The notes beneath the pieces are model-generated. The model ran no database searches, was not told the DNA's origin, and worked only from the letters and a program-made list of their open reading frames with translations. From NCBI GenBank assembly GCA_034440575.1, contig JAOTOL010001498.1, forward strand, positions 496,001-560,000: a stretch of 64,000 bases of DNA, in the 5' to 3' direction. Made by a program: the position numbers and the translations under genes. This DNA is from Imbricaverruca yamaguchii (taxonomy: Eukaryota; Arthropoda; Thecostraca; Neoverrucidae). Shown piece by piece: positions 1-64,000 of this stretch (the stretch's first letter is position 1; each line of letters opens with the position of its first letter).

Positions 1-670
1 CTTATTGGCCCACAGGCGTTTCTAAGGCAGTATTCACCTTATAAGTTTGCACTGGCTGCTAGTAAGAACGAAGCCTACTTGCTGGCCGATGAATAAATAA
101 TTATCATGATTATTGTTGGAGAGGATGAGAAAAGGAAAGACGGATGATCGCTGGTTGAAGATGCTTTGATCAGGTTTGTGGGAGGCCATGATTGGCAAGC
201 TGACAGAATGGGAAAAAGAAAAACGCTATAAATAATAACACATGGTATTGTATTCGTCCTCAGGGCCTCAACAGTCACCTCAAACATTTGTGTAGTGCAC
301 ATCGTGCACTTTATAATATTTGCCACTTGGAAGAAAATGCTACAACTGCATCACGTGACACCCGGCTGAAACGGAATGAAAGCGCATATCCCGTTTTAGC
401 CCGGCGGCCCATTTTTGGACGGTCATTTCAAACTGTTGTAGATATGACAATATCCAGTGGATAAAGACGAAACTTTATCAGGATGTCGGCAACCGTCCTG
501 ACATGTCCCCTACCCGTGTAAAAAGGTCCCAATCAACTTCTAAGGGGAAATTAATTAGAAGTAAATTTAGCGATTTTGGTCACACGTGACCCATGTGTTC
601 AAACTTGCATATTTCTTAACTTTTTAGGCATCGATGAAAACATGAATGCTGATGAACGAAAAGTAGACGT
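1..670. other. Unassigned non-coding stretch
   Basis: I see no coding region, RNA gene or clear repeat here. The short open frames have no recognisable domain. It precedes the piggyBac remnant. Confidence 0.4.
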
Positions 671-839
671 TAGTGGGATTACAGACATGTATGGGAAGTT
701 GTTGTTCCTTTACATGGGTCCTACATAGTGGACGCCAAATTAGGGTCGACCAATTTTGGCCGCACGGACGCCCGCGCTCGCCTGGCGGCGCGGCCGGTAT
801 CTCCGCCGGCCGCAATCTCAGCTCTAAGACCGTGCCTTC

Positions 840-1907
840 AAGGTGCGTCCGCTGCTGGACCTTCTGAACGAGTCGTTCCAGCAGTTCAACGTGTTTCAGG
901 AGGATCTGGCGGTTGATGAGATGATGGTAAAGTACTACGGTCATCACGGCCTCAAGCAGTACATGCGCGGAAAACCGATAAGGTTCGGATACAAGCTGTG
1001 GGCGCTGTGTAGCAGTGACGGCTTCTGTTACAAGTTTGACTTGTACTGTGGCAAGGAGAAGCGGCCGGAGCTGCAAGATCTACCCCTGGGAACGCGTGTC
1101 GTGCTGGACATGATCAGCCCAGTGACCGACGCAGGCGCCCACAGACTGTTCTTCGACAACCTGTTCACATCGCGGACGCTGCTGGAGACGCTGAAGGCTC
1201 GTGGTCTGCGCGCCACTGGTACGGCACGAGAGGACAGACTGGACAAGTGCGCGGTCACACCACTCAACGCAATGAACAAGAAAAAGCGTGATACTCACGA
1301 GCAGCACTTTGACTCGACAGACGGGGTGGTGGAAGGACAACAAGGTGGTCAACATCATGACCAACTTTGACACTGTGGATCCGGCGACCTCTGCATACCG
1401 TTATGACAGGACGGAGAAGAAACGCGTGGAAGTTCCGCAGCCCAAACTGCTGAAAGCGTACAACCAAGGCATGGGCGGCGTGGACCTCCATGACTGGATG
1501 CTGGGCCAGTACCAGGTGTCCATCCGGGGCAAAAAGTGGTATTGGTGTCTCATCACCCGTGCTCTGGACATGGCCATGGTCAACAGCTGGCTGCTACACC
1601 GCGCCGCAGTGCTACAGCAGCAGAAACTGACGCTGCTCCAGTTCCGCCGTGACATCGCCACCACCTATCTGATGACCGCTGCCATGGTCAGCACCGGAGG
1701 TGGGGCAAAGGCGAGCTGTCCGAAGCGTGCACACGGAGTGTGGATCCCTGGCAGCCTCCGGTACGATGGCGTGGGACACCTGCCCACCAACTTAAGCTTC
1801 CGCCGGCGCTGCCAGCTAGAGAAGTGCCAGCGGAGGTCCACCAAGAAGTGCGTGAAGTGTGATGTGCCTCTCTGCTTCGCCTGCTTCGTCGCCTACCACA
1901 CGGCCTA
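840..1907 (+). pseudogene. piggyBac-family transposase, 5'-truncated and frameshifted
   Basis: This is a remnant of a DDE-type cut-and-paste transposase of the piggyBac/PGBD family. The first frame (about 840-1,325) carries the VDEMM block with the first catalytic Asp at 915-917, and the second-Asp block FFDNLFTS. The next block, WWKDNKVV, continues only in a different frame, so a frameshift lies near 1,318-1,326, next to a run of four G. The second frame carries MGGVDLHDWM, which holds the third catalytic Asp. It ends with a Cys-rich tail (CVKCDVPLCFACFVAYH) like the C-terminal zinc-binding domain of piggyBac transposases, then a stop at 1,906-1,908. The N-terminal part is not recognisable upstream of 840. 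All three catalytic Asp residues remain, so decay is fairly recent, but the frameshift makes it non-functional unless it is a sequencing error. Confidence 0.85.
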
Positions 1908-3249
1908 GAGCACATACATGTAGGTAGACTGCACGGCCAGGGCGTTATCCGTCAGAGATGAGAGAGCAGGTAGGCAGTTAGTCTGCCACCGAGGTGTATT
2001 CGGATTGCGCCATGATTTGGGACCGTCGGTGCCCGGTCGTGTGCATGCCATTGGTTTGTGATTGTCACAGCTCACCTCCACATGCAATGGCAGGATGAGG
2101 TCCTGTGTTATACTGGGGGTGAATGCGTATGGTGTACCTACCTACGTTGGGTCTTCACCTACACTCGCAGTTTGTGCTCGTTTAGCACGATATGTCGTAA
2201 GGACTGCTGAATGGTCAATGGTCATGTATGGCGTTTGAACACGTAATGTATCTCACAGCTCGTAAACGCATGCTTTTGAATGGGTGTTAAGTATCCAGTT
2301 CGTTTTGGAATGATCCGGGGATGAGCATCGCACAATAAACGTTTCGGCTTGACCTGCTTATTATTTGTTCGTTTCATGATCGTCATAGGGCAATGGATCA
2401 GATGATCTGAATAATAGGACAATCTGCTACGTGCTGCGTCGTAACACTGCAAAAGCATAGGTATAGGAAAAAGAACTTCTCAACTACCTTATCCGTACAT
2501 TCCTAATAATGGATATCCAGCGGTTTTTTATGCCTTCCACCGGCATCCACCGCTGCGCGGACCCGCGCCACCCGTCACCGCGCGGCCTGCCCGCCTGCCG
2601 CCCGCCCGTCGCTGGCGCCCGTGCGGTCATTTTTGGTCGCATCTGTATCCAAAAAACTATCGAGTATTTTTATTTTATTTTCAGATGTTCTTACTTCCCT
2701 CATAACTAGGCTACATGCCCAAAAAAAGAGAAAATTTGGACGGAAAATGGGTCCGGCCTTTAATGGGATTGAGGACCAACAAATCAGTGCAAAATAGCTG
2801 ATAGGTGACAACACACGACACCTCATAAAGTCATAACGTGTTCAGACGTATGGCCGCAAGGGTCCATCCTGAATTCACTTCTGTGACTAGCTCTCTCCTT
2901 CCTACGTTTTCTAGTGGCTAAGAAATCCGGATAACCGCTTAGCTTTGACGCACCTCATTTCTGATTAAATAACAACGCTTCCAGATTGGGTACCGAACTG
3001 AGACTCCAGTTAGGTGTTCTTTTTAACCTTTCCGATTTCCTTTGTCTTCGGATGTGTTTTAAGGCACCAGCATTTTTTTTTGCTTGGGGCTCGGCACGTG
3101 TTTGCGATACCGGCTTTTTAAACAAAAGTAAAATTTTGTTACTTACTTTTGTGCACCGACGATAATTTGTAAGCATCGGTGCGTTTTCGCAGACCCCGCA
3201 GTGTTCATTTAATGCACTGTCTTTTCGTTTCTTTTCTAGGACCATGTCG
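1908..3249. other. Unassigned stretch downstream of the piggyBac remnant
   Basis: No gene is recognised. A GC-rich stretch at about 2,550-2,640 resembles, in inverted orientation, the GC-rich stretch at about 740-800 upstream of the transposase. It may belong to the same element. Confidence 0.35.
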
Positions 3250-4560
3250 ATTCATTAGCGACCTAGCCTGTTTTTGAGGCCCCATGCTGTATCAAACCCC
3301 GCTGTGCTTTGAGGGACCGTTGTGTCTTGATTTTTAACTCCGGTGTGTATACTTAGAGCAGCAGAATGTCTTAAGGCAATGCCGCTTTTTTCCAGACTCG
3401 ATAAGCTTTGAAGCGCTCGGTGCATTTCCGTCCTCCAGTTATGCTCTTTGAGTCCCGCTGTGTTTTTTCCTCATATTTGTGGGACTTCAGCACGATATTA
3501 GGGGCCCGGCATAATTTCTTTGGATCCGGTCTCGACGTTTCTGGCCCAGTCGCGTGGTTCCGGGAGAATCCGACGTCAGTTTTCTGGGCTTGACAGTTTT
3601 TGGTGACTTATTCTGAATTATGTAAAGTCCCAGCCAAAGCCTTATTTTTCGGGCCTTCGGCGACATTTCTGTATTTTTATGTCCCGCCGGGGATTTGTCG
3701 AGCTCAGGATTTTTTTTCGTGCCGTATGCGATTTGTTAAGGCATCTCGTAGTATGTTTGGACTAAGGGATTATGTTTCTTGCCGGAACATTTATTTTTCG
3801 GAGCCTCCCTTTATTTTTTGTGGTTCTGGCTTGATTATTGTCGGGTTGCGTTGCGACTTTGGGAGCACGCTGTGCCTATTTGGGGACATCAACGCCAATT
3901 TTTGTGAGCCCCGAGGGAATTATTGATGCCTCGACCAGAACTTACGCGACTACCAACGGGAATTTTGGGTCCCATGCGCGACATTTGGGGGTGGGGGTGT
4001 TGGCGCCAGTTCACAGGTCGCGTTGTGCTAATCCGACCCCAGGCCCAGACTAATTTTAGCGTTCCCCGGCGCAAATTTTAGAGCCCGAAGCAAGTTTTTT
4101 TGGTGTCCGCTGTATTTATTTAAAACCCCTAATTATGGGGGCCCCGACGCGAATGTATCTTGCCCTAGAACCTTTTTTTGTGGACCCCGGCGCGTTTCTT
4201 AGGTTCTTCGGAGCCCGCCTTGCTAGGACGGAGGGAGATTTTCCTCTTTAGCATGCCACTGCGGCTGCTCAACGAGTTTTTTTTCCAGCGGATGGCACCA
4301 TTCAGAGTAGAAAGGCCCTCAGGATAATTTTCTTTCGTGACCTCTTCTGAATTATCCGGTGCTCGGGTAAACTCGATAGACTCCATTTGCGATTTATTGG
4401 GGTCGACTTCTATTTTTAGAACCCTCCTGCGCGATATTTGTGAGCCCCGGTGCGATTCTTCGGGCTCCTGGCGCATCTTTTTCCGTGCTCCAACGCACTT
4501 CCTTCCGGGGCCCGACACCTGTTTGGGGTCTTTGACGGAATTTTTGTGGCATTCGCGCAC
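3250..4560. repeat. Highly degenerate satellite-like tract
   Basis: The tract repeatedly alternates a CCCCGGCGCG-like or GGGCCC-like core with T-runs (TTTTTGTG, ATTTTT) at an irregular spacing of about 30-40 bases. Many short open frames with no domain cross it. It looks like an old tandem repeat that has diverged heavily. The call rests on visual periodicity only. Confidence 0.45.
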
Positions 4561-5054
4561 TTGAAGTTGATGTAGTAAGGTGTAGACTTCATTATTGTAT
4601 CTATGCTGCCATAATACATTATGGAAATCAGTATTGTATGGGCTACACCCAAGGTTAGTCATACTTAGTAGCGTGCCGTCTATTGGCTTCGGGGTGATAT
4701 AATGAGATGTGTTGAGGTTCACATGATGCTTTATAGTTCGTTCGATGGTACCTCTGGGTGACCGTGTTGAAATGAAGTCGGCTGATTTACGTCCCATGGC
4801 ACCGCTAGGTCGTCACTCTGACCTTAGATGAACCCTCTATAACATACCACTTCTTCGACTTCAGATAGCCGCTCTTCTACTTTAGACAGTCCCTAGTCAC
4901 GATGCTGCCCTGAATAGCAAGATTAAATCACTGAATGAAATAGTGCATAGTATGAAATGAACTTTTTAAGAATTGCATTATATTCTAGCCAGGTGCAGAC
5001 CCAGAAATTGTCACACGGCGGCCATGTCCGAAGGACACCACATCGAAAATGCAG

Positions 5055-5057
<3 letters not shown>
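4561..5057. other. Unassigned stretch
   Basis: No coding region, RNA gene or repeat is recognised. Confidence 0.35.
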
Positions 5058-5102
<45 letters not shown>

Positions 5103-5329
5103 TAGAGAGATAGAGAGAAAGAGAGATAAAAAGATGAAGAGATACATAAATAAAATACACGTAGATCAGGAGATCAAGCGAAACAGATATCAAGAGATAT
5201 GCAGAAAGATCAAGAGAGATGCAGAGATATCAATTGAGATGCAGAGAGATGAAGAGATGAAAAGAGTGAGGGAGAAGGGAGAGAGGGAGAGGAATATATG
5301 GATATAGATATCAACGTACGTATATATAT

Positions 5330-5372
<43 letters not shown>
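5058..5372. repeat. (GA)n followed by purine-rich tract and (TA)n microsatellite
   Basis: A GA dinucleotide run occupies about 5,060-5,097. It degrades into GATA/GAGAT-type purine-rich sequence to about 5,300, and ends in a TA run at about 5,332-5,371. Confidence 0.9.
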
Positions 5373-5375
<3 letters not shown>

Positions 5376-5629
5376 AATGAAGACATAGACCTGTATTTAG
5401 ATATAAATATATAGGTTAGGTATATGCCGCGTCTTCAGTTGTTCTTGTGCCTTGTGTTCGCCGACGTTAAATTCACGATAGTTTTGCAGGATTCGCAAGC
5501 GTTTGTTTCAGCGCTGGGCGCCCGGCAGCCGTCCCAGAGACTTGTGTTTCGCGACGTCACCCCTCGCCGAAGAGCAGATAGCTAGTGATCATAGTGACTT
5601 CTAGTGATCAAGCCACCTCCTGCCACAAA

Positions 5630-5708
5630 CACACAAATGCACATACACACAACAACACATACATACACACACACATACACACTCACATACACACACACAT
5701 TCACACTC
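5630..5708. repeat. (CA)n-like microsatellite
   Basis: Imperfect CACA/CATACA simple repeat on the plus strand. Confidence 0.85.
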
Positions 5709-7055
5709 CCGCTGCATATTACTAGGTGCCGAGCTCGGCTGTGGCTGAGTCGTTCGTTTGGTTGGTTCGTTAACAGCAGAGCTCGGGCACGGCTGTCATC
5801 TAGTCTGTTGCGACGGCACAAAATATAGCTGCTTATCCACTGGTTCTCTAGATCTACCAGGAGACATAAATAAGTCAGAGCATCCCTCCTCGATCCTCCA
5901 CAATATTCATGACCACCTAGTGTTTTTTTCTTCAGTAATACCTTCACAAATGACACATCTCCATGATTGTTGATTGTGGAAGAGAATACCGGAGGTAATT
6001 GTGAGCTGATATGGAGTACTCTCATTTACTTTGTACCGATTCAGTACTCCATTAGAAATTGCAAGATCGCCATTAGTTAGCCGTTTCTAGATCAGCTCTG
6101 CTTTAGACGCAGGCTGGCCGTTCAGATCGCGGCCAGCTCGCCTCTTCGGGGAAAGCCGAGCCGGGCTGCGACGTCTAGCGCCCAGCCACGCAGGCTGGGA
6201 ATCGGACGACTTCAGTGGCGGACACAGTTGTTGAACTATTCGTCGTTTTGTCAAAATGTACACTACCTTCAGATCTGTATGCTGTTACGCTGTTGGCGCA
6301 TCATCTTTTCCCTGTCAGTCATGTGGAGGTATCCTTGGAGGTCAAGCTGAAGACGCCACTGGCAACGTGCACATGTCACTGGATACGGCGAGGGTGAGGC
6401 ACTATATCTTGCGGTCGTCGGGGGGGAGGGGAGGGGTAGTTGATGCGTGGTCTTCCCACGCAGGCTTGGGACTGGGCTGCTGGGAACTGACACCAGTGGA
6501 CGGTCTGGCTTATTCAATGGCCGACGTGGTTGAATGGTTTAAGGTCGATACACATACGCATAGTGCAAGGTGTTGAACGATATGTCAAATGTTGCTTTTT
6601 AATCTTGAAATCATACTGCTAGCACGCAGCATGCAGCTAGCAAAACATGTAAGCCAATTAATAAAATAAGTTACTCAGTTTGCATGGGCCGCGGCAATTC
6701 GAATTTCTACCTTAAACAGCGCAGCGTCGCATTTGTTGTCCCATGAAAACGTAATTTCTTGAAATAATAGTCATTCATTTTAAGAACCTTTTCATGACTA
6801 TGAAGACATTGCAAGTTGTATTTTCCTCCCATATATGCTTAGATTGTACTCCGCTACGATGCAAGTGTTTACACACTTTTGGTGCCTCACAATTTGATTC
6901 CTTATCTATGATGACATTTCGTTTGTACTTGCCCCCCCTTCGGAATCAGGGATTAACTATTGGTGTGCTGCATGGGTGTAACGATTGAGGGGGCTGGAGA
7001 GGGGACATGTCCCCTCTGAGAAGTGACGATTTGTCCCCCTCTGTTGTATTTGTCC
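5709..7055. other. Unassigned stretch
   Basis: No gene is recognised. Two short GC-rich segments containing CCACGCAGGCTGGGA or CCACGCAGGCTTGGGA (about 6,185 and 6,458) may be fragments of one dispersed repeat. Confidence 0.3.
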
Positions 7056-7285
7056 CCCTCAAGATGTAGTTCTTGAATTTGTGGAGGTTATGACCGCTTC
7101 GGAGTTGTGGAGGTTATGACCTGTGGAGGTTATGACCGCTCCGTACTTGTGGAGGTTGCAACCTGTGGGGATTACGACCTGTGGAGGTTATGACCTGTGG
7201 AGGTTACGAACGCTGCGATGTGTTGAATTTGTGGAGGTTGTGACCTGTGGAGGTTACGATCTGTGGAGGTTATTATACGTCTCCG
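7056..7285. repeat. Short tandem repeat of a TGTGGAGGTTATGACC-type unit
   Basis: About ten imperfect copies of a 16-30 base unit built on TGTGGAGGTTATGACC, directly upstream of a tRNA-derived SINE. Confidence 0.85.
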
Positions 7286-7287
7286 GG

Positions 7288-7430
7288 GGAAGGATAGATC
7301 AGTTGGTAAATGCGTCTGTCTCACACGGCAAAGGTCACGGGTTCGACCCGCGCTGCCGACCGATGAGCTTCTCCCCTCGCGGCGCGGACACGGCATCACA
7401 GACGCCGACGCGAAATGACTGTAGGAGTTA
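7288..7430 (+). mobile_element. tRNA-derived SINE (family distinct from the intronic SINEs)
   Basis: An A-box-like GATCAGTTGGTAAATGCG is followed about 40 bases later by a B-box GGTTCGACCC. The copy ends in an AAATAAC/TTATTAATG-type A/T-rich tail. Spacing and boxes fit an RNA polymerase III promoter, but there is no full cloverleaf, so this is a SINE and not a tRNA gene. Confidence 0.7.
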
Positions 7431-7536
7431 AATAACAAATAATTATTAATGATTATTATTTGTCCTGGCTCGGATCGGATCGATGCATGGCTTGATCGGC
7501 AATTGGGAACAGAGAAGAACTGCTCGCGAACTGCTC

Positions 7537-7830
7537 TCATTGGAAGACAGCTGATCTGCGGCACACTTTTGAATTGTGGTGTCTGATCACAGTGCCCTGT
7601 AGCTCTGTCCTGATGTCAACTGACTGCCTGATGAAGTTGTTATTAAATTTGCGTTGTACTGCCTGAATTAAGGCCTCAGCATGATGAACATCAGGCCCGT
7701 TACAGCGTATCATAAGCTCGTACTCAGCGTTTCGGTGGTCCAGCTGGCGATGAGCGCCAAATATGTCCCCCACCATACTCCCCATGCTCTCAACGACAGA
7801 TTCGGGCGGGCTTGCCAGCTATAGCCTTAT
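7537..7830 (-). pseudogene. Possible fragment of a transposase-like protein (C-terminal part)
   Basis: A minus-strand open frame of about 95 codons reads SPPESVVESMGS, then an acidic/basic segment with MIRCNGPDVHHAEALI. The pattern resembles C-terminal parts of the hAT/DUF4371-like protein group also suspected at 12,690-14,260. This is a weak resemblance from memory. No start, splice sites or intact neighbours support a functional gene. Confidence 0.3.
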
Positions 7831-8558
7831 GACCAGGTGAGCGTACTGCTTCAACGCGTGGCTCTGGGCCGACTCCATTTGCAGGGCTATACTGCATACT
7901 GCAGCTACTGCAGCTATAGGGCTATACTGCATACAATACTGCAGCTTGCCGTTCATGGCACCTTTGTTGTTTCCCCTGGCGTCCAGTCCGCGGCCGCGCT
8001 CTGTCGCCTTGTCATGAAGAGTGGTGGTGAATCGGAGCACCGCTGGAAGCTGGAAAGCGAAGTCATCCAGGTCAGAGCAGATAGAGGAGCTACTGCACAA
8101 CCAATAGATGATCCCGTGCTGATCACAAACCCTTCTGATCGTGTTTCGCCTGTTTCCGACATTCCGACCTAAACACAAATTAACGCGATCTCACACGAAG
8201 ACGAGCCATTAAAATTCGGGCAAAACAATATAGCCACAATATGTAAGATGATAATGTACAAAGGTTAAAAGATAGAATATCCACAAGCAGCAGCATCAAT
8301 TGATAGGTACATATTATTTAGGAAACAAAGCCTTGAAGCAAAATAAAAGAAATCCGACCCAACGAGAGATAACAGATAAACGAAGCACAATAGCCATTCC
8401 AACGTGCAACGTGCAACACACGTAACAGTTGCAGCAGAATAAAATCATAAAAAGAACGACTGGAGATGATGCAACAGGAGGGGATGCGGAATTGTACTGT
8501 TACTAAAACATATGCTGTTTCCTCTTTCCATCACCTGAATTCGCAAAATAATATATGT

Positions 8559-8562
<4 letters not shown>
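7831..8562. other. Unassigned stretch
   Basis: No gene is recognised. A small direct duplication of GGGCTATACTGCATAC-type sequence occurs at about 7,883-7,935. Confidence 0.35.
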
Positions 8563-8638
<76 letters not shown>

Positions 8639-8639
8639 T

Positions 8640-8735
<96 letters not shown>
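8563..8735. repeat. Compound microsatellite (TA)n-(GT)n
   Basis: A TA run of about 70 bases is followed, after a short TTTGTTTG bridge, by a GT run of about 90 bases. Open frames across it are low-complexity artefacts. Confidence 0.95.
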
Positions 8736-11700
8736 GATATGCATATTATATGCATGTGTATCTACACAGACTTTATATGGGGAAGCGAGGCAAGAACAAA
8801 ATATAATAATAAGCTGACCTGGTCCTAGGCGGTGGCATTAAGTAATGACAGCATGGTCAGCGCACCGCCATTAGCTCTGTGTCCTCGTTCTCCAAAGCGT
8901 CCTGCATCTCAGCGAGCTTGCACACCATATTGTCAAACATGCGCCGTCGTTCCAAAGGCAGGAGATGAAGATTTTGAAGCGACTTGCTACCCTCGGCGAG
9001 CACGTCATATGTAAGGGGGCTTACATTTTTCGGCACCAAAATTTGTATACTTTCCTATCCGAACAGGCCGCCAGACATCCAGTCAGATCCTGGCCGTCTT
9101 ACCCGTCCCTTACAAACACGCCCGGGAAGCGCACGCGTGTGGCGCCGGCGCCTACATCAAAGCGGCAGTTCCGTGGCGCCCAAGATGAAACGGGCGCCCG
9201 ACAAACAACACGGCGAGCGCAAATAACGGTTCGGCATCTCCGCGAGGGTACCGGAGGTGCAAACACCATCTGGGCTACCCCGGAAGAAGGGTCATCGACC
9301 CGTGAGGTCGGTGGCCCGGACATGAAGACGTCGCCACCCAAGCCAGAAAAAAACCCAAAACCAATCAGGAGCGCGAACTCACCCCCGAAGCCATGGGAGT
9401 GGGTACAGGAAAAAAAAGAGGCGGAGCAATAGCAAGTTCAAGAGAACAGAACAGAACAGGACGAGAAGGAGAGAGAAGAGAGACGCGGGGAGAAGGGTCT
9501 GGAACCTGCTCAGCGGCGGACGCCGGACCGACGCCTGAGGGCCGTCCACCGGTGGCCAGATGGCTGAGTTTTCGAATGGAGGAGAAGAAGCACTCAGCCA
9601 AGGCCACTCGCCACTCACCATCGGAAATGTGAGTGCTAAACTTCTGGCGTGTCATCCTCTTTCCCACCGAACCAACCTAAATTCTCTTCCGCAGCTTCTG
9701 CCTTCTCACCAAATTCATTGCTGAGAGCGACCTGTCTCATGGGGGGGGGAACAAATAGGATAAGTTTAGTATGTGGTGGAGGTGGACGGAGATGTCGTAG
9801 ATGGCGGGATGTATATGAGCAGTGTGTGCGTAGGGCGATGCGATGCGGTGTATGTAAGGGCAAATATATTAGATTAAGCATATAAATTATCTAGTGGCAT
9901 CAGCAAAGACCGGTGGTGGAATTTCGACAGTGATGGACTGGAGGAGCGGTAGAGCAGGGCCGGATAAAATAAGATAGAGTGCAGCAATGGATGACGTCAG
10001 ACCTACGACCCTAACGAACGGTGCCCGCGTAGTAAATACCTCAGCGACCAGGCGCGAGGAGGGGAGGATATTTACGTCCAGAATTGAAATGGCGGCCGTG
10101 CCGCGGGTGATGAGGGTTGCGCGCGCTTTGACCGGGTCATCAACAGCCGACCCGTAGACGGAGATCGTACCATGAGCACTTCTTGACAAGGTGGAATGAT
10201 TTACACAATTATGCTTGGATATGTGCATGATATCACTTTGTACTATAAAGTAAATTTATAAGCGAGGCAGCCGTCCTGCGAGCGGTCCTCCTATGGACAG
10301 AACGTTTCCGAGCGATGGCGGTGAATGTTGAAGCTAGTTAAAGTGCCTAAAATAGTATTACTGTTATATATATGACGCGCGTTTGGTTAAGGCCTGATTG
10401 CTAGAGGGTGCGATGAACGGACACTTCGGGGGTATTAGTTCACCTGCTCTGGATCTTTGACCGCAAAATCACGCTGGACTCTGCGATCCAGAGGTGCAGG
10501 TGAGGTGGCGAACATGGTATGCATGTGGGAGGGGCTGGTAAAGGGGCCACCACAGTGCGTTCGCCGGAAGTCTGGCGCCGGACTATAGGGTATAGGCAAA
10601 ACATTGCCCGGTGGTTTGTCCACCCCCGAACTCTGCACGTGGGCACGGTTGGTGCAGATAGTTCGACGGGCACGATGGACGGGTTGGCATGCCATAATAC
10701 CCCAGGCTAAAGAGGTAGGGCTGGCTAGGATATAAGACGACCGGGTACGTGACCAACGTGGTAGGGATCCGTGCCGCCCGTGGGTTATGTCAGACCTGGT
10801 CACAAGTGTACGACGAATAAGGCCCGGCGCGGCATCGATGGAAGTTAAGGTTAGGTGTGTCGGTCAAAGACAGCAGAGCACTTGTATCAGCCCTCGGAGT
10901 CAGTACGATGAGCCCCCTCGTTGCAGTTAAGACTTTGTCCAGGCGAGAAACGCTGCTAATAATGGCTAGGCCAGCCATGATTGGCAGTGAAAGGTTTTCT
11001 TGTTCGGCCCGGTAATACCATCAAAATTAGAGCATTGGTCTGTCGATCTATGCGTTTGTGTACCGCTGAAAGGGGGGGGGGTCGGGAGCTAAATTTGGGG
11101 ACCAAGCAATTAATTAATTGATAAGGAGAGCATGAATGGGGCGAGCGAATGCGAAGTGAATGAAGGGAATAAACGTGAGTAGGTAGATCTAAGGATCAGC
11201 GGAAGCCGCTTGGGGCTCAACACAGGCACCTATTTCGTGCGGAACATTGCACAAAATTATACTAATACTAGCGTACAAAAATCCCAACACGGACATGTCA
11301 TTCAAACCAATGACAAATTTAATTGTCATCAATTCTCTCATGCAACGTATGAATTATAATCTGGCTAAAGACTCTCACTTACCTATATGGTGTTCCCAAA
11401 ACTTTGACCTCGCACATATATAAATTCGTGTTAGGGACGGCAACTCAAACCAACATCACGACGGCTGGGGTTTGGGGATGTGTGGTGGAATTGGCGGTGA
11501 AAAAACAACATAATACACCACTGACATAGGCACAATGAACAAAGGAGTGAGTTAGGTCAAGCCCCCAATAAGTCAGTTCAAGTAGTTCAATCAGTTACAG
11601 TTCCAGTTTCAGTTCAATTTAGGCATAATCAATTCCACATTTCACAAACTTCACACACACACCCCACTCACACCTCACACACCTCACATTCATACACCCC

Positions 11701-12680
11701 GCACGCCTACACCCCCACTACACCCCGCACACCACCCCCACCCACACCCCCCGGACACCCCACCGACGGCAGAGCCGCCACCCCTACACATACAGGTCAC
11801 AGAAGGCTGCCAGCTGAGCGGTGAACTTCAGATCTGAAAAATCAGTGAGGAATGTCGGTAGGGGATGAGTAGTGGGGACAGTTATAGACTGAAGCGTCGC
11901 TAACATGGCATGGCCAGGGTGCAAGTTGGGGAATTACATGCTTCCATAGCAAAGCTGTACTTCGCAATAAAAACGAAAATAATATACATTGCTGTATTTA
12001 ACTTTAGTTATATTCCTGTGCCATTATAACTGTTAAAAAAGTAATGCTAAGCTAAACCACAGCCTATACCTGCGCAAAATATCCATTAGCACGTATTCTG
12101 GTGGTGGTCAATGCGACACCACAGCCGAGCAAAGCTTTTTCGTGAATAACTCTGGAACGCTACGGCGCCGACTCACCACGTTTAGCTATACTCCTCGCAA
12201 TTGGTCGGCGGATATTTTGGTATACAATTGATAGAAATGGCGTTGAGGGTCATTGGGCGAGATTGGATCAGTCAGGCCGTGATTTCCAAAAAGAAATCAT
12301 TTTAGTAAAGATTTCAGTCACGTGCTAGAAATGTATTCAAACCAGCCCCTGATTTGTGGAAGCGGAAGCATTGCTGAAGACGATACTCAACTTCGCTGAA
12401 AACTACGTTGACAATCTGGCTTTGCTTGCCTCAAGACAATCTTAGGGTACTTGTCCCAAACGGATTTTTTCCGCAATAACTTCCACCATCCGCCAAAGCA
12501 TGCTGCGATTTGCCGTATTTAACCGGGCGTGTATATAAAAGACAAACAGAAACTGCAGAATAACAATATGTTAATCACAAGTCATTTGCCACATGATAAT
12601 TTAGCAAAAAAATAGTGTCTGGATATTGTGAATATCCATGTGTCTAGACTCGTGCAACACCTCCCAGGAATATTCATATT
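8736..12680. other. Long stretch without a recognised gene
   Basis: Several open frames of 60-155 codons occur on both strands, but none has a recognisable domain or a credible exon structure. A C-rich CACACCCC-type tract lies at about 11,650-11,770 and a G run at about 11,069-11,081. The minus-strand frame at 8,857-9,039 has a Leu-rich helical look but cannot be assigned. Confidence 0.35.
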
Positions 12681-12689
12681 CTTAACTAA

Positions 12690-14260
12690 CCTCGCAGCAG
12701 TCGGAGATCTCGCTGTTCACTGTCATCCGCCTCTCCTGTTCTGATCCGCTGCTGCAGGTCATCAACCATCGTATCCGCATTGGGGAGGAACACTTGCAAA
12801 GTTGTTGAGGAATATGGCGGGAACCGCGTGCCAGACCAGAGCTCGGGCCGCAGTACCGTCTCGCCACGCTCTTCTCCGGAGCTCAGCAGGGTTTCCAAGC
12901 CCTTACCGATGATGTAGCGCTTGGTGATTCTGATCATGGACGGGATGGTCTGGCCCACCCATTCGCACCTGTCGGAACGCAGCGCGTCTTCATCCGCCAA
13001 GTTTAGCAAATGAGCGCCGTCCCAGAGCACCACCACAGACGGAGCTGTCTGGAATCGGAGATCGCTAGCACCCATTTTATGGAGCAACCTTTCTGGCACT
13101 TTGTTGTGATGGTATTGGCCATCCATGCACACTGCTGCCAGCTTGTCAGGGTGGGTTACACCCACGTTCGCCAGGGATCGACACGGTTATTCTGCTAGTC
13201 CATTGCAACTGTGATCTTGAACCACTGGTGCAGCGATAACAAACGACTGTATCATGCTGTCCGCCGGCGCTTCGGTGACCACAGCCACCATGGCGGTGAT
13301 GTCGATAGTCCGCTTCGCCACAGTAACCTTGTCTGCGCACATCGAGATGCAAGGCTGGCGCGCGATAAACCTCTGTAGCATGCTGCTCATGGTAGAGGAG
13401 AACTGCAAGCGCATGTTCGGTACAAACATGCTGGAGTGGTTGAGGCTGCCCACTTGCGTGCCGTTTTGGTGCTGCAGAACGACCAAGTCCTCAAACGATG
13501 CCCGCGACAGAGAGCGCTTCAGCACGTAATACCCTGTCTGAAGAACGTGGCGCGCAGCATCCTTGTTTGTCGTAAACCGGCCCTTCGCCAGTTGTTCTGC
13601 TGTTTGCTTGGCAGTCACAGCCTTCTGGTGATGCAGGCCACAGAAGTGGTTCGTGACCGAGACTCCCAGTAGTCGGAACTGCTTTGGCAGCGCTTGCCCC
13701 TCCTTGAAGGTGTCCCCCAAACCGAAGTCATATTTGAAGACCCCTCTCGTGCTTGTATCGGCCGCAGAGCAGGACACTGGTACGCAGATAGAGCAGTATA
13801 GCAGGCCAACTTCTGGAGATGGCGGCCGGTTCGCCGCCACTTCAGAAGCGTCGTCACTTCCAGAGTGGCGACGCTTCTGCCAGATCGCAGCAGCGTTCTC
13901 GCGGTTTCAGAACCTCTATTCTGTTCATTTTGTCCCTTCTTGCTGCCATTCATGCTTATGCTAAAAAGAATCTTAATGAGCTGGTCGAGTTTTGACCCGT
14001 TCCGTCCCACGCGCGAGTCGACATCCTTCACCTTTGACAACAGTGCGTTGGTATCACTTGTGGCACCAGGTTCAGGACGGACGTCTTGTGCTGAGTCGCC
14101 AGCGATGGGATCGACAGCTACATCAGCTTCCGAACGACCGGCACCGCCAGAGGTAGACGGGGACGGGACACGATCCATATTTTCGCTCACTACAGGGTCC
14201 GGTTCTCCTCCAGCCTGCAGAGGCTCCGCATCGGTCTGAAAGAGGTGACAACGGTAAATG
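12690..14260 (-). pseudogene. Broken transposase-like gene, possibly hAT/DUF4371-related
   Basis: Three consecutive minus-strand frames look like parts of one protein. The N-terminal segment (about 14,260-13,860) is Ser/Asp-rich. The middle segment (13,840-13,190) contains GLLYCSIC, a DTFKEGQALPKQ stretch, RASFEDLVVLQHQNGTQVG and CADKVTVAKR. The C-terminal segment (13,165-12,690) contains VCMDGQYHHNKVP and VVLWDGAHLLNLADEDAL. The order (Cys pair, FEDL-x-G, CADK, then D-x-x and WD-x-AH) resembles transposon-derived zinc-finger proteins of the hAT/DUF4371 type. The frame changes near 13,860 and 13,175. The first sits on a small palindrome of GAAGCGTCGTCACTTC-type sequence. Introns instead of frameshifts cannot be excluded. 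The family assignment is tentative. Confidence 0.45.
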
Positions 14261-14353
14261 CGCATGAATGCAAATACGTATTTTGAACCAGAACCAGAAC
14301 GGTTTCCGCTGTTTTTCTAGAAAAAAAACAGAGCGTAAAAGCGAGCAAAAGAA

Positions 14354-14904
14354 TTGGACTTGGCTAGAAACTGTAATGGAGATGGCAAAAAGTTCTTTAG
14401 TTTTTACAAGCTGAGTAAAGTTTCTAGCACAGTGGGTCCACTGGAAGTGAATGGCTCTGTATTAAGTGAGGATGTTGAGATGATTGAGGAGCTGAGGAAA
14501 CAGTTTACATCATCGTTTACAGTGGAAGATATAACCAATCTGCCAGCCGTAGATTATTGGTCAATGACAGGGGATAGGATAAATGATGTTGACATGATTG
14601 ATAGTGATGTTGTTCTCAATCATATTAGGAAAATAAAACGAAACAAGGCAGTAGGACCTGATGAAATGTATGCTAGGCTATTGCGTGAAGCTAAAAATGA
14701 ACTGACAATTCCACTTAGTATAATATTTTATACATCAGTTTCACAAAGTGAAATTCCAGAAGACTGGAAGAGGGCAAATGTAGTTCACATTTTCAAGAAA
14801 GACAAAAGAGAAAAAGTTGAAAACTACAAACCTGTAAGCCTCACATCCCTAGTCTCAAAGGTATTTGAATCATTTATCAAGGATAGAATAGTTAGTTTTC
14901 TGGA
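14354..14904 (+). mobile_element. CR1/L2-like LINE fragment, 5' part of the reverse-transcriptase region
   Basis: The open frame reads KFFSFYKLS and STVGPLEVNG, then the reverse-transcriptase N-terminal blocks KRNKAVGPDEMYARLL, IPEDWKRANVVHIFKK and NYKPVSLTSLVSKVFE, ending in RIVSFLE. Homology stops at 14,904. The same LINE family resumes at 19,442 with an overlapping 21-base segment, so these may be two halves of one split copy. It is an incomplete pseudogene. Confidence 0.8.
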
Positions 14905-15579
14905 GTGGCATAATGAATAGACCATGTCCTTGGTCAGAGATCTCTGCTGTGATTGGTTGTGGAGATGTGCCTAGATCTGGACGAGCTGAGGAATTTTTTT
15001 GGCGCTCTCCGGAGATAAACCTAGTAAGTGGGTGTGATTGAAGTGACTTAGGGTCCACTAAGTTGATATACTTTTTGGGGGGCGAGGCATCCATAACTGC
15101 AAATTTTAGCATCAGGCCTAAGGTGGTGTGTTATATGAATGGCCTCAAAATAGATACTGACTAAGTATGCGCACCAAGTAGGCACAGTCTGTAAGTCCAA
15201 GAAACCTAAACTGGAACATAAAAGTTACACGGCTATTGCTACGGTTGGGACTTGGAAGAGGCCCCATCCCTGATCATTAAAAAAGATATACGAACCCCTG
15301 CAGAGGTAGTGTCTATGACATGATGAGGTTTCTATGGCGATCGGCTCTGGCACTGAGCCCAACTAGGGACATTGCTTTATTGAGTCCAGACCATGAATCA
15401 TGATCATGGATGTGACCTACACAAATGCGGAGAGAACGCTTCCTGTTGACTGTACTGTCCATATATTTGTACTGAGCTACCAAGTTTTGTAGTATTTTCC
15501 ATGGCTGCAGAGGTGGATTCAGTCTATGGGTTTGCCATTAGTCAGTAGATATGTAATTGTCTACAGGTGACACAAGGAT
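14905..15579. other. Unassigned stretch between LINE pieces
   Basis: No gene is recognised. It is low in CpG compared with the UGGT region. Confidence 0.35.
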
Positions 15580-16411
15580 ATTGATTGATTGATTCTTTGG
15601 GCTTAGGGGTGCATCAACTGCTATTGGTTATAAAGACATAAAGTCATAAAAGATTACTGCAACTATGAGTCACAGGGGCCCTTCATGGTTGCACTTTGTA
15701 CACTCAACCAGTTGCCCACCAAATCAGTTGATGAGCGCTCCCTGGAATACTGAAAAGCAAGCCTTCTATTCTTGTCTATGTGTCTATGCTGTTTTTAGAG
15801 ATGTTCAATGTGCTTCTACTAACAATGGTTTCTGGGAGCTGGTTCCAGTGTTCTACTGCACGGTGGTTGGTGAAGAAAGACTGTCTTAACCTCGTCCTGC
15901 TGTGATTAACTTCAATTTTGAATTGATGACTTCTAATTGCATCGTTTCTGTTAAATTAAAACATTTCCCCAAAATATCCCTTCTCCAGACCATGGACAAA
16001 TTTAAAGACCTCTATGAGATCTCCTCTCGGCCTTCTATATCTAAGTGAAAACATGTTCAATTTCTTCAATCTTTCCTCATATGCCAGGTTGCTTATGCCA
16101 TTAACCATTTTTGTAGCCCTCTTTTGTACCCTCTCTAAAAGCCAACAATCTGGGGTGGGATGGGTGGGGAGCAAATTGCAATTAGCAATTAATTTTTGGG
16201 GATTCATCTCATTTCGAGAAATTCGACGTGTTTTAATTTTTCGAGAAATCGTAAATAATGCTTTTTCCGAAGCTCGAATCAAACCAGCAGTTTGTTTGTT
16301 CCTAGTCTCCGGGGACGAGTTTCCACCATGGGGGAATGGCCCGCAGTGGTAAATTTCCACCGTCATACGTTGTGGTGTTGGTACTTTTTTAACCTCTGCA
16401 AACTTGGTCAA
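15580..16411 (-). mobile_element. 3' end of the same CR1/L2-like LINE family, minus strand
   Basis: The minus strand encodes WLLERVQKRATKMVNG, ERLKKLNMFSLRYRR and GDLIEVFKFVHGLEKGYFGE, matching the plus-strand copy at 20,265-20,460 almost residue for residue. The 3' untranslated end with TTTATGTCTTTAT-type repeats is shared with 20,700-20,790. Beyond it lies a plus-strand (ATTG)n run plus CTTAGGGGTGCATCAACTG (about 15,583-15,620), which resembles the SINE tail core seen elsewhere in the window. Confidence 0.75.
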
Positions 16412-17136
16412 CTGGAATGTTGTCGTAAATGGAAATGACTGTCATGCGATTGATGACACTTTGCATGTTATTCCCCACACATCCGGTCATCTACTGTTTG
16501 TCATTGTGTGCCTAAGCGTTTCTATACTTTATTTATATATTTCACTCCTTTATTTGCGAAGCCGATTGTGCCGAGCCGCCCAACGGAGTTGTCAGGTGTG
16601 CAGCCCGGTTCCGGTAACTTGAGCAGGTAACAACCTGATAACGTGCTCCCATATCGGTGACCTGAGGTTAAATGGCGGATCTGGCATATGTATTGCATCA
16701 TTAGTAATGTCCAAAACATCATTAATGCCAATTTTGGTGCATTTAAACACAATCACAGCGATCCATAACAATGACAAGCCAAGCCACGCAAAACCAGAAA
16801 ATTTGTTTTCTTTTTTAACTTTATTTGACCTTGAAGATGTTGACCTTATTGAAGATGTTGGCCACGAAATTTGCGTACAATAGAGTTAACTATCGTGCCC
16901 ATCCACCCTGCGAATTTCGTTGCTCTAGCCTTAATGGGAGCCTCGATCTTAAGGAGGGGCGGAATCCGCCCCCTTCAGTGCGCATACTAAAGTTTTTTTT
17001 TTAAATTTAAAAAAGAATATGCAGCTTCGGCACGAGAACGGACTATCATCATTCGATTTAAGAGCCTCTCAAAGAGGCATATTAACACGAAGTATGCTGT
17101 TTTTTTTTAAAAGAAGCATGCATATATATATATAGT

Positions 17137-17195
17137 CTTAACCCGCAGTGTTGTGCTATACCACGACTGGCATAACCACAACACTACGGGTTAAG
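17137..17195. repeat. Inverted repeat/hairpin, 19-bp arms
   Basis: The left arm CTTAACCCGCAGTGTTGTG (17,137-17,155) pairs with the right arm CACAACACTACGGGTTAAG (17,177-17,195) with one mismatch and a 21-base loop. It is flanked on the left by a TA run. It could be a tiny MITE or a cruciform-forming palindrome. Confidence 0.8.
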
Positions 17196-18300
17196 AAGAA
17201 AAAACATGACAGCGAGCGTCTACTTACGCACAAAAAGCCACGGCCATCCAAATGCTAACAGGAAAAGATCCACCTCCATCACGTCTTCATTTCCGACCAC
17301 ACTGTGTATTAGGCTGGTCCGGTTTGCGGTTTTTTCTCGAAAATGCACTAGGTCGCCCCCCTAATTTATGCCTTTTTCGGCGCTGAGTGCGATGCGCTCA
17401 TCAAAATTCCAAATTTCGAAAAACTTTTGACCGCGACGGCCGCTCAAAGGTTTCGGCGATTTCGCAAATTCGCCTTTTTCGGCTCATTATTCCGAAAGTT
17501 GTGACAGGAAATGGGAAAAGCAGCATGGGCAAACTGAACCAGGTCTATTTCTTAAGATATTCGCACAAACCAGTGGCTTTCACTCCATTTACATACCTGC
17601 AAAAACACTGTATCCGTACTAGTTCCAAATTTCACGGCCTACTTCAGCACGCCACCCATAGATGGCGTTGGTGGCGATCGCGTGTTTCATCGCTGGAGGG
17701 TGCCTCTCCAAAAGGTCGCCACTATTCATCAGGGTGGGTGTGAGGTGGGGCCGCTTCCTCCGCCGTTGCCCCTCTCCTAGATCTGCATCTGATAGAACAA
17801 TTCCAGTGTTTACACTACATATTTATAATTAATTAATCAACAAGCAATCATTACCACAGGTCTGACGTTCATTACTAATTACAAACACACAAGCCAATCG
17901 AACAAAACCCAACCACTACCGAAATGACGCCTTCTCATCAGACTCGCCACATTCATCAGTCTGAAGCCACCGACCCTGCCACAGACGCTCTAGCCCTGCT
18001 TCGTCTGGCCTTCGAGCTGGTCTACTGGCCCCTGAAGCGACGCCCGCCGGAAGGCCACCTTATTTAGGCTGTGACCGTCTTGTCCCCCCGCGCCCACAAC
18101 GGCCGTTGCGGCCTCGGTCGTTAGCTTGACGACGCGCTCGGTGGACTGGGTGTGGCAGGGCACCCCTGTCCGAAGCGGCTCGTCCAGGAGCCGGCTAGCT
18201 CGTCATCAGTGAGAGAACGGACACATGGTGGCTCGATGTCGGCCTCCCGAGCATACTGGTTGATGTTCACCAGCTCCTTGTACTGGCGTGCAGTCACGTT

Positions 18301-18319
18301 GATATATATACACAGTGTG

Positions 18320-18357
<38 letters not shown>
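18301..18357. repeat. TATA/CA microsatellite
   Basis: A TATATATA run with CACAGTGTG is followed by a CA run. Confidence 0.85.
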
Positions 18358-18840
18358 TTGTCCAGAAACTACTTTAGTAATAAAGCCTACTAAAGTTCCT
18401 AAGGGTAGTCAAAATTTAGACTAACCTCACATCCCCTCTTCATTAGAATTCTTACTAAACATTTCCAGGTGTTGTTATGACGTGTGCTTGCAAAATTATC
18501 AGCGAGCAAGAACACGTTAGCGTGAATTCGCGTAAATGGCGCTTCTGCGCCAAACAATGTTTCGAGCCGCCGGGCGCCGAGACAGGCTTATGTGCGAGGA
18601 TATATAGGAGAATGTGTCGGACAATTTAATCGGAGGACGGGACAGGATTTCTTAAAACAATAGTTAGGATTGGGGTAAGCATTGAGGAAATTCTGACATT
18701 ATGATGGCTTTTGTTTGACCTTGTTGGGCGAGTGTTTATGGAAGTGTATCCTTTGTTTAGGTAGATGCCTTGGTAGATAGGTTTGATAGGTAGGTACCTC
18801 TATGCCAAACTTGCCCAAGTAGGTTCCGTTGTGATTACGA

Positions 18841-21800
18841 CCCCTAGTGACATCTGATGGTTTGATTTTTAAGTGGTTCTAGTACTAATATATATTTATA
18901 TATATATACATAGATATGTTCTAATACTCTCCATGCCACATTTTGGTGTTATTTTTGCTTGCCAACTGAGAAGTATGCATTTGCAGAGGAATTGGATGGT
19001 GATGTCATAGTAACCCAGTGATAAGTTATTCATGAAAAATGGTGGAATACACCACTTTCTGAACACTAAATCTGCATCCCTCAAAGTAGTATCAACATCT
19101 GCTTCTTGTCTGTTTATCAGGTCTTCATGGCTTGTCTGTAGCTGTATGTTGTTGGTGTCATGTTTATGTCATTTTATTGTCTTTCATGCTACATTCACCA
19201 TAGCTAATTGTGATGCACAAGCATCTTGCAGAGTAATTACAGACAAAGGATCATCTATGGTCTGGTCTGTTGTTCCATACTAGTTTGACATTGGCATTTG
19301 CATTGTTATCATAAGTGTGTGCATCCCAACATTGTGTACCTCTCAATGCAAACAAAAAGGTACAGTAAAGTAAGAAAATGGTACATAAAAGTGCAATATT
19401 TCCTCCACAGTGCTTGAAGGACATAAAGTTCACTAAGTTACTAGAATAGTTAGTTATCTGGAAGGAAACAGATTGATTCAAAATACTCAACATGGGTTCA
19501 GAAAAGGATGGCCATGTCTCACAAATCTCTTGGACTTTTTGAACTTCACCACAGAACAATTTGATCAGGGAAATCAGGTTGATGCAGCATATCTTGATTT
19601 TAGTAAGGCCTTTGACAAGGTACCCCATAAATGGTTAATGATGCAGATTCAGGCCCATGGTATTGCAGGTGGCATCTTAAAATTGATAAAGTTGTGGCTT
19701 TCAGGTAGACAGCAAAGAGTGATGCTAAATGGTACAAAGTCATCATGGCAAAATGTTCTTAGTGGAGTCCCCCAGGTGTGAGTACTGGGGCTACTACTGT
19801 TCATTATATTTGTAAATAACATTGAATGTGGCCTAAGCAGTAAAGTTTGGAAATTTGTGGATGATTTGAAGGTCTTTAGGGCAATAACAGGTGAAAACGA
19901 GCATATCTTGCTGCAAAAAGACTTAGACAAACTTGTGAAGTAGTCCAAAGAATGGCAGATGAAATTTAACTTTGTTAAGTGCAAAATCATGCATGTAGGT
20001 AAGCAGCATATGAAGGCTCCATACTTGATGGGTGGCCAAGTGCTATCAGTGACTCAACAGGAGAAGGATTTAGGTGTTATTCTAAACACAAAACTGGGGG
20101 CATCAGAACAGACCAAGGAAGCCAGGATGACAGCACTGAGAATGCTCGGGGCAATAAATAGGAATGTATCATACAGAAGTGAGGAAGTGATCAGGAAGCT
20201 TTACTGTGCATATGTCATGCCACATTTAGAATACTGCATCCAAGCTTGGTCTCCTAGCTATAAAAAGATTGTTGGCTTTTAGAGAGAGTACAAAAGAGGG
20301 CTACAAAAATGGTTAATGGTATAATCAACCTGGTATATGGGGAAAGATTGAAGAAATTGAATATGTTTTCACTTAGATATAGAAGGCTGAGAGGTGATCT
20401 CATCAAGGTCTTTAAATTTATCCATGGTCTGGAGAGGGGATATCTTGGGGAAATGTTTGAATTTAACAGAAATGATGCAATTAGAGGTCATCAATTCAAA
20501 ATTAAAGTTGACCACAGCAGAACAATGTTAAGACAGACTTTCTTCACCAACAGGGTAGTAGAACACTGGAACCAGCTGTCAGAAACCATTGTCAGTAGCA
20601 GCACATTGAACATCTTTAAAAACAGCATAGACAATCATTATAAGAATAGATGGTTTGCTTTCCAGTATTAGAGGGAGGGCTGATTGACATATTTGATGGG
20701 CAACTGGTTGAGTGTACAGAGTGCAGCCAAGAAGGTCCCCTGTGGCTCATAGTTGCACTAATCTTTTATGTCTTTATGTCTTTATGAGTGCAGTAGAATG
20801 TCCCAAAATCAAAATCCTAATGGAAACCATGCCATTTAGCATAACTTACAAGCTCTTCAAATATAATTTTGATACAACAGCATACTTATATGTGCACACT
20901 CTTCCTACAGGCTGAGATGCCTCATTTTTGTGTAACTATGTTTGTGATAATGATGCAGAATACATATCCTTGACTGACATTGTATAACAGACAACATCAC
21001 AGGCAATTATCTTACCTGGAATTGTGCTAAGAGATGTTCATGCATGACAATCTGCAATGGTGAATATAAACATGATAATTCTCAACAAGATAATTTTACA
21101 AATTAGATATTAAGACTTCATAAAGACTCATCATGATGCACAATGTGGATACACTGTTGGAAGGTATGTCAATACAGTGTATGGAAAGTGGAATATTCCA
21201 TCCTGTTTCACAAATAATTTATAATTGCATGTCACACCCAATGTAGACTAATTGTTTTGACACAGTGCTAATCATATTTATGAACATTGCATTGGAAAAG
21301 CAATTCCCAAAATTCAAGTTTCTTTAAAATGCAAATTTTCCAAACCATCCAGACACCTGTCAGCTCCCAAACCTTCAAACTACACAACCTGAAATCCCAA
21401 AATAAGACACCTGGACCCAACCAGTATCTCTACCCACTCTGGAGAAACTATTGACAACATTGTCACCATTGACCCTATTGCTCCAGGTTATAAAGGATGT
21501 CAATATTGATGTAGTCTCATCCAATGTGAGACCTTCATGTACCTGACAGTTTGTGCACCTCAAGTGTCCTGGTTGGTGCTCCCCTATGGGCACTGGTGTA
21601 CATTCACACCTGTGCATATGCAAGAACTACTATGTTAACAATGCAGGAGAGACATGAGATAAAACAATTCACAATAATAACCAGGGCATCAACCTCTTGT
21701 GCCACATCTGTCACCAGCAGTTTTTGGTTATCACCTTCATTGCAACCAGATTTTGCTATCAAATGATTAAGATTACTTGCTACTTCCTGAAATGGCATGA

Positions 21801-22671
21801 TGTTTGCCATTATAGACATACATTTTTTAAAATGAATATAGGCATTTATTCAAATACAAATGCACAAGAAGAACATGAGTGTGATTATTGCATCACTTGA
21901 AAGTGGTGAGAACATGAAACATGATAGTGGAACTAAGACACTTTTTCAGACATGTCTGATTTTTTCATTTTATGTGAGGTGGATAGGATGGGAATGGGTC
22001 ACTTTGGTGACCTTGTGTCTGTTTTTAAATATACCTGTCAACCAACTGATGTAAAGTATTGTTGGTATGCTAACACAAATATTGAGATATGTATCACACT
22101 TGTCCACACAGTAACATGAGGTTTATCATAGAATAGTTTTGCTCTCAAGTTGTCTGAACTGCAGTTAAAAGTTGTGCCATTTTGAATGCATTGCAGTATT
22201 TTGATAGCTGTACTTGCATGTGTGACCACAATAGTTCAACTGGCAAGTGGTGTTTTTTGCACTATGCTTGGTGTGTTTTTTCTTCAAATGGTTGGTGTTC
22301 CAGCACACCTTTTCCTCCTGGGGTTTGGTGTATATTTTTTTGACACCACTCAACACACTTGGTTGAGCTGTGTGCCATGGTTTACAGACTGACTGTGGCC
22401 AGTCTCATGAGCATCATTTCACCTTAACTGAAGGGGGATACTTAATTGACTGCCATGCACACCTGTTACTAGCATAATTCTCCATTGATAAGCATGGTCC
22501 TAGCATCTGTCTCACATATGCTACATAAGGAAGGCTCCATGCCTGTACACCATGTCCACAACACTTCTGACATGGTGTCCACAACACCTGTGGAATCACA
22601 CAGGCAAAATACTATTTTTCACAACTTTTCTTTTGTGCTTTTTTAACACTACTATAAATTATTCCTAGCAT
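18841..22671. other. CpG-depleted compositional block
   Basis: Reading line by line I find only about three CG dinucleotides in roughly 3.8 kb (near 19,898, 20,147 and 22,672). Sequences on both sides, especially the UGGT exons, are rich in CG. The block contains a LINE fragment (19,442-20,785). The remainder (18,841-19,441 and 20,786-22,671) holds no recognisable gene. Confidence 0.85.
19442..20785 (+). mobile_element. CR1/L2-like LINE fragment, 3' part with degraded reverse transcriptase
   Basis: The first frame reads QNTQHGFRKG, YLDFSKAFDKVPHKWL and a GVPQ block, then an in-frame stop at about 19,780. The catalytic YxDD-equivalent is FVDD at 19,854-19,865. A second stop lies near 19,942. 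There is a frameshift near 20,260-20,280 before ERVQKRATKMVNG. The 3' end carries GEMFEFNRND and NRVVEHWNQL, and finishes in a TTTATGTC simple repeat at about 20,766-20,787. It is a dead copy, closely related to the minus-strand piece at 15,580-16,411. Confidence 0.85.
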
Positions 22672-23570
22672 TCGAATCATCTTGCTCCTAGCTCAGCTAC
22701 ACCTTACAAGCTATCAGGGTAGACATCAAGGCATGCTTGAAGCCCTGAATGAGATAGACTAACCAAGAAGGGCATCCTGATGAAAGCTCAAAAGTGCGGA
22801 GTTTATGACCAGATGTGTAGCATCATCTAGAACGTTGTGTGTGAACGATTCTTTCACATGTTAGCACTTTTATATGACACAATTTTTAATGCAATGTGTG
22901 CATATTATTGGATGGAAGGCATGGCAATTGTTATAGCAAGAGCATGAACAATTCAGGTGGTATTAAAAGCCACTCAGGACATTTCCCAATCCCGCGGCCC
23001 ACTGGCGAAACAGTGTGGGCGGTGCCATTAGCCGTGAAAGTGCATAAAGTGTGTCGTGAACCAACCAATAAACAAACAGGTGGTATTAAAACAAAAATCT
23101 AGCTGGGACGGGATGGGGGGAGGGGGCTGGCACTGTGTCCTTGATTAGGTATCATAACCCATAGTGCTTAGAAAGGTTGAAATAATGCTCAATATGTCTT
23201 GAGGTTAGGTTATCCTAGGGCATAATTATTATGATTAAATGGGAATGCAGTGTAGTGGCCCAATTTTTGTACCTCAAATCAAACAGTGATTCTCCAGGCC
23301 ATCTCCATAGCTATAATATCCAGTAGCATAAGGTATGAACACACAGAAACTTCAATATAATGCACATGATGTTTTCAAGCCCCATCCCATATACAATTTT
23401 TGCTCCATTGTGTCAAACAGTTGGGGATGGGATAATTATTGTTGTTTCATGACAGTTGTATGATTCTATGGTAGGCAATTCTGAAGGTTCTCCTTAGTGT
23501 CTGGTTTCACTGATACCTAATAGCATATTCTTGGAATTCATGAGTAACTTATTGTATGTCTCTGTTTCAG
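22672..23570. other. Region immediately upstream of the UGGT first coding exon
   Basis: No promoter motif could be assigned. A SINE-like 3' tail (GTGTCGTGAACCAACCAATA at about 23,050-23,070) suggests a truncated SINE at about 22,970-23,085. A pyrimidine-rich tract ending in CAG at 23,570 looks like a splice acceptor, so a 5' untranslated exon probably lies further upstream. Confidence 0.4.
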
Positions 23571-23791
23571 TGAGATGGAACTGATCCAGGCTGTACTTTG
23601 GTCCGGCCTTCTGATTTGTACATCCATGGCTTTGGGAGAGAACATACGAAATAAATATGTGTCAACAAACTTGGATGCCAAGTGGAATCAGACTCGCCTA
23701 GTACAAGAAGTGAGCGAATATTTGAATGAAGAAAACAGTGAATACTTTTGGGATTTTGTCGACCAGACATGCTCAGACAAATTTGATGCAG
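23571..23791 (+). CDS. UGGT: UGGT exon 1: signal peptide and N-terminus
   Basis: The ATG at 23,575 opens a hydrophobic segment ([20 protein letters not shown]) typical of a cleaved signal peptide. KWNQT (a possible N-glycosylation site at residue 38) and EYFWDFVD follow, matching the conserved start of mature UGGT. The donor is CAG|GTAAGC at 23,792 and the exon ends in phase 1. An acceptor-like TTTCAG at 23,565-23,570 implies an upstream untranslated exon. Confidence 0.9.
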
Positions 23792-26700
23792 GTAAGCCGA
23801 TTAGTGACTTTGTTTCATACCCCTTTCTATGTGTGCTATTGATTACCAGCAGTTGCCGCTAAGTTTCTGAACAATTTCTTAGGCTATTGCATCAAATAAA
23901 TCGGCTGGAGCCGAGACTACCCGATGTGCAAAAAGGGAGTCATTCAGTTGTGGGCTCCCTTTTTGTGGTGCTGTGGTGTTGGTGGAACCCAATGTTTATT
24001 GATGTTCGCGATTAGACTATCAAGTTTAACTGATTGGCCTACTTCGTCCTCAGGTACTTCAGTTTCGAGGTGGTTTGCTGTATTCAGATAGGTATTGTCT
24101 AATTTTGAACATGTCATTGGAACTGTCTGCATCTGAGTGACAGTGCTCCAAAATGCTTCTTAGGGTTGGGTGTCCTGGTGGAGAAGTAGTGGTGCAATAT
24201 GGATATGGCATTAAAAATGGTAATTCAGATGCAGTACAAAAATGTGGTAGCGCATTGTTTGTTCCTCTATGTTACAGCCATTCGCTACATTTGTTTGCTT
24301 GTGTGTTTGTTTAATTGCCATTTGTTACACCATGCAAACGCTGTGTCGGTGTTGGTGCCAGAGGTGCTGCATGCTAGCTGCCACCCTCAGCGTTACGTTG
24401 TATGTGCACCATGCAGACTGATGTCGATGTCGGCTCCGGAGGTGCAACATGCTAGCTGCCACCCCCAGCGTCACGTAGGCTGTACGTTGTACGTACACCA
24501 TGCAGACTGGTGTCGGTGTCGGTGTCGGTGCCAAAGGTGCTGCACCTTGGCTGCCGTCCCCAGCGCCACACTGGCTATCAGCGATTGTCGCTAGCTCGGA
24601 CGTGGCGCGACCCGACCGTGACCTGACCTGTGCTCGGCTGTGCCGTTGCAGGCGGCACCGACCAGCAGCGCTACGGCCAGCTGCTGTCGCTGGCTGGCCG
24701 CTACGTCAGCCAGTCGCAGCTGGGCCTGCTGCGGCTGTCGCTGGCGCTGCGTCAGCATTCGCCGCGCGTGGCCATGTCGCAGCAGCTGGCGGCAGCGCTG
24801 GACGCGCCCGACTGCGCCGCGTTCGTGCAGCTGGGCGCCGAGGTTGCGTGTCCGGAGGGCCTGCTGGCGCCGCTGGCGGAGGCGGCCGCCGCCGCCGCCT
24901 CTCAGCCGCGCACGGTCGCCGACGACCACCACTACAAGCAGGACGCGCCGCCGGCGGTGGCCGTGCTCTACGGCGAGCTGGGCACAGCGCCGCTCTGCCA
25001 GCTGCACGCCCAGCTGAAGGCGCTGGCCGACGACGGCAGGGTGGACTACGTGCTCAGACATTACATCAAGGTCATTGTATGCTGTGTACATAGGTGACGG
25101 TTGCAGAAGTTTGGCTGGTGTTTTGTCTGTTAGCTTGTGTGGCCGGTCGGTCAGTACGCCGTCTGTGAATCATTCATTCAGTCTGTCAGTTTGATGTTGA
25201 CGGTCTCGCAGATGTATTGGTCACCGTCGGCGTGGGGTTTTACAAGGCAGTGTCAATCCACTAGCACCGTTGTCTGCGTGGCTCATCTAACAATTCACAA
25301 CCATAGCCTCCATCACTGTCCTCTGTACCCCTGCGTGACACGTCACAGTCATTTTGTCCAGATCTTCACCATGATGTGACGCAAATACGGTCGGGATCAA
25401 AATCGCTGATAATGATTTTGTTTGTTAAGGCTGACGTCGTGTGGGTATCAGGCATTGCAGAGCCCTGTGTGTGGCCAGTAGATAGGCAGTGTAAGTCGGC
25501 CTTGTGAGGTCGCTGCCGCGCCAGACCGGACGCCGGTGACGTCAGCGAGCCTGGCGTGACGTCACATACCGTGCCGCAGCACTCGGTCAGCTCCAAGGTG
25601 CGGCTGTCGGGCTACGGTGTGGAGCTGGCCATCAAGTCGACCGAGTACAAGGCGCAGGACGACACCCAGGTGACGGGCGGCGCCGACGATGACGCCGCCC
25701 AGCACGACAGGGACGGCGACGTCGAGGGCTTCGTCTTCTCCCGGTTGAGGTGCGGCTGCGCGTCCAGGCCCACCCACGGAAATGTTCATCAAGTAGTGGC
25801 AGTTGGCATTGTGTCTAAATTCGTGAACTTCGGTGGAAAGTGGCACGCAACTCAAAACACTTTCCACCCTAGTCAAGTGTACTGTTTTTATTTTTATCCT
25901 TCACTAACGGTTCGCACAGCATCCTAGAGAGAAAGGCTTTATCGTAGCAAGTCAGTTTGGTGGATTGTCGTCATGGTTGAAAAAAGTAAGTGTCCATGGT
26001 TTTTTCACATCCAGAATATTGCCCTCTGAAGAAAATTATGCTGCCTCTTATCTGATTTGGAGCTTGAATTGCCTAGTTTGCTAGTGAACTGCTCTGTGAT
26101 GAGTCCTCAAGATTCACTGGGAAGTGCAAACTGAAATTATTATGTTACAGTTTTGAATTTTTTTTCCATATTCGATTACCTAAAATTTTCCTCTTTACGT
26201 CCAGAATTGCAAAGTACAAATCCAACCATAGTTATGGTCCCCAATTAGTGGCCCTGACCTCTTGCATTGGCATCACTGAAAGAAGGGTGGAGAGGTTGGG
26301 ATTGCCTGCGGTGTACCCACAGTCGTCAATAGTTACCTCCAGTCAGAATTTCTTGGACGAGACTGCCAGAGATCTCTGATGTCTGATGTACAGCTAACAT
26401 TATTTCTTTTGGCTTCATGTTGGTATAGTGCTGTTGAGCATTGCCCAAACAATGCACCAGGGATGCAGATCTTGTATGTGCAGGTTTACATCGTGTGTTG
26501 ATTTAAAGCAAACCAAGCTATTTGTCAACATCCTTAGACAAAGCACTCAATTTTCACTGGAAAGTGCAAACTGTGATTATGATGCCACAAATGTGAAGAC
26601 AAGTATCATCTTATTTGATTGACAAAGCATTTCCTCTTCACATCCATAAATGCGAAGTACAGATCCAAACTTGCCCTCAATGGAATATGAACTTGGACGG

Positions 26701-29700
26701 ACCTAGGTCTTCGACCCACCGCGTTTTATGTACAATCGCGGAGGTGGAGAGGCATGCCTTCATTTCGACTGGCCATTCTGTCGGATGAATGTGGTGTGTT
26801 AGCGGTAGTGGAGCGGTCATGGGCTTTGGTGAATTTACAGGGCGCGCCTAAGTGGTTTTTGGATCGCTCATTGTAAACAAGTTTGGTAGCAATAGGTGTG
26901 GTAATTCAAGCAACTTGGCTGAATGTGGACTCAGGTTTTCGTCACGTAATTCTTCCTCAGAAACGGTTCAGGTTGCGTTACGGCAGTTGATCCCCACCGC
27001 ACGGCATCTGCTACGACAAGTCTGCTCGGGAACGTGGCCAGCCCGTCTGCGGACGAGTCTACTTCCTGCTGACGCTGTTTGCGGTCCGCAGGGAACTACA
27101 CCCGGAGCTGTCGACCAACCTGACCGCCTTCCAGCGCCACCTAGTGGCTGAGAGTGCCGACATGGCGCCGCTCAAGGTGTGGCAGCTGCAGGAGCTCAGT
27201 CTGCAGGCCGCGCAGAGGGTCGCACAGGCGCCGCCCGACGAGGCACTTCGGCTGATGACTGGCCTCGCTCAGAACTTCCCCTCTATGGTCAGTAGTGGAC
27301 TCGTCTCGCTGTGTAGAACTGTCCCCCCGTCACAGTATTGGACTGCGTATGACCTTCCCTCCACAGTGAGACGAGTCAGTGGTGGACTCGTCTCACTGTG
27401 TAGCGCACCTGAACGGTCGGGAGTGGACTGCCCTGCCATCAAAGTATTGGACTGTGTATGACTTCTGGTCAGAGTGGACTCGTCTCGCTGTGTAGAACTG
27501 TCCCGCCGTCACAGTATTGGACTGCGTATGACCTTCCCTCTGGTCAGTGGTGGACTCGTCTCACTGTGTAGCGCACCTGAACGGTCGGGAGTGGACTGCA
27601 CTGCCATCAAAGTATTGGGCTGTGTTTGACCTTCCCTCTGGTCGGTGGTGGACTTATCTCGCTATGTAGCGCTACACCTGAGCGGTCGATGGTGACTGGA
27701 CTGTATCGTCGTATCGTCGTTACAGTAACAGCATTGGGCTCTGCAATATCTCAGTAGTCATGAGTGGACTCGTCTAGCTGTAGGGCTTCCACTTATTGAT
27801 TCTTCCACTGGCTTCTCTCGTGATTGGCTCTGGCTGTCTTCCCCTTTGTGCACATCCCTCTCGATTGTTCGTGCAAGGCAAATCCACATGAGCTTTGTCT
27901 GGATTATGTGAAACTGAAGGGCGAAATCATGGACTAAATTATTGTTAAATCACCCAAAAGTCCAATGGTATATCACTACAAAGCACAATTTAGGATATCG
28001 CATCAGGCAATTCGTCCAGTGTCGTATTTAGTATTTGACGCTTTGGCTGCGTGCACATACAAATGGACACCCTGAACAACGCCCATGATGACGAGAAATA
28101 CAAATATTTTATACATTAAAAAGTAGACAGATCATATGATGAAAATGTTGACAAGCCTTGTCAGCCTACATGTTGTCACTGAAAGCTGCGTGCCTATCTA
28201 CCAGGTCTGACCGTGTCGTCTCGTCTCCAGGCACGTACACTAATTCGAACCAAGGTGGAAAAGGCTCTCAAGTCAGAAATAAAGCACAACTACCAGCTGA
28301 TTTACCAGACCCTGCATCTGGACAATGCCGATTCAGCCCTGTTTGTGAATGACATGGCCTTCGACATGGAGACCACCGACATCTTCACCCTGTTCGAGCA
28401 CCTCCGTGAAGAGCAGAAAGTCGTGGAGGGGCTACACAAACTCAGTGAGCAGTTTGACACATTGTGGTGCATAAATGGGGTAGACGTTGCTGAATAACAA
28501 GTATGTGGTCAGGTGCACATGTTTGCTCCGCATGATTGGCAACTGCGATGTATGCCATTATTACTTAACCCCGTTGCTGGAGTGTAATTTTATTTTGTGC
28601 TCAACTTAGTGTAGCTGGAAATACTATAATATAGTTTGCTACATGTCGGGTGCATCATTGTTGCTAATTACCCGACCCGAAGTATTCGCTAGTGCTATGT
28701 GATGCCCTCAACTGCTGCATTGTGCCCCCAACCGCTGCATTATGCCCCCAACCGCTGCATTATGCCCCCAACCGCTGCATTATGCCCCCAACCGCTGCAT
28801 TATGCCCCCAACCGCTGCATTATGCCCCCAACCGCTGCATTATGCCCCCAACCGCTGCATTGTGCCCTCAACCGCTGCATTATGCCCCCAACCACTGCAT
28901 TATGCCCCCAACCGCTGCATTATGCCCTCAACCGCTGCATTATGCCCCCAACCGCTGCATTGTGTCCCCAACCGCTGCATTGTGTCCCCAACCGCTGCAT
29001 TGTGTCCCCAACCGCAGCATTGTGCCCCCAATCGCTGCATTGTGCATAGCTTTACCAATCGCGTCGAATCATTGTGAGAGAGCCGAAATCATGCGTTATC
29101 GGCGAACCTCGATCCCACAACACTTTTCTTACAAGTTATGTTTTGCTCGCTGCGCCCCCATACATCATTGTTGATTAGATTGTATAAACGAAACAATGAT
29201 GTAAATTTTTGTATCTCTATGAGCGACCAGCAAGCGCTCTTGACCCTTGATGACATCGCAGCCCGTTCTGGCCCTTTTTGATGTGTTCGACCAACCGGAC
29301 CGTGACCGACCGCCAGATGTGCCTGCTGCGGCGTTCGATGACCTGCTGCGCCTCGACCTGGCCTCGGCGTCGGACTCGTCGTTCGCGGTCGACTTTCGCG
29401 ACACGGCCGTCAGCTGGCTGAACGACATAGAGCGCGACCGACAGTACGCCAAGTGGCCGGCGTCCATCACCGAGCTGCTGAGGCCCACCTACCCGGGCAT
29501 GCTGCGCACCGTCAGGAAAAACATGTACCATCTGGTGCGTGCGACGGCCCTAGTGCTGCCAGATGGCGCGCTGTAGGCGTGTCCAATGGGCTACCAACAG
29601 GCATCGGTGTGCTGTGTTGTGTTGGCTGGTGACCTGTCACTTCCCAGGGGACGAGTAGTCTAGGGGTAAGTTGCCAGTGTCACAATCGAAAGGTTATGAG

Positions 29701-32700
29701 TTCGGGTCTCACCTGTGGCTACTCTTCGCCCGCGGCCAATCGGCGTGAGAGGCTGGCGACGCTACATGACTCAACGGCTGATGTGTCGTAAATCCGATAA
29801 CCAGCCATCTCCTCCCACCAAATAATTCGTCGGAACGAGTCTTGTTTTGCACCCGCGAAACAACTCAAAGTGCTTTATTGGTTTCGGTGTTTCACTGTTC
29901 CCATGCAAAGTTATTTTTCATGTATCATTCACGTCAATGTCCTCTGTGGAATGGTGATAGACGCGCTAGCTGAACGTCGTTGACCGCGATAGACATGCCT
30001 GTTCCATTAGTGCCATTAGTTTCCCTGGTTTATTGTCCATCTGTTAGGCTATCGTACCAACCGTACGGGACGCATTAACTGTGCCCCGTCGAATGGTCAC
30101 TGGCACATTAAGCTGTTTCTTTTTCCCTACCAAGTTCCCTTCCCGGAAATATATAGTGCTATTCTCTCTAAATTGCTGGGACATATCGGCTGATTTCTTA
30201 CTAGCTACCTGAATCGAGCGCTATCCTCCGAAGTTTCTTGAGCATGTCAACCGAATCCTACTTACTGACTGTTCCATCCTCCGCCTTTCTACCTGGACAA
30301 CTGCCAGCTGAGGCGTTCTGTCTCTCCCTTCCGCTCCCGCGCCTGGAAGACACCGGTATGTTTGGGAACTTCTTAACGGACCCAGCAGTTTATCAGTTGA
30401 TAAGATTTAACCTGAAAACATTGCGACCCGAAGCCAACCCTCTTGACCACCAAGCCACCATTGTCCGTGGTCTGTGTTGTCTGTGGTCGGACACGTGACA
30501 TGACCTCCGATCGACATCCACCGACAGGTGCTCGTCTTCGACCCGACGCGACGCTCCTCGCTGGACCTGCTCAACCTGGTGCAGTCGCTCTACACCAACC
30601 AGATGCCGTTCACACTGGGCCTGGTGCTGGCCGTGAGCGCCGAGCCCGACGTGACCGGCCAGCAGGACGCCGGCGTCGCCATGGCCGAGGCCTTCAACTA
30701 CGTCCTGCGCGAGGAGACGACAAAGCCGGGCCTGAAGGCGCTGACCTTCCTTATCGACGTGAGTGACTGTTGGCGTGTCGGGTCTTGGGTGGGCTGCCAC
30801 TGATGCCACTTCTGCTGCTGGTGGCGTTGCTGCGTGTCCGGCGAAGGTGAGCGTCGCGAATCCCAGTCGGCCGTGGACATGCCAGGGTCTGGTGGCATAT
30901 GCTGTGTCGTGCAAGCTTTGAAGCTTCCGTCGGCTAGCGAAGGCTCTCGTCCTCGCCACCGTCTAGGGCTGGGTGCGAGGTGAGCCGGTACTCGATGGCT
31001 GCCCATGTTATGTTTGAACCCTGCGTTCTTACCTCGCAACCGATTTCGTACTTTGCGAAGTTATGTTTCCTACTGTTGGCGTCAACCCGTAAAATTTTCT
31101 TGTTGTGAAGGTTACTATGAAAAATAATTGGAGTCTTCGGGCTGGTTTCAAAGAAGTCCATGGTCATTTCGTAGATTCCACGCTCAGTGGTCTGCGGTTA
31201 AATAATTGTCGCGTGAACACCATCATTTTTTCAAGCTAATTTCAATCGAATCGGACATTATCATCGGTGCCAAATAGCGCACACACGCCGAGGTGAAAAT
31301 CACATCCCTCCTGCGGGACGATAGCAGCTTCTAGCTATGTACGTCAGCTGATGCAGACCTGCCGTACTCTATTATCACGTGTCGACCCTCCATGTGAGTC
31401 ACTAGATCGAGAGGCGGGTCGCGTGACCGGACGTGGTTGCCGCTGCAGGTGCACGCGGCCGGTGACGGCGACGTGACGGTGACGGACGTGGAGCGCACTC
31501 TGAAGAGGCTGTACCCGTCCGCCGACGTGGCGGACATCCTGGGCGAGATGTCCGAGTACGACGCCGGACGACAGCTGGCCGAGGATTACGTCACTCGCCT
31601 GGGACTGGGCGAGGCGCCCCAGGTCAGTGTGGACGGGTCGACGGCGGAGGTACGTGATGCAGCTGTTTACCCGGTGTTTGGTCTGACTGACGCGCGGTCG
31701 TCAGGCAGGGAGTTTCCCTGGCGTAGTACAGAGTTCAGGTACGAGCGTCTTGTCCTCTCAGCGCTATGAATCTGCGACTCGAGTGCTTCGGCAACAGCTG
31801 GCTGGCCACCGCACCAGTACTGGATGAATGCTGATGCGGTGACACTTCCGCCCTCCTTCCAACTATTCACCTGGATAACGAAGTGGAATGCTAAGAGGTG
31901 TATGCTTCCCCAAACCAACCGACGATGCAACAAGTCATAACATTGTCGACTTGCTAGGCTGTGCATAGCTCATATTAGCCCAGATCGAACCTTTCCAAAT
32001 ACAAAATTCGGTCGAAATTGATCCAACGTGGCGTTGAAAAATGTTTGCTCAACTCGTACATCGCGATGACACCAGTTAAGTCAGCATCACTAACAATGTG
32101 TACGTCGGCTCTGTGCCGGTGTGGTGGCCCGAGTCGCTTCCGTGTCGACAGGTCCTCTTTAACGGTGTCTGTGTCGGTGGTGTGACCCGAGTCACTCCCG
32201 TGTCGACAGATCCTCTTTAACGGCGCGCCGCTGTCGGTACGCTCGCTATCGGCGGACACCATGGAGGAGGCCGTGCTGCAGGAGCTGATGAAGGCGCTGC
32301 ACGTCTTCACCAAGGCCGTTTACAAGCAGGAGCTGCGCAACGACGACGATATGGCCGAGTGGATTGTGTCGCAGCCCAACGTCATGCCCAGGTGACAGCG
32401 GCCTGCACCCAGCGGTGCGCAGCATCCTGGGACTTGGGTACCTGGGCCAGGTTCCCAGGTACCCTGGCCAGGTACCCGGGTGCCCTGCCAGATATCCAGG
32501 TACTCGGGTACCCGGGCCAGGTACCCAGGCACTCGGATTCAGTGTTATTGGCCATTTGTCGGCAGTGTCGGCGGCGGTCTGCGTCCATGTCCGCTGAGTA
32601 CACCGACCGGTACCACGTATCCGTCGGCACTCACCACGCACGCGACCACCACTCGCGCCAACGCGATCCCAGCCTCATCACCAGGACTAGGGATCACCAT

Positions 32701-35700
32701 ACACTAATCACCAGAAGCCATCTGTTCGCAGACTCACATTACATGCTGTTGCTGTTGTGAGCTGTTGCTCACATTGTCCACATACTGATTTTGGTCTACA
32801 TGCTGACAGACTCAACGACCGGATTCTAAAGGCGGAGCGACATCTGGTGGACTTCTCTGGGGAGGCACATGACGTGACCACTGCCGCCGAGTTCTCGCTA
32901 CTGACGCCGCGCGACATGAGCGCCTCTTTTAGCGGCTGGCTGCACTATGTCAGCCGACCTGCAAGCTCGCGTCTTCGGCAGCTCACCTACTGGGTGGTGG
33001 CCGACCTGGAGACCGATCAGGGACGCCAGCTGATGCAGGACGCGCTGCTACAGGTGGTGAGTGACAGCCTCTGCTACAGGTGGTGAGTGACAGCCTCTGC
33101 TGCAGGTGGTGAGTGGCAGCCTCTGCTGCAGGTGGTGAGTGGCAGCCTCTGCTGCAGGTGGTGAGTAGCAGCCTCTGTTGCAGGTGGTGAGTGGCAGCCT
33201 CTGCTGCAGGTGGTGAGTAGCAACCTCTGTTGCAGGTGGTGAGTGGAGCCTTGTTGCAGGTGGTGAGTGACAGCCTCTGCTACAGGTGGTGAGTGACAGC
33301 CTCTGCTACAGGTGGTGAGTGACAGCCTCTGCTGCAGGTGGTGAGTAGCAACCTCTGTTGCAGGTGGTGAGTGGCAGCCTCTGCTGCAGGTGGTGAGTAG
33401 CAACCTCTGTTGCAGGTGGTGAGTGGCAGCCTCTGCTGCAGGTGGTGAGTGGCAGCCTCTGCTGCAGGTGGTGAGTGGCAGCCTCTGCTGCAGGTGGTGA
33501 GTGGCAGCCTCTGCTGCAGGTGGTGAGTGGCAGCCTCTGCTGCAGGTGGTGAGTGGCAGCCTCTGCTGCAGGTGGTGAGTGGCAGCCTCTGCTGCAGGTG
33601 GTGAGTGGTAGCCTCTGCTGCAGGTGGTGAGTGGCAGCCTCTGCTGCAGGTGGTGAGTGGCAGCCTCCACTGCAGGTGGTGAGTGACAGCCTCTGCTGCA
33701 GGTGGTGAGTGACAGCCTTTGCTGCAGGTGGTGAGTGGTAGCCTCTGCTACTGGTGGTGAGTGGTAGCCTCTGCTGCAGGTGGTGAGTGGTAGCCTCTGC
33801 TGCAGGTGGTGAGTGGCAGCCTCCACTGCAGGTGGTGAGTGGCAGCCTCTGCTGCAGGTGGTGAGTGGCAGCCTCTGCTACTGGTGGCGAGTAGTAGCCT
33901 CTGCTGCAGGTGGTGAGTGGTAGCCTCTGCTGCAGGTAGTGAGTGGCAGCCTCTGCTACTGGTGGCGAGTGGCAGCCTCTGCTGCAGGTGGTGAGTGGCA
34001 GCCTCTGCTGCAGGTGGTGAGTGGCAGCCTCTGCTGCAGGTGGTGAGTGGCAGCCTCTGCTGCAGGTGGTGAGTGGCAGCCTCCACTGCAGGTGGTGAGT
34101 GACAGCCTCTGCTGCAGGTGGTGAGTGACAGCCTCTGCTGCAGGTGGTGAGTAGCAGCCTCTGCTGCAGGTGGTGAGTGACAGCCTCTGCTGCGGAGGAT
34201 CCAAATACCGGTGAGATTGGCGAGTCCGCTCGCGACCAATCGGCGATGGACACTATGTGACAGCAGTTGAGTGCGTCGCAACAGAACACATATTTCATCT
34301 TCTGCACGAAGAAATCACTCGCAAGTATCAAGAAATCGTATGAGAAGGAATCGCATGCAATAATTGTCCGCTTGGCTTATTTCAAGAGTGTCGGTACGTT
34401 GAAATCTAGGCGAATTGTGATGCGCAAGTGTTCCAGTTGTCGCTGTTGACGTCATACCCAAACTGTGCACGTCTTTATCCTTTTCGTGCGTGGCCGGCGT
34501 ACCGACCGCGTTTGTTGGCAATGTCTGGCGTACAGCGGCGTCCGCCGTGGTCGGCAGAAGGGTTCCCGGGACGTCCGATTGGCGTTCGTGCCCAACCCGA
34601 CGTCGCTGTCGGCCAACAACGGCTACAACAGGCGCGCCATGGCCGCCCTGTGGTCGCTGCCGACGGACGCGAGCCTCAAGTACCTGCTGGCTCTGACCGG
34701 CGGCAAACAGCAGCCGGACCGGGTGCTGCCGGTGAGGGTGGGGACGAGTGGCTGGTGCTGGGGCATGGACAGGGACTGCCGATGAGGGTGGCGACGAGTG
34801 GCTGGTGCTGGGGCATGGACAGGGACTGCCGGTGAGGGTGGGGACGAGTGGCTGGTGCTGGGGCATGGACAGGGACTGCCGGTGAGGGTGGGGACGAGTG
34901 GCTGGTGCTGGGGCATGGACAGGGACTGCCGGTGAGGGTGGGGACGAGTGGCTGGTGCTGGGGCATGGACAGGGACTGCCGGTGAGGGTGGCGACGAGTG
35001 GCTGGTGCTGGGGCATGGACAGGGACTGCCGGTGAGGGTGGCGACGAGTGGCTGGTGCTGGGGCATGGACAGGGACTGCCGGTGAGGGTGGGGACGAGTG
35101 GCTGGTGCTGGGGCATGGACAGGGACTGCCGGTGAGGGTGGGGACGAGTGGCTGGTGCTGGGGCATGGACAGGGACTGCCGGTGAGGGTGGGGACGAGTG
35201 GCTGGTGCTGGGGCATGGACAGGGACTGCCGGTGAGGGTGGGGACGAGTGGCTGGTGCTGGGGCATGGACAGGGACCGCCGGTGAGGGTGGGGACGAGTG
35301 GCTGGTGCTGGGGTGGGAGGGGGGCGAGGGTGGGGACGAGTGGCTGGTGCTGGGGCATGGACAGGGACTGCCGGTGAGGGTGGGGGGGGCGGTGTGGGGC
35401 ATGGGCGGTGTGGGGGGTGGACAGGGTGGGGCATAGGACGGGACTGCCGGTGAGGGTGGGGACGAGTGGCTGGTGGTGGGGACGCAGGGCTGTCGGTAAG
35501 AGTGGGGACTGCGGTGAGGTGGGGACGAGTGGCTGGTGGTGGGGACCGGGGGGGGGGGTGGGGACAGTGGTGGTGGTGGGGAGTCGGTGTCGTAGGTGGG
35601 GACTGCTGGTGGTGGTGCTGGGGCATGGACAGGGACTGCCGGTGAGGGTGGGGACGAGTGGCTGGTGGTGGGGCATGGACAGGGACTGCCGGTGAGGGTG

Positions 35701-38700
35701 GGGACGAGTGGCTGGTGGTGGGAGACGTCAGGGCTGTCGGTAAGAGTGGGGACTGCCGGTGAGGGTGGGGACGAGTGGCTGGTGGTGGGAGACGTCAGGG
35801 CTGTCGGTAAGAGTGGGGACTGCCGGTGAGGGTGGGGACGAGTGGCTGGTGGTGGGAGACGTCAGGGCTGTCGGTAAGAGTGGGGACTGCCGGTGAGGGT
35901 GGGGACGAGTGGCTGGTGGTGGGAGATGGACAGGGACTGCCGGTGAGGGTGGGAACTGGTGGTGTTTGGTGTGTCGTGGTAGTGTCCTGATGTGAATGTA
36001 ATTCCTAGAATCCGATTTGACAGTTTGTTTGAAGACGAAACCTGTTATCTTGGTTTTCAGGAGAAGTAAAAATCGATGTGTCAAAAATTGTCGGTACTTA
36101 ATAGTAGGGTTTCTACAAATACTTTGCCTAATATTTTGCAGATATATAAGACATCCTGATGTTGTGTCTATTAGACTCCCGTGTCACGCAGCGGGTATAA
36201 TGCATATACAAAGGGAATAGTGGAGCTGAAGATGTCAGGAAATGCAAACATGACACACATTTATAGCCAATTTTTACGAGTTTTCTTTGACCGGTTTATA
36301 TAGTTGAAAGCTGCTTGCCATGACACACTATTTTTTATCGGTAAAAGCCTCAACCATGTCTAAAATAGTCACGAATGCTCTCGAGATCCATGCCCGTTCA
36401 CACAACCATGTCTGAAATAGTCACGAATGCGCTCGAGATCCATGCCCGTTCGCCCAACTATGTATAAAATAGCCACAAATGCGCTCGAGTCAGACGAATG
36501 CGCACGTTCACCTTGTCCCGGAATCCTGACCCTCACCCTGCCCGCCACCTCACTCCGGTAAGGGTGTCTTCCTTGTGGAAGTAGCCCGACTCCCGCCCTG
36601 CCCGCCACCTCACGTCCACCCTGTGGCAGAAGCCCGACTCCCGCCCTGCCCGCCGCCTCACGTCCACCCTGTGGCAGAAGCCCGACTCCCGCCCTGCCCG
36701 CCGCCTCACGTCCACCCTGTGGCAGAAGCCCGACTCCCACCCTGTCCGCCACCTCACTTACGCCTTGTGAGATGGCGGACTTGTGGCAGTAGCCCGAGGT
36801 ACTTGAGAGTCCGAGCCAGTGAGGTCCTTGTGGCAGTAGCCCGACTCCCGCCCTGCCCGCCACCTCACGTCCTCCCTGTGGCAGTAGCCCGACTCCCGCT
36901 CTGCCCGCCACCTCACGTCCTCCCTGTGGCAGTAGCCCGACTCCCGCCTTGTCCGCCACCTCACGTCCTCCCTGTGGCAGTAGCCCGACTCCCCGCCTTG
37001 TCCGCCACCTCACGTCCTCCCTGTGGCAGGAGCCCGACTCCCGCCTTGTCCGCCACCTCACGTCCTCCCTGTGGCAGTAGCCCGACTCCCGCTCCTGCCC
37101 GCCACCTCACGTCCTCCCTGTGGCAGGAGCCCGACTCTCGCCCTGTCCGCCACCTCACGTCCTCCCTGTGGCAGTAGCCCGACTCCCGCCCTGTCCGCCA
37201 CCTCACGTCCTCCCTGTGGCAGTAGCCCGACTCCCGCTCTGCCCGCCACCTCACGTCCTCCCTGTGGCAGTAGCCCGACTCCCCGCCTCCCCCTGTGCGG
37301 CCACCTGCCCGCACCTCACGTCCTCCCTGTGGCAGTAGCCCGACTCCCGCCCTGCCCGCCACCTCACGTCCTCCCTGTGGCAGTAGCCCGACTCCCGCCC
37401 TGCCCGCCACCTCACGTCCTCCCTGTGGCAGTAGCCCGACTCCCGCCCTGTCCGCCACCTCACGTCCTCCCTGTGGCAGGAGCCCGACTCCCGCCCTGCC
37501 CGCCACCTCACGTCCTCCCTGTGGCAGTAGCCCGACTCCCGCCCTGTCCGACACCTCACGTCCTCCCTGTGGCAGTAGCCCGACTCCCGCCCTGCCCGCC
37601 ACCTCACGTCCCCCTGTGGCAGTAGCCCGACTCCCGCCCTGCCCGCCACCTCACGTCCTCGGCAGTACGCCACCTCACGTCCTCCCTGTGGCAGTAGCCC
37701 GACTCCGCGCTTCCCGCCACCTCACGTCCTCCCTGTGGCAGTAGCCCGACTCCCGCTCTCCCCGCCACCTCACGTCCTCCCTGTGGCAGTAGCCCGACTC
37801 CCGCTCTGCCCGCCACCTCACGTCCTCCCTGTGGCAGTAGCCCGACTCCCGCCCTGTCCGCCACCTCACGTCCTCCCTGTGGCAGGAGCCCGACTCCCGC
37901 CCTGCCCGCCACCTCACGTCCTCCCTGTGGCAGTAGCCCGACTCCCGCCCTGCCCGCCACCTCACGTCCTCCCTGTGGCAGTAGCCCGACTCCCGCCCCG
38001 CTCTCTCCCGCCACCTCACGTCCTCCCTGTGGCAGTAGCCCGACTCCCGCCTTCTGCCCGCCACCTCACGTCCTCCCTGTGGCAGGAGCCCGACTCCCGC
38101 CCTGTCCGCCACCTCACGTCCTCCCTGTGGCAGTAGCCCGACTCCCGCCCTGCCCGCCACCTCACGTCCTCCCTGTGGCAGTAGCCCGACTCCCGCTCTC
38201 CCCGCCACCTCACGTCCTCCCTGTGGCAGGAGCCCGACTCCCGCTCTGCCCGCCACCTCACGTCCTCCCTGTGGCAGTAGCCCGACTCCCGCTCTCCCGC
38301 CACCTCACGTCCTCCCTGTGGCAGTAGCCCGACTCCCGCCCTGCCCGCCACCTCACGTCCTCCCTGTGGCAGTAGCCCGACTCCCGCTCTGCCCGCCACC
38401 TCACGTCCTCCCTGTGGCAGTAGCCCGACTCCCGCCCTGCCCGCCACCTCACGTCCTCCCCTGTGGCAGTAGCCCGACTCCCGCCTTGTCCGCCACCTCA
38501 CGTCCTCCCTGTGGCAGTAGCCCGACTCCCGCTCTGCCCGCCACCTCACGTCCTCCCTGTGGCAGTAGCCCGACTCCCGCTCTCCCCGCCACCTCACGTC
38601 CTCCCTGTGGCAGTAGCCCGACTCCCGCTCTCCCCGCCACCTCACGTCCTCCCTGTGGCAGTAGCCCGACTCCCGCTCTGCCCGCCACCTCACGTCCTCC

Positions 38701-41700
38701 CTGTGGCAGTAGCCCGACTCCCGCTCTACCCGCCACCTCACGTCCTCCCTGTGGCAGTAGCCCGACTCCCGCTCTGCCCGCCACCTCACGTCCTCCCTGT
38801 GGCAGTAGCCCGACTCCCGCCCTGCCCGCCACCTCACGTCCTCCCTGTGGCAGTAGCCCGACTCCCGCTCTGCCCGCCACCTCACGTCCTCCCTGTGGCA
38901 GTAGCCCGACTCCCGCCCTGTCCGCCACCTCACGTCCTCCCTGTGGCAGGAGCCCGACTCCCGCCCTGTCCGCCACCTCACGTCCTCCCTGTGGCAGTAG
39001 CCCGACTCCCGCCTTGTCCGCCACCTCACGTCCTCCCTGTGGCAGTAGCCCGACTCCCGCTCTGCCCGCCACCTCACGTCCTCCCTGTGGCAGTAGCCCG
39101 ACTCCCGCCCTGTCCGCCACCTCACGTCCTCCCTGTGGCAGTAGCCCGACTCCCGCCTTGTCCGCCACCTCACGTCCTCCCTGTGGCAGTAGCCCGACTC
39201 CCGCCCTCCCGCCACCTCACGTCCTCCCTGTGGCAGTAGCCCGACTCCCGCTCTGCCCGCCACCTCACGTCCTCCCTGTGGCAGTAGCCCGACTCCCGCC
39301 TCTGCCCGCCACCTCACGTCCTCCCTGTGGCAGTAGCCCGACCTCTGCCCGCCACCTCACGTCCTCCCTGTGGCAGTGCCCGACTCCCGCCTGCCGCCAC
39401 CTCACTCCTCCCTGTGGCAGTAGCCCGACTCCCGCTCTGCCCGCCACCTCACGTCCTCCCTGTGGCAGTAGCCCGACTCCCGCTCTGCCCGCCACCTCAC
39501 GTCCTCCCTGTGGCAGTAGCCCGACTCCCGCTCTGCCCGCCACCTCACGTCCTCCCTGTGGCAGTAGCCCGACTCCCGCCCTGCCCGCCACCTCACGTCC
39601 TCCCTGTGGCAGTAGCCCGACTCCCGCCCTGTCCGCCACCTCACGTCCTCCCTGTGGCAGTAGCCCGACTCCCGCTCTGCCCGCCACCTCACGTCCTCCC
39701 TGTGGCAGTAGCCCGACTCCCGCTCTGCCCGCCACCTCACGTCCTCCCTGTGGCAGTAGCCCGACTCCCGCTCTGCCCGCCACCTCACGTCCTCCCTGTG
39801 GCAGTAGCCCGACTCCCGCTCTGCCCGCCACCTCACGTCCTCCCTGTGGCAGTAGCCCGACTCCCGCTCTGCCCGCCACCTCACGTCCTCCCTGTGGCAG
39901 TAGCCCGACTCCCGCCCTGCCCGCCACCTCACGTCCTCCCTGTGGCAGTAGCCCGACTCCCGCCCTGCCCGCCACCTCACGTCCTCCCTGTGGCAGGAGC
40001 CCGACTCCCGCCCTGCCCGCCACCTCACGTCCTCCCTGTGGCAGTAGCCCGACTCCCGCTCTGCCCGCCACCTCACGTCCTCCCTGTGGCAGTAGCCCGA
40101 CTCCCGCCCTGCCCGCCACCTCACGTCCTCCCTGTGGCAGTAGCCCGACTCCCGCCCTGCCCGCCACCTCACGTCCTCCCTGTGGCAGTAGCCCGACTCC
40201 CGCTCTGCCCGCCACCTCACGTCCTCACTCCTCCCTGTGGCAGTAGCCCGACTCCCGCCCTGCCCGCCACCTCACGTCCTCCCTGTGGCAGTAGCCCGAC
40301 TCCGCCCTGTCCGCCACCTCACGTCCTCCCTGTGGCAGTCCCTGTGAGCCCGACTCCCGCTCTGCCCGCCACCTCACGTCCTCCCTGTGGCAGGAGCCCG
40401 ACTCCCGCTCTGCCCGCCACCTCACGTCCTCCCTGTGGCAGTAGCCCGACTCCCGCTCTGCCCGCCACCTCACGTCCTCCCTGTGGCAGTAGCCCGACTC
40501 CCGCTCTGCCCGCCACCTCACGTCCTCCCTGTGGCAGTAGCCCGACTCCCGCTCTGCCCGCCACCTCACGTCCTCCCTGTGGCGGGCCCCCGCTCTCTGC
40601 CACCACGTCCACCCTGTGGCAGTAGCCCGACTCCCGCTCTGCCCGCCACCTCACGTCCTCCCTGTGGCAGTAGCCCGACTCCCGCCTTGTCCGCCACCTC
40701 ACGTCCTCCTTGTGGCAGGAGCCGGACCAGGCGGCTCGCCTAGCTGTGGCCGCCGCCGCCCTGCCGGCCGACTCGCTCGTCAAGGCGGCCACCTTCGTGC
40801 TCCGCGTGCTGCACGTGCCGGCCGGTCTGCGAGCGCTCGTGGTCAACGGTCAGCTGGTGGGGCCGCTGGCCGACTCCGAGCCATTCGGCGAGGACGACTT
40901 CGCTCTACTGGAGAAGCTGACTACCAGCAGCTACGCGACTCAGCTGGAGGGAAAGCTGCTGCGTGCTATGCCAGATGTCGGTGAGTGTTCGGCTAGGCTA
41001 GGTGACAACAAAACTTCAGGCATCAGTTTCGCGATGGAATTACCCATATAACATGCGGATGTGTTGACTGTATTCTCTGCGCCAACGGTGGTGTTTGTCA
41101 GCGGTTAGTCCACAATCGACGGTAATTGTGGGTGTCGGTGTTGCAGATGACCTCAGCGACGTTATGATGAAGGCTTCAGCTCTGCTCAACTCCCGCACTC
41201 TCAAAAAGGAGCGTTGGACTATGCCCAGCCTTCAGGAGGAACACAGGTATGGATGACCCCCATGGACGGCTCATACTATGCAACCGTGAACAGTTCTACA
41301 GACAGACTTATCACGATTTGCATTAGGCAGTGGGTGGGTGGCGTTGGAGGGTACACATTTTGCCACATGCTAACCATATCCAGTTGAGAGTTGAAAAAAT
41401 CATGAATTCGTTCAGATCGTGGTAGGCGATCAGCTGTCCGTTTTCATTAGAAATAAAGAAAACGTATATTTTCTGCAACAAAAGAAAACAAATGGCAAAT
41501 AGCGCGACGTTGAAATTGGTGCCATATTGTGACACAGTGCCGCGCTGCGGGGCCGTACACCTGTGTGACACCTGGTGCGGTGACACTCGTGCTGTGTCGG
41601 TGTCCCATGCCGCGACTGTTACGCTGTGTCGCGCTGTGACACCTGGTACGGTGACACTCGTGCTGTGTCGGTGTCCCATGCCGCGACTGTTACGCTGTGT

Positions 41701-44700
41701 CGCGCTGTGACACCTGGTACGGTGACACTCGTGCCGTGTGTGGGTGTGGCGGCTCGTGCTGTGTCGGTGTCCCATGCCGCGACTGTTACGCTGTGTCGCG
41801 CTGTGACACCTGGTACGGTGACACTCGTGTGTGTCGGTGTCCCATGCCGCGACTGTTACGCTGTGTCGCGCTGTGACACGCTGTGTCGGTGTCATGGCTC
41901 GCGGTGACACTCGTGCTGTGTCGGTGTCCCATGCCGCGACTGTTCGGTGTCGCGCGGACGCTACACTCGTGCTGTGTCGGTGTCCCATGCCGCGACTGTT
42001 ACGCTGTGTCGCGCTGTGACACCTGGTACGGTGACACTCGTGCTGTGTCGGTGTCCCATGCCGCGACTGTTACGCTGTGTCGCGCTGTGACACCTGGTAC
42101 GGTGACACTCGTGCTGTGTCGGTGTCCCATGCCGCGACTGTTACGCTGTGTCGCGCTGTGACACGGTGACACTCGTGGTGTCGGTGTCCCTGCCGCGACG
42201 TTACGCTGTGTCGCGCTTTGGTACGGTGACACTCGTGCTGTGTCGGTGTCCCATGCCGCGACTGTTACGCTGTGTCGCGCTGTGACACCTGGTACGGTGA
42301 CACTCGTGCTGTGGAAGTGTCCCATGTAACCGTGCGCCGGCATCAGTGTGGTGCACATACCGGCGGCCGACCCGACCCGGCCGTCGCTCGACCTGGTGGC
42401 CGTCTGCGATCCGGTGAGCCGCGGCGCCCAGCGGCTGGGCCCCCTGCTGACCGTGCTGCAGGAGGTGTTCAACGCCGACATCCGGCTGGTGCTCAACCCG
42501 CAGGAGAAACACAGCGACATGCCGCTCAAGAGGTGGGTCACGCCTCTTCATTCACCCGCTCATCCATTAACGCAGTCGATGCGCCCCTAAACTCCAATAA
42601 CCAACCAACCAACACCCGCACATCCATTGGCTGGTTGGTGGTTGTTCGCGGCTTTGCGACGCACTAAGCAGCTGAGGCGACATGGCGCCGCCTGTCTCTC
42701 AGGAAGGGTGGCCACCGCTGGGAATCGAACCCGTACCACTGGTTTCACGGTTTAGCCACTGAGCTATCAATGTCATGTGCATCCACTGAGTTTGCCACAC
42801 TCTCCGGCCGCGCTCGTCACTTACGCGGTGTGGTGACATGAGCTTGACCTCGGCCGATTACGTGTCGCGTGGGCTGGTGCTTCGGACCTCGACCAGCCAA
42901 TCGTGCGTGACAGACCGATGGTGCCGAGAATAAGGTGGGGCGTCGGTAGCTCAGTGGTTAACCCGCGCCGTCTTTCCGGTCAAATCCTCACACCCCGTCT
43001 CAGGGGGGGGGGGGTGAAGACCCCCTCTAAAATCCAAACTAAGCATCGCACGAAAACGAACGAGGCGTCATCGGAAAGCGCTCGACGGGTATGGTCCGGG
43101 TCCATCCTCCCAAACAATTTCCTCCCAAAGGTGACGTCACCAGGGGGCTAGATTTTCACGACTTTTTACGACTTACATTATGTTTTTGACTCTGGGGAGT
43201 TCATTTTGGAGATATATGAGAAAAAATGATTTGGAATAAGAAAGGGACAGCGAAATCGACCAGTGGTATATTTTTTTGTCCCCTCCCCCCCCACAATTTT
43301 TTTCTTCTTCAAAACTGAGTTTTCAAGCTTTCTTTAGTTTTCCTTTTCCAGTGGGTAGAGCAGACCGAGAAACGTTGTTGGAAGTCAAGTTGCCCTAATA
43401 AATGCTTACTTTAGCCAGAATCCTCTGTTTGAACTGCAATTTGGCAAATCCGCAAAATTTATATGTAGTCACAAACGGAAAAAAATTCCACTCGAACGTT
43501 TTGTTGCATCCGTAAAGATAAGCAAACGCTGAAAGTTTCGTTAAAATATCTATCCGTTAAAGTGTGACGACTGGTTGAACTTTTTTGGACATGACCCAAC
43601 TTGAACTTGACTAACTCGTTGACCCTAGATGATCTGACCTAAAAATTCTGAATCAGCATGTGAAATTGATGTGGGAAAAGGTATGCCAAATCTGGGCGCG
43701 CTCCCGCGCGCCGTTCGTCCGCTATCTGCGAAAAACCAGGAGGGGGGGGGCGGTTGAAGACCTCCCGAGACGGGACGAGTTAAGCTGAGCGTCTGGCGTG
43801 CCAGAGGTACGAAGTTCGATTCCCCGCGATGCCCGCCCTTCTTGCCAGGGTGAAAGGAAGACGACGCTGTATGGCTTCAGCTGCTGAGTGTCGTAAGGCC
43901 ACAATCAAATTCAGTCCAGTAGAGAATAAGTTACTCGGGCTTATTGATTTTATGCTACCGGAATTTTTTTTTACCGCTGCTCTGATGCGCTGGTGGTTAC
44001 TTCATGCTCAGCTGCTTGGTGTCCGTTCGACCGCCAGTGGAGTAAAGTTTCCCTCCGTTCCCGAGCGCCAGTGGAGTAATGTGCCCCTCCGTTCCCAACC
44101 GCCAGTGAAGTAATGTACCCCTCCACCCTCAACCTCCAGTGGAGTAATGTGCCCCTCCGTTCCCAACTACCAGTGGAGTAATGTGCCCCTCCGTTCCCAA
44201 CTACCAGTGGAGTAGTGTGCCCTCCGTCCTCAACCACCAGTGAAGTAATGTGCCCCTCTGTTCCCAACTACCAGTGGAGTAATGTGCCCCTTCGTCCTCA
44301 ACTGCCAGTGGAGTAATGTGCCCCTCCGTCCTCAACTGCCAGTGGAGTAATGTGCCCCTCCGTCCTCAACTACCAGTGGAGTAATGTGCCCCTCCGTCCT
44401 CAACTACCAGTGGAGTAATGTGCCTGTCCGTCCCCAGCCGCCAGTGGTGTGACGTGCCTGTCCGTCCCCAGCCGCCAGTGGTGTGACGTGCCTGTCAGTC
44501 CCAGCCGGTGCCTGTCCGTCCCCAGCCGCCAGTGGTGTGACGTGCCTGTCCGTCCCCAGCCGCCAGTGGTGTGACGTGCCTGTCCGTCCCCAGCCGCCAG
44601 TGGTGTGACGTGCCTGTCCGTCCCCAGCCGCCAGTGGTGTGACGTGCCTGTCCGTCCCCAGCCGCCAGTGGTGTGACGTGCCTGTCCGTCCCCAGCCGCC

Positions 44701-46212
44701 AGTGGTGTGACGTGCCTGTCCGTCCCCAGCCGCCAGTGGTGTGACGTGCCTGTCAGTCCCCAGCCGCCAGTGGTGTGACGTGCCTGTCCGTCCCCAGCCG
44801 CCAGTGGTGTGACGTGCCTGTCCGTCCCCAGCTACTACCGCCTGGTGCTGGAGTCTGCGCCACAGTTCAGCGCCTCTGGGGAGCTGGTGGGGCCGTCGGC
44901 GCGGTTCACCGCCTTGCCGGGCGGACCGATCCTGACCCAGCACTACCACGTGCCAGACAATTGGATGGTGGAGGCGGTCGTCTCGCCGTACGACCTGGAC
45001 AACATCAAGCTGGATGAGGTGGAGCACGGCGTGCACAGGCAAGGCGCCACCCACCAACAGTGTAGTGCATGGTCATGTCCCGTGCAGGTGTTACGTACAA
45101 GGTGTCTTTATTTATAGGATGAAGAGGGGTCGCGGTAGCTCAGTCAGTATGGCGTTGGACTCTAGATAGTACGATCATGGGCTCGTATCCCACAGCCGGT
45201 GGGATTACCGAGTCCGCTCGCGACCAGTCGGCGTGAGAGATTGGTGACACTAAGCGGCCTAGCAGTTGAACGCGTCGCAAAAGAAGCCAAGTTTCTGTTC
45301 TTGCAGATGTGGGAGGGGACGCTTACTACTGCAAACACTTTCGCCCGATTCTTATCTTTGGGAAAGGTTGGCATCTACCGTCTGTATCTAACCCTATTTG
45401 TTCATATCTATACGTTTACGAGGTTGCAAATGCTGGAACCGAAAGGCTGGTCAGAAAGCATGGTCGTGACCAGCGAGCTTTTGATCGATCTTTCAGCTAT
45501 ATACCGGTCATTCACCGGTTCATATATGATTTAATTGTGAAAAAGAAAAAAAATGACATGGGCACATTCTGAAAAAAAAACAAATTTTAATCTGGATTCC
45601 CAGGTCCATTTCAACATTTCACCCACGATTTTTGTTCGTTGCATTCAACAATCTGAAGATATATACTTGAATATTCCACAATATCAGAACATGCTCATTG
45701 CTGAAAGCAGCCGATCATGAAAGATGTTGGCTAACAGCTTGAACATATCACTGACATATATTTTAAAAAGCCATACTTGACATTGGCGTCAAGACAAGAA
45801 ATGTTTGGCAGTCGACGCGCCCCTAAACTCCAATTCATCATCATCAAGACAAGGAATGTTTCAATTTATTTTGTGAACTATCTAACAATGGGATATTCAT
45901 GTTTGCCAGGTTAAAATGTTAAATTCATGATTTAATTTTTTTTAAAACTAATATTCCAACACAGTTTAAGATGATATTATGTACCATTATGGCTTTTCAT
46001 CTTTGCCAGTGCCAAAAATCTACATCACTGTATGCAAAATGTGTTCACCCACAATGGAAGCAAAAGTAAGCTGTCTATTGGAAGGTATAGCTGTTTGTAT
46101 CTCAAAACATGACAGTCCCAATTATGATATTCTTTTTAAATGGAGTATCAGAAGTTAGGAAGATTAACATTTGCATTTTATGAGGTGTTGGGAACGATGA
46201 TTGTGTTGGGTA

Positions 46213-46281
<69 letters not shown>

Positions 46282-49200
46282 TGTATGTATGTATGTATGT
46301 ATGTATGTATGTATGCATGCATATATGTATATCATGACAGCTCACGTTTTATATCTTTCGGCAAGCATTTCTCCTCTGTACCCAGTCAGACTTGCGCTCG
46401 GACCGTCGTTCTGCCATCTTCCTCAGCGACTTCGAGTTGGAGCACCTACTGCTGGAGGGCCACTGCTACGAGCAGAGCACGGGGAACCCGCCGCGCGGTC
46501 TGCAGGTGACGCTGGGCACCAGCCGTCAGCCGGTCGTCGTCGACACCATCGTCATGGCCAACCTGGGCTACTTCCAGCTGAAGGCGTCGCCCGGCGCCTG
46601 GACGCTGCGACTGCGTCAGGGCAGGTCGGCCGACCTCTACAGTCTGGTCAGGTCAGTGCCGGCGACCTCTAGTCTGGTCAGGTCAGTGCCGGCGACCGCC
46701 AGTCTGGGCAGGTCAGTGGCGGTGACCTCGATAGTCTGGTCAGGTCAAAGCGGGAAACATCCACAGTTCAGTGTGGTGAGGCCAGGCTGGCGACATATCC
46801 CGTTATCTGGTGGGGACTTCATCTTCATTTGGTTCAGAAGACAGTGCAGCTTTGGGAGCTGACAAAGGCACCAGTTGGCTCTCATACGAGATCTCTGGAA
46901 GTGGCCAGTGCCACTGCTATGCCATGTATCAGTGCCTAGTCTCGAGCATTTGATCACGCTTGTTCCGGACGTGGCGGCAGGTATTTTGTGCAGCTTGCCG
47001 ATGTTACATCTTTACATATCCTGTGATCGGACCTGACTCAATGCTGCCTGATCTGATGTGGACTGATGTGGTGTGGCTATGTGACCTGACGGCAGCATCG
47101 GCGCCCGTGTGATGTGACATGGCCTATGGCTTGTGACATGCCTTACGACATGGCTTAATTCTACTTCAGCGTGTTCCAGTCCGGATAGGCATAACCTTTC
47201 TTAACCTCAGCCCAACAGCGATTCGACCTAACAGTCTTTGGCGATGTTGGTACGACCTGGTATGAGAGGTTACCGGGCCGTGTTCTCGGCTGGACTGTGT
47301 CGACACATCGGTTAACTCCAGTATAGTTCTTGGTGCAACCTAATCTGACCCGACCTGACCCCGTTCCAGTCTGGACGGACACGACCTTTCGACCAACTCG
47401 AGCGGCGTCGACGTGGTGATCAGCTCGTTCCGATCGCACGTCGTCAAGCTCCGCGTGGCCAAGAAGCCGGGCATGGACGACCAGGACCTGCTGAGGGACG
47501 ACGGCGTCGACAGCGGCGGCCTGTGGGGCTCCATCAAGAGGTGCGGCCGGTCGGTGCGACAGTCACCAGCCCCAGTCGTGTCCGCTGTGTTTCCGTCCGC
47601 AGTGGGCTCACCGTCTGTAGACAGAACTGCCACGTCTGCTGAAACGATGGATGATGTATAAGCGGCATGGGTGTGAGTTTGGCCTTTGTTTCGGTTGGTT
47701 TCATCATGGTAGTTAGTGCTGCCTGTTGCGGGAGCGGTTAGCCTTAGCTGAGCCTATTTTTGCTTTGTGGCCCTATGTTTAGTCGCTTGAGATATACATG
47801 TAAGAGCAAACTGATCGGTTGCGTGACGAAATGGCGGCACCATGAGCGACGACGCACATACAGTCGGACTGACGACCATGTGTCAGCCGTAACCGTGCTC
47901 CCTTGGTGTTGGCACGTCACAAACGTGGTGTGGTGAATTCCGGAAATGGTATGGCTCCAACTAAAATATTGTCGCTGTAAAGCCTGCTGCTACCATGTAG
48001 TTAGTTGGCTCCAAACACTTGTTGATGAGTATGCCAAGAGTCCGGTTGGTTCAATGGTCATCAGTCCGGTCATAGAGTGGCGACTGTGAGGAGATTGTGA
48101 TGCCGCAACATGTCGGAATGTTACGAGTGGCCGGGGTGTGACGAGTGGCCGTGCAGTGTCTGGGTGTGACGGGTGGCCGTGGTGTGTCTGGGAGTGACGA
48201 GTGACTGTGGTGTGTTTGTGTGTGACGAGTGACCGTGGTGTGTCTGTGTGTGACGAGCGACCGTGGCGTGACGAATGGCCATGGTGTGTCTGGGAGTGAC
48301 GAGTGACCGTAGTGTGTCTGTGTGTGACGAGCGACCGTGGTGTCACGAATGGCCATTGTGTGTCTGGGTGTGACGAGTGACCGTAGTGTGTTTGGGTGTG
48401 ACGAGCGGCCGTGGTGCGACTGGGTGTGACGAGTAACCGTAGTTTGTCTGGGTGTGACCGGTAACCGTAGTGTGTCTGGGGTGTGACGAGTAACCGTAGT
48501 GTGTATGGGTGTGACGAGTGACCGTTATGTGTCTGGGTGTGACGAGTGACTGTGGTGTGACTGGGTGTGACGAGTGACCGTTATGTGTCTGGGTGTGACG
48601 AGTGACTGTGGTGTGACTGGGTGTGACGAGTAACCGTAGTGTGTCTGGGTGTGACGAGCAACCGTACTGTGTCTGGGTGTGACGAGTGACCGTTATGTGT
48701 CTGGGTGTGACGAGTGACTGTGGTGTGACTGGGTGTGACGAGTGACCGTTGTGTGTCTGTGTGTGACGAGTGACTGTGGTGTGTCTGGGCGTGACGAGTA
48801 CCTGTAGTCTGTCTAGGTGTGACGAGTGACCATTGTGTGTCTGGGCGTGACGAGTGACCATTGTGTGTCTGGGTGTGATGAGTAACCGTAGTGTGTCTGG
48901 GTGTGACGAGCAACCGTACTGTGTCTGGGTGTGACGAGTGACCGTGATGTGATTGGGTGTGACGAGTGACCATTGTGTGTCTGGGCGTGACGAGTGACCA
49001 TTGTGTGTCTGGGTGTGACGAGTGGCCGTGGTGTGACCGTAGTGTGTCCGTGTGTGACGAGTGACCGTGGTGTGTCTGGGTGTGACGAGTGACCGTGGTG
49101 TGTCTGAGTGTGACGAGTAACCGTGGTGTGTCTGGGAGTGACGAGTGGCCGTGGTGTGTCTGGGAGTGACGAGTGGCCGTGGTGTGACCGTGGTGTGTCT

Positions 49201-52200
49201 GGGAGTGACGAGTGGCCGTGGTGTGACCGTGGTGTATCTGGGAATGACGAGTGGCCGTGTTGTGACCGTGGTGTGTCTGGGTGTGACCGTGGTGTGTCCG
49301 GGAGTGACGAGTGGCCGTGGTGTGTCTGGGAGTGACGAGTGACCGTGGTGTGACCGTGGTGTGTCTGGGAGTGACGAGTGGCCGTGGTGTGACCGTGGTG
49401 TGTCTGGGAGTGACGAGTGACCGCGGTGCGGCATGTGACGCAGACTGGCTGCCGAGGCTCTGGCGACAGTTGCCCTGTCTGTCCGCGGCTCGACGCTCTA
49501 CCGGCTGTTGTCGACCTCTGTCACGGGCAGGTAGTGACCCAGCGCGTGTGGCACGTGCACACACCGCCCGCCAGCTCACCACACAGTCGGCAGCCGTGGC
49601 CGGCTGGGACCGCTCGGCAACTGCATGACGCCGCCGCCTCCTCCTGGCTAGACGTGTCTCGTTTGGATCATGGAGCTGCGCCGGGCTTGGACCATTTTGT
49701 TGAAATGTTTTCTTTGAGGGTCTTTGCTTGGACATGCTTGTTGCATGCGTGACTGACTGATTGTTGTGTCGAACGATTTGTTTAGAGTGAAGGCAAAGTT
49801 CAGTTCAGTCAGACCTGCTTTAACGTATTTTGTGTCCATTCGTGTTTCCACTACATCATCATTATCAGACGGAACTCATACTTCTCATGTTGCACCTACA
49901 ATGCAAGGCTTCCATTTATCATACCCACATTTTACAACGCTTGAGGTCTTATTAACATGACTGTTTATCTGTAGTTCTTGAATATGGCTTCATTAGCTAT
50001 GCTATCTCTCGACCCCATATCACATTTGGTTGCCACGAGCACTTCTACTTAAGGGAACGAGATCGCGGTAGCTCAGTCGGTAGGGTGCTGGTCTCTTGAT
50101 TGTAAAATCGTGGGTTCGAATCCCATAAATGGCGGGACTACCGAGTCCGCCCGCGACCAATCCAAGTGAGAGGTTGGCGATGGTATATAATCTAGTAGTC
50201 AATGCGTCGTAAAAGACCCTAAGGTTCTACCACAGGACACGTTGGTTCTTGACATTGCAATATTGATATGCAAAGCTTTACTTTCTAGCATGCTGAAACT
50301 AGCTCTGATCAGTATTATGGTGAAGTCACTGACGACGGATAGGGCGCTGTTGCACATGTTGTATACTGAATAATTAGCTATGGAAATGCACCAGGAAACT
50401 TATACTGAAGTAACATATCTTCATGGCTACGTTGCGACATACGTCCTACCCGATATCCCTGCGTTTTCTGACCTTCCTTGACCTGCTATGACATATCGTC
50501 TCACCCGTACTCGCACTGCTCCGCCTTACTACACTGCCCTATAGCATGACCAGACCTGATTACCGGGTCTGACCTGACCTGACCCGTCCGCAGTACGTTC
50601 GGCGCCGGGACTCCGGCTGCTGGCAACGAGGAGGACAAGCTGAACATCTTCTCGCTGGCGTCTGGCCACCTGTACGAGCGACTGATGCGCATCATGATGC
50701 TGGGCGTGTTGCGGCATACCAAAACGCCCGTCAAGTTCTGGTTCCTCAAGAACTACCTGTCGCCCACCTTCAAGGCACGTTGATGGGCTGGATGACTGCT
50801 ATCGCCTGTTGCGAGGCCCGGCTGATAGGATCAGCCTCGCATGGTGGACATACATATGTACTCTTGGTATGATCTTTGAGTCTAGTTTGTTTTGTCTGAG
50901 CAGCCTTGGTTGGAGTTTGATTGCTCGACTGTTGGTGATTCCTGGCTGTCTGATAATTGTTGTAGAGGTTTGGGACTTTTTTGTTTGTTACGAATTGTTT
51001 TTTTTACTGGCATCCCTGCTCACACGTCTCCATTTCCCAATACTATTGTAATGTCATCAGCTGTCTGGATGCCGCCTGTCATGTATACTGTGCCTCCTCC
51101 TACCTATTACCTAGTGAGCACAATCTTTCTTCACACCCTGTTCCTTATTTGGCACCTTTTCTTGACCAGGCGTGCCGAAACCGTTGCTCTATGTACTTCG
51201 TCTCCCGACGGGCGGTGCTATTCCCACACGTGAGCAGGACCTGTCGGCACCAGTACTCCAGTGACTCTGTATTAGGACAGACCTTGTTCCAACGTGTCAC
51301 TGCCCCGCCAGGACCTGTTGCCGCTGATGGCCCAACGGTACGGATTCGAGTTCGAGCTCGTTCAGTACAAGTGGCCGCGCTGGCTCCACCAGCAGACTGA
51401 GAAACAGCGCATCATCTGGGGCTACAAGATCCTCTTCCTCGACGTGCTCTTCCCGCTGGACGTCAAGAAGTTCATATACGTTGACGCCGACCAGGTACAG
51501 TGGTTCACGTGGCGGGCCTTCGTGGCGCCTCGTTCAAGTAGCGGAGCCTTGCTATTCTTCGTTCACGTGATGGTTCCTCGTGATGCATCGCTCATGTGAC
51601 GGTGCCCCGTGATGCGCCATTTAAGTGGCTGTACACCGTTCAATTAAAGGTGCTGAGTGTCAGGTCCCGGACTGCTGCGCAGCCCAGGTGAGAGCCGCCG
51701 AGGTATCGTGGGGCCGCACCGCCCCGGGCCGTAGACGCCGGTCTGCAGGCCCCACTCGACCCAGGTGGGAGCTGCCGAGGTATCGTGGGGCCGCACCGCC
51801 CTGGGCCGTGGACGCCGGTCGGCAGGCCCCACTCGACCCAGGTGGGAGCCGCCGAGCTATTGTGGGACTGGGAGCTGCCGAGGTATTGTGGGACCGCACC
51901 GCCCCGGGCCGTAGACGCCGGTCGGCAGGCCCCACTCGACCCAGGTGGGAGCTGCCGAGCTATCGTGGGACTGGGAGCCGCCGAGCTATCATGGGGCCGC
52001 ACCGCCTGGGCCGTAGACGCCGGTCGGCAGGCCCCACTCGACCCAGGTGGGAGCTGCCGAGCTATTGTGGGACTGGGAGCTGCCGAGCTATCGTGGGGCC
52101 GCACCGCCTGGGCCGTGGACGCCGGTCGGTGGGTCCAGGTGCGCGTCCAGCCCCCGCGACCGTGGAGAGCATCGCCACCACGCCATCGGCCAGCTCGCGT

Positions 52201-55200
52201 GTATGCAATACCATGGGATTGTTTCTAATACCACCGATTTTTGTGCAATAGGCCTTGGCATGGATTTTCGCGAAGTGCGGTTTTGGTCTCCCAAGATGTC
52301 GGTGACGTTTCCATCATTTTTGCGACGCATCACAAGGACAACGTGACATGAGATGGATAAGGACCTTACTGCGTAGAGCGTCTACAACTAAGTTTGAATT
52401 CCAAACTTACCTCTTCGCCACTCGACTTTTCAGTCAAGTGCTGATTTCTTGTGGTGAATCTGGCTCCTCTGGCTGCGTTTTGCTGATCGGCCGATGATGA
52501 TTATCGCTAATGAGCCCATTACAAGTTCGGAATTACGTACTATCACGTTATGCACTCAAGACATGCCACATGCATAACCAGTCCTGCAATATTTTCGAGC
52601 TAATTCCGTCCTATTTAAGCTATATCTGCCTTACGGAACTAAAGTGATAATTTGTTTTTATGTTTCGTTTTAAAAACATTTGGTCGGAAGGTCGTCACAG
52701 TGGCCTTATGAAACAGAACCCTATGCTAAGTAGGGTGTGTTGCGTGGACCCCGATTCCACCAGCCGATCAAAAAATTGCAGTTCATTTGCAGAATTAGAA
52801 CTGGGAGTTTAACGAACGAACAATGTATCGACACAGCTGCCCCGTTACAGCGTCCGGGCGCTATCGGGTCAATTTCCAACTGGACCTCGAATATTTCAGG
52901 AGATTCTATCTAGACTCACATCGCTGACCATCAAAGGCGAGAAAGTAGTTTCCTGCTGGATTCCGAGTCGCGTGCAAATATGTAGCAACGAGGCCGCTTA
53001 TGCTGTAGCGAAGCGTGCTGTTCTGGCTCCGTACATACGATGCATCCCCCTCCCCATCGCTGACTCTTATCCAGAAATCGATGGCCCCTTCTTCGGGAGG
53101 TGGTAGGCCAGCTAGGATGTCACCGCGTGCAACACGTTGAGAACAATCAAGCCCTGTTTTGGTGAATAGTTCTCGCCACCACGTGAAATCAGGCGTGACG
53201 ATGTGGCATTATGTCGCCTGCGGCTTGGCCACACTTACGAAGCTCACCGCTACCTCCTGACCGGCGGCGACATTCCGCTGTGTCCAAGGTGCCATGCTGC
53301 ACTGTCAGTGCGGCATATATTGATTGCCTGCCGCCGACCTACCCGTGAGCGAGGACGTCACTTTGGACGTGTTTGTCTTTCCTGTAGGAGAGTATTAGGG
53401 GACGAGTAATCCATTGTTCAATCGAGACAGCCTTTCCGCTTCCTATCATAGATCAAGTCTTATGTGGTTTGTGCTCCTCATTTACTCTCTTTTACATCTG
53501 TGATAAAATGAGGATCATAGCACATCATGGTGTCACACTTTTATTCGACGCCGTGACATGCACTTCGTCACATGAACTGACTTTGGTGAGCATTTCATTG
53601 TTTGACGATGTTATAGACGTTGCATGACCGACGCAGTCGATGCGCCCCTAAACTCCAATAACCGACCGGCTGTCCCTCTCAGTCGGCGACTGATGTGAGT
53701 ACAGCGGCTCGAACCTTACCTTGCTAGGGCCGGCGAGGCCAGTGCGGGCCGGCGCTCCAACCAACTGGACTATCGGCACGGCATAGCTGAAAGTGTTCCA
53801 ATGCGCGCCTAAGGGACGGAAGCATAGCCAACGCTTACGTGACATTTCTTCCACCTGATTATATATCACAGCTGAAGTGATGTCGGAATGAATGTTTCAC
53901 CTGATCAGGCTTTGTGGCTCCCGTGCATTAACACCACAGAGAATGCAGAACATACGTAAACTTATTTTAGCCTGGAATGAAAATGTATTACATGCATTCT
54001 TGTTCTGATGTTCATACACTCGGAACTGTAAATTCCAAGTCTAATTTGGAAGCTAATCTGTAGCATGCTAAATTAATACCACTACAAGCATTTTGATGTT
54101 TTCTGAACATTTGGTCTACATGGAGAATCTCGACAAAGTGTTCATGTGCAATCGCTGTGATCAATGTATACTTGCCTTGATCCCAGCACAACAAACAACA
54201 AACGTTTATGACCAGACATTCACGGCTGCGAAAGGTGTGGGTGAAAGTGAGTGGTCTCACAGCTGGAGTTGGGGAAAAGTATTATGTTAAGCAGAAGTTC
54301 GCTGATATCGGTTTAAGGTTATCACCGGCGGGCTGCGGGCGCTTTCCAATAGCATGGGCACAGAACTGTTAAGCGTGACGTCGCGGTGTCTCGTTCGAAC
54401 AGGTGACCGTACATCGGGCAGCTAGTACCGATGTTTTGTGGATCCCTGGAATGTTTAGAGTGCAATTTTGAATATTTACTCTCGTGGATAAACAATAGGC
54501 TGCCTTCTTCTCCGCGACGTTTTCTGATTTAAAATGAAGTATGACAGGAAAAAAATATAATTTGCTTGGATGAAGATCATAAGCTCATGCACACTGAAAC
54601 CTAATATCCTCATCATATGAATCACTGTTGGATTTTATCGTGCCTTTCTCAAAGGGAAGCAAGAATTGGCTATAGGATGCCTTAGCAGCATGCAATCAAA
54701 ATCATAGCACTGTCTATCTGGACCGAGCGAATGTGGTGTCGTTTTTTTTTCACCGAGCAGCTCTTGATCGGGTTAGATGATACCCACTGGGCCGGAAAAC
54801 GTGATCCGATCAAGGGGTCGTATGCTTTACGGCGGGATGATCCTCACTAAGTGGACTGACGTCATCGGGAAATCGTTTCTCTGCCCTGGTGTATGATCCA
54901 GGCTCACCCCACGTGTATATCCAGAGCGTCCTTGTCGGTTATTTAGAAGCTCCAATCAGCCGATCTCTGTCATGGCACAATTGTGTTACGATGACGAATG
55001 GTCGCTACCCGTGCTGATGCCGCCTGATCGGTTATTGTCCACGCGCTGTGTCGACACTGAGCAGTGGCTACCTGTGCTGATGCCACCTGATCGGTTATTA
55101 TCAGCGTGCCGTGGCGACACTGAATGGTTGCTACTCGTGCTGATGCCACCTGATCGGTTATTATCCGCGTGCCGTGGCGACACTGAATGGTTGCTACTCG

Positions 55201-58200
55201 TGCTGATGCCACCTGATCGGTTATTATCAGCGTGCCGTGGCGACACTGAATGGTTGCTACTCGTGCTGATGCCACCTGATTGGTTATTATCTGCGTGCCG
55301 TGGCGACACTGAATGGTTGCTACTCGTGCTGATGCCACCTGATCGGTTATTATCCGCGTGCCGTGGCGACACTGAATGGTTGCTACTCGTGCTGATGCCA
55401 CCTGATCGGTTATTGTCCGCGTGCCGTGGCGACACTGAGCGGTGGCCCTCCTGCTGCGGACAGATCGTGCGCACAGATCTGAAGGAGCTGCGGGACCTGG
55501 ACCTGGAGGGCGCCCCGTACGGCTACACACCGTTCTGCGACAGCAGGAGGGAAATGGACGGGTTCAGGTAAGTGGGCGTAATGTGCGATACCGGCATGTC
55601 GTGGTGATGCTGGTGTCGCTGCCTCTTCAAATGGTGAAGTTGACACGTTCTAGAACAACATCTCTCAGTAATTGAGGATTATTGTCACTTCTGTTAAGAT
55701 GCCTACTTGAGATAAGTACCGAGTGTTCCAGAACAAATGGAGCTGATGTGCCCTTCAACTCTACTATCGAACTGGGATGATGCGATCTGGATTTTCCTAT
55801 GCTTCTGAAATGAATTAGCGAGTTATGTTTTCCTCTCATGTTTGTACCTAATATAGCAGCATCGCCAGCCTGTTTAGACCCGCCCACTGACAACACTACC
55901 CCTTAAGCTTAGTTAAAGCTGGGAACGGTGGCGGTAGTTGATTGCTGTTGTGCGTACAGCCGCGTTAAGTTGTTCTAATCGGCCAGAACTCGACGGCAGC
56001 CTTTTTAGGTGTTTTAACGTATGGCTGTCATCGGCCAGCGGTTCAACAGTTTCAACAGCACAGCAACCGACACAATGTCGCCCTAAGGATGTGTCGAATG
56101 GAAGTTCCATTTTTTTGTTGCATGCGTATTGGGCCACCACCAGAAGTTAGTCAAGTAAGGAAAGAGCACGACCATGACAGCTACCTGCGCCATGTATTTT
56201 GGTTGGCGTTTATTATCTTGGATGCACCTTATGTTCCATACCGTATAGCTTATTGCTATCTATTCCCCAATGCAGAGGTGTTGGAGTATAGGTCACCAGA
56301 AAGCGTGATTGTTGCGAATTGCACATGTGGTGTGGCGAAGTGAGCAAGTAAGTTTGATAGCGGGTTTGCCACTATCCAGATCACATTCGGCGAGCGTGTT
56401 ATAAGATAAGCTGGTTGGTTGGCCCCGCAGTTGCATTATCAGTGCCCCGTTATTCAGATCGTGCGCTCCGTTAAGGTGACTCGTGGGATTAACACCGCAT
56501 AGCGTCGTACCTGCTCATCAGCATTGCCTGACGACAGGTTCTGGAATCAAGGCTACTGGAGAAGCCACCTGCAGGGTCGGAAATACCATATCAGCGCCCT
56601 CTACGTGGTGGACTTGAAGAAATTCCGGCAAATCGCTGCAGGAGATCGGCTGCGCGGACAATACCAGGGGCTCAGTCAGGTCAGCACAGATATGTAGCGG
56701 GCGACCGTCTCAAACTAGTCCCTACCTAGGGAGAGGCTGAATATATTACTGACGAGGCCGTTTCTGCTCAGATGACCATGGTTTGTCGTTTAGTGGTGGC
56801 GTGCCAGGACGATGCTCCATCTAATTCACTGCCTTCTCGCTGCTGGATTTGTGGAATGCTTGTTCCTCGAACTGGCAAAATGGGCATGTTTGCATGACTT
56901 ATTGGCTTTGTTGTCTCATGAACATTCGGCTATGCGTATTGACATAAATTTCGACATCCCATAGCTTTATCACAACTAAATGGTCAATTGACCTTGGTGA
57001 GATGAAATAATGTATGTTGCCAGCCCCGAACTCGGGCTTTTGGGACTGCTGGAATGCCACAAGACTTGTGGGGCGCGCCGCTCCGTCCAGTATCACTGCA
57101 CGGTAATATTGACCATATATTGATACTGCTCGTGCATAGAAGTTGTTCGCAACCTTGTTTGGCTCATTCCTCCCCTCCCTTGTGAAGAATTTGGCAGTAA
57201 GACAGCTTACGGTATACGTCAATACACCATCGTATGTCTTCATATTTCCATACTTTCACTTCCCGCTGGGGGCCATACATTCCGCGAAGACTGAAGCCTT
57301 CAAATGGAAAATGTTGCTCTGCTGTGTTACACGTGTCGCGTTACAGGATCCGAACAGCCTCTCGAACCTGGACCAGGACCTGCCCAACAATATGATCCAC
57401 CAAGTACGGATCAAGTCGCTGCCTCAGGAGTGGCTGTGGTGCGAGACTTGGTGCGATGACGAGAGCAAGCAGTACGCCAAGACCATTGACCTGGTGAGTG
57501 GGGTCACCGACGACGCTTGTCTGTGTGTGTGTGTGTTGGTGGGAGGGGAGGGGGCCGCCGAGGGGAGTATGTGCATCGATACTGGGTGTACACGGGAGAG
57601 GACCTTGTGCTTTAACACACGCAATGGAGGGCCTTTCACATAGCTCGTGCCGCATGGAAAGGGATGGTTGGGGGAGGGTAGGATTCGCCCCAGAAAGATC
57701 TCGGAAATTACCGAAACTAGAAGCACACAATTTGGAGGGTGATTACGGCTGTAGTGAACTTGCTTCAGTATAAAGTGCCTGGCCCTACGCCGATGACTTC
57801 AAGGTTAAATGAGGTCGAGATCGGCTGACGCCGCGCTGCCACGCCACTGCACAGGCAAAACCTTTGTGACCTTGAGCGCTCGGTGGCGTGCACGTTTGCG
57901 TGTGCGTGTGTGTGCGTGTGTTGTGCGAAGATTTTCCCCGTGCTAAATACTGCTGACAGCAATCCCCGTAGTCTGCGCTCATAAACTCGGTCTGCGAAGC
58001 CGGTGAGAGCTGTGATGTAATTGGTTAGTAATGACCATTCATTAACCCGTCCGTGTGTGGAGAACATTAGTCAATGCTGGCGCTGGCAGACTGGGAGAGC
58101 GGCAGGGGCCGACCGGCAGCGTGTGCTGTGTGTTTGGCTGCAGCTCGGCTTCACGTGTCTCCGACGATCGTTGCCACAAACCCGGTCACCCGCTGCCGGT

Positions 58201-61200
58201 TACGTCACAGTGACGTCATCAATAGCGCACCGAATCGCAGCCTGTCCTGAAGCTACGCCGCCGCCAGCATTGTGTGTAAAACTGGAAACCGACCCGACCT
58301 CGAGTGAAAACTCCAGTAATGGACTAGTCACTCCATACTCGGAATGTTCGGGGGAAGGCGGCTGGGGACTCGCTACCATCGGATGACGCACTGAGAAAAC
58401 ATAGAACGCAAAGCAGTTGTATGAGCAGCAGTTGTATGCATGCGAACGTGACTACCGTTACTCACTTAATCAAGTTACACAATTTAACTGGAAACGAACA
58501 CTTAATTGAAACGTCCGGACGTCAGAGATCCATGTGTGGTGGTGAGTGGATACAGGAATGCCTCTATAGTGGTGGTGGGCGTCTGACACACATTAGTGGT
58601 GGTGAATTGGCACAGGAATGCCTCTGTAGTGCTGGTAGGTGCGGGGCAGACTGGTGGGAGTAGAACGGGCTGGTGGGTGAGGGGCTGGACTGGTGGGTGT
58701 GGGACATACTGGTGCGTGTGGGACAAACTGGTGGGTGCGGGGAAGACTGGTGGGCGTGGGGAAGCCTGGTGGGTGTGGGTTAATTGGTTGGTTATTGGTT
58801 TCACGACACATCGACCGTTGAGTCATGTAGCGTCGCCAATCTCTCACGCCGATTGGTCGCGGGCGAAGAGTAGCGACAGGTGAGATTCGAACCCACAACC
58901 TTTCGATTGTGAGATGAGCGATTTACTCCTAGGCTACCTGTCCCCTGGTGGGTGTGGGGAAGTTTGGTTGGTGTGGGGAAGACTGATGGTGTGGGACAGA
59001 CTGGTGGGGGTGGAGAAGGCTGGTTGGTGTGGGACAGACTGGTGAGTGTGGGGAAGACTGGTGGGTATGGCGAAGACTGGTGGGTGCGGGGAAGACTGGT
59101 GGGTGTGGTGCAGACTGGTGGGTGTGGTGCAGACTGGTGTGTGTGGGACAGACTGGTGGGTGTGGGGAAGGCTGGTGGGTGTGGGACAGACTGGTGGGTG
59201 TCGGACAGACTAGTGGGAGTGGTGCAGACTGGTGTGTGTGTGTGGTCCAGACTGGTGGGTGTGGTCCAGACTGGTGGGTGTGTGGGAAAGACTGGTGGGT
59301 GTGTTCCTGACTGGTTGGTGTGGGACAGACTGGTGGGTGCGGGGAAGACTGGTGGGTGTGGTCCAGACTGGTTGGTGTGGGACAGTCTGGTGGGTGTGGG
59401 ATAGACTGGTGGGTGTGGGACAGACTGGTGGGTGCGGGGAAGACTGGTGGGTGTGGTCCAGACTGGTTGGTGTGGGACAGACTGGTGGGTGTGGGGAAGA
59501 CTGGTGGGTGTGGGACAGACTGGTGGGTGTGGCGCAGACTGGTGGGTGTGGGGAAGACTGGTGGGTGTGGGACAGACTGGTGGGTGTGGGGCAGACTGGT
59601 GGGTGCGGGGAAGACTGGTGGGTGTGGTCCAGACTGGTTGGTGTGGGACAGACTGGTGGGTGTGGGGAAGACTGGTGGGTGTGGGACAGGCTGGTTGGTG
59701 TGGGACAGTCTGGTGGGTGTGGGACAGACTGGTTGGTGTGGGACAGACTGGTGGGTGTGGGACAGACTGGTGGGTGTGGGACAGACTGGTTGGTGTGGGA
59801 TAGACTGGTGGGTGTGGGGAAGACTGGTGGGTGTGGGACAGACTGGTTGGTGTGGGACAGTCTGGTGGGTGTGGGGAAGGCTGGTGGGTGTGGGACAGAC
59901 TGGTGGGTGTGGGGAAGGCTGATGGGTGTGGGGAAGGCTGGTGGGTGTGGGACAGACTGGTGGGTGTGGGACAGACTGGTGGGTGTGGTGCAGACTGGTG
60001 GGTGTGGGATAGACTGGTGGGTGTGGGGAAGGCTGGTGGGTGTGGGACAGACTGGTGGGTGTGGGACAGACTGGTGGGTGTGGGACAGACTGGTGGGTGT
60101 GGGACAGACTGGTGGGTGTGGGGAAGACTGGTGGGTGTGGGACAGACTGGTGGGTGTGGGACAGACTGGTGGGTGTGGGACAGACTGGTGGGTGTGGGAC
60201 AGACTGGTGGGTGTGGGACAGACTGGTGGGTGTGGGACAGACTGGTTGGTGCGGGATAGACTGGTGGGTGTGGGGAAGACTGGTGGGTGTGGGACAGACT
60301 GGTTGGTGTGGGACAGTCTGGTGGGTGTGGGGAAGGCTGGTGGGTGTGGGACAGACTGGTGGGTGTGGGGAAGGCTGATGGGTGTGGGGAAGGCTGGTGG
60401 GTGTGGGACAGACTGGTGGGTGTGGTGCAGACTGGTGGGTGTGGGATAGACTGGTGGGTGTGGGGAAGGCTGGTGGGTGTGGGACAGACTGGTTGGTGTG
60501 GGACAGACTGGTGGGTGTGGGACAGACTGGTGGGTGTGGGACAGACTGGTGGGTGTGGGACAGACTGGTGGGCGTCGGAGACACAGCTGTGTGGCGCCGG
60601 CCGGCCGGCCGACCGCCCGGTATGGCTCGGCTTTGGCGGGGCGCGCCGCTCCGTCGACCCGGCCGGATTACTCGCCTACAGCCGGGCTGTCGGGCCGCCA
60701 GGCCGCCGCGGCGCTGACGACCGCCATATTGAGGCCGGCCCAGCGGCGGCCCGGCCCGGCCCGGCCCAGCGGCGGCACAGGCCGACCCGGCCCTAGGCAC
60801 AAGTGGATCGTGGCTGTTGAGCCTGCGGGGAAACCTGCGCCAGCCCCACATTGGCCGCATCGGGTGGATGTCCGACACCGGCGGTGTCTGGCTCGGCCTG
60901 CTGAGCGGTCGGTGGATCGCTGTTCTGGAGAGGGCCGATCGCTGCTCGGGAGAGGGCCGATCGCTGCTCGGCCCGCCGAGCGGTCGGTGGATCGCTGTTC
61001 TGGAGAGGGCCAATCGCTGTTTTGGAGAGGGCCGATCGCTGTTCTGAAGAGGGCCGATCGCTGTTCTGGAGAGGGCCGATCGCTGCTCTGTGCTGCCCCG
61101 AGCTGTGCTCTGTAGTGCCATGATCACCACTCTGGATTACTAGTGTTTTGCAGTTGACCGATCACCGCGGTTCCCATCTCACTGTCCCGAATTTTCCAGT

Positions 61201-63514
61201 TCAGTGTCCTGCTGTTGCTCGATTGATGCTTGTCGCTGTGTGCGCAGCGTACGTCACGAGTGAAAATGTACTTGCACGTTGTTCTGTAGCATTCACCCGT
61301 AGCCCGTATTTTGATCTTTGACCGTAGCGTTACCGTGCGGTCTCAGAATCCCCCGGCCTACCGCCGCGCACCGACGTTGGTGCTATGCCTGTCATATGGA
61401 CGACGTCTGGTCGTTTGCATTTGATTGATTGTCTAGTTCGCATGCGCTGTCGGCCCGTCGACGTGTGTGACAGGATGTGGCGTGGGTGTCCACGACAGGC
61501 CCCTCTGTCCCGGCCGTCAGCGGCCCGCCGGTGGGTGAGACAGGACGTGGCGTGGGTGTCCACGACAGGCCCCTCTGTCCCGGCCGTCAGCGGCCCGCCG
61601 GTGGGTGAGACAGGACGTGGCGTGGGTGTCCACGACAGGTCCCTCTGTCCCGGCCGTCAGCGGCCCGCTGGCGGGTGAGACAGGACGTGGCGTGGGTGTC
61701 CACGACAGGTCCCTCTGTCTCGGCCTTCAGCGGCCCGCTGGCGGGTGAGACAGGATGTGGCGTGGGTGTCCACGACAGGCCCCTCTGTCTCGGCCGTCAG
61801 CGGGCCGCCGGTGGGTGAGACAGGACGTGGCGTGGGTGTCCACGACAGGTCCCTCTGTCCCGGCCGTCAGCGGCCCGCTGGCGGGTGAGACAGGACGTGG
61901 CGTGGGTGTCCACGACAGGCCCCTCTGTCCCGGCCGTCAGCGGCCCGCTGACGGATGAGACAGGACGTGGCGTGGGTGTCCAAGACAGGTCCCTCTGTCC
62001 CGGCCGTCAGCGGCCCGCCGGTGGGTGAGACAGGACGTAGCGTGGGTGTCCACGACAGGTCCCTCTGTCTCGGCCTTCAGCGGCCCGCTGGCGGGTGAGA
62101 CAGGACGTGGCGTGGGTGTCCACGACAGGTCCCTCTGTCCCGGCCGTCAGCGGCCCGCTGGCGGGTGAGACAGGACGTGGCGTGGGTGTCCACGACAGGT
62201 CCCTCTGTCCCGGCCGTCAGCGGCCCGCCGGTGGGTGAGACAGGACGTGGCGTGGGTGTCCACGACAGGCCCCTCTGTCTCGGCCTTCAGCGGCCCGCTG
62301 GCGGGTGAGACAGGACGTGGCGTGGGTGTCCACGACAGGCCCCTCTGTCCCGGCCGTCAGCGGCCCGGTCCACCAATCCAAGATCAAAAGAGTCGTCGTG
62401 TGTCAGCGGATGCTTCTCAGCGGCGGCGATACGATAACCTTGTCACCGGGTTCGTAACACTGTCACGTACCCGGTGACCTGCTCGTGGCACGGTCACGTT
62501 CCCGGATGACCCGCCCGTGGCACGGTCACGTTCCCAGATGACCTGCTCGCGGCACAGTCACGTTCCTGGATGACCCGCTCGTGGCACGGTCACTTTCCCG
62601 GGTGTCTGATTACTAGTCGCACCACTGATTGCTGAGCGCGCCCTCCCCCGCTGTCCCCGGGAGAGCTGTCTGATTACTAGTCGCACCACTGATTGCTGAG
62701 CGCGCCCTCCCCCGCCCCGAGCTGTCTGATTACTAGTCGCACCACTATTGCTGAGCGCGCCCTCCCCGCTGTCCCCGCTGCTATACTGTGCACCACTATT
62801 GAGCCCCACTGTCCCCGGAGAGCTGTCTGATTACTAGTCGCACCACTGATTGCTGAGCGCGCCCTCCCCGCTGTCCCCGGGAGAGCTGTCTGATTACTAG
62901 TCGCACCACTGATTGCTGAGCCCGGGACGCTGAAAGGGGCCCCCCCGCTGTCCCCGGGGAGCTGTCTGATTACTAGTCGCACCACTGATTGCTGAGCGCG
63001 CCCTCCCCGCTGTCCCCGGGAGAGCTGTCTGATTACTAGTCGCACCACTGATTGCTGAGCGCGCCCTCCCCCACTGTCCCCGGGAGAGCTGTCTGATTAC
63101 TAGTCGCACCACTGATTGCTGAGCGCGCCCTCCCCCGCTGTCCCCGGGAGAGCTGTCTGATTACTAGTCGCACCACTGATTGCTGAGCGCGCCCTCCCCC
63201 GCTGTCCCCGGGAGAGCTGTCGGCGACTGGCGTGTCGACGATGCGCCCTAAAGCCCTAATAACTAACTAACTAACTAACTGGCGTGTCGACCGCCGATCC
63301 GTGGCAGCGCTGCACCGTGAGGCTGAGGCTGAGGGTGTCAGAGGCTGCCGCACTGACCGGCGTTCGACTGTTCCGCAGTGCAACAACCCGCTGACCAAGG
63401 AGGCCAAGCTGAAGGCAGCCGTGAGGATAGCGCCCGAGTGGGCCGACTACGACAACGAAATACGGGAGTTCCAGGCGGCGGTGAAAGCGGGCAGGCTCCC
63501 CGCGCCCGCGGCGG
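23571..63514 (+). CDS. UGGT: UDP-glucose:glycoprotein glucosyltransferase gene (23 coding exons, 3' end missing)
   Basis: UGGT is a soluble ER-lumen enzyme. It senses misfolded glycoproteins and transfers glucose from UDP-glucose to their Man9GlcNAc2 glycans, so that calnexin/calreticulin re-bind them. The spliced reading frame is about 1,495 codons; family members are about 1,500-1,600. In order: a signal peptide (about residues 1-21), thioredoxin-like and beta-sandwich sensor domains (to about 1,200), and a GT24 catalytic domain (from about 1,215) with DAD at residues 1,316-1,318. Exons: 23571-23791, 24652-25070, 25580-25749, 27092-27287, 28231-28444, 29317-29534, 30528-30758, 31449-31622, 32210-32391, 32810-33056, 34558-34731, 40719-40980, 41147-41246, 42347-42532, 44832-45038, 46427-46651, 47370-47540, 50594-50774, 51312-51494, 55464-55567, 56538-56679, 57347-57493, 63379-63514. 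All junction phases agree. The last exon, with the ER-retention tetrapeptide, is outside the window. Confidence 0.96.
23792..24651 (+). other. UGGT intron 1
   Basis: A tandem repeat of about 2.7 units of 80-90 bp lies at about 24,345-24,575, each with a GGTGC-GCATGCTAGCTGCCACC core. It ends about 75 bp before the acceptor GTTGCAG. No other feature is seen. Confidence 0.75.
24652..25070 (+). CDS. UGGT: UGGT exon 2: first thioredoxin-like domain
   Basis: Encodes residues 73-212, the largest exon. It is GC-rich, with an Ala-rich linker (AEAAAAAAS). It contains [10 protein letters not shown], the strand of the first thioredoxin-like fold, and ends in DYVLRHYIK, aligning with the family pattern just before [12 protein letters not shown]. 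The frame is entered in phase 1 and left in phase 0 at AAG|GTCATT, a weak-looking donor. Confidence 0.9.
25580..25749 (+). CDS. UGGT: UGGT exon 3
   Basis: Encodes [20 protein letters not shown], one of the most conserved UGGT signatures, then an acidic insert and VEGFVFSRL. The acceptor is GTGCCGCAG at 25,579. The donor TTGAG|GTGCGG leaves phase 2. Confidence 0.93.
25750..27091 (+). repeat. UGGT intron 3 with a dispersed direct duplication
   Basis: A segment at about 26,103-26,226 recurs at about 26,545-26,670 in diverged form. Shared landmarks are CACTGG-AAGTGCAAACTG and TTTCCTCTT-AC-TCCA, and both end near GAAGTACAGATCCAA-type sequence. No gene or SINE is recognised in the rest. Confidence 0.65.
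27092..27287 (+). CDS. UGGT: UGGT exon 4
   Basis: Encodes RELHPEL, then [20 protein letters not shown] and GLAQNFPSM, matching the conserved [13 protein letters not shown] and SQNFP segments. It ends in phase 0 at ATG|GTCAGT. This donor is repeated downstream in the intron. Confidence 0.93.
27281..27790 (+). repeat. Intron 4 tandem array containing copies of the exon 4 donor
   Basis: The exon 4/intron 4 junction (CCCTCTATG|GTCAGTAGTGG) recurs as CCCTCTGGTCAGTGGTGG and similar at about 27,375, 27,468, 27,540 and 27,640. GGACTCGTCTC-CTGTGTAG follows each time. Units are about 75-100 bp, in roughly five diverged copies, and several keep a GTCAGT donor hexamer. Confidence 0.8.
28231..28444 (+). 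CDS. UGGT: UGGT exon 5
   Basis: Encodes [16 protein letters not shown] and [12 protein letters not shown], matching the conserved DSALF-NG motif, then [20 protein letters not shown]. The acceptor is CGTCTCCAG. The donor CTCA|GTGAGC leaves phase 1. Confidence 0.93.
28694..29044 (+). repeat. 20-bp minisatellite in intron 5
   Basis: About 17.5 copies of a 20-bp unit (TATGCCCCCAACCGCTGCAT and variants with TGTG or CTCA). It is very homogeneous. Open frames through it are artefacts. Confidence 0.97.
29317..29534 (+). CDS. UGGT: UGGT exon 6
   Basis: Encodes [28 protein letters not shown] and [21 protein letters not shown] chose the acceptor CGCCAG at 29,316 over the AG at 29,261 because only it keeps the phase from exon 5 and gives a gap-free match to the family. 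It ends in phase 0 at CTG|GTGCGT. Confidence 0.9.
29535..30527 (+). other. UGGT intron 6
   Basis: Contains a tRNA-derived SINE at about 29,648-29,822. No other feature is recognised in the remaining ~700 bases. Confidence 0.6.
29648..29822 (+). mobile_element. tRNA-derived SINE in intron 6
   Basis: A tRNA-like head (TAGTCTAGGGGTAAGTTGCC, B-box-like GAGTTCGGGTCTC) is followed by the shared SINE body CGCGGCCAATCGGCGTGAGA. It ends near GTGTCGTAAATCCGATAACC. The reverse-complement relative lies at about 58,788-58,946. Confidence 0.8.
30528..30758 (+). CDS. UGGT: UGGT exon 7
   Basis: Encodes [15 protein letters not shown] and [18 protein letters not shown], matching the family DG-QDAGVA--RAYNYV segment of a thioredoxin-like domain. 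It spans residues 479-555 with both ends in phase 0. Acceptor CCGACAG, donor GAC|GTGAGT. Confidence 0.93.
30759..31448 (+). other. UGGT intron 7
   Basis: No repeat or gene is recognised. It is one of the few larger introns without an obvious tandem array. Confidence 0.5.
31449..31622 (+). CDS. UGGT: UGGT exon 8
   Basis: Encodes [20 protein letters not shown] and a short acidic helix, then LGLGEAPQ. Residues 556-613, both ends in phase 0. Acceptor GCTGCAG, donor CAG|GTCAGT. Confidence 0.9.
32116..32231 (+). repeat. 58-bp tandem duplication of the exon 9 acceptor and exon start
   Basis: The segment CGTGTCGACAGGTCCTCTTT (32,141-32,160) with flanks is repeated 58 bases later as the true junction CGTGTCGACAG|ATCCTCTTT (acceptor AG at 32,208-32,209). 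The upstream copy keeps AG and the first codons (VLFNG), but its use would shift the frame and reach TAA near 32,220. Confidence 0.85.
32210..32391 (+). CDS. UGGT: UGGT exon 9
   Basis: Encodes [28 protein letters not shown] and [10 protein letters not shown], matching the family VVLFNGMP and YIMNQPNVVPR blocks. It leaves phase 2 at CCCAG|GTGACA. Confidence 0.93.
32436..32535 (+). repeat. GGTACC-rich short tandem repeat in intron 9
   Basis: Repeated CCAGGTACCC/CTGGGCCAGGTACC-like units of about 12-24 bp lie 45 bases after the exon 9 donor. They contain several CAG|GTACC cryptic donor-like sites and palindromic GGTACC. Confidence 0.85.
32810..33056 (+). CDS. UGGT: UGGT exon 10
   Basis: Encodes [40 protein letters not shown] and QDALLQV. 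I end it at 33,056 (CAGGTG|GTGAGT). This uses the stronger donor and gives the family length between GRQL and the next exon's K-x-x-x-x-VR. A donor three bases earlier (CAG|GTGGTG) would only drop one Val. Confidence 0.88.
33048..34192 (+). repeat. 26-bp donor-site minisatellite at the 5' end of intron 10
   Basis: About 44 copies of a 26-bp unit, CAGGTGGTGAGTGGCAGCCT plus CTGCTG. The first unit is the exon 10/intron 10 junction itself, so each unit repeats the donor hexamer GTGAGT. Each also carries an acceptor-like CCTCTGCTGCAG just before it. Variants carry GTAGCA, GTGACA and CCACTGCAG. Confidence 0.97.
34193..34295 (+). mobile_element. SINE 3' fragment abutting the intron 10 array
   Basis: Carries the shared SINE body (GAGTCCGCTCGCGACCAATC, then GTGCGTCGCAACAGAA) without the tRNA-like head. 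It starts right where the 26-bp array stops. Confidence 0.7.
34558..34731 (+). CDS. UGGT: UGGT exon 11
   Basis: Encodes [14 protein letters not shown] and a helical segment ending [12 protein letters not shown] chose the acceptor GTCGGCAG at 34,557 over the AG at 34,535 because only it keeps phase 0 and matches the family K-S--NVRISMINNP. Donor CCG|GTGAGG. Confidence 0.87.
34722..35960 (+). repeat. 50-bp donor-site minisatellite at the 5' end of intron 11
   Basis: It starts at the exon 11 end: GGGTGCTGCCG|GTGAGGGTG is followed by units of exactly 50 bp (GGTGAGGGTGGGGACGAGTG, then GCTGGTGCTGGGGCATGGAC, then AGGGACTGCC). About 12 near-perfect copies run to 35,330, then more diverged ones with GACGTCAGGGCTGTCGG to 35,960. 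Every unit keeps CTGCCG|GTGAGG. The plus strand is strongly G-rich. Confidence 0.96.
36355..36500 (+). repeat. About 65-bp tandem repeat in intron 11, about 2.3 copies
   Basis: Copies contain AACCATGTCTAAAATAGTCA and ACGAATGCGCTCGAGATCCA. They lie just upstream of the large acceptor-side array. Confidence 0.8.
36536..40718 (+). repeat. 48-bp acceptor-site minisatellite at the 3' end of intron 11
   Basis: About 87 copies of a 48-bp unit (CCTCCCTGTGGCAG, then TAGCCCGACTCCCGCCCTGC, then CCGCCACCTCACGT). The last unit is the exon 12 acceptor, CTTGTGGCAG|GAGCCGGAC. Every unit therefore repeats the pyrimidine-rich tract, the AG and the first bases of the exon. Most copies read GCAG|TAGC instead of GCAG|GAGC, which places an in-frame TAG right after the AG. 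Open frames of up to 642 codons here are artefacts of the 48-bp period. Confidence 0.97.
40719..40980 (+). CDS. UGGT: UGGT exon 12
   Basis: Encodes [40 protein letters not shown] and DFALLEKL. This matches the family AVISNGR-IGPL-DSE-F--DDF-LLE segment. Phase 0 in, phase 1 out (GTCG|GTGAGT). Confidence 0.93.
41147..41246 (+). CDS. UGGT: UGGT exon 13 (100 bp)
   Basis: Encodes [17 protein letters not shown] and [14 protein letters not shown], aligning with the family SDLVMKVDALL segment. Acceptor GTGTTGCAG. The donor CACAG|GTATGG leaves phase 2. Confidence 0.88.
41566..42335 (+). repeat. 71-bp minisatellite in intron 13, ending near the exon 14 acceptor
   Basis: About 11 copies, complete or truncated, of a 71-bp unit containing GTGACACTCGTGCTGTGTCG, GTGTCCCATGCCGCGACTGT and TACGCTGTGTCGCGCTGTGA. 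The last partial unit (GACACTCGTGCTGTGGAAGT) diverges about 20 bases before the true acceptor GGCATCAG at 42,346. Confidence 0.95.
42347..42532 (+). CDS. UGGT: UGGT exon 14
   Basis: Encodes [20 protein letters not shown] and [15 protein letters not shown]. This matches the family DVVAVVDPVTREAQRLAPLL and SDMPLKSFYR. Enters and leaves in phase 2 (AAGAG|GTGGGT). Confidence 0.95.
42571..42775 (-). mobile_element. tRNA-derived SINE, minus strand, intron 14
   Basis: On the minus strand an A-box-like TAGCTCAGTGGCTAAACCG and a B-box GGGTTCGATTCCC are followed by a body. It ends in (GGTT)n-ATTGGAGTTTAGGGGCGC-ATCGACTGCG, the tail core seen in four other places. Confidence 0.8.
42940..43000 (+). mobile_element. 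Short tRNA-like SINE head fragment
   Basis: GTCGGTAGCTCAGTGGTTAA matches the A-box of the intronic SINEs. The B-box is degraded (GGTCAAATCC). Confidence 0.55.
43001..43760 (+). other. Middle of UGGT intron 14, unassigned
   Basis: Contains G-runs near 43,004-43,013 and 43,741-43,750. No gene or tandem array is recognised. Confidence 0.4.
43764..43910 (+). mobile_element. Another tRNA-like SINE copy in intron 14
   Basis: GACGAGTTAAGCTGAGCGTC and a B-box AGTTCGATTCC are followed by GGAAGACGACGCTGTATGGC and a CTGAGTGTCGTAAGGCC end resembling the SINE GTGTCGTAAA junction. Confidence 0.6.
44030..44831 (+). repeat. 34-bp acceptor-site minisatellite at the 3' end of intron 14
   Basis: About 23-24 copies of a 34-bp unit in two subfamilies. 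The distal part has CCCCTCCGTTCCCAACTACC then AGTGGAGTAATGTG. The exon-proximal part, from about 44,415, has CTGTCCGTCCCCAGCCGCCA then GTGGTGTGACGTGC. The last unit is the true acceptor CTGTCCGTCCCCAG|CTACTACC, so proximal units repeat the complete acceptor. Confidence 0.96.
44832..45038 (+). CDS. UGGT: UGGT exon 15 (GC donor)
   Basis: Encodes [18 protein letters not shown] and [20 protein letters not shown], matching the family ESWMVESVRTPYDLDNI block. The frame and the family alignment require it to end at CACAG (45,038), where the intron begins GCAAGG. This gives [10 protein letters not shown] across the junction, as in other UGGTs. Confidence 0.9.
45126..45292 (+). mobile_element. tRNA-derived SINE in intron 15
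   Basis: A-box CGGTAGCTCAGTCAGTATGG and a degraded B-box (GGCTCGTATCC) are followed by the shared body ACCGAGTCCGCTCGCGACCA. It ends near AACGCGTCGCAAAAG. Confidence 0.85.
45807..45844 (-). mobile_element. 38-bp SINE-tail insertion with target-site duplication
   Basis: The 38-bp insert holds only the SINE tail core (minus strand ATTGGAGTTTAGGGGCGC, with an ATG simple repeat). It is flanked by 17-base direct repeats, CAAGACAAGAAATGTTT at 45,790 and CAAGACAAGGAATGTTT at 45,845, with one mismatch. This is the mark of a severely 5'-truncated retroinsertion. Confidence 0.8.
45862..46215 (+). other. 3' part of UGGT intron 15, unassigned
   Basis: A/T-rich, with no recognised gene or repeat before the microsatellite. 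Confidence 0.4.
46216..46320 (+). repeat. (TA)n-(TATG)n microsatellite in intron 15
   Basis: A TA run of about 60 bases is followed by ATGT tetranucleotides, about 105 bp upstream of exon 16. Confidence 0.95.
46427..46651 (+). CDS. UGGT: UGGT exon 16
   Basis: Encodes [26 protein letters not shown] and [17 protein letters not shown], strongly conserved beta-sandwich segments. I chose the acceptor CATCTTCCTCAG at 46,426 by phase and family alignment. The donor GTCAG|GTCAGT leaves phase 2. Confidence 0.94.
46641..46762 (+). repeat. 30-bp donor-site tandem repeat at the 5' end of intron 16
   Basis: Four copies of about 30 bp starting at 46,641, 46,671, 46,701 and 46,733. The first copy (AGTCTGGTCAG|GTCAGTGCC) is the exon 16 end plus donor, and the next two repeat CAG|GTCAGT exactly. 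The fourth decays to CAG|GTCAAA. Confidence 0.93.
46763..47369 (+). other. Rest of UGGT intron 16
   Basis: No gene is recognised. Loose repetition of TGACCTGA/TGTGACATG-type motifs occurs near 47,040-47,160. Confidence 0.4.
47370..47540 (+). CDS. UGGT: UGGT exon 17
   Basis: Encodes [32 protein letters not shown] and a Gly/Asp-rich segment ending GGLWGSIK. This matches the family IIKVKVQKK and GFWDSFKW region leading into the catalytic domain. Phase 2 in and out. Confidence 0.9.
47541..48055 (+). other. 5' part of UGGT intron 17, unassigned
   Basis: No gene or repeat is recognised before the minisatellite. Confidence 0.4.
48056..49435 (+). repeat. 28-bp-type minisatellite in intron 17
   Basis: Roughly 45-50 imperfect copies built on GTGTGACGAGTGACCGTTAT plus GTGTCTGG (typical period 28 bp, with shorter variants containing GACCGTGGTGTG). 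G/T-rich on the plus strand. It touches neither splice site. Confidence 0.95.
49436..50057 (+). other. Middle of UGGT intron 17, unassigned
   Basis: No gene or repeat is recognised. Confidence 0.4.
50058..50222 (+). mobile_element. tRNA-derived SINE in intron 17, best-preserved promoter
   Basis: The A-box TAGCTCAGTCGGTAGGGTG and B-box GGTTCGAATCC are both near consensus. They are followed by the shared body CCGAGTCCGCCCGCGACCAA and the end AATGCGTCGTAAAAG. The anticodon-stem region does not fold, so I call a SINE, not a tRNA gene. Confidence 0.88.
50594..50774 (+). CDS. UGGT: UGGT exon 18: start of the GT24 catalytic domain (GC donor)
   Basis: Encodes [20 protein letters not shown] and [15 protein letters not shown], the start of the glucosyltransferase fold. 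Alignment with the family (SPTFK-EF/DLLP-MA) requires it to end at AAG, 50,774. The intron then starts GCACGT, which would be a second GC donor. Confidence 0.9.
50775..51311 (+). other. UGGT intron 18
   Basis: No gene or repeat is recognised. It starts GCACGT and ends CCCGCCAG. Confidence 0.5.
51312..51494 (+). CDS. UGGT: UGGT exon 19: UDP-glucose-binding core with DAD motif
   Basis: Encodes [34 protein letters not shown] and FIYVDADQ. The DAD at residues 1,316-1,318 is the GT24 DxD motif that binds divalent metal and UDP-glucose, so the catalytic site is intact here. Phase 0 at both ends. Donor CAG|GTACAG. Confidence 0.96.
51676..52136 (+). repeat. 79-bp minisatellite in intron 19
   Basis: About five copies of a 79-bp unit (GGGGCCGCACCGCC, GACGCCGGTCGGCAGGCCCC, ACTCGACCCAGGTGGGAGC), some with an extra 26-bp piece (TATTGTGGGACTGGGAGCTG). 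Confidence 0.93.
52137..52894 (+). other. Part of UGGT intron 19, unassigned
   Basis: No gene or tandem repeat is recognised before the LINE fragment. Confidence 0.4.
52895..53400 (+). mobile_element. Decayed non-LTR retrotransposon fragment (RNase H and C-terminal Cys/His region)
   Basis: The plus strand encodes [12 protein letters not shown] and [13 protein letters not shown], matching the VFCWVPSHVGI-GNE-AD-AAK signature of LINE RNase H. After a disrupted stretch come [20 protein letters not shown] and [20 protein letters not shown], the usual Cys/His C-terminus. The clade differs from the CR1/L2-like pieces upstream. Stops and truncation show it is dead. Confidence 0.8.
53632..53795 (-). 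mobile_element. tRNA-derived SINE, minus strand, intron 19
   Basis: On the minus strand GCCGATAGTCCAGTTGGTTG (A-box) and GGTTCGAGCC (B-box) are followed by a short body. It ends in GGTTATTGGAGTTTAGGGGC and GCATCGACTGCG, the shared tail core. Confidence 0.8.
53796..54960 (+). other. Part of UGGT intron 19, unassigned
   Basis: No gene or repeat is recognised in about 1.2 kb. Confidence 0.4.
55008..55450 (+). repeat. 63-bp minisatellite reaching the exon 20 acceptor
   Basis: Seven copies of a 63-bp unit (CTCGTGCTGATGCCACCTGA, TCGGTTATTATCAGCGTGCC, GTGGCGACACTGAATGGTTG, CTA). The last unit diverges (GACACTGAGCGGTGGCCCTC) and becomes the polypyrimidine/acceptor CTGCTGCGGACAG at 55,463. Because 63 is a multiple of three and the frame has no stop, the array is open and in frame with exon 20 from an ATG at 54,972. 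Confidence 0.95.
55464..55567 (+). CDS. UGGT: UGGT exon 20
   Basis: Encodes [20 protein letters not shown] and [14 protein letters not shown], among the most conserved stretches of the GT24 domain. Phase 0 in. The donor TTCAG|GTAAGT leaves phase 2. Confidence 0.97.
55568..56537 (+). other. UGGT intron 20
   Basis: No tandem array, SINE or gene is recognised. Confidence 0.45.
56538..56679 (+). CDS. UGGT: UGGT exon 21
   Basis: Encodes [40 protein letters not shown] and QYQGLSQ. The family pattern is conserved nearly without change. Acceptor ACGACAG, donor CAG|GTCAGC, phase 0 out. Confidence 0.97.
56680..57346 (+). other. UGGT intron 21
   Basis: No tandem array, SINE or gene is recognised. Confidence 0.45.
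57347..57493 (+). CDS. UGGT: UGGT exon 22
   Basis: Encodes [35 protein letters not shown] and YAKTIDL. The NLDQDLPN and WLWCETWC signatures are diagnostic of the UGGT catalytic domain. Phase 0 at both ends. Donor CTG|GTGAGT. Confidence 0.97.
57494..58640 (+). other. 5' part of UGGT intron 22
   Basis: No gene is recognised. Short GT/TG-rich stretches occur near 57,517-57,540 and 57,895-57,925. Confidence 0.4.
58641..60592 (+). repeat. 20-bp G-rich minisatellite in intron 22, interrupted by a SINE
   Basis: Roughly 85 copies of a 20-bp unit, GGGACAGACTGGTGGGTGTG with GGGGAAG- and GTGCAG- variants. Strongly G-rich on the plus strand. A SINE lies inside it at about 58,788-58,946, with array sequence on both sides. 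Open frames of up to 733 codons here are artefacts. Confidence 0.97.
58788..58946 (-). mobile_element. tRNA-derived SINE inserted in the intron 22 array, minus strand
   Basis: The minus strand reads GGGACAGGTAGCCTAGGAGT, a B-box-like GGTTCGAATCTCACC, the body TCGCCCGCGACCAATCGGCG, and the tail GTGTCGTGAAACCAATAACC. It is a close relative of the intron 6 SINE. Confidence 0.85.
60593..60885 (+). other. GC-rich stretch between intron 22 arrays
   Basis: Very GC-rich (GGCCGGCCGGCC, CCCGGCCCGGCCCGGCCC), with no recognised gene. Confidence 0.5.
60886..61095 (+). repeat. About 21-bp tandem repeat in intron 22
   Basis: Eight to nine imperfect copies of GGAGAGGGCCGATCGCTGTT-type units, with GTCGGTGGATCGCTG variants. 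Confidence 0.88.
61096..61470 (+). other. Unassigned spacer in intron 22
   Basis: No gene or repeat is recognised. Confidence 0.4.
61471..62370 (+). repeat. 70-bp minisatellite in intron 22
   Basis: Thirteen copies of a 70-bp unit (GACAGGACGTGGCGTGGGTG, TCCACGACAGGTCCCTCTGT, CCCGGCCGTCAGCGGCCCGC, TGGCGGGTGA). They differ mainly at a few C/T and G/T positions. Confidence 0.97.
62628..63222 (+). repeat. About 64-bp minisatellite in intron 22
   Basis: About nine to ten copies, some with deletions, of GAGAGCTGTCTGATTACTAG, TCGCACCACTGATTGCTGAG, CGCGCCCTCCCCCGCTGTCC, CCGG. It ends about 155 bp before the exon 23 acceptor. Confidence 0.95.
63240..63277 (-). mobile_element. 38-bp SINE-tail insertion with perfect 14-bp target-site duplication
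   Basis: The insert (plus strand GATGCGCCCTAAAGCCCTAA, then AACT repeats) is the same tail core as at 45,807. It is flanked by the perfect direct repeat ACTGGCGTGTCGAC at 63,226-63,239 and 63,278-63,291. Confidence 0.85.
63379..63514 (+). CDS. UGGT: UGGT exon 23
   Basis: Encodes [20 protein letters not shown] and [15 protein letters not shown], matching the family CNNP-TKE-KL-AA-RI-PEW end of the catalytic domain, then a short linker. I end it at GCGGCGG|GTGAGT. The open frame would otherwise run to TAA at 63,622-63,624 without any ER-retention signal. The final exon is expected beyond the window. Confidence 0.85.
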
Positions 63515-64000
63515 GTGAGTGCACGGAGCTGAGCCCGCTGAAGGATGTGAACCGGTGCTGCGGTCGGCTGGGATACGTGCAGGTCCAACCAGTGGGCGGC
63601 GTGGCTCCTGGTCGGTGCGGCTAACTGGCGGACCTGCCGTCCTATCGCTCAGTCTCGCCCGCCACCCATGTTACTGCTGGTGCTACTATCGCACTATTTC
63701 TGCTATTATCGCTATTACTGTCAATATCACTATTACTGGAAAAAATCACTATTACTGTCAATATCACTATTACTGTCAAATTCACTGCTACTGTCAATAT
63801 CACTATTACTGCTACTACAGCACCAGTACTATTGATATTGGTGCTACTACTGCCCTAAACACCATATATTTGGTCCGGTTTCTAGAGTTTATGCAAATTT
63901 ATATAACCATGCAACTTGATTTTCTGCTAAAGAAGGGTGGCAGAGCATATGCATGTCTCGCACCTTCATCGCATACTGAGCTCGTGAACCTCATGGGTTT
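63515..64000 (+). repeat. Start of UGGT intron 23 with ATCACTATTACTGTCA-type repeat
   Basis: An imperfect short tandem repeat built on CACTATTACTGTCAATAT occupies about 63,680-63,855. Nothing else is recognised before the window ends. Confidence 0.75.

Follow-up and report, generated by a model that had tools for sequence, protein, structure and literature searches.

Splice sites within tandem arrays in other systems

Tandem arrays that contain splice sites have already been described, as 'mirages', in the amphioxus genes for Adh3, troponin C, the globins BflGb6 and BflGb9, and PGBD5 (PMC3087553, PMC3902484). In the parts of those papers that deal with them, mirages are minisatellite-like repeats lying over a donor or an acceptor, with exonic bases in the unit and varied unit lengths, and they do no apparent harm to splicing, RT-PCR having given normal mRNA. 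Duplicated segments with splice sites also figure in the sections on tandem genomic duplication, a route of intron gain, in PMC3443670. Repeat units carrying splice signals occur in UBC and VCX3A where, in the relevant part of the report, the repeats are within the coding gene and one dual-specific site acts as donor and acceptor (PMC10809524). Introners likewise repeat similar splice sites in one genome (PMC9860276). They are dispersed copies.

The arrays analyzed here are in a UGGT gene of the arthropod Imbricaverruca yamaguchii, in a window (the whole stretch of DNA analyzed) of 64,000 nucleotides. They resemble mirages in that the repeated unit spans the exon-intron boundary and that both 5' and 3' boundaries are affected. 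They differ in being in an arthropod genome, in involving seven junctions of one gene, in having up to about 86 copies, and in that a rate was measured against a GC-matched intron background. Unlike the products of tandem genomic duplication they lie at one intron end, the intron ends have no common unit, and the position of intron 16 is old. Unlike the UBC and VCX3A repeats, the extra copies are predicted from the reading frame to be intronic. Nor is one element found in many introns, as with introners: two units were searched for in the 767-Mb genome with at most two mismatches, and all matches were in the UGGT locus (37/37 for a 26-base unit of intron 10, and 80/80, all in the intron 11 array, for a 25-base piece of a 48-base unit). 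For these two units, the first-pass annotation's view that the arrays are local is upheld.

The UGGT gene and its arrays

The UGGT gene (23575..63624, plus strand, window coordinates) was modeled by hand as 23 exons and 22 introns that give a single open frame of 1,531 amino acids, in which a domain search found six UGGT Pfam domains in order. Exons 1-6 are at 23575-23791, 24652-25070, 25580-25749, 27092-27287, 28231-28444, and 29317-29534; exons 7-12 at 30528-30758, 31449-31622, 32210-32391, 32810-33056, 34558-34731, and 40719-40980; exons 13-18 at 41147-41246, 42347-42532, 44832-45038, 46427-46651, 47370-47540, and 50594-50774; and exons 19-23 at 51312-51494, 55464-55567, 56538-56679, 57347-57493, and 63379-63624. 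With exon-proximal sites the frame is intact and all junctions are in phase. An exon 6 acceptor at 29262 was discarded because it breaks the frame at the exon 5-exon 6 junction, which 29317 closes. Exon 15 has a single match in the assembly; homologues of exon 10 were looked for and not found.

Arrays were called with Tandem Repeats Finder (TRF), and junction copies were sought by comparing a 40-base window at each junction (15 exonic plus 25 intronic bases) with 1 kb of the adjoining intron on the same strand; the reverse complements of the same windows served as control. The 170 junctions tested were 44 from UGGT and 126 predicted ones from myosin genes. In UGGT, same-strand copies were found at seven of the 44 junctions, namely the donors of introns 4 (27287), 10 (33056), 11 (34731), and 16 (46651) and the acceptors of introns 8 (32210), 11 (40719), and 14 (44832). 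Their scores were 26-37 and those of the next-best UGGT junctions 13, which bears out the annotation's placing of these seven splice sites inside arrays. In the pooled set 14/170 junctions had a copy at a score of at least 18 versus 0/170 in the control, which reached 14 once and at least 16 in none of the 170. At 13 of the 14 the alignment crosses the junction by at least 4 bases. The first copy test took the exon 6 acceptor as 29262, as did the array-start count, the random placement, and the collapsed control at the four thresholds described below; with 29317 the copy test again gave 7/44 for UGGT and 14/170 pooled.

The TRF arrays, all on the plus strand, lie where the annotation had put them, except that at intron 4 only part of the array was recovered (27427-27571). 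In this degenerate array (27281..27760) the donor region recurs at +87, +180, +255, +353, and +469. TRF and the copy test agree on the other arrays that include a junction. The intron 8 acceptor is in two 58-bp units (32110..32223). The intron 10 donor is in 44 copies of the 26-bp unit (33045..34193), which contains CAG-GTG-GTGAGT and hence both AG and GT; an alternative donor at 33053 is likewise in frame. Intron 11 has two arrays with different units, one at its donor with 50-bp and derived 67-bp units (34726..35958), the other at its acceptor with about 86 copies of the 48-bp unit (36566..40727). An array of 24 34-bp units (44031..44832) ends at the intron 14 acceptor; the copy includes just 1 exonic base, and by eye this array was not seen in two homologous ORFs. 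The intron 16 donor is in 4.3 copies of a 30-bp unit (46615..46747), an array not seen in two homologous ORFs whose exon is 90-91% identical. In introns 13 and 19 the junction is outside the array, as had been noted: arrays of a 71-bp unit (41564..42326) end 20 bp before the acceptor at 42347, and an array of a 63-bp unit (54996..55438) ends 25 bp before that at 55464. A deep-intron array in intron 22 (85 copies of a 19-bp unit, 58945..60572) is far from junctions.

UGGT was chosen for its striking look. Its junctions have copies in 7/44 cases and those of the myosins in 7/126 (p = 0.051); copies were found at 10/82 donors and 4/88 acceptors (p = 0.09). These possible biases, UGGT over myosin and donor over acceptor, are not predicted by the reading favored below.

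Junction arrays in myosin genes

The suggestion that the process recurs in this genome is sustained by the myosin genes, in which seven of 126 junctions, predicted from splice-site scores and belonging to paralogs that are not fully independent, have junction copies. The sample comprised 50 of 72 HMM matches, one intronless gene being excluded; tblastn among the myosins added 23 exons for a total of 72, whose 144 possible ends were reduced to 127 by the score filter and to 126 with enough flank. Examples are 39-bp donor units at loci L050 and L047 and, at L055, an 87-bp acceptor unit that includes 49 exonic bases; four further arrays of the same kind bring the number to seven. Two of the myosin genes each have three tandem relay exons, a feature that points to an arthropod. 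The sampled parts of the genome are rich in GC-rich minisatellites, which cover 42% of UGGT introns, 23% of the sampled myosin DNA, and 17.6% of 12 random kb (12 windows drawn from 11 contigs, landing on five).

Are exon borders preferred?

The first-pass annotation had proposed that tandem duplication at exon borders is a repeated process, and had raised the question whether arrays overlap splice sites beyond chance. Measured by random placement of whole arrays, the overlap does exceed chance (6 or 8 seen, depending on tolerance, versus 0.04-2.4 expected, p < 0.006). This null is too lenient, however, because it treats the inserted repeat as if it had taken up DNA that was already there, and it was replaced by collapsed coordinates. 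In the main control each array was collapsed to one unit and intron windows were GC-matched (12,336 control windows). Against this control the overlap is close to chance and deep intron is about the equal of exon borders: 14/170 junctions were seen with copies, and 14.7, 12.9, 11.6, and 9.4 were expected at thresholds of 18, 20, 22, and 25 (seen/expected ratio 1.2 at threshold 22; gene bootstrap 0.44-2.05). When window and flank were varied in five settings, of which one repeated the earlier setting with thinner sampling, there were 14-19 seen versus 12.9-14.6 expected among the pooled 170, the highest being 19 versus 14.6. For UGGT the seven of 44 compare with 5.5-6.5 expected from its own introns (collapsed and GC-matched) and with 2.6-4.0 from the pooled control; for the myosins, 7/126 compare with 8.1-8.3 from their own control in four settings, and the fifth gave 12 versus 9.0. 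Whether a 40-base window of intron belongs to a founding unit depends on GC: the probability is about 2% where GC is low and about 11-13% where it is high. Among interior coding windows only 3-4 of 473 have copies, a depletion that we estimate to be roughly tenfold. The sampled junctions are GC-rich, and arrays include them about as often as they include GC-matched intron.

Array starts give a somewhat different picture. There are 28 in the 13,045 bp within 40 bp of a junction and 110 in the 147,208 bp more than 100 bp away, a 2.9-fold difference in density (gene bootstrap 1.8-3.9). Stratifying by GC accounts for some of this excess but not for all of it. In two GC-rich strata the starts per kb are 3.35 near versus 1.59 far and 6.06 near versus 2.32 far, whereas in the GC 0.5-0.6 stratum near (0.84) is below far (1.14); arithmetic on the strata leaves a GC-matched excess of about 1.7-fold within 40 bp of junctions. 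A mild border effect on array starts may thus remain. Raw array coverage is 5-9% around the exon edge and 15-30% beyond 200 bp; this apparent depletion towards exons was set aside, array length dominating the measure.

Origin and persistence of the arrays

We consider it likely that these are minisatellites of the mirage type, that is, local arrays whose founding unit chanced to straddle a junction. GC-rich local sequence would seed arrays anywhere. A tandem duplication across one junction would leave the protein unchanged if the exon-proximal site is used, and arrays that straddle junctions would be retained, with exon definition picking the copy nearest the exon by a proximity rule set out in the pertinent part of PMC9225289. 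Selection would then maintain the exon's own copy, and the others could expand and homogenize by slippage or unequal exchange. We infer use of the exon-proximal copy from the reading frame only. The density of array starts near junctions and the larger pooled excesses (14 versus 9.4 at threshold 25, 19 versus 14.6 in one setting) speak against this reading. UGGT probably holds several such arrays because its exon borders are GC-rich and its introns, 22 in number, consist of arrays over 42% of their length.

Might chromatin, R-loops, or replication pausing, among other causes, turn the borders themselves into hotspots of tandem duplication where arrays preferentially arise? The 2.9-fold density of array starts, the near excess in both GC-rich strata, and the UGGT count against the pooled control would fit such a process. 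The copy test nevertheless shows little or no excess, UGGT and (in four settings) the myosins are near expectation against their own controls, and the GC 0.5-0.6 stratum runs the other way, so that we hold border hotspots to be unlikely. The annotation had named absence of enrichment at junctions as the result that would tell against its proposal; the outcome is largely against a border-specific process, with the array-start excess of about 1.7-fold left over. It is highly improbable that the arrays are assembly artefacts, with repeats collapsed or inflated. Copy numbers of long arrays are indeed difficult to assemble, and the exact figures may well change, but the copies differ from one another by scattered variants, contigs of 0.27-3.7 Mb bear arrays of this kind in several genes, and the two-unit and four-unit cases are short.

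The annotation had also mentioned models in which introns are created by duplication of segments containing AGGT. Such intron creation, by tandem duplication of an exonic segment, is well documented elsewhere, as the corresponding part of PMC3443670 relates, and the units here do carry splice sites, with AG and GT together in the 26-bp unit. As an account of these arrays the model does not fit and is most improbable: the donor-side and acceptor-side 60 bases score only 5-13 against each other in 22/22 introns, so the ends do not come from the same segment; intron 11 has one unit at its donor and another at its acceptor; and the position of intron 16, the one compared, is not new but common to other organisms. 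In that comparison 73 ORFs had the motif among the best 120 of 203 homologous ORFs, and 24 of the 73 end exactly at the exon end. That the array created intron 16 appears from these ORF ends to be largely refuted. Use or regulation of the extra sites, as decoys, dual-specific sites, or sources of noisy isoforms, is very unlikely. By rough chopping, GT or AG is kept in 40/41 copies (intron 10), 11/12 (intron 11 donor), 82/83 (intron 11 acceptor), 9/15 (intron 14), and 4/4 (intron 16), and dual-specific AGGT sites in tandem repeats function in human genes according to the portion of PMC10809524 concerned with them. In six arrays, however, the splice motifs are not regularly better preserved than other parts of the unit, the splice window ranking 2/26, 41/50, 26/48, 17/34, 11/39, and 35/83 for conservation by wrap-around alignment. 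An unusual conservation of the motif (0.005 versus 0.062 in intron 10, 0.002 versus 0.052 at the intron 11 acceptor) was rejected after this ranking; it came from a small number of variable columns elsewhere in the unit. Of 23 alternative inner sites modeled in UGGT, 20 would lead to a premature stop, the in-frame ones being two donors of intron 16 and one of intron 4.

Implications for splice-site choice

Copies of splice sites are commonly regarded as harmful decoys. With the arrays read as mirage-type minisatellites, splicing apparently just tolerates the extra copies. A stronger proposition, on which we are evenly divided, is that amplification is no more restrained at junctions than in deep intron of the same GC, that selection hardly sees decoys, and that nearest-across-exon pairing alone decides the site. 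If true, dozens of near-perfect decoys beside the real site would be almost invisible to selection, and the genome would amount to a replicated experiment of nature on how splice sites are chosen, in which the nearest-site rule for exon definition is put to the test with 2 to about 86 similar sites. Junction arrays at about the GC-matched expectation, taken with the depletion in coding sequence, would quantify how weak selection against decoys is. What looks exceptional in a single gene can thus turn out to be background in a genome full of repeats when arrays are counted as inserted DNA. About 1 in 12 of the sampled junctions has founded a minisatellite (1 in 18 without UGGT), which, if general, would mean thousands of junction-founded minisatellites genome-wide.

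Splice-junction arrays in UGGT and myosin genes

The window is the stretch 496001-560000 of contig C1265, one of 1,430 contigs in an assembly of 767 Mb. The UGGT gene lies on its forward strand at 23575-63624, and its exons were modelled manually, guided by reading frame and splice signals. The 23 exons form a single open frame of 1,531 amino acids, with phase kept at all junctions and the six UGGT domain families present in the correct order; in the best gene model introns 15 and 18 have GC rather than GT donors (window 45038 and 50774). Exon 15 has a single match in the assembly.

Each junction was compared, as a 40-base window (15 exonic and 25 intronic bases), with the neighbouring 1 kb of intron. 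Same-strand copies with scores of 26-37 were found at seven of the 44 UGGT junctions, and again at seven of 44 when the test was rerun; the next-best junctions scored 13. These seven are exactly the ones that the first-pass annotation had placed inside minisatellites. Copies of the intron 4 donor lie at +87 to +469 and the intron 8 acceptor has one copy at -58; the donors of introns 10, 11 and 16 are repeated in units of 26, 50 and 30 bp, and the acceptors of introns 11 and 14 in units of 48 and 34 bp, only one exonic base falling within the intron 14 copy. Genome-wide, with at most two mismatches, neither the 26-base unit (37 of 37 matches in the UGGT locus) nor a 25-base stretch taken from the 48-base unit (80 of 80) occurred outside the locus. 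Most of the 26-bp units (window 33045-34193) carry CAG, then GTG and GTGAGT; such a copy could in principle be the acceptor and donor of a 3-nt exon.

The second sample consisted of myosin-head exons (PF00063) of other genes, 72 exons in 20 regions, with predicted junctions. Copies were present at 7 of 126 such junctions (Fisher p = 0.051 against 7 of 44 in UGGT), which supports the earlier suggestion that the process recurs in the genome. In the clearest cases, two donors are repeated in 39-bp units (18 copies in region L050, 11 in L047) and one acceptor in an 87-bp unit that includes 49 exonic bases (14 copies, L055); the remaining four junctions have one to three copies each. Junction arrays are real and recurrent, and occur in several genes of this genome.

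Are exon borders preferred?

It had also been proposed that tandem duplication is favoured at exon borders. Because arrays are inserted DNA, a fair control must undo the insertion. Each array was therefore cut to its first unit, walking outward from the junction, and the same test was applied to 12,336 intron windows lying 120 bp or more from the exon. The share of these windows with a copy rose strongly with GC (at score 22, 1.7% below 45% GC, then 2.4%, 5.6% and, above 65%, 11.3%); mean GC was 0.60 in junction windows versus 0.49 in comparison windows. With GC matched, 14 of the 170 UGGT and myosin junctions had copies against 14.7, 12.9, 11.6 and 9.4 expected at thresholds of 18, 20, 22 and 25, the last and strictest pointing towards a junction excess; the ratio of seen to expected at threshold 22 was 1.2 (bootstrap over genes 0.44-2.05). 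Five window and flank settings, of which the first was the original sampled more thinly, gave 14, 14, 19, 14 and 14 seen against 13.6, 13.1, 14.6, 13.4 and 12.9 expected. Set against its own control UGGT had 7 seen and 5.5-6.5 expected, and the myosins 7 and 8.1-8.3 in four settings and 12 and 9.0 in one. The proposed preference is thus not borne out, but a mild border effect is possible. Tandem Repeats Finder array starts numbered 2.15 per kb within 40 bp of a junction (28 in 13,045 bp) and 0.75 per kb at distances above 100 bp (110 in 147,208 bp), a ratio of 2.9 (bootstrap 1.8-3.9). By GC stratum, starts were denser near junctions at 0.6-0.7 and above 0.7 and sparser at 0.5-0.6, and weighting by the far rates gave about 17 expected versus the 28 seen. 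This count was given less weight because it includes arrays that merely start near an exon, and because the GC window overlaps the array. Copies were found at 10 of 82 donors and 4 of 88 acceptors (p = 0.09), and in 3-4 of 473 exon-interior windows, by our estimate roughly one tenth of the GC-based prediction.

Probable tolerance of duplicated splice sites

Tandem duplication of one junction would yield two donors (or two acceptors); if the exon-proximal site were used, the second would become intronic and leave the protein unaltered. Where introns are long, the site pair nearest across the exon is reported to be favoured (PMC9225289), and such a preference would amount to choice of the exon-proximal copy at both exon ends. 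When inner sites were modelled in UGGT, 20 of 23 led to an early stop; one in intron 4 and two in intron 16 kept the frame. Splice motifs in six arrays were not consistently more conserved than the rest of the unit, and so did not point to any need for the inner copies. From these sequence features we infer that splicing would use the exon-proximal copies despite the arrays. The arrays are best explained by a high, GC-driven rate of minisatellite birth together with tolerance of duplicate splice sites.

Did the arrays make the introns? This is very unlikely, since a search for likeness between the two ends of an intron found none in any of the 22 UGGT introns (scores 5-13) and intron 16 predates the array it carries. 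A protein search using exon 16 yielded 203 homologous ORFs, of which 120 were listed; a motif placing the exon end was present in 73, and the other 47 were left out. Among the ORFs listed, 24 of these 73 share exactly the exon end of the window's exon 16, which makes intron 16 older than its array; of the rest, some extend into unrelated residues and another group stays coding, without intron 16. A crude pattern for the repeated exon end matched none of the 73 ORFs listed, and no repeat follows the intron 16 donor in the two closest of them (91% and 90% identical). Nor was a repeat seen by eye before the intron 14 acceptor in either of a pair of homologous ORFs, which are 90% and 87% identical across 68 amino acids. 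Since such repeats were not seen in these homologs, at least the arrays of introns 14 and 16 look young.

Known cases and genomic background

Minisatellites spanning exon-intron junctions, termed mirages, are described in work on amphioxus Adh3, globins, troponin C and PGBD5, with splicing seemingly undisturbed (PMC3087553, PMC3902484). In titles and abstract openings, mostly from outside subscription journals, we noticed no splice-junction arrays in other animals; in human genes, internal tandem repeats are reported to alter gene structure (PMC2812944). The UGGT and myosin arrays are a new instance, apparently a frequent one, of this known phenomenon.

Arrays of period at least 10 cover 42% of UGGT introns and 2% of its exons, 2% of the 23.6 kb upstream (window 1-23574) and 23% of the fetched myosin DNA. 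In 12 random windows they account for 2,113 of 12,000 bases, all within three windows. Within UGGT introns, GC content is 66% in arrays and 49% elsewhere. By eye, the upstream region has transposase-like and reverse-transcriptase-like frames, and tRNA-like stretches with box-A/B-like motifs and a common tail, probably a tRNA-derived SINE, occur at window 29650-29760, 45130-45290 and 50065-50210 and downstream of the exon in myosin region L028.

In each of two genes the myosin relay exon is present in three tandem copies (C1272:95309-99684, C1274:891202-894468). These resemble the mutually exclusive exons of arthropod Mhc; such relay-exon triplets are a pancrustacean trait, and they make it probable that the host is an arthropod. 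Two dynein heavy-chain loci each fall within one open frame, of 4,734 and 4,283 amino acids, and one myosin head falls within a frame of 720 amino acids (C1340:1405036-1406250, C1347:1730189-1731385, C1177:278919-280796); these are apparently intronless copies, with intron-rich paralogs alongside. Myosin region L056 carries one exon twice, at 4535-4663 and 6378-6506, 1.8 kb apart and with identical predicted splice sites.
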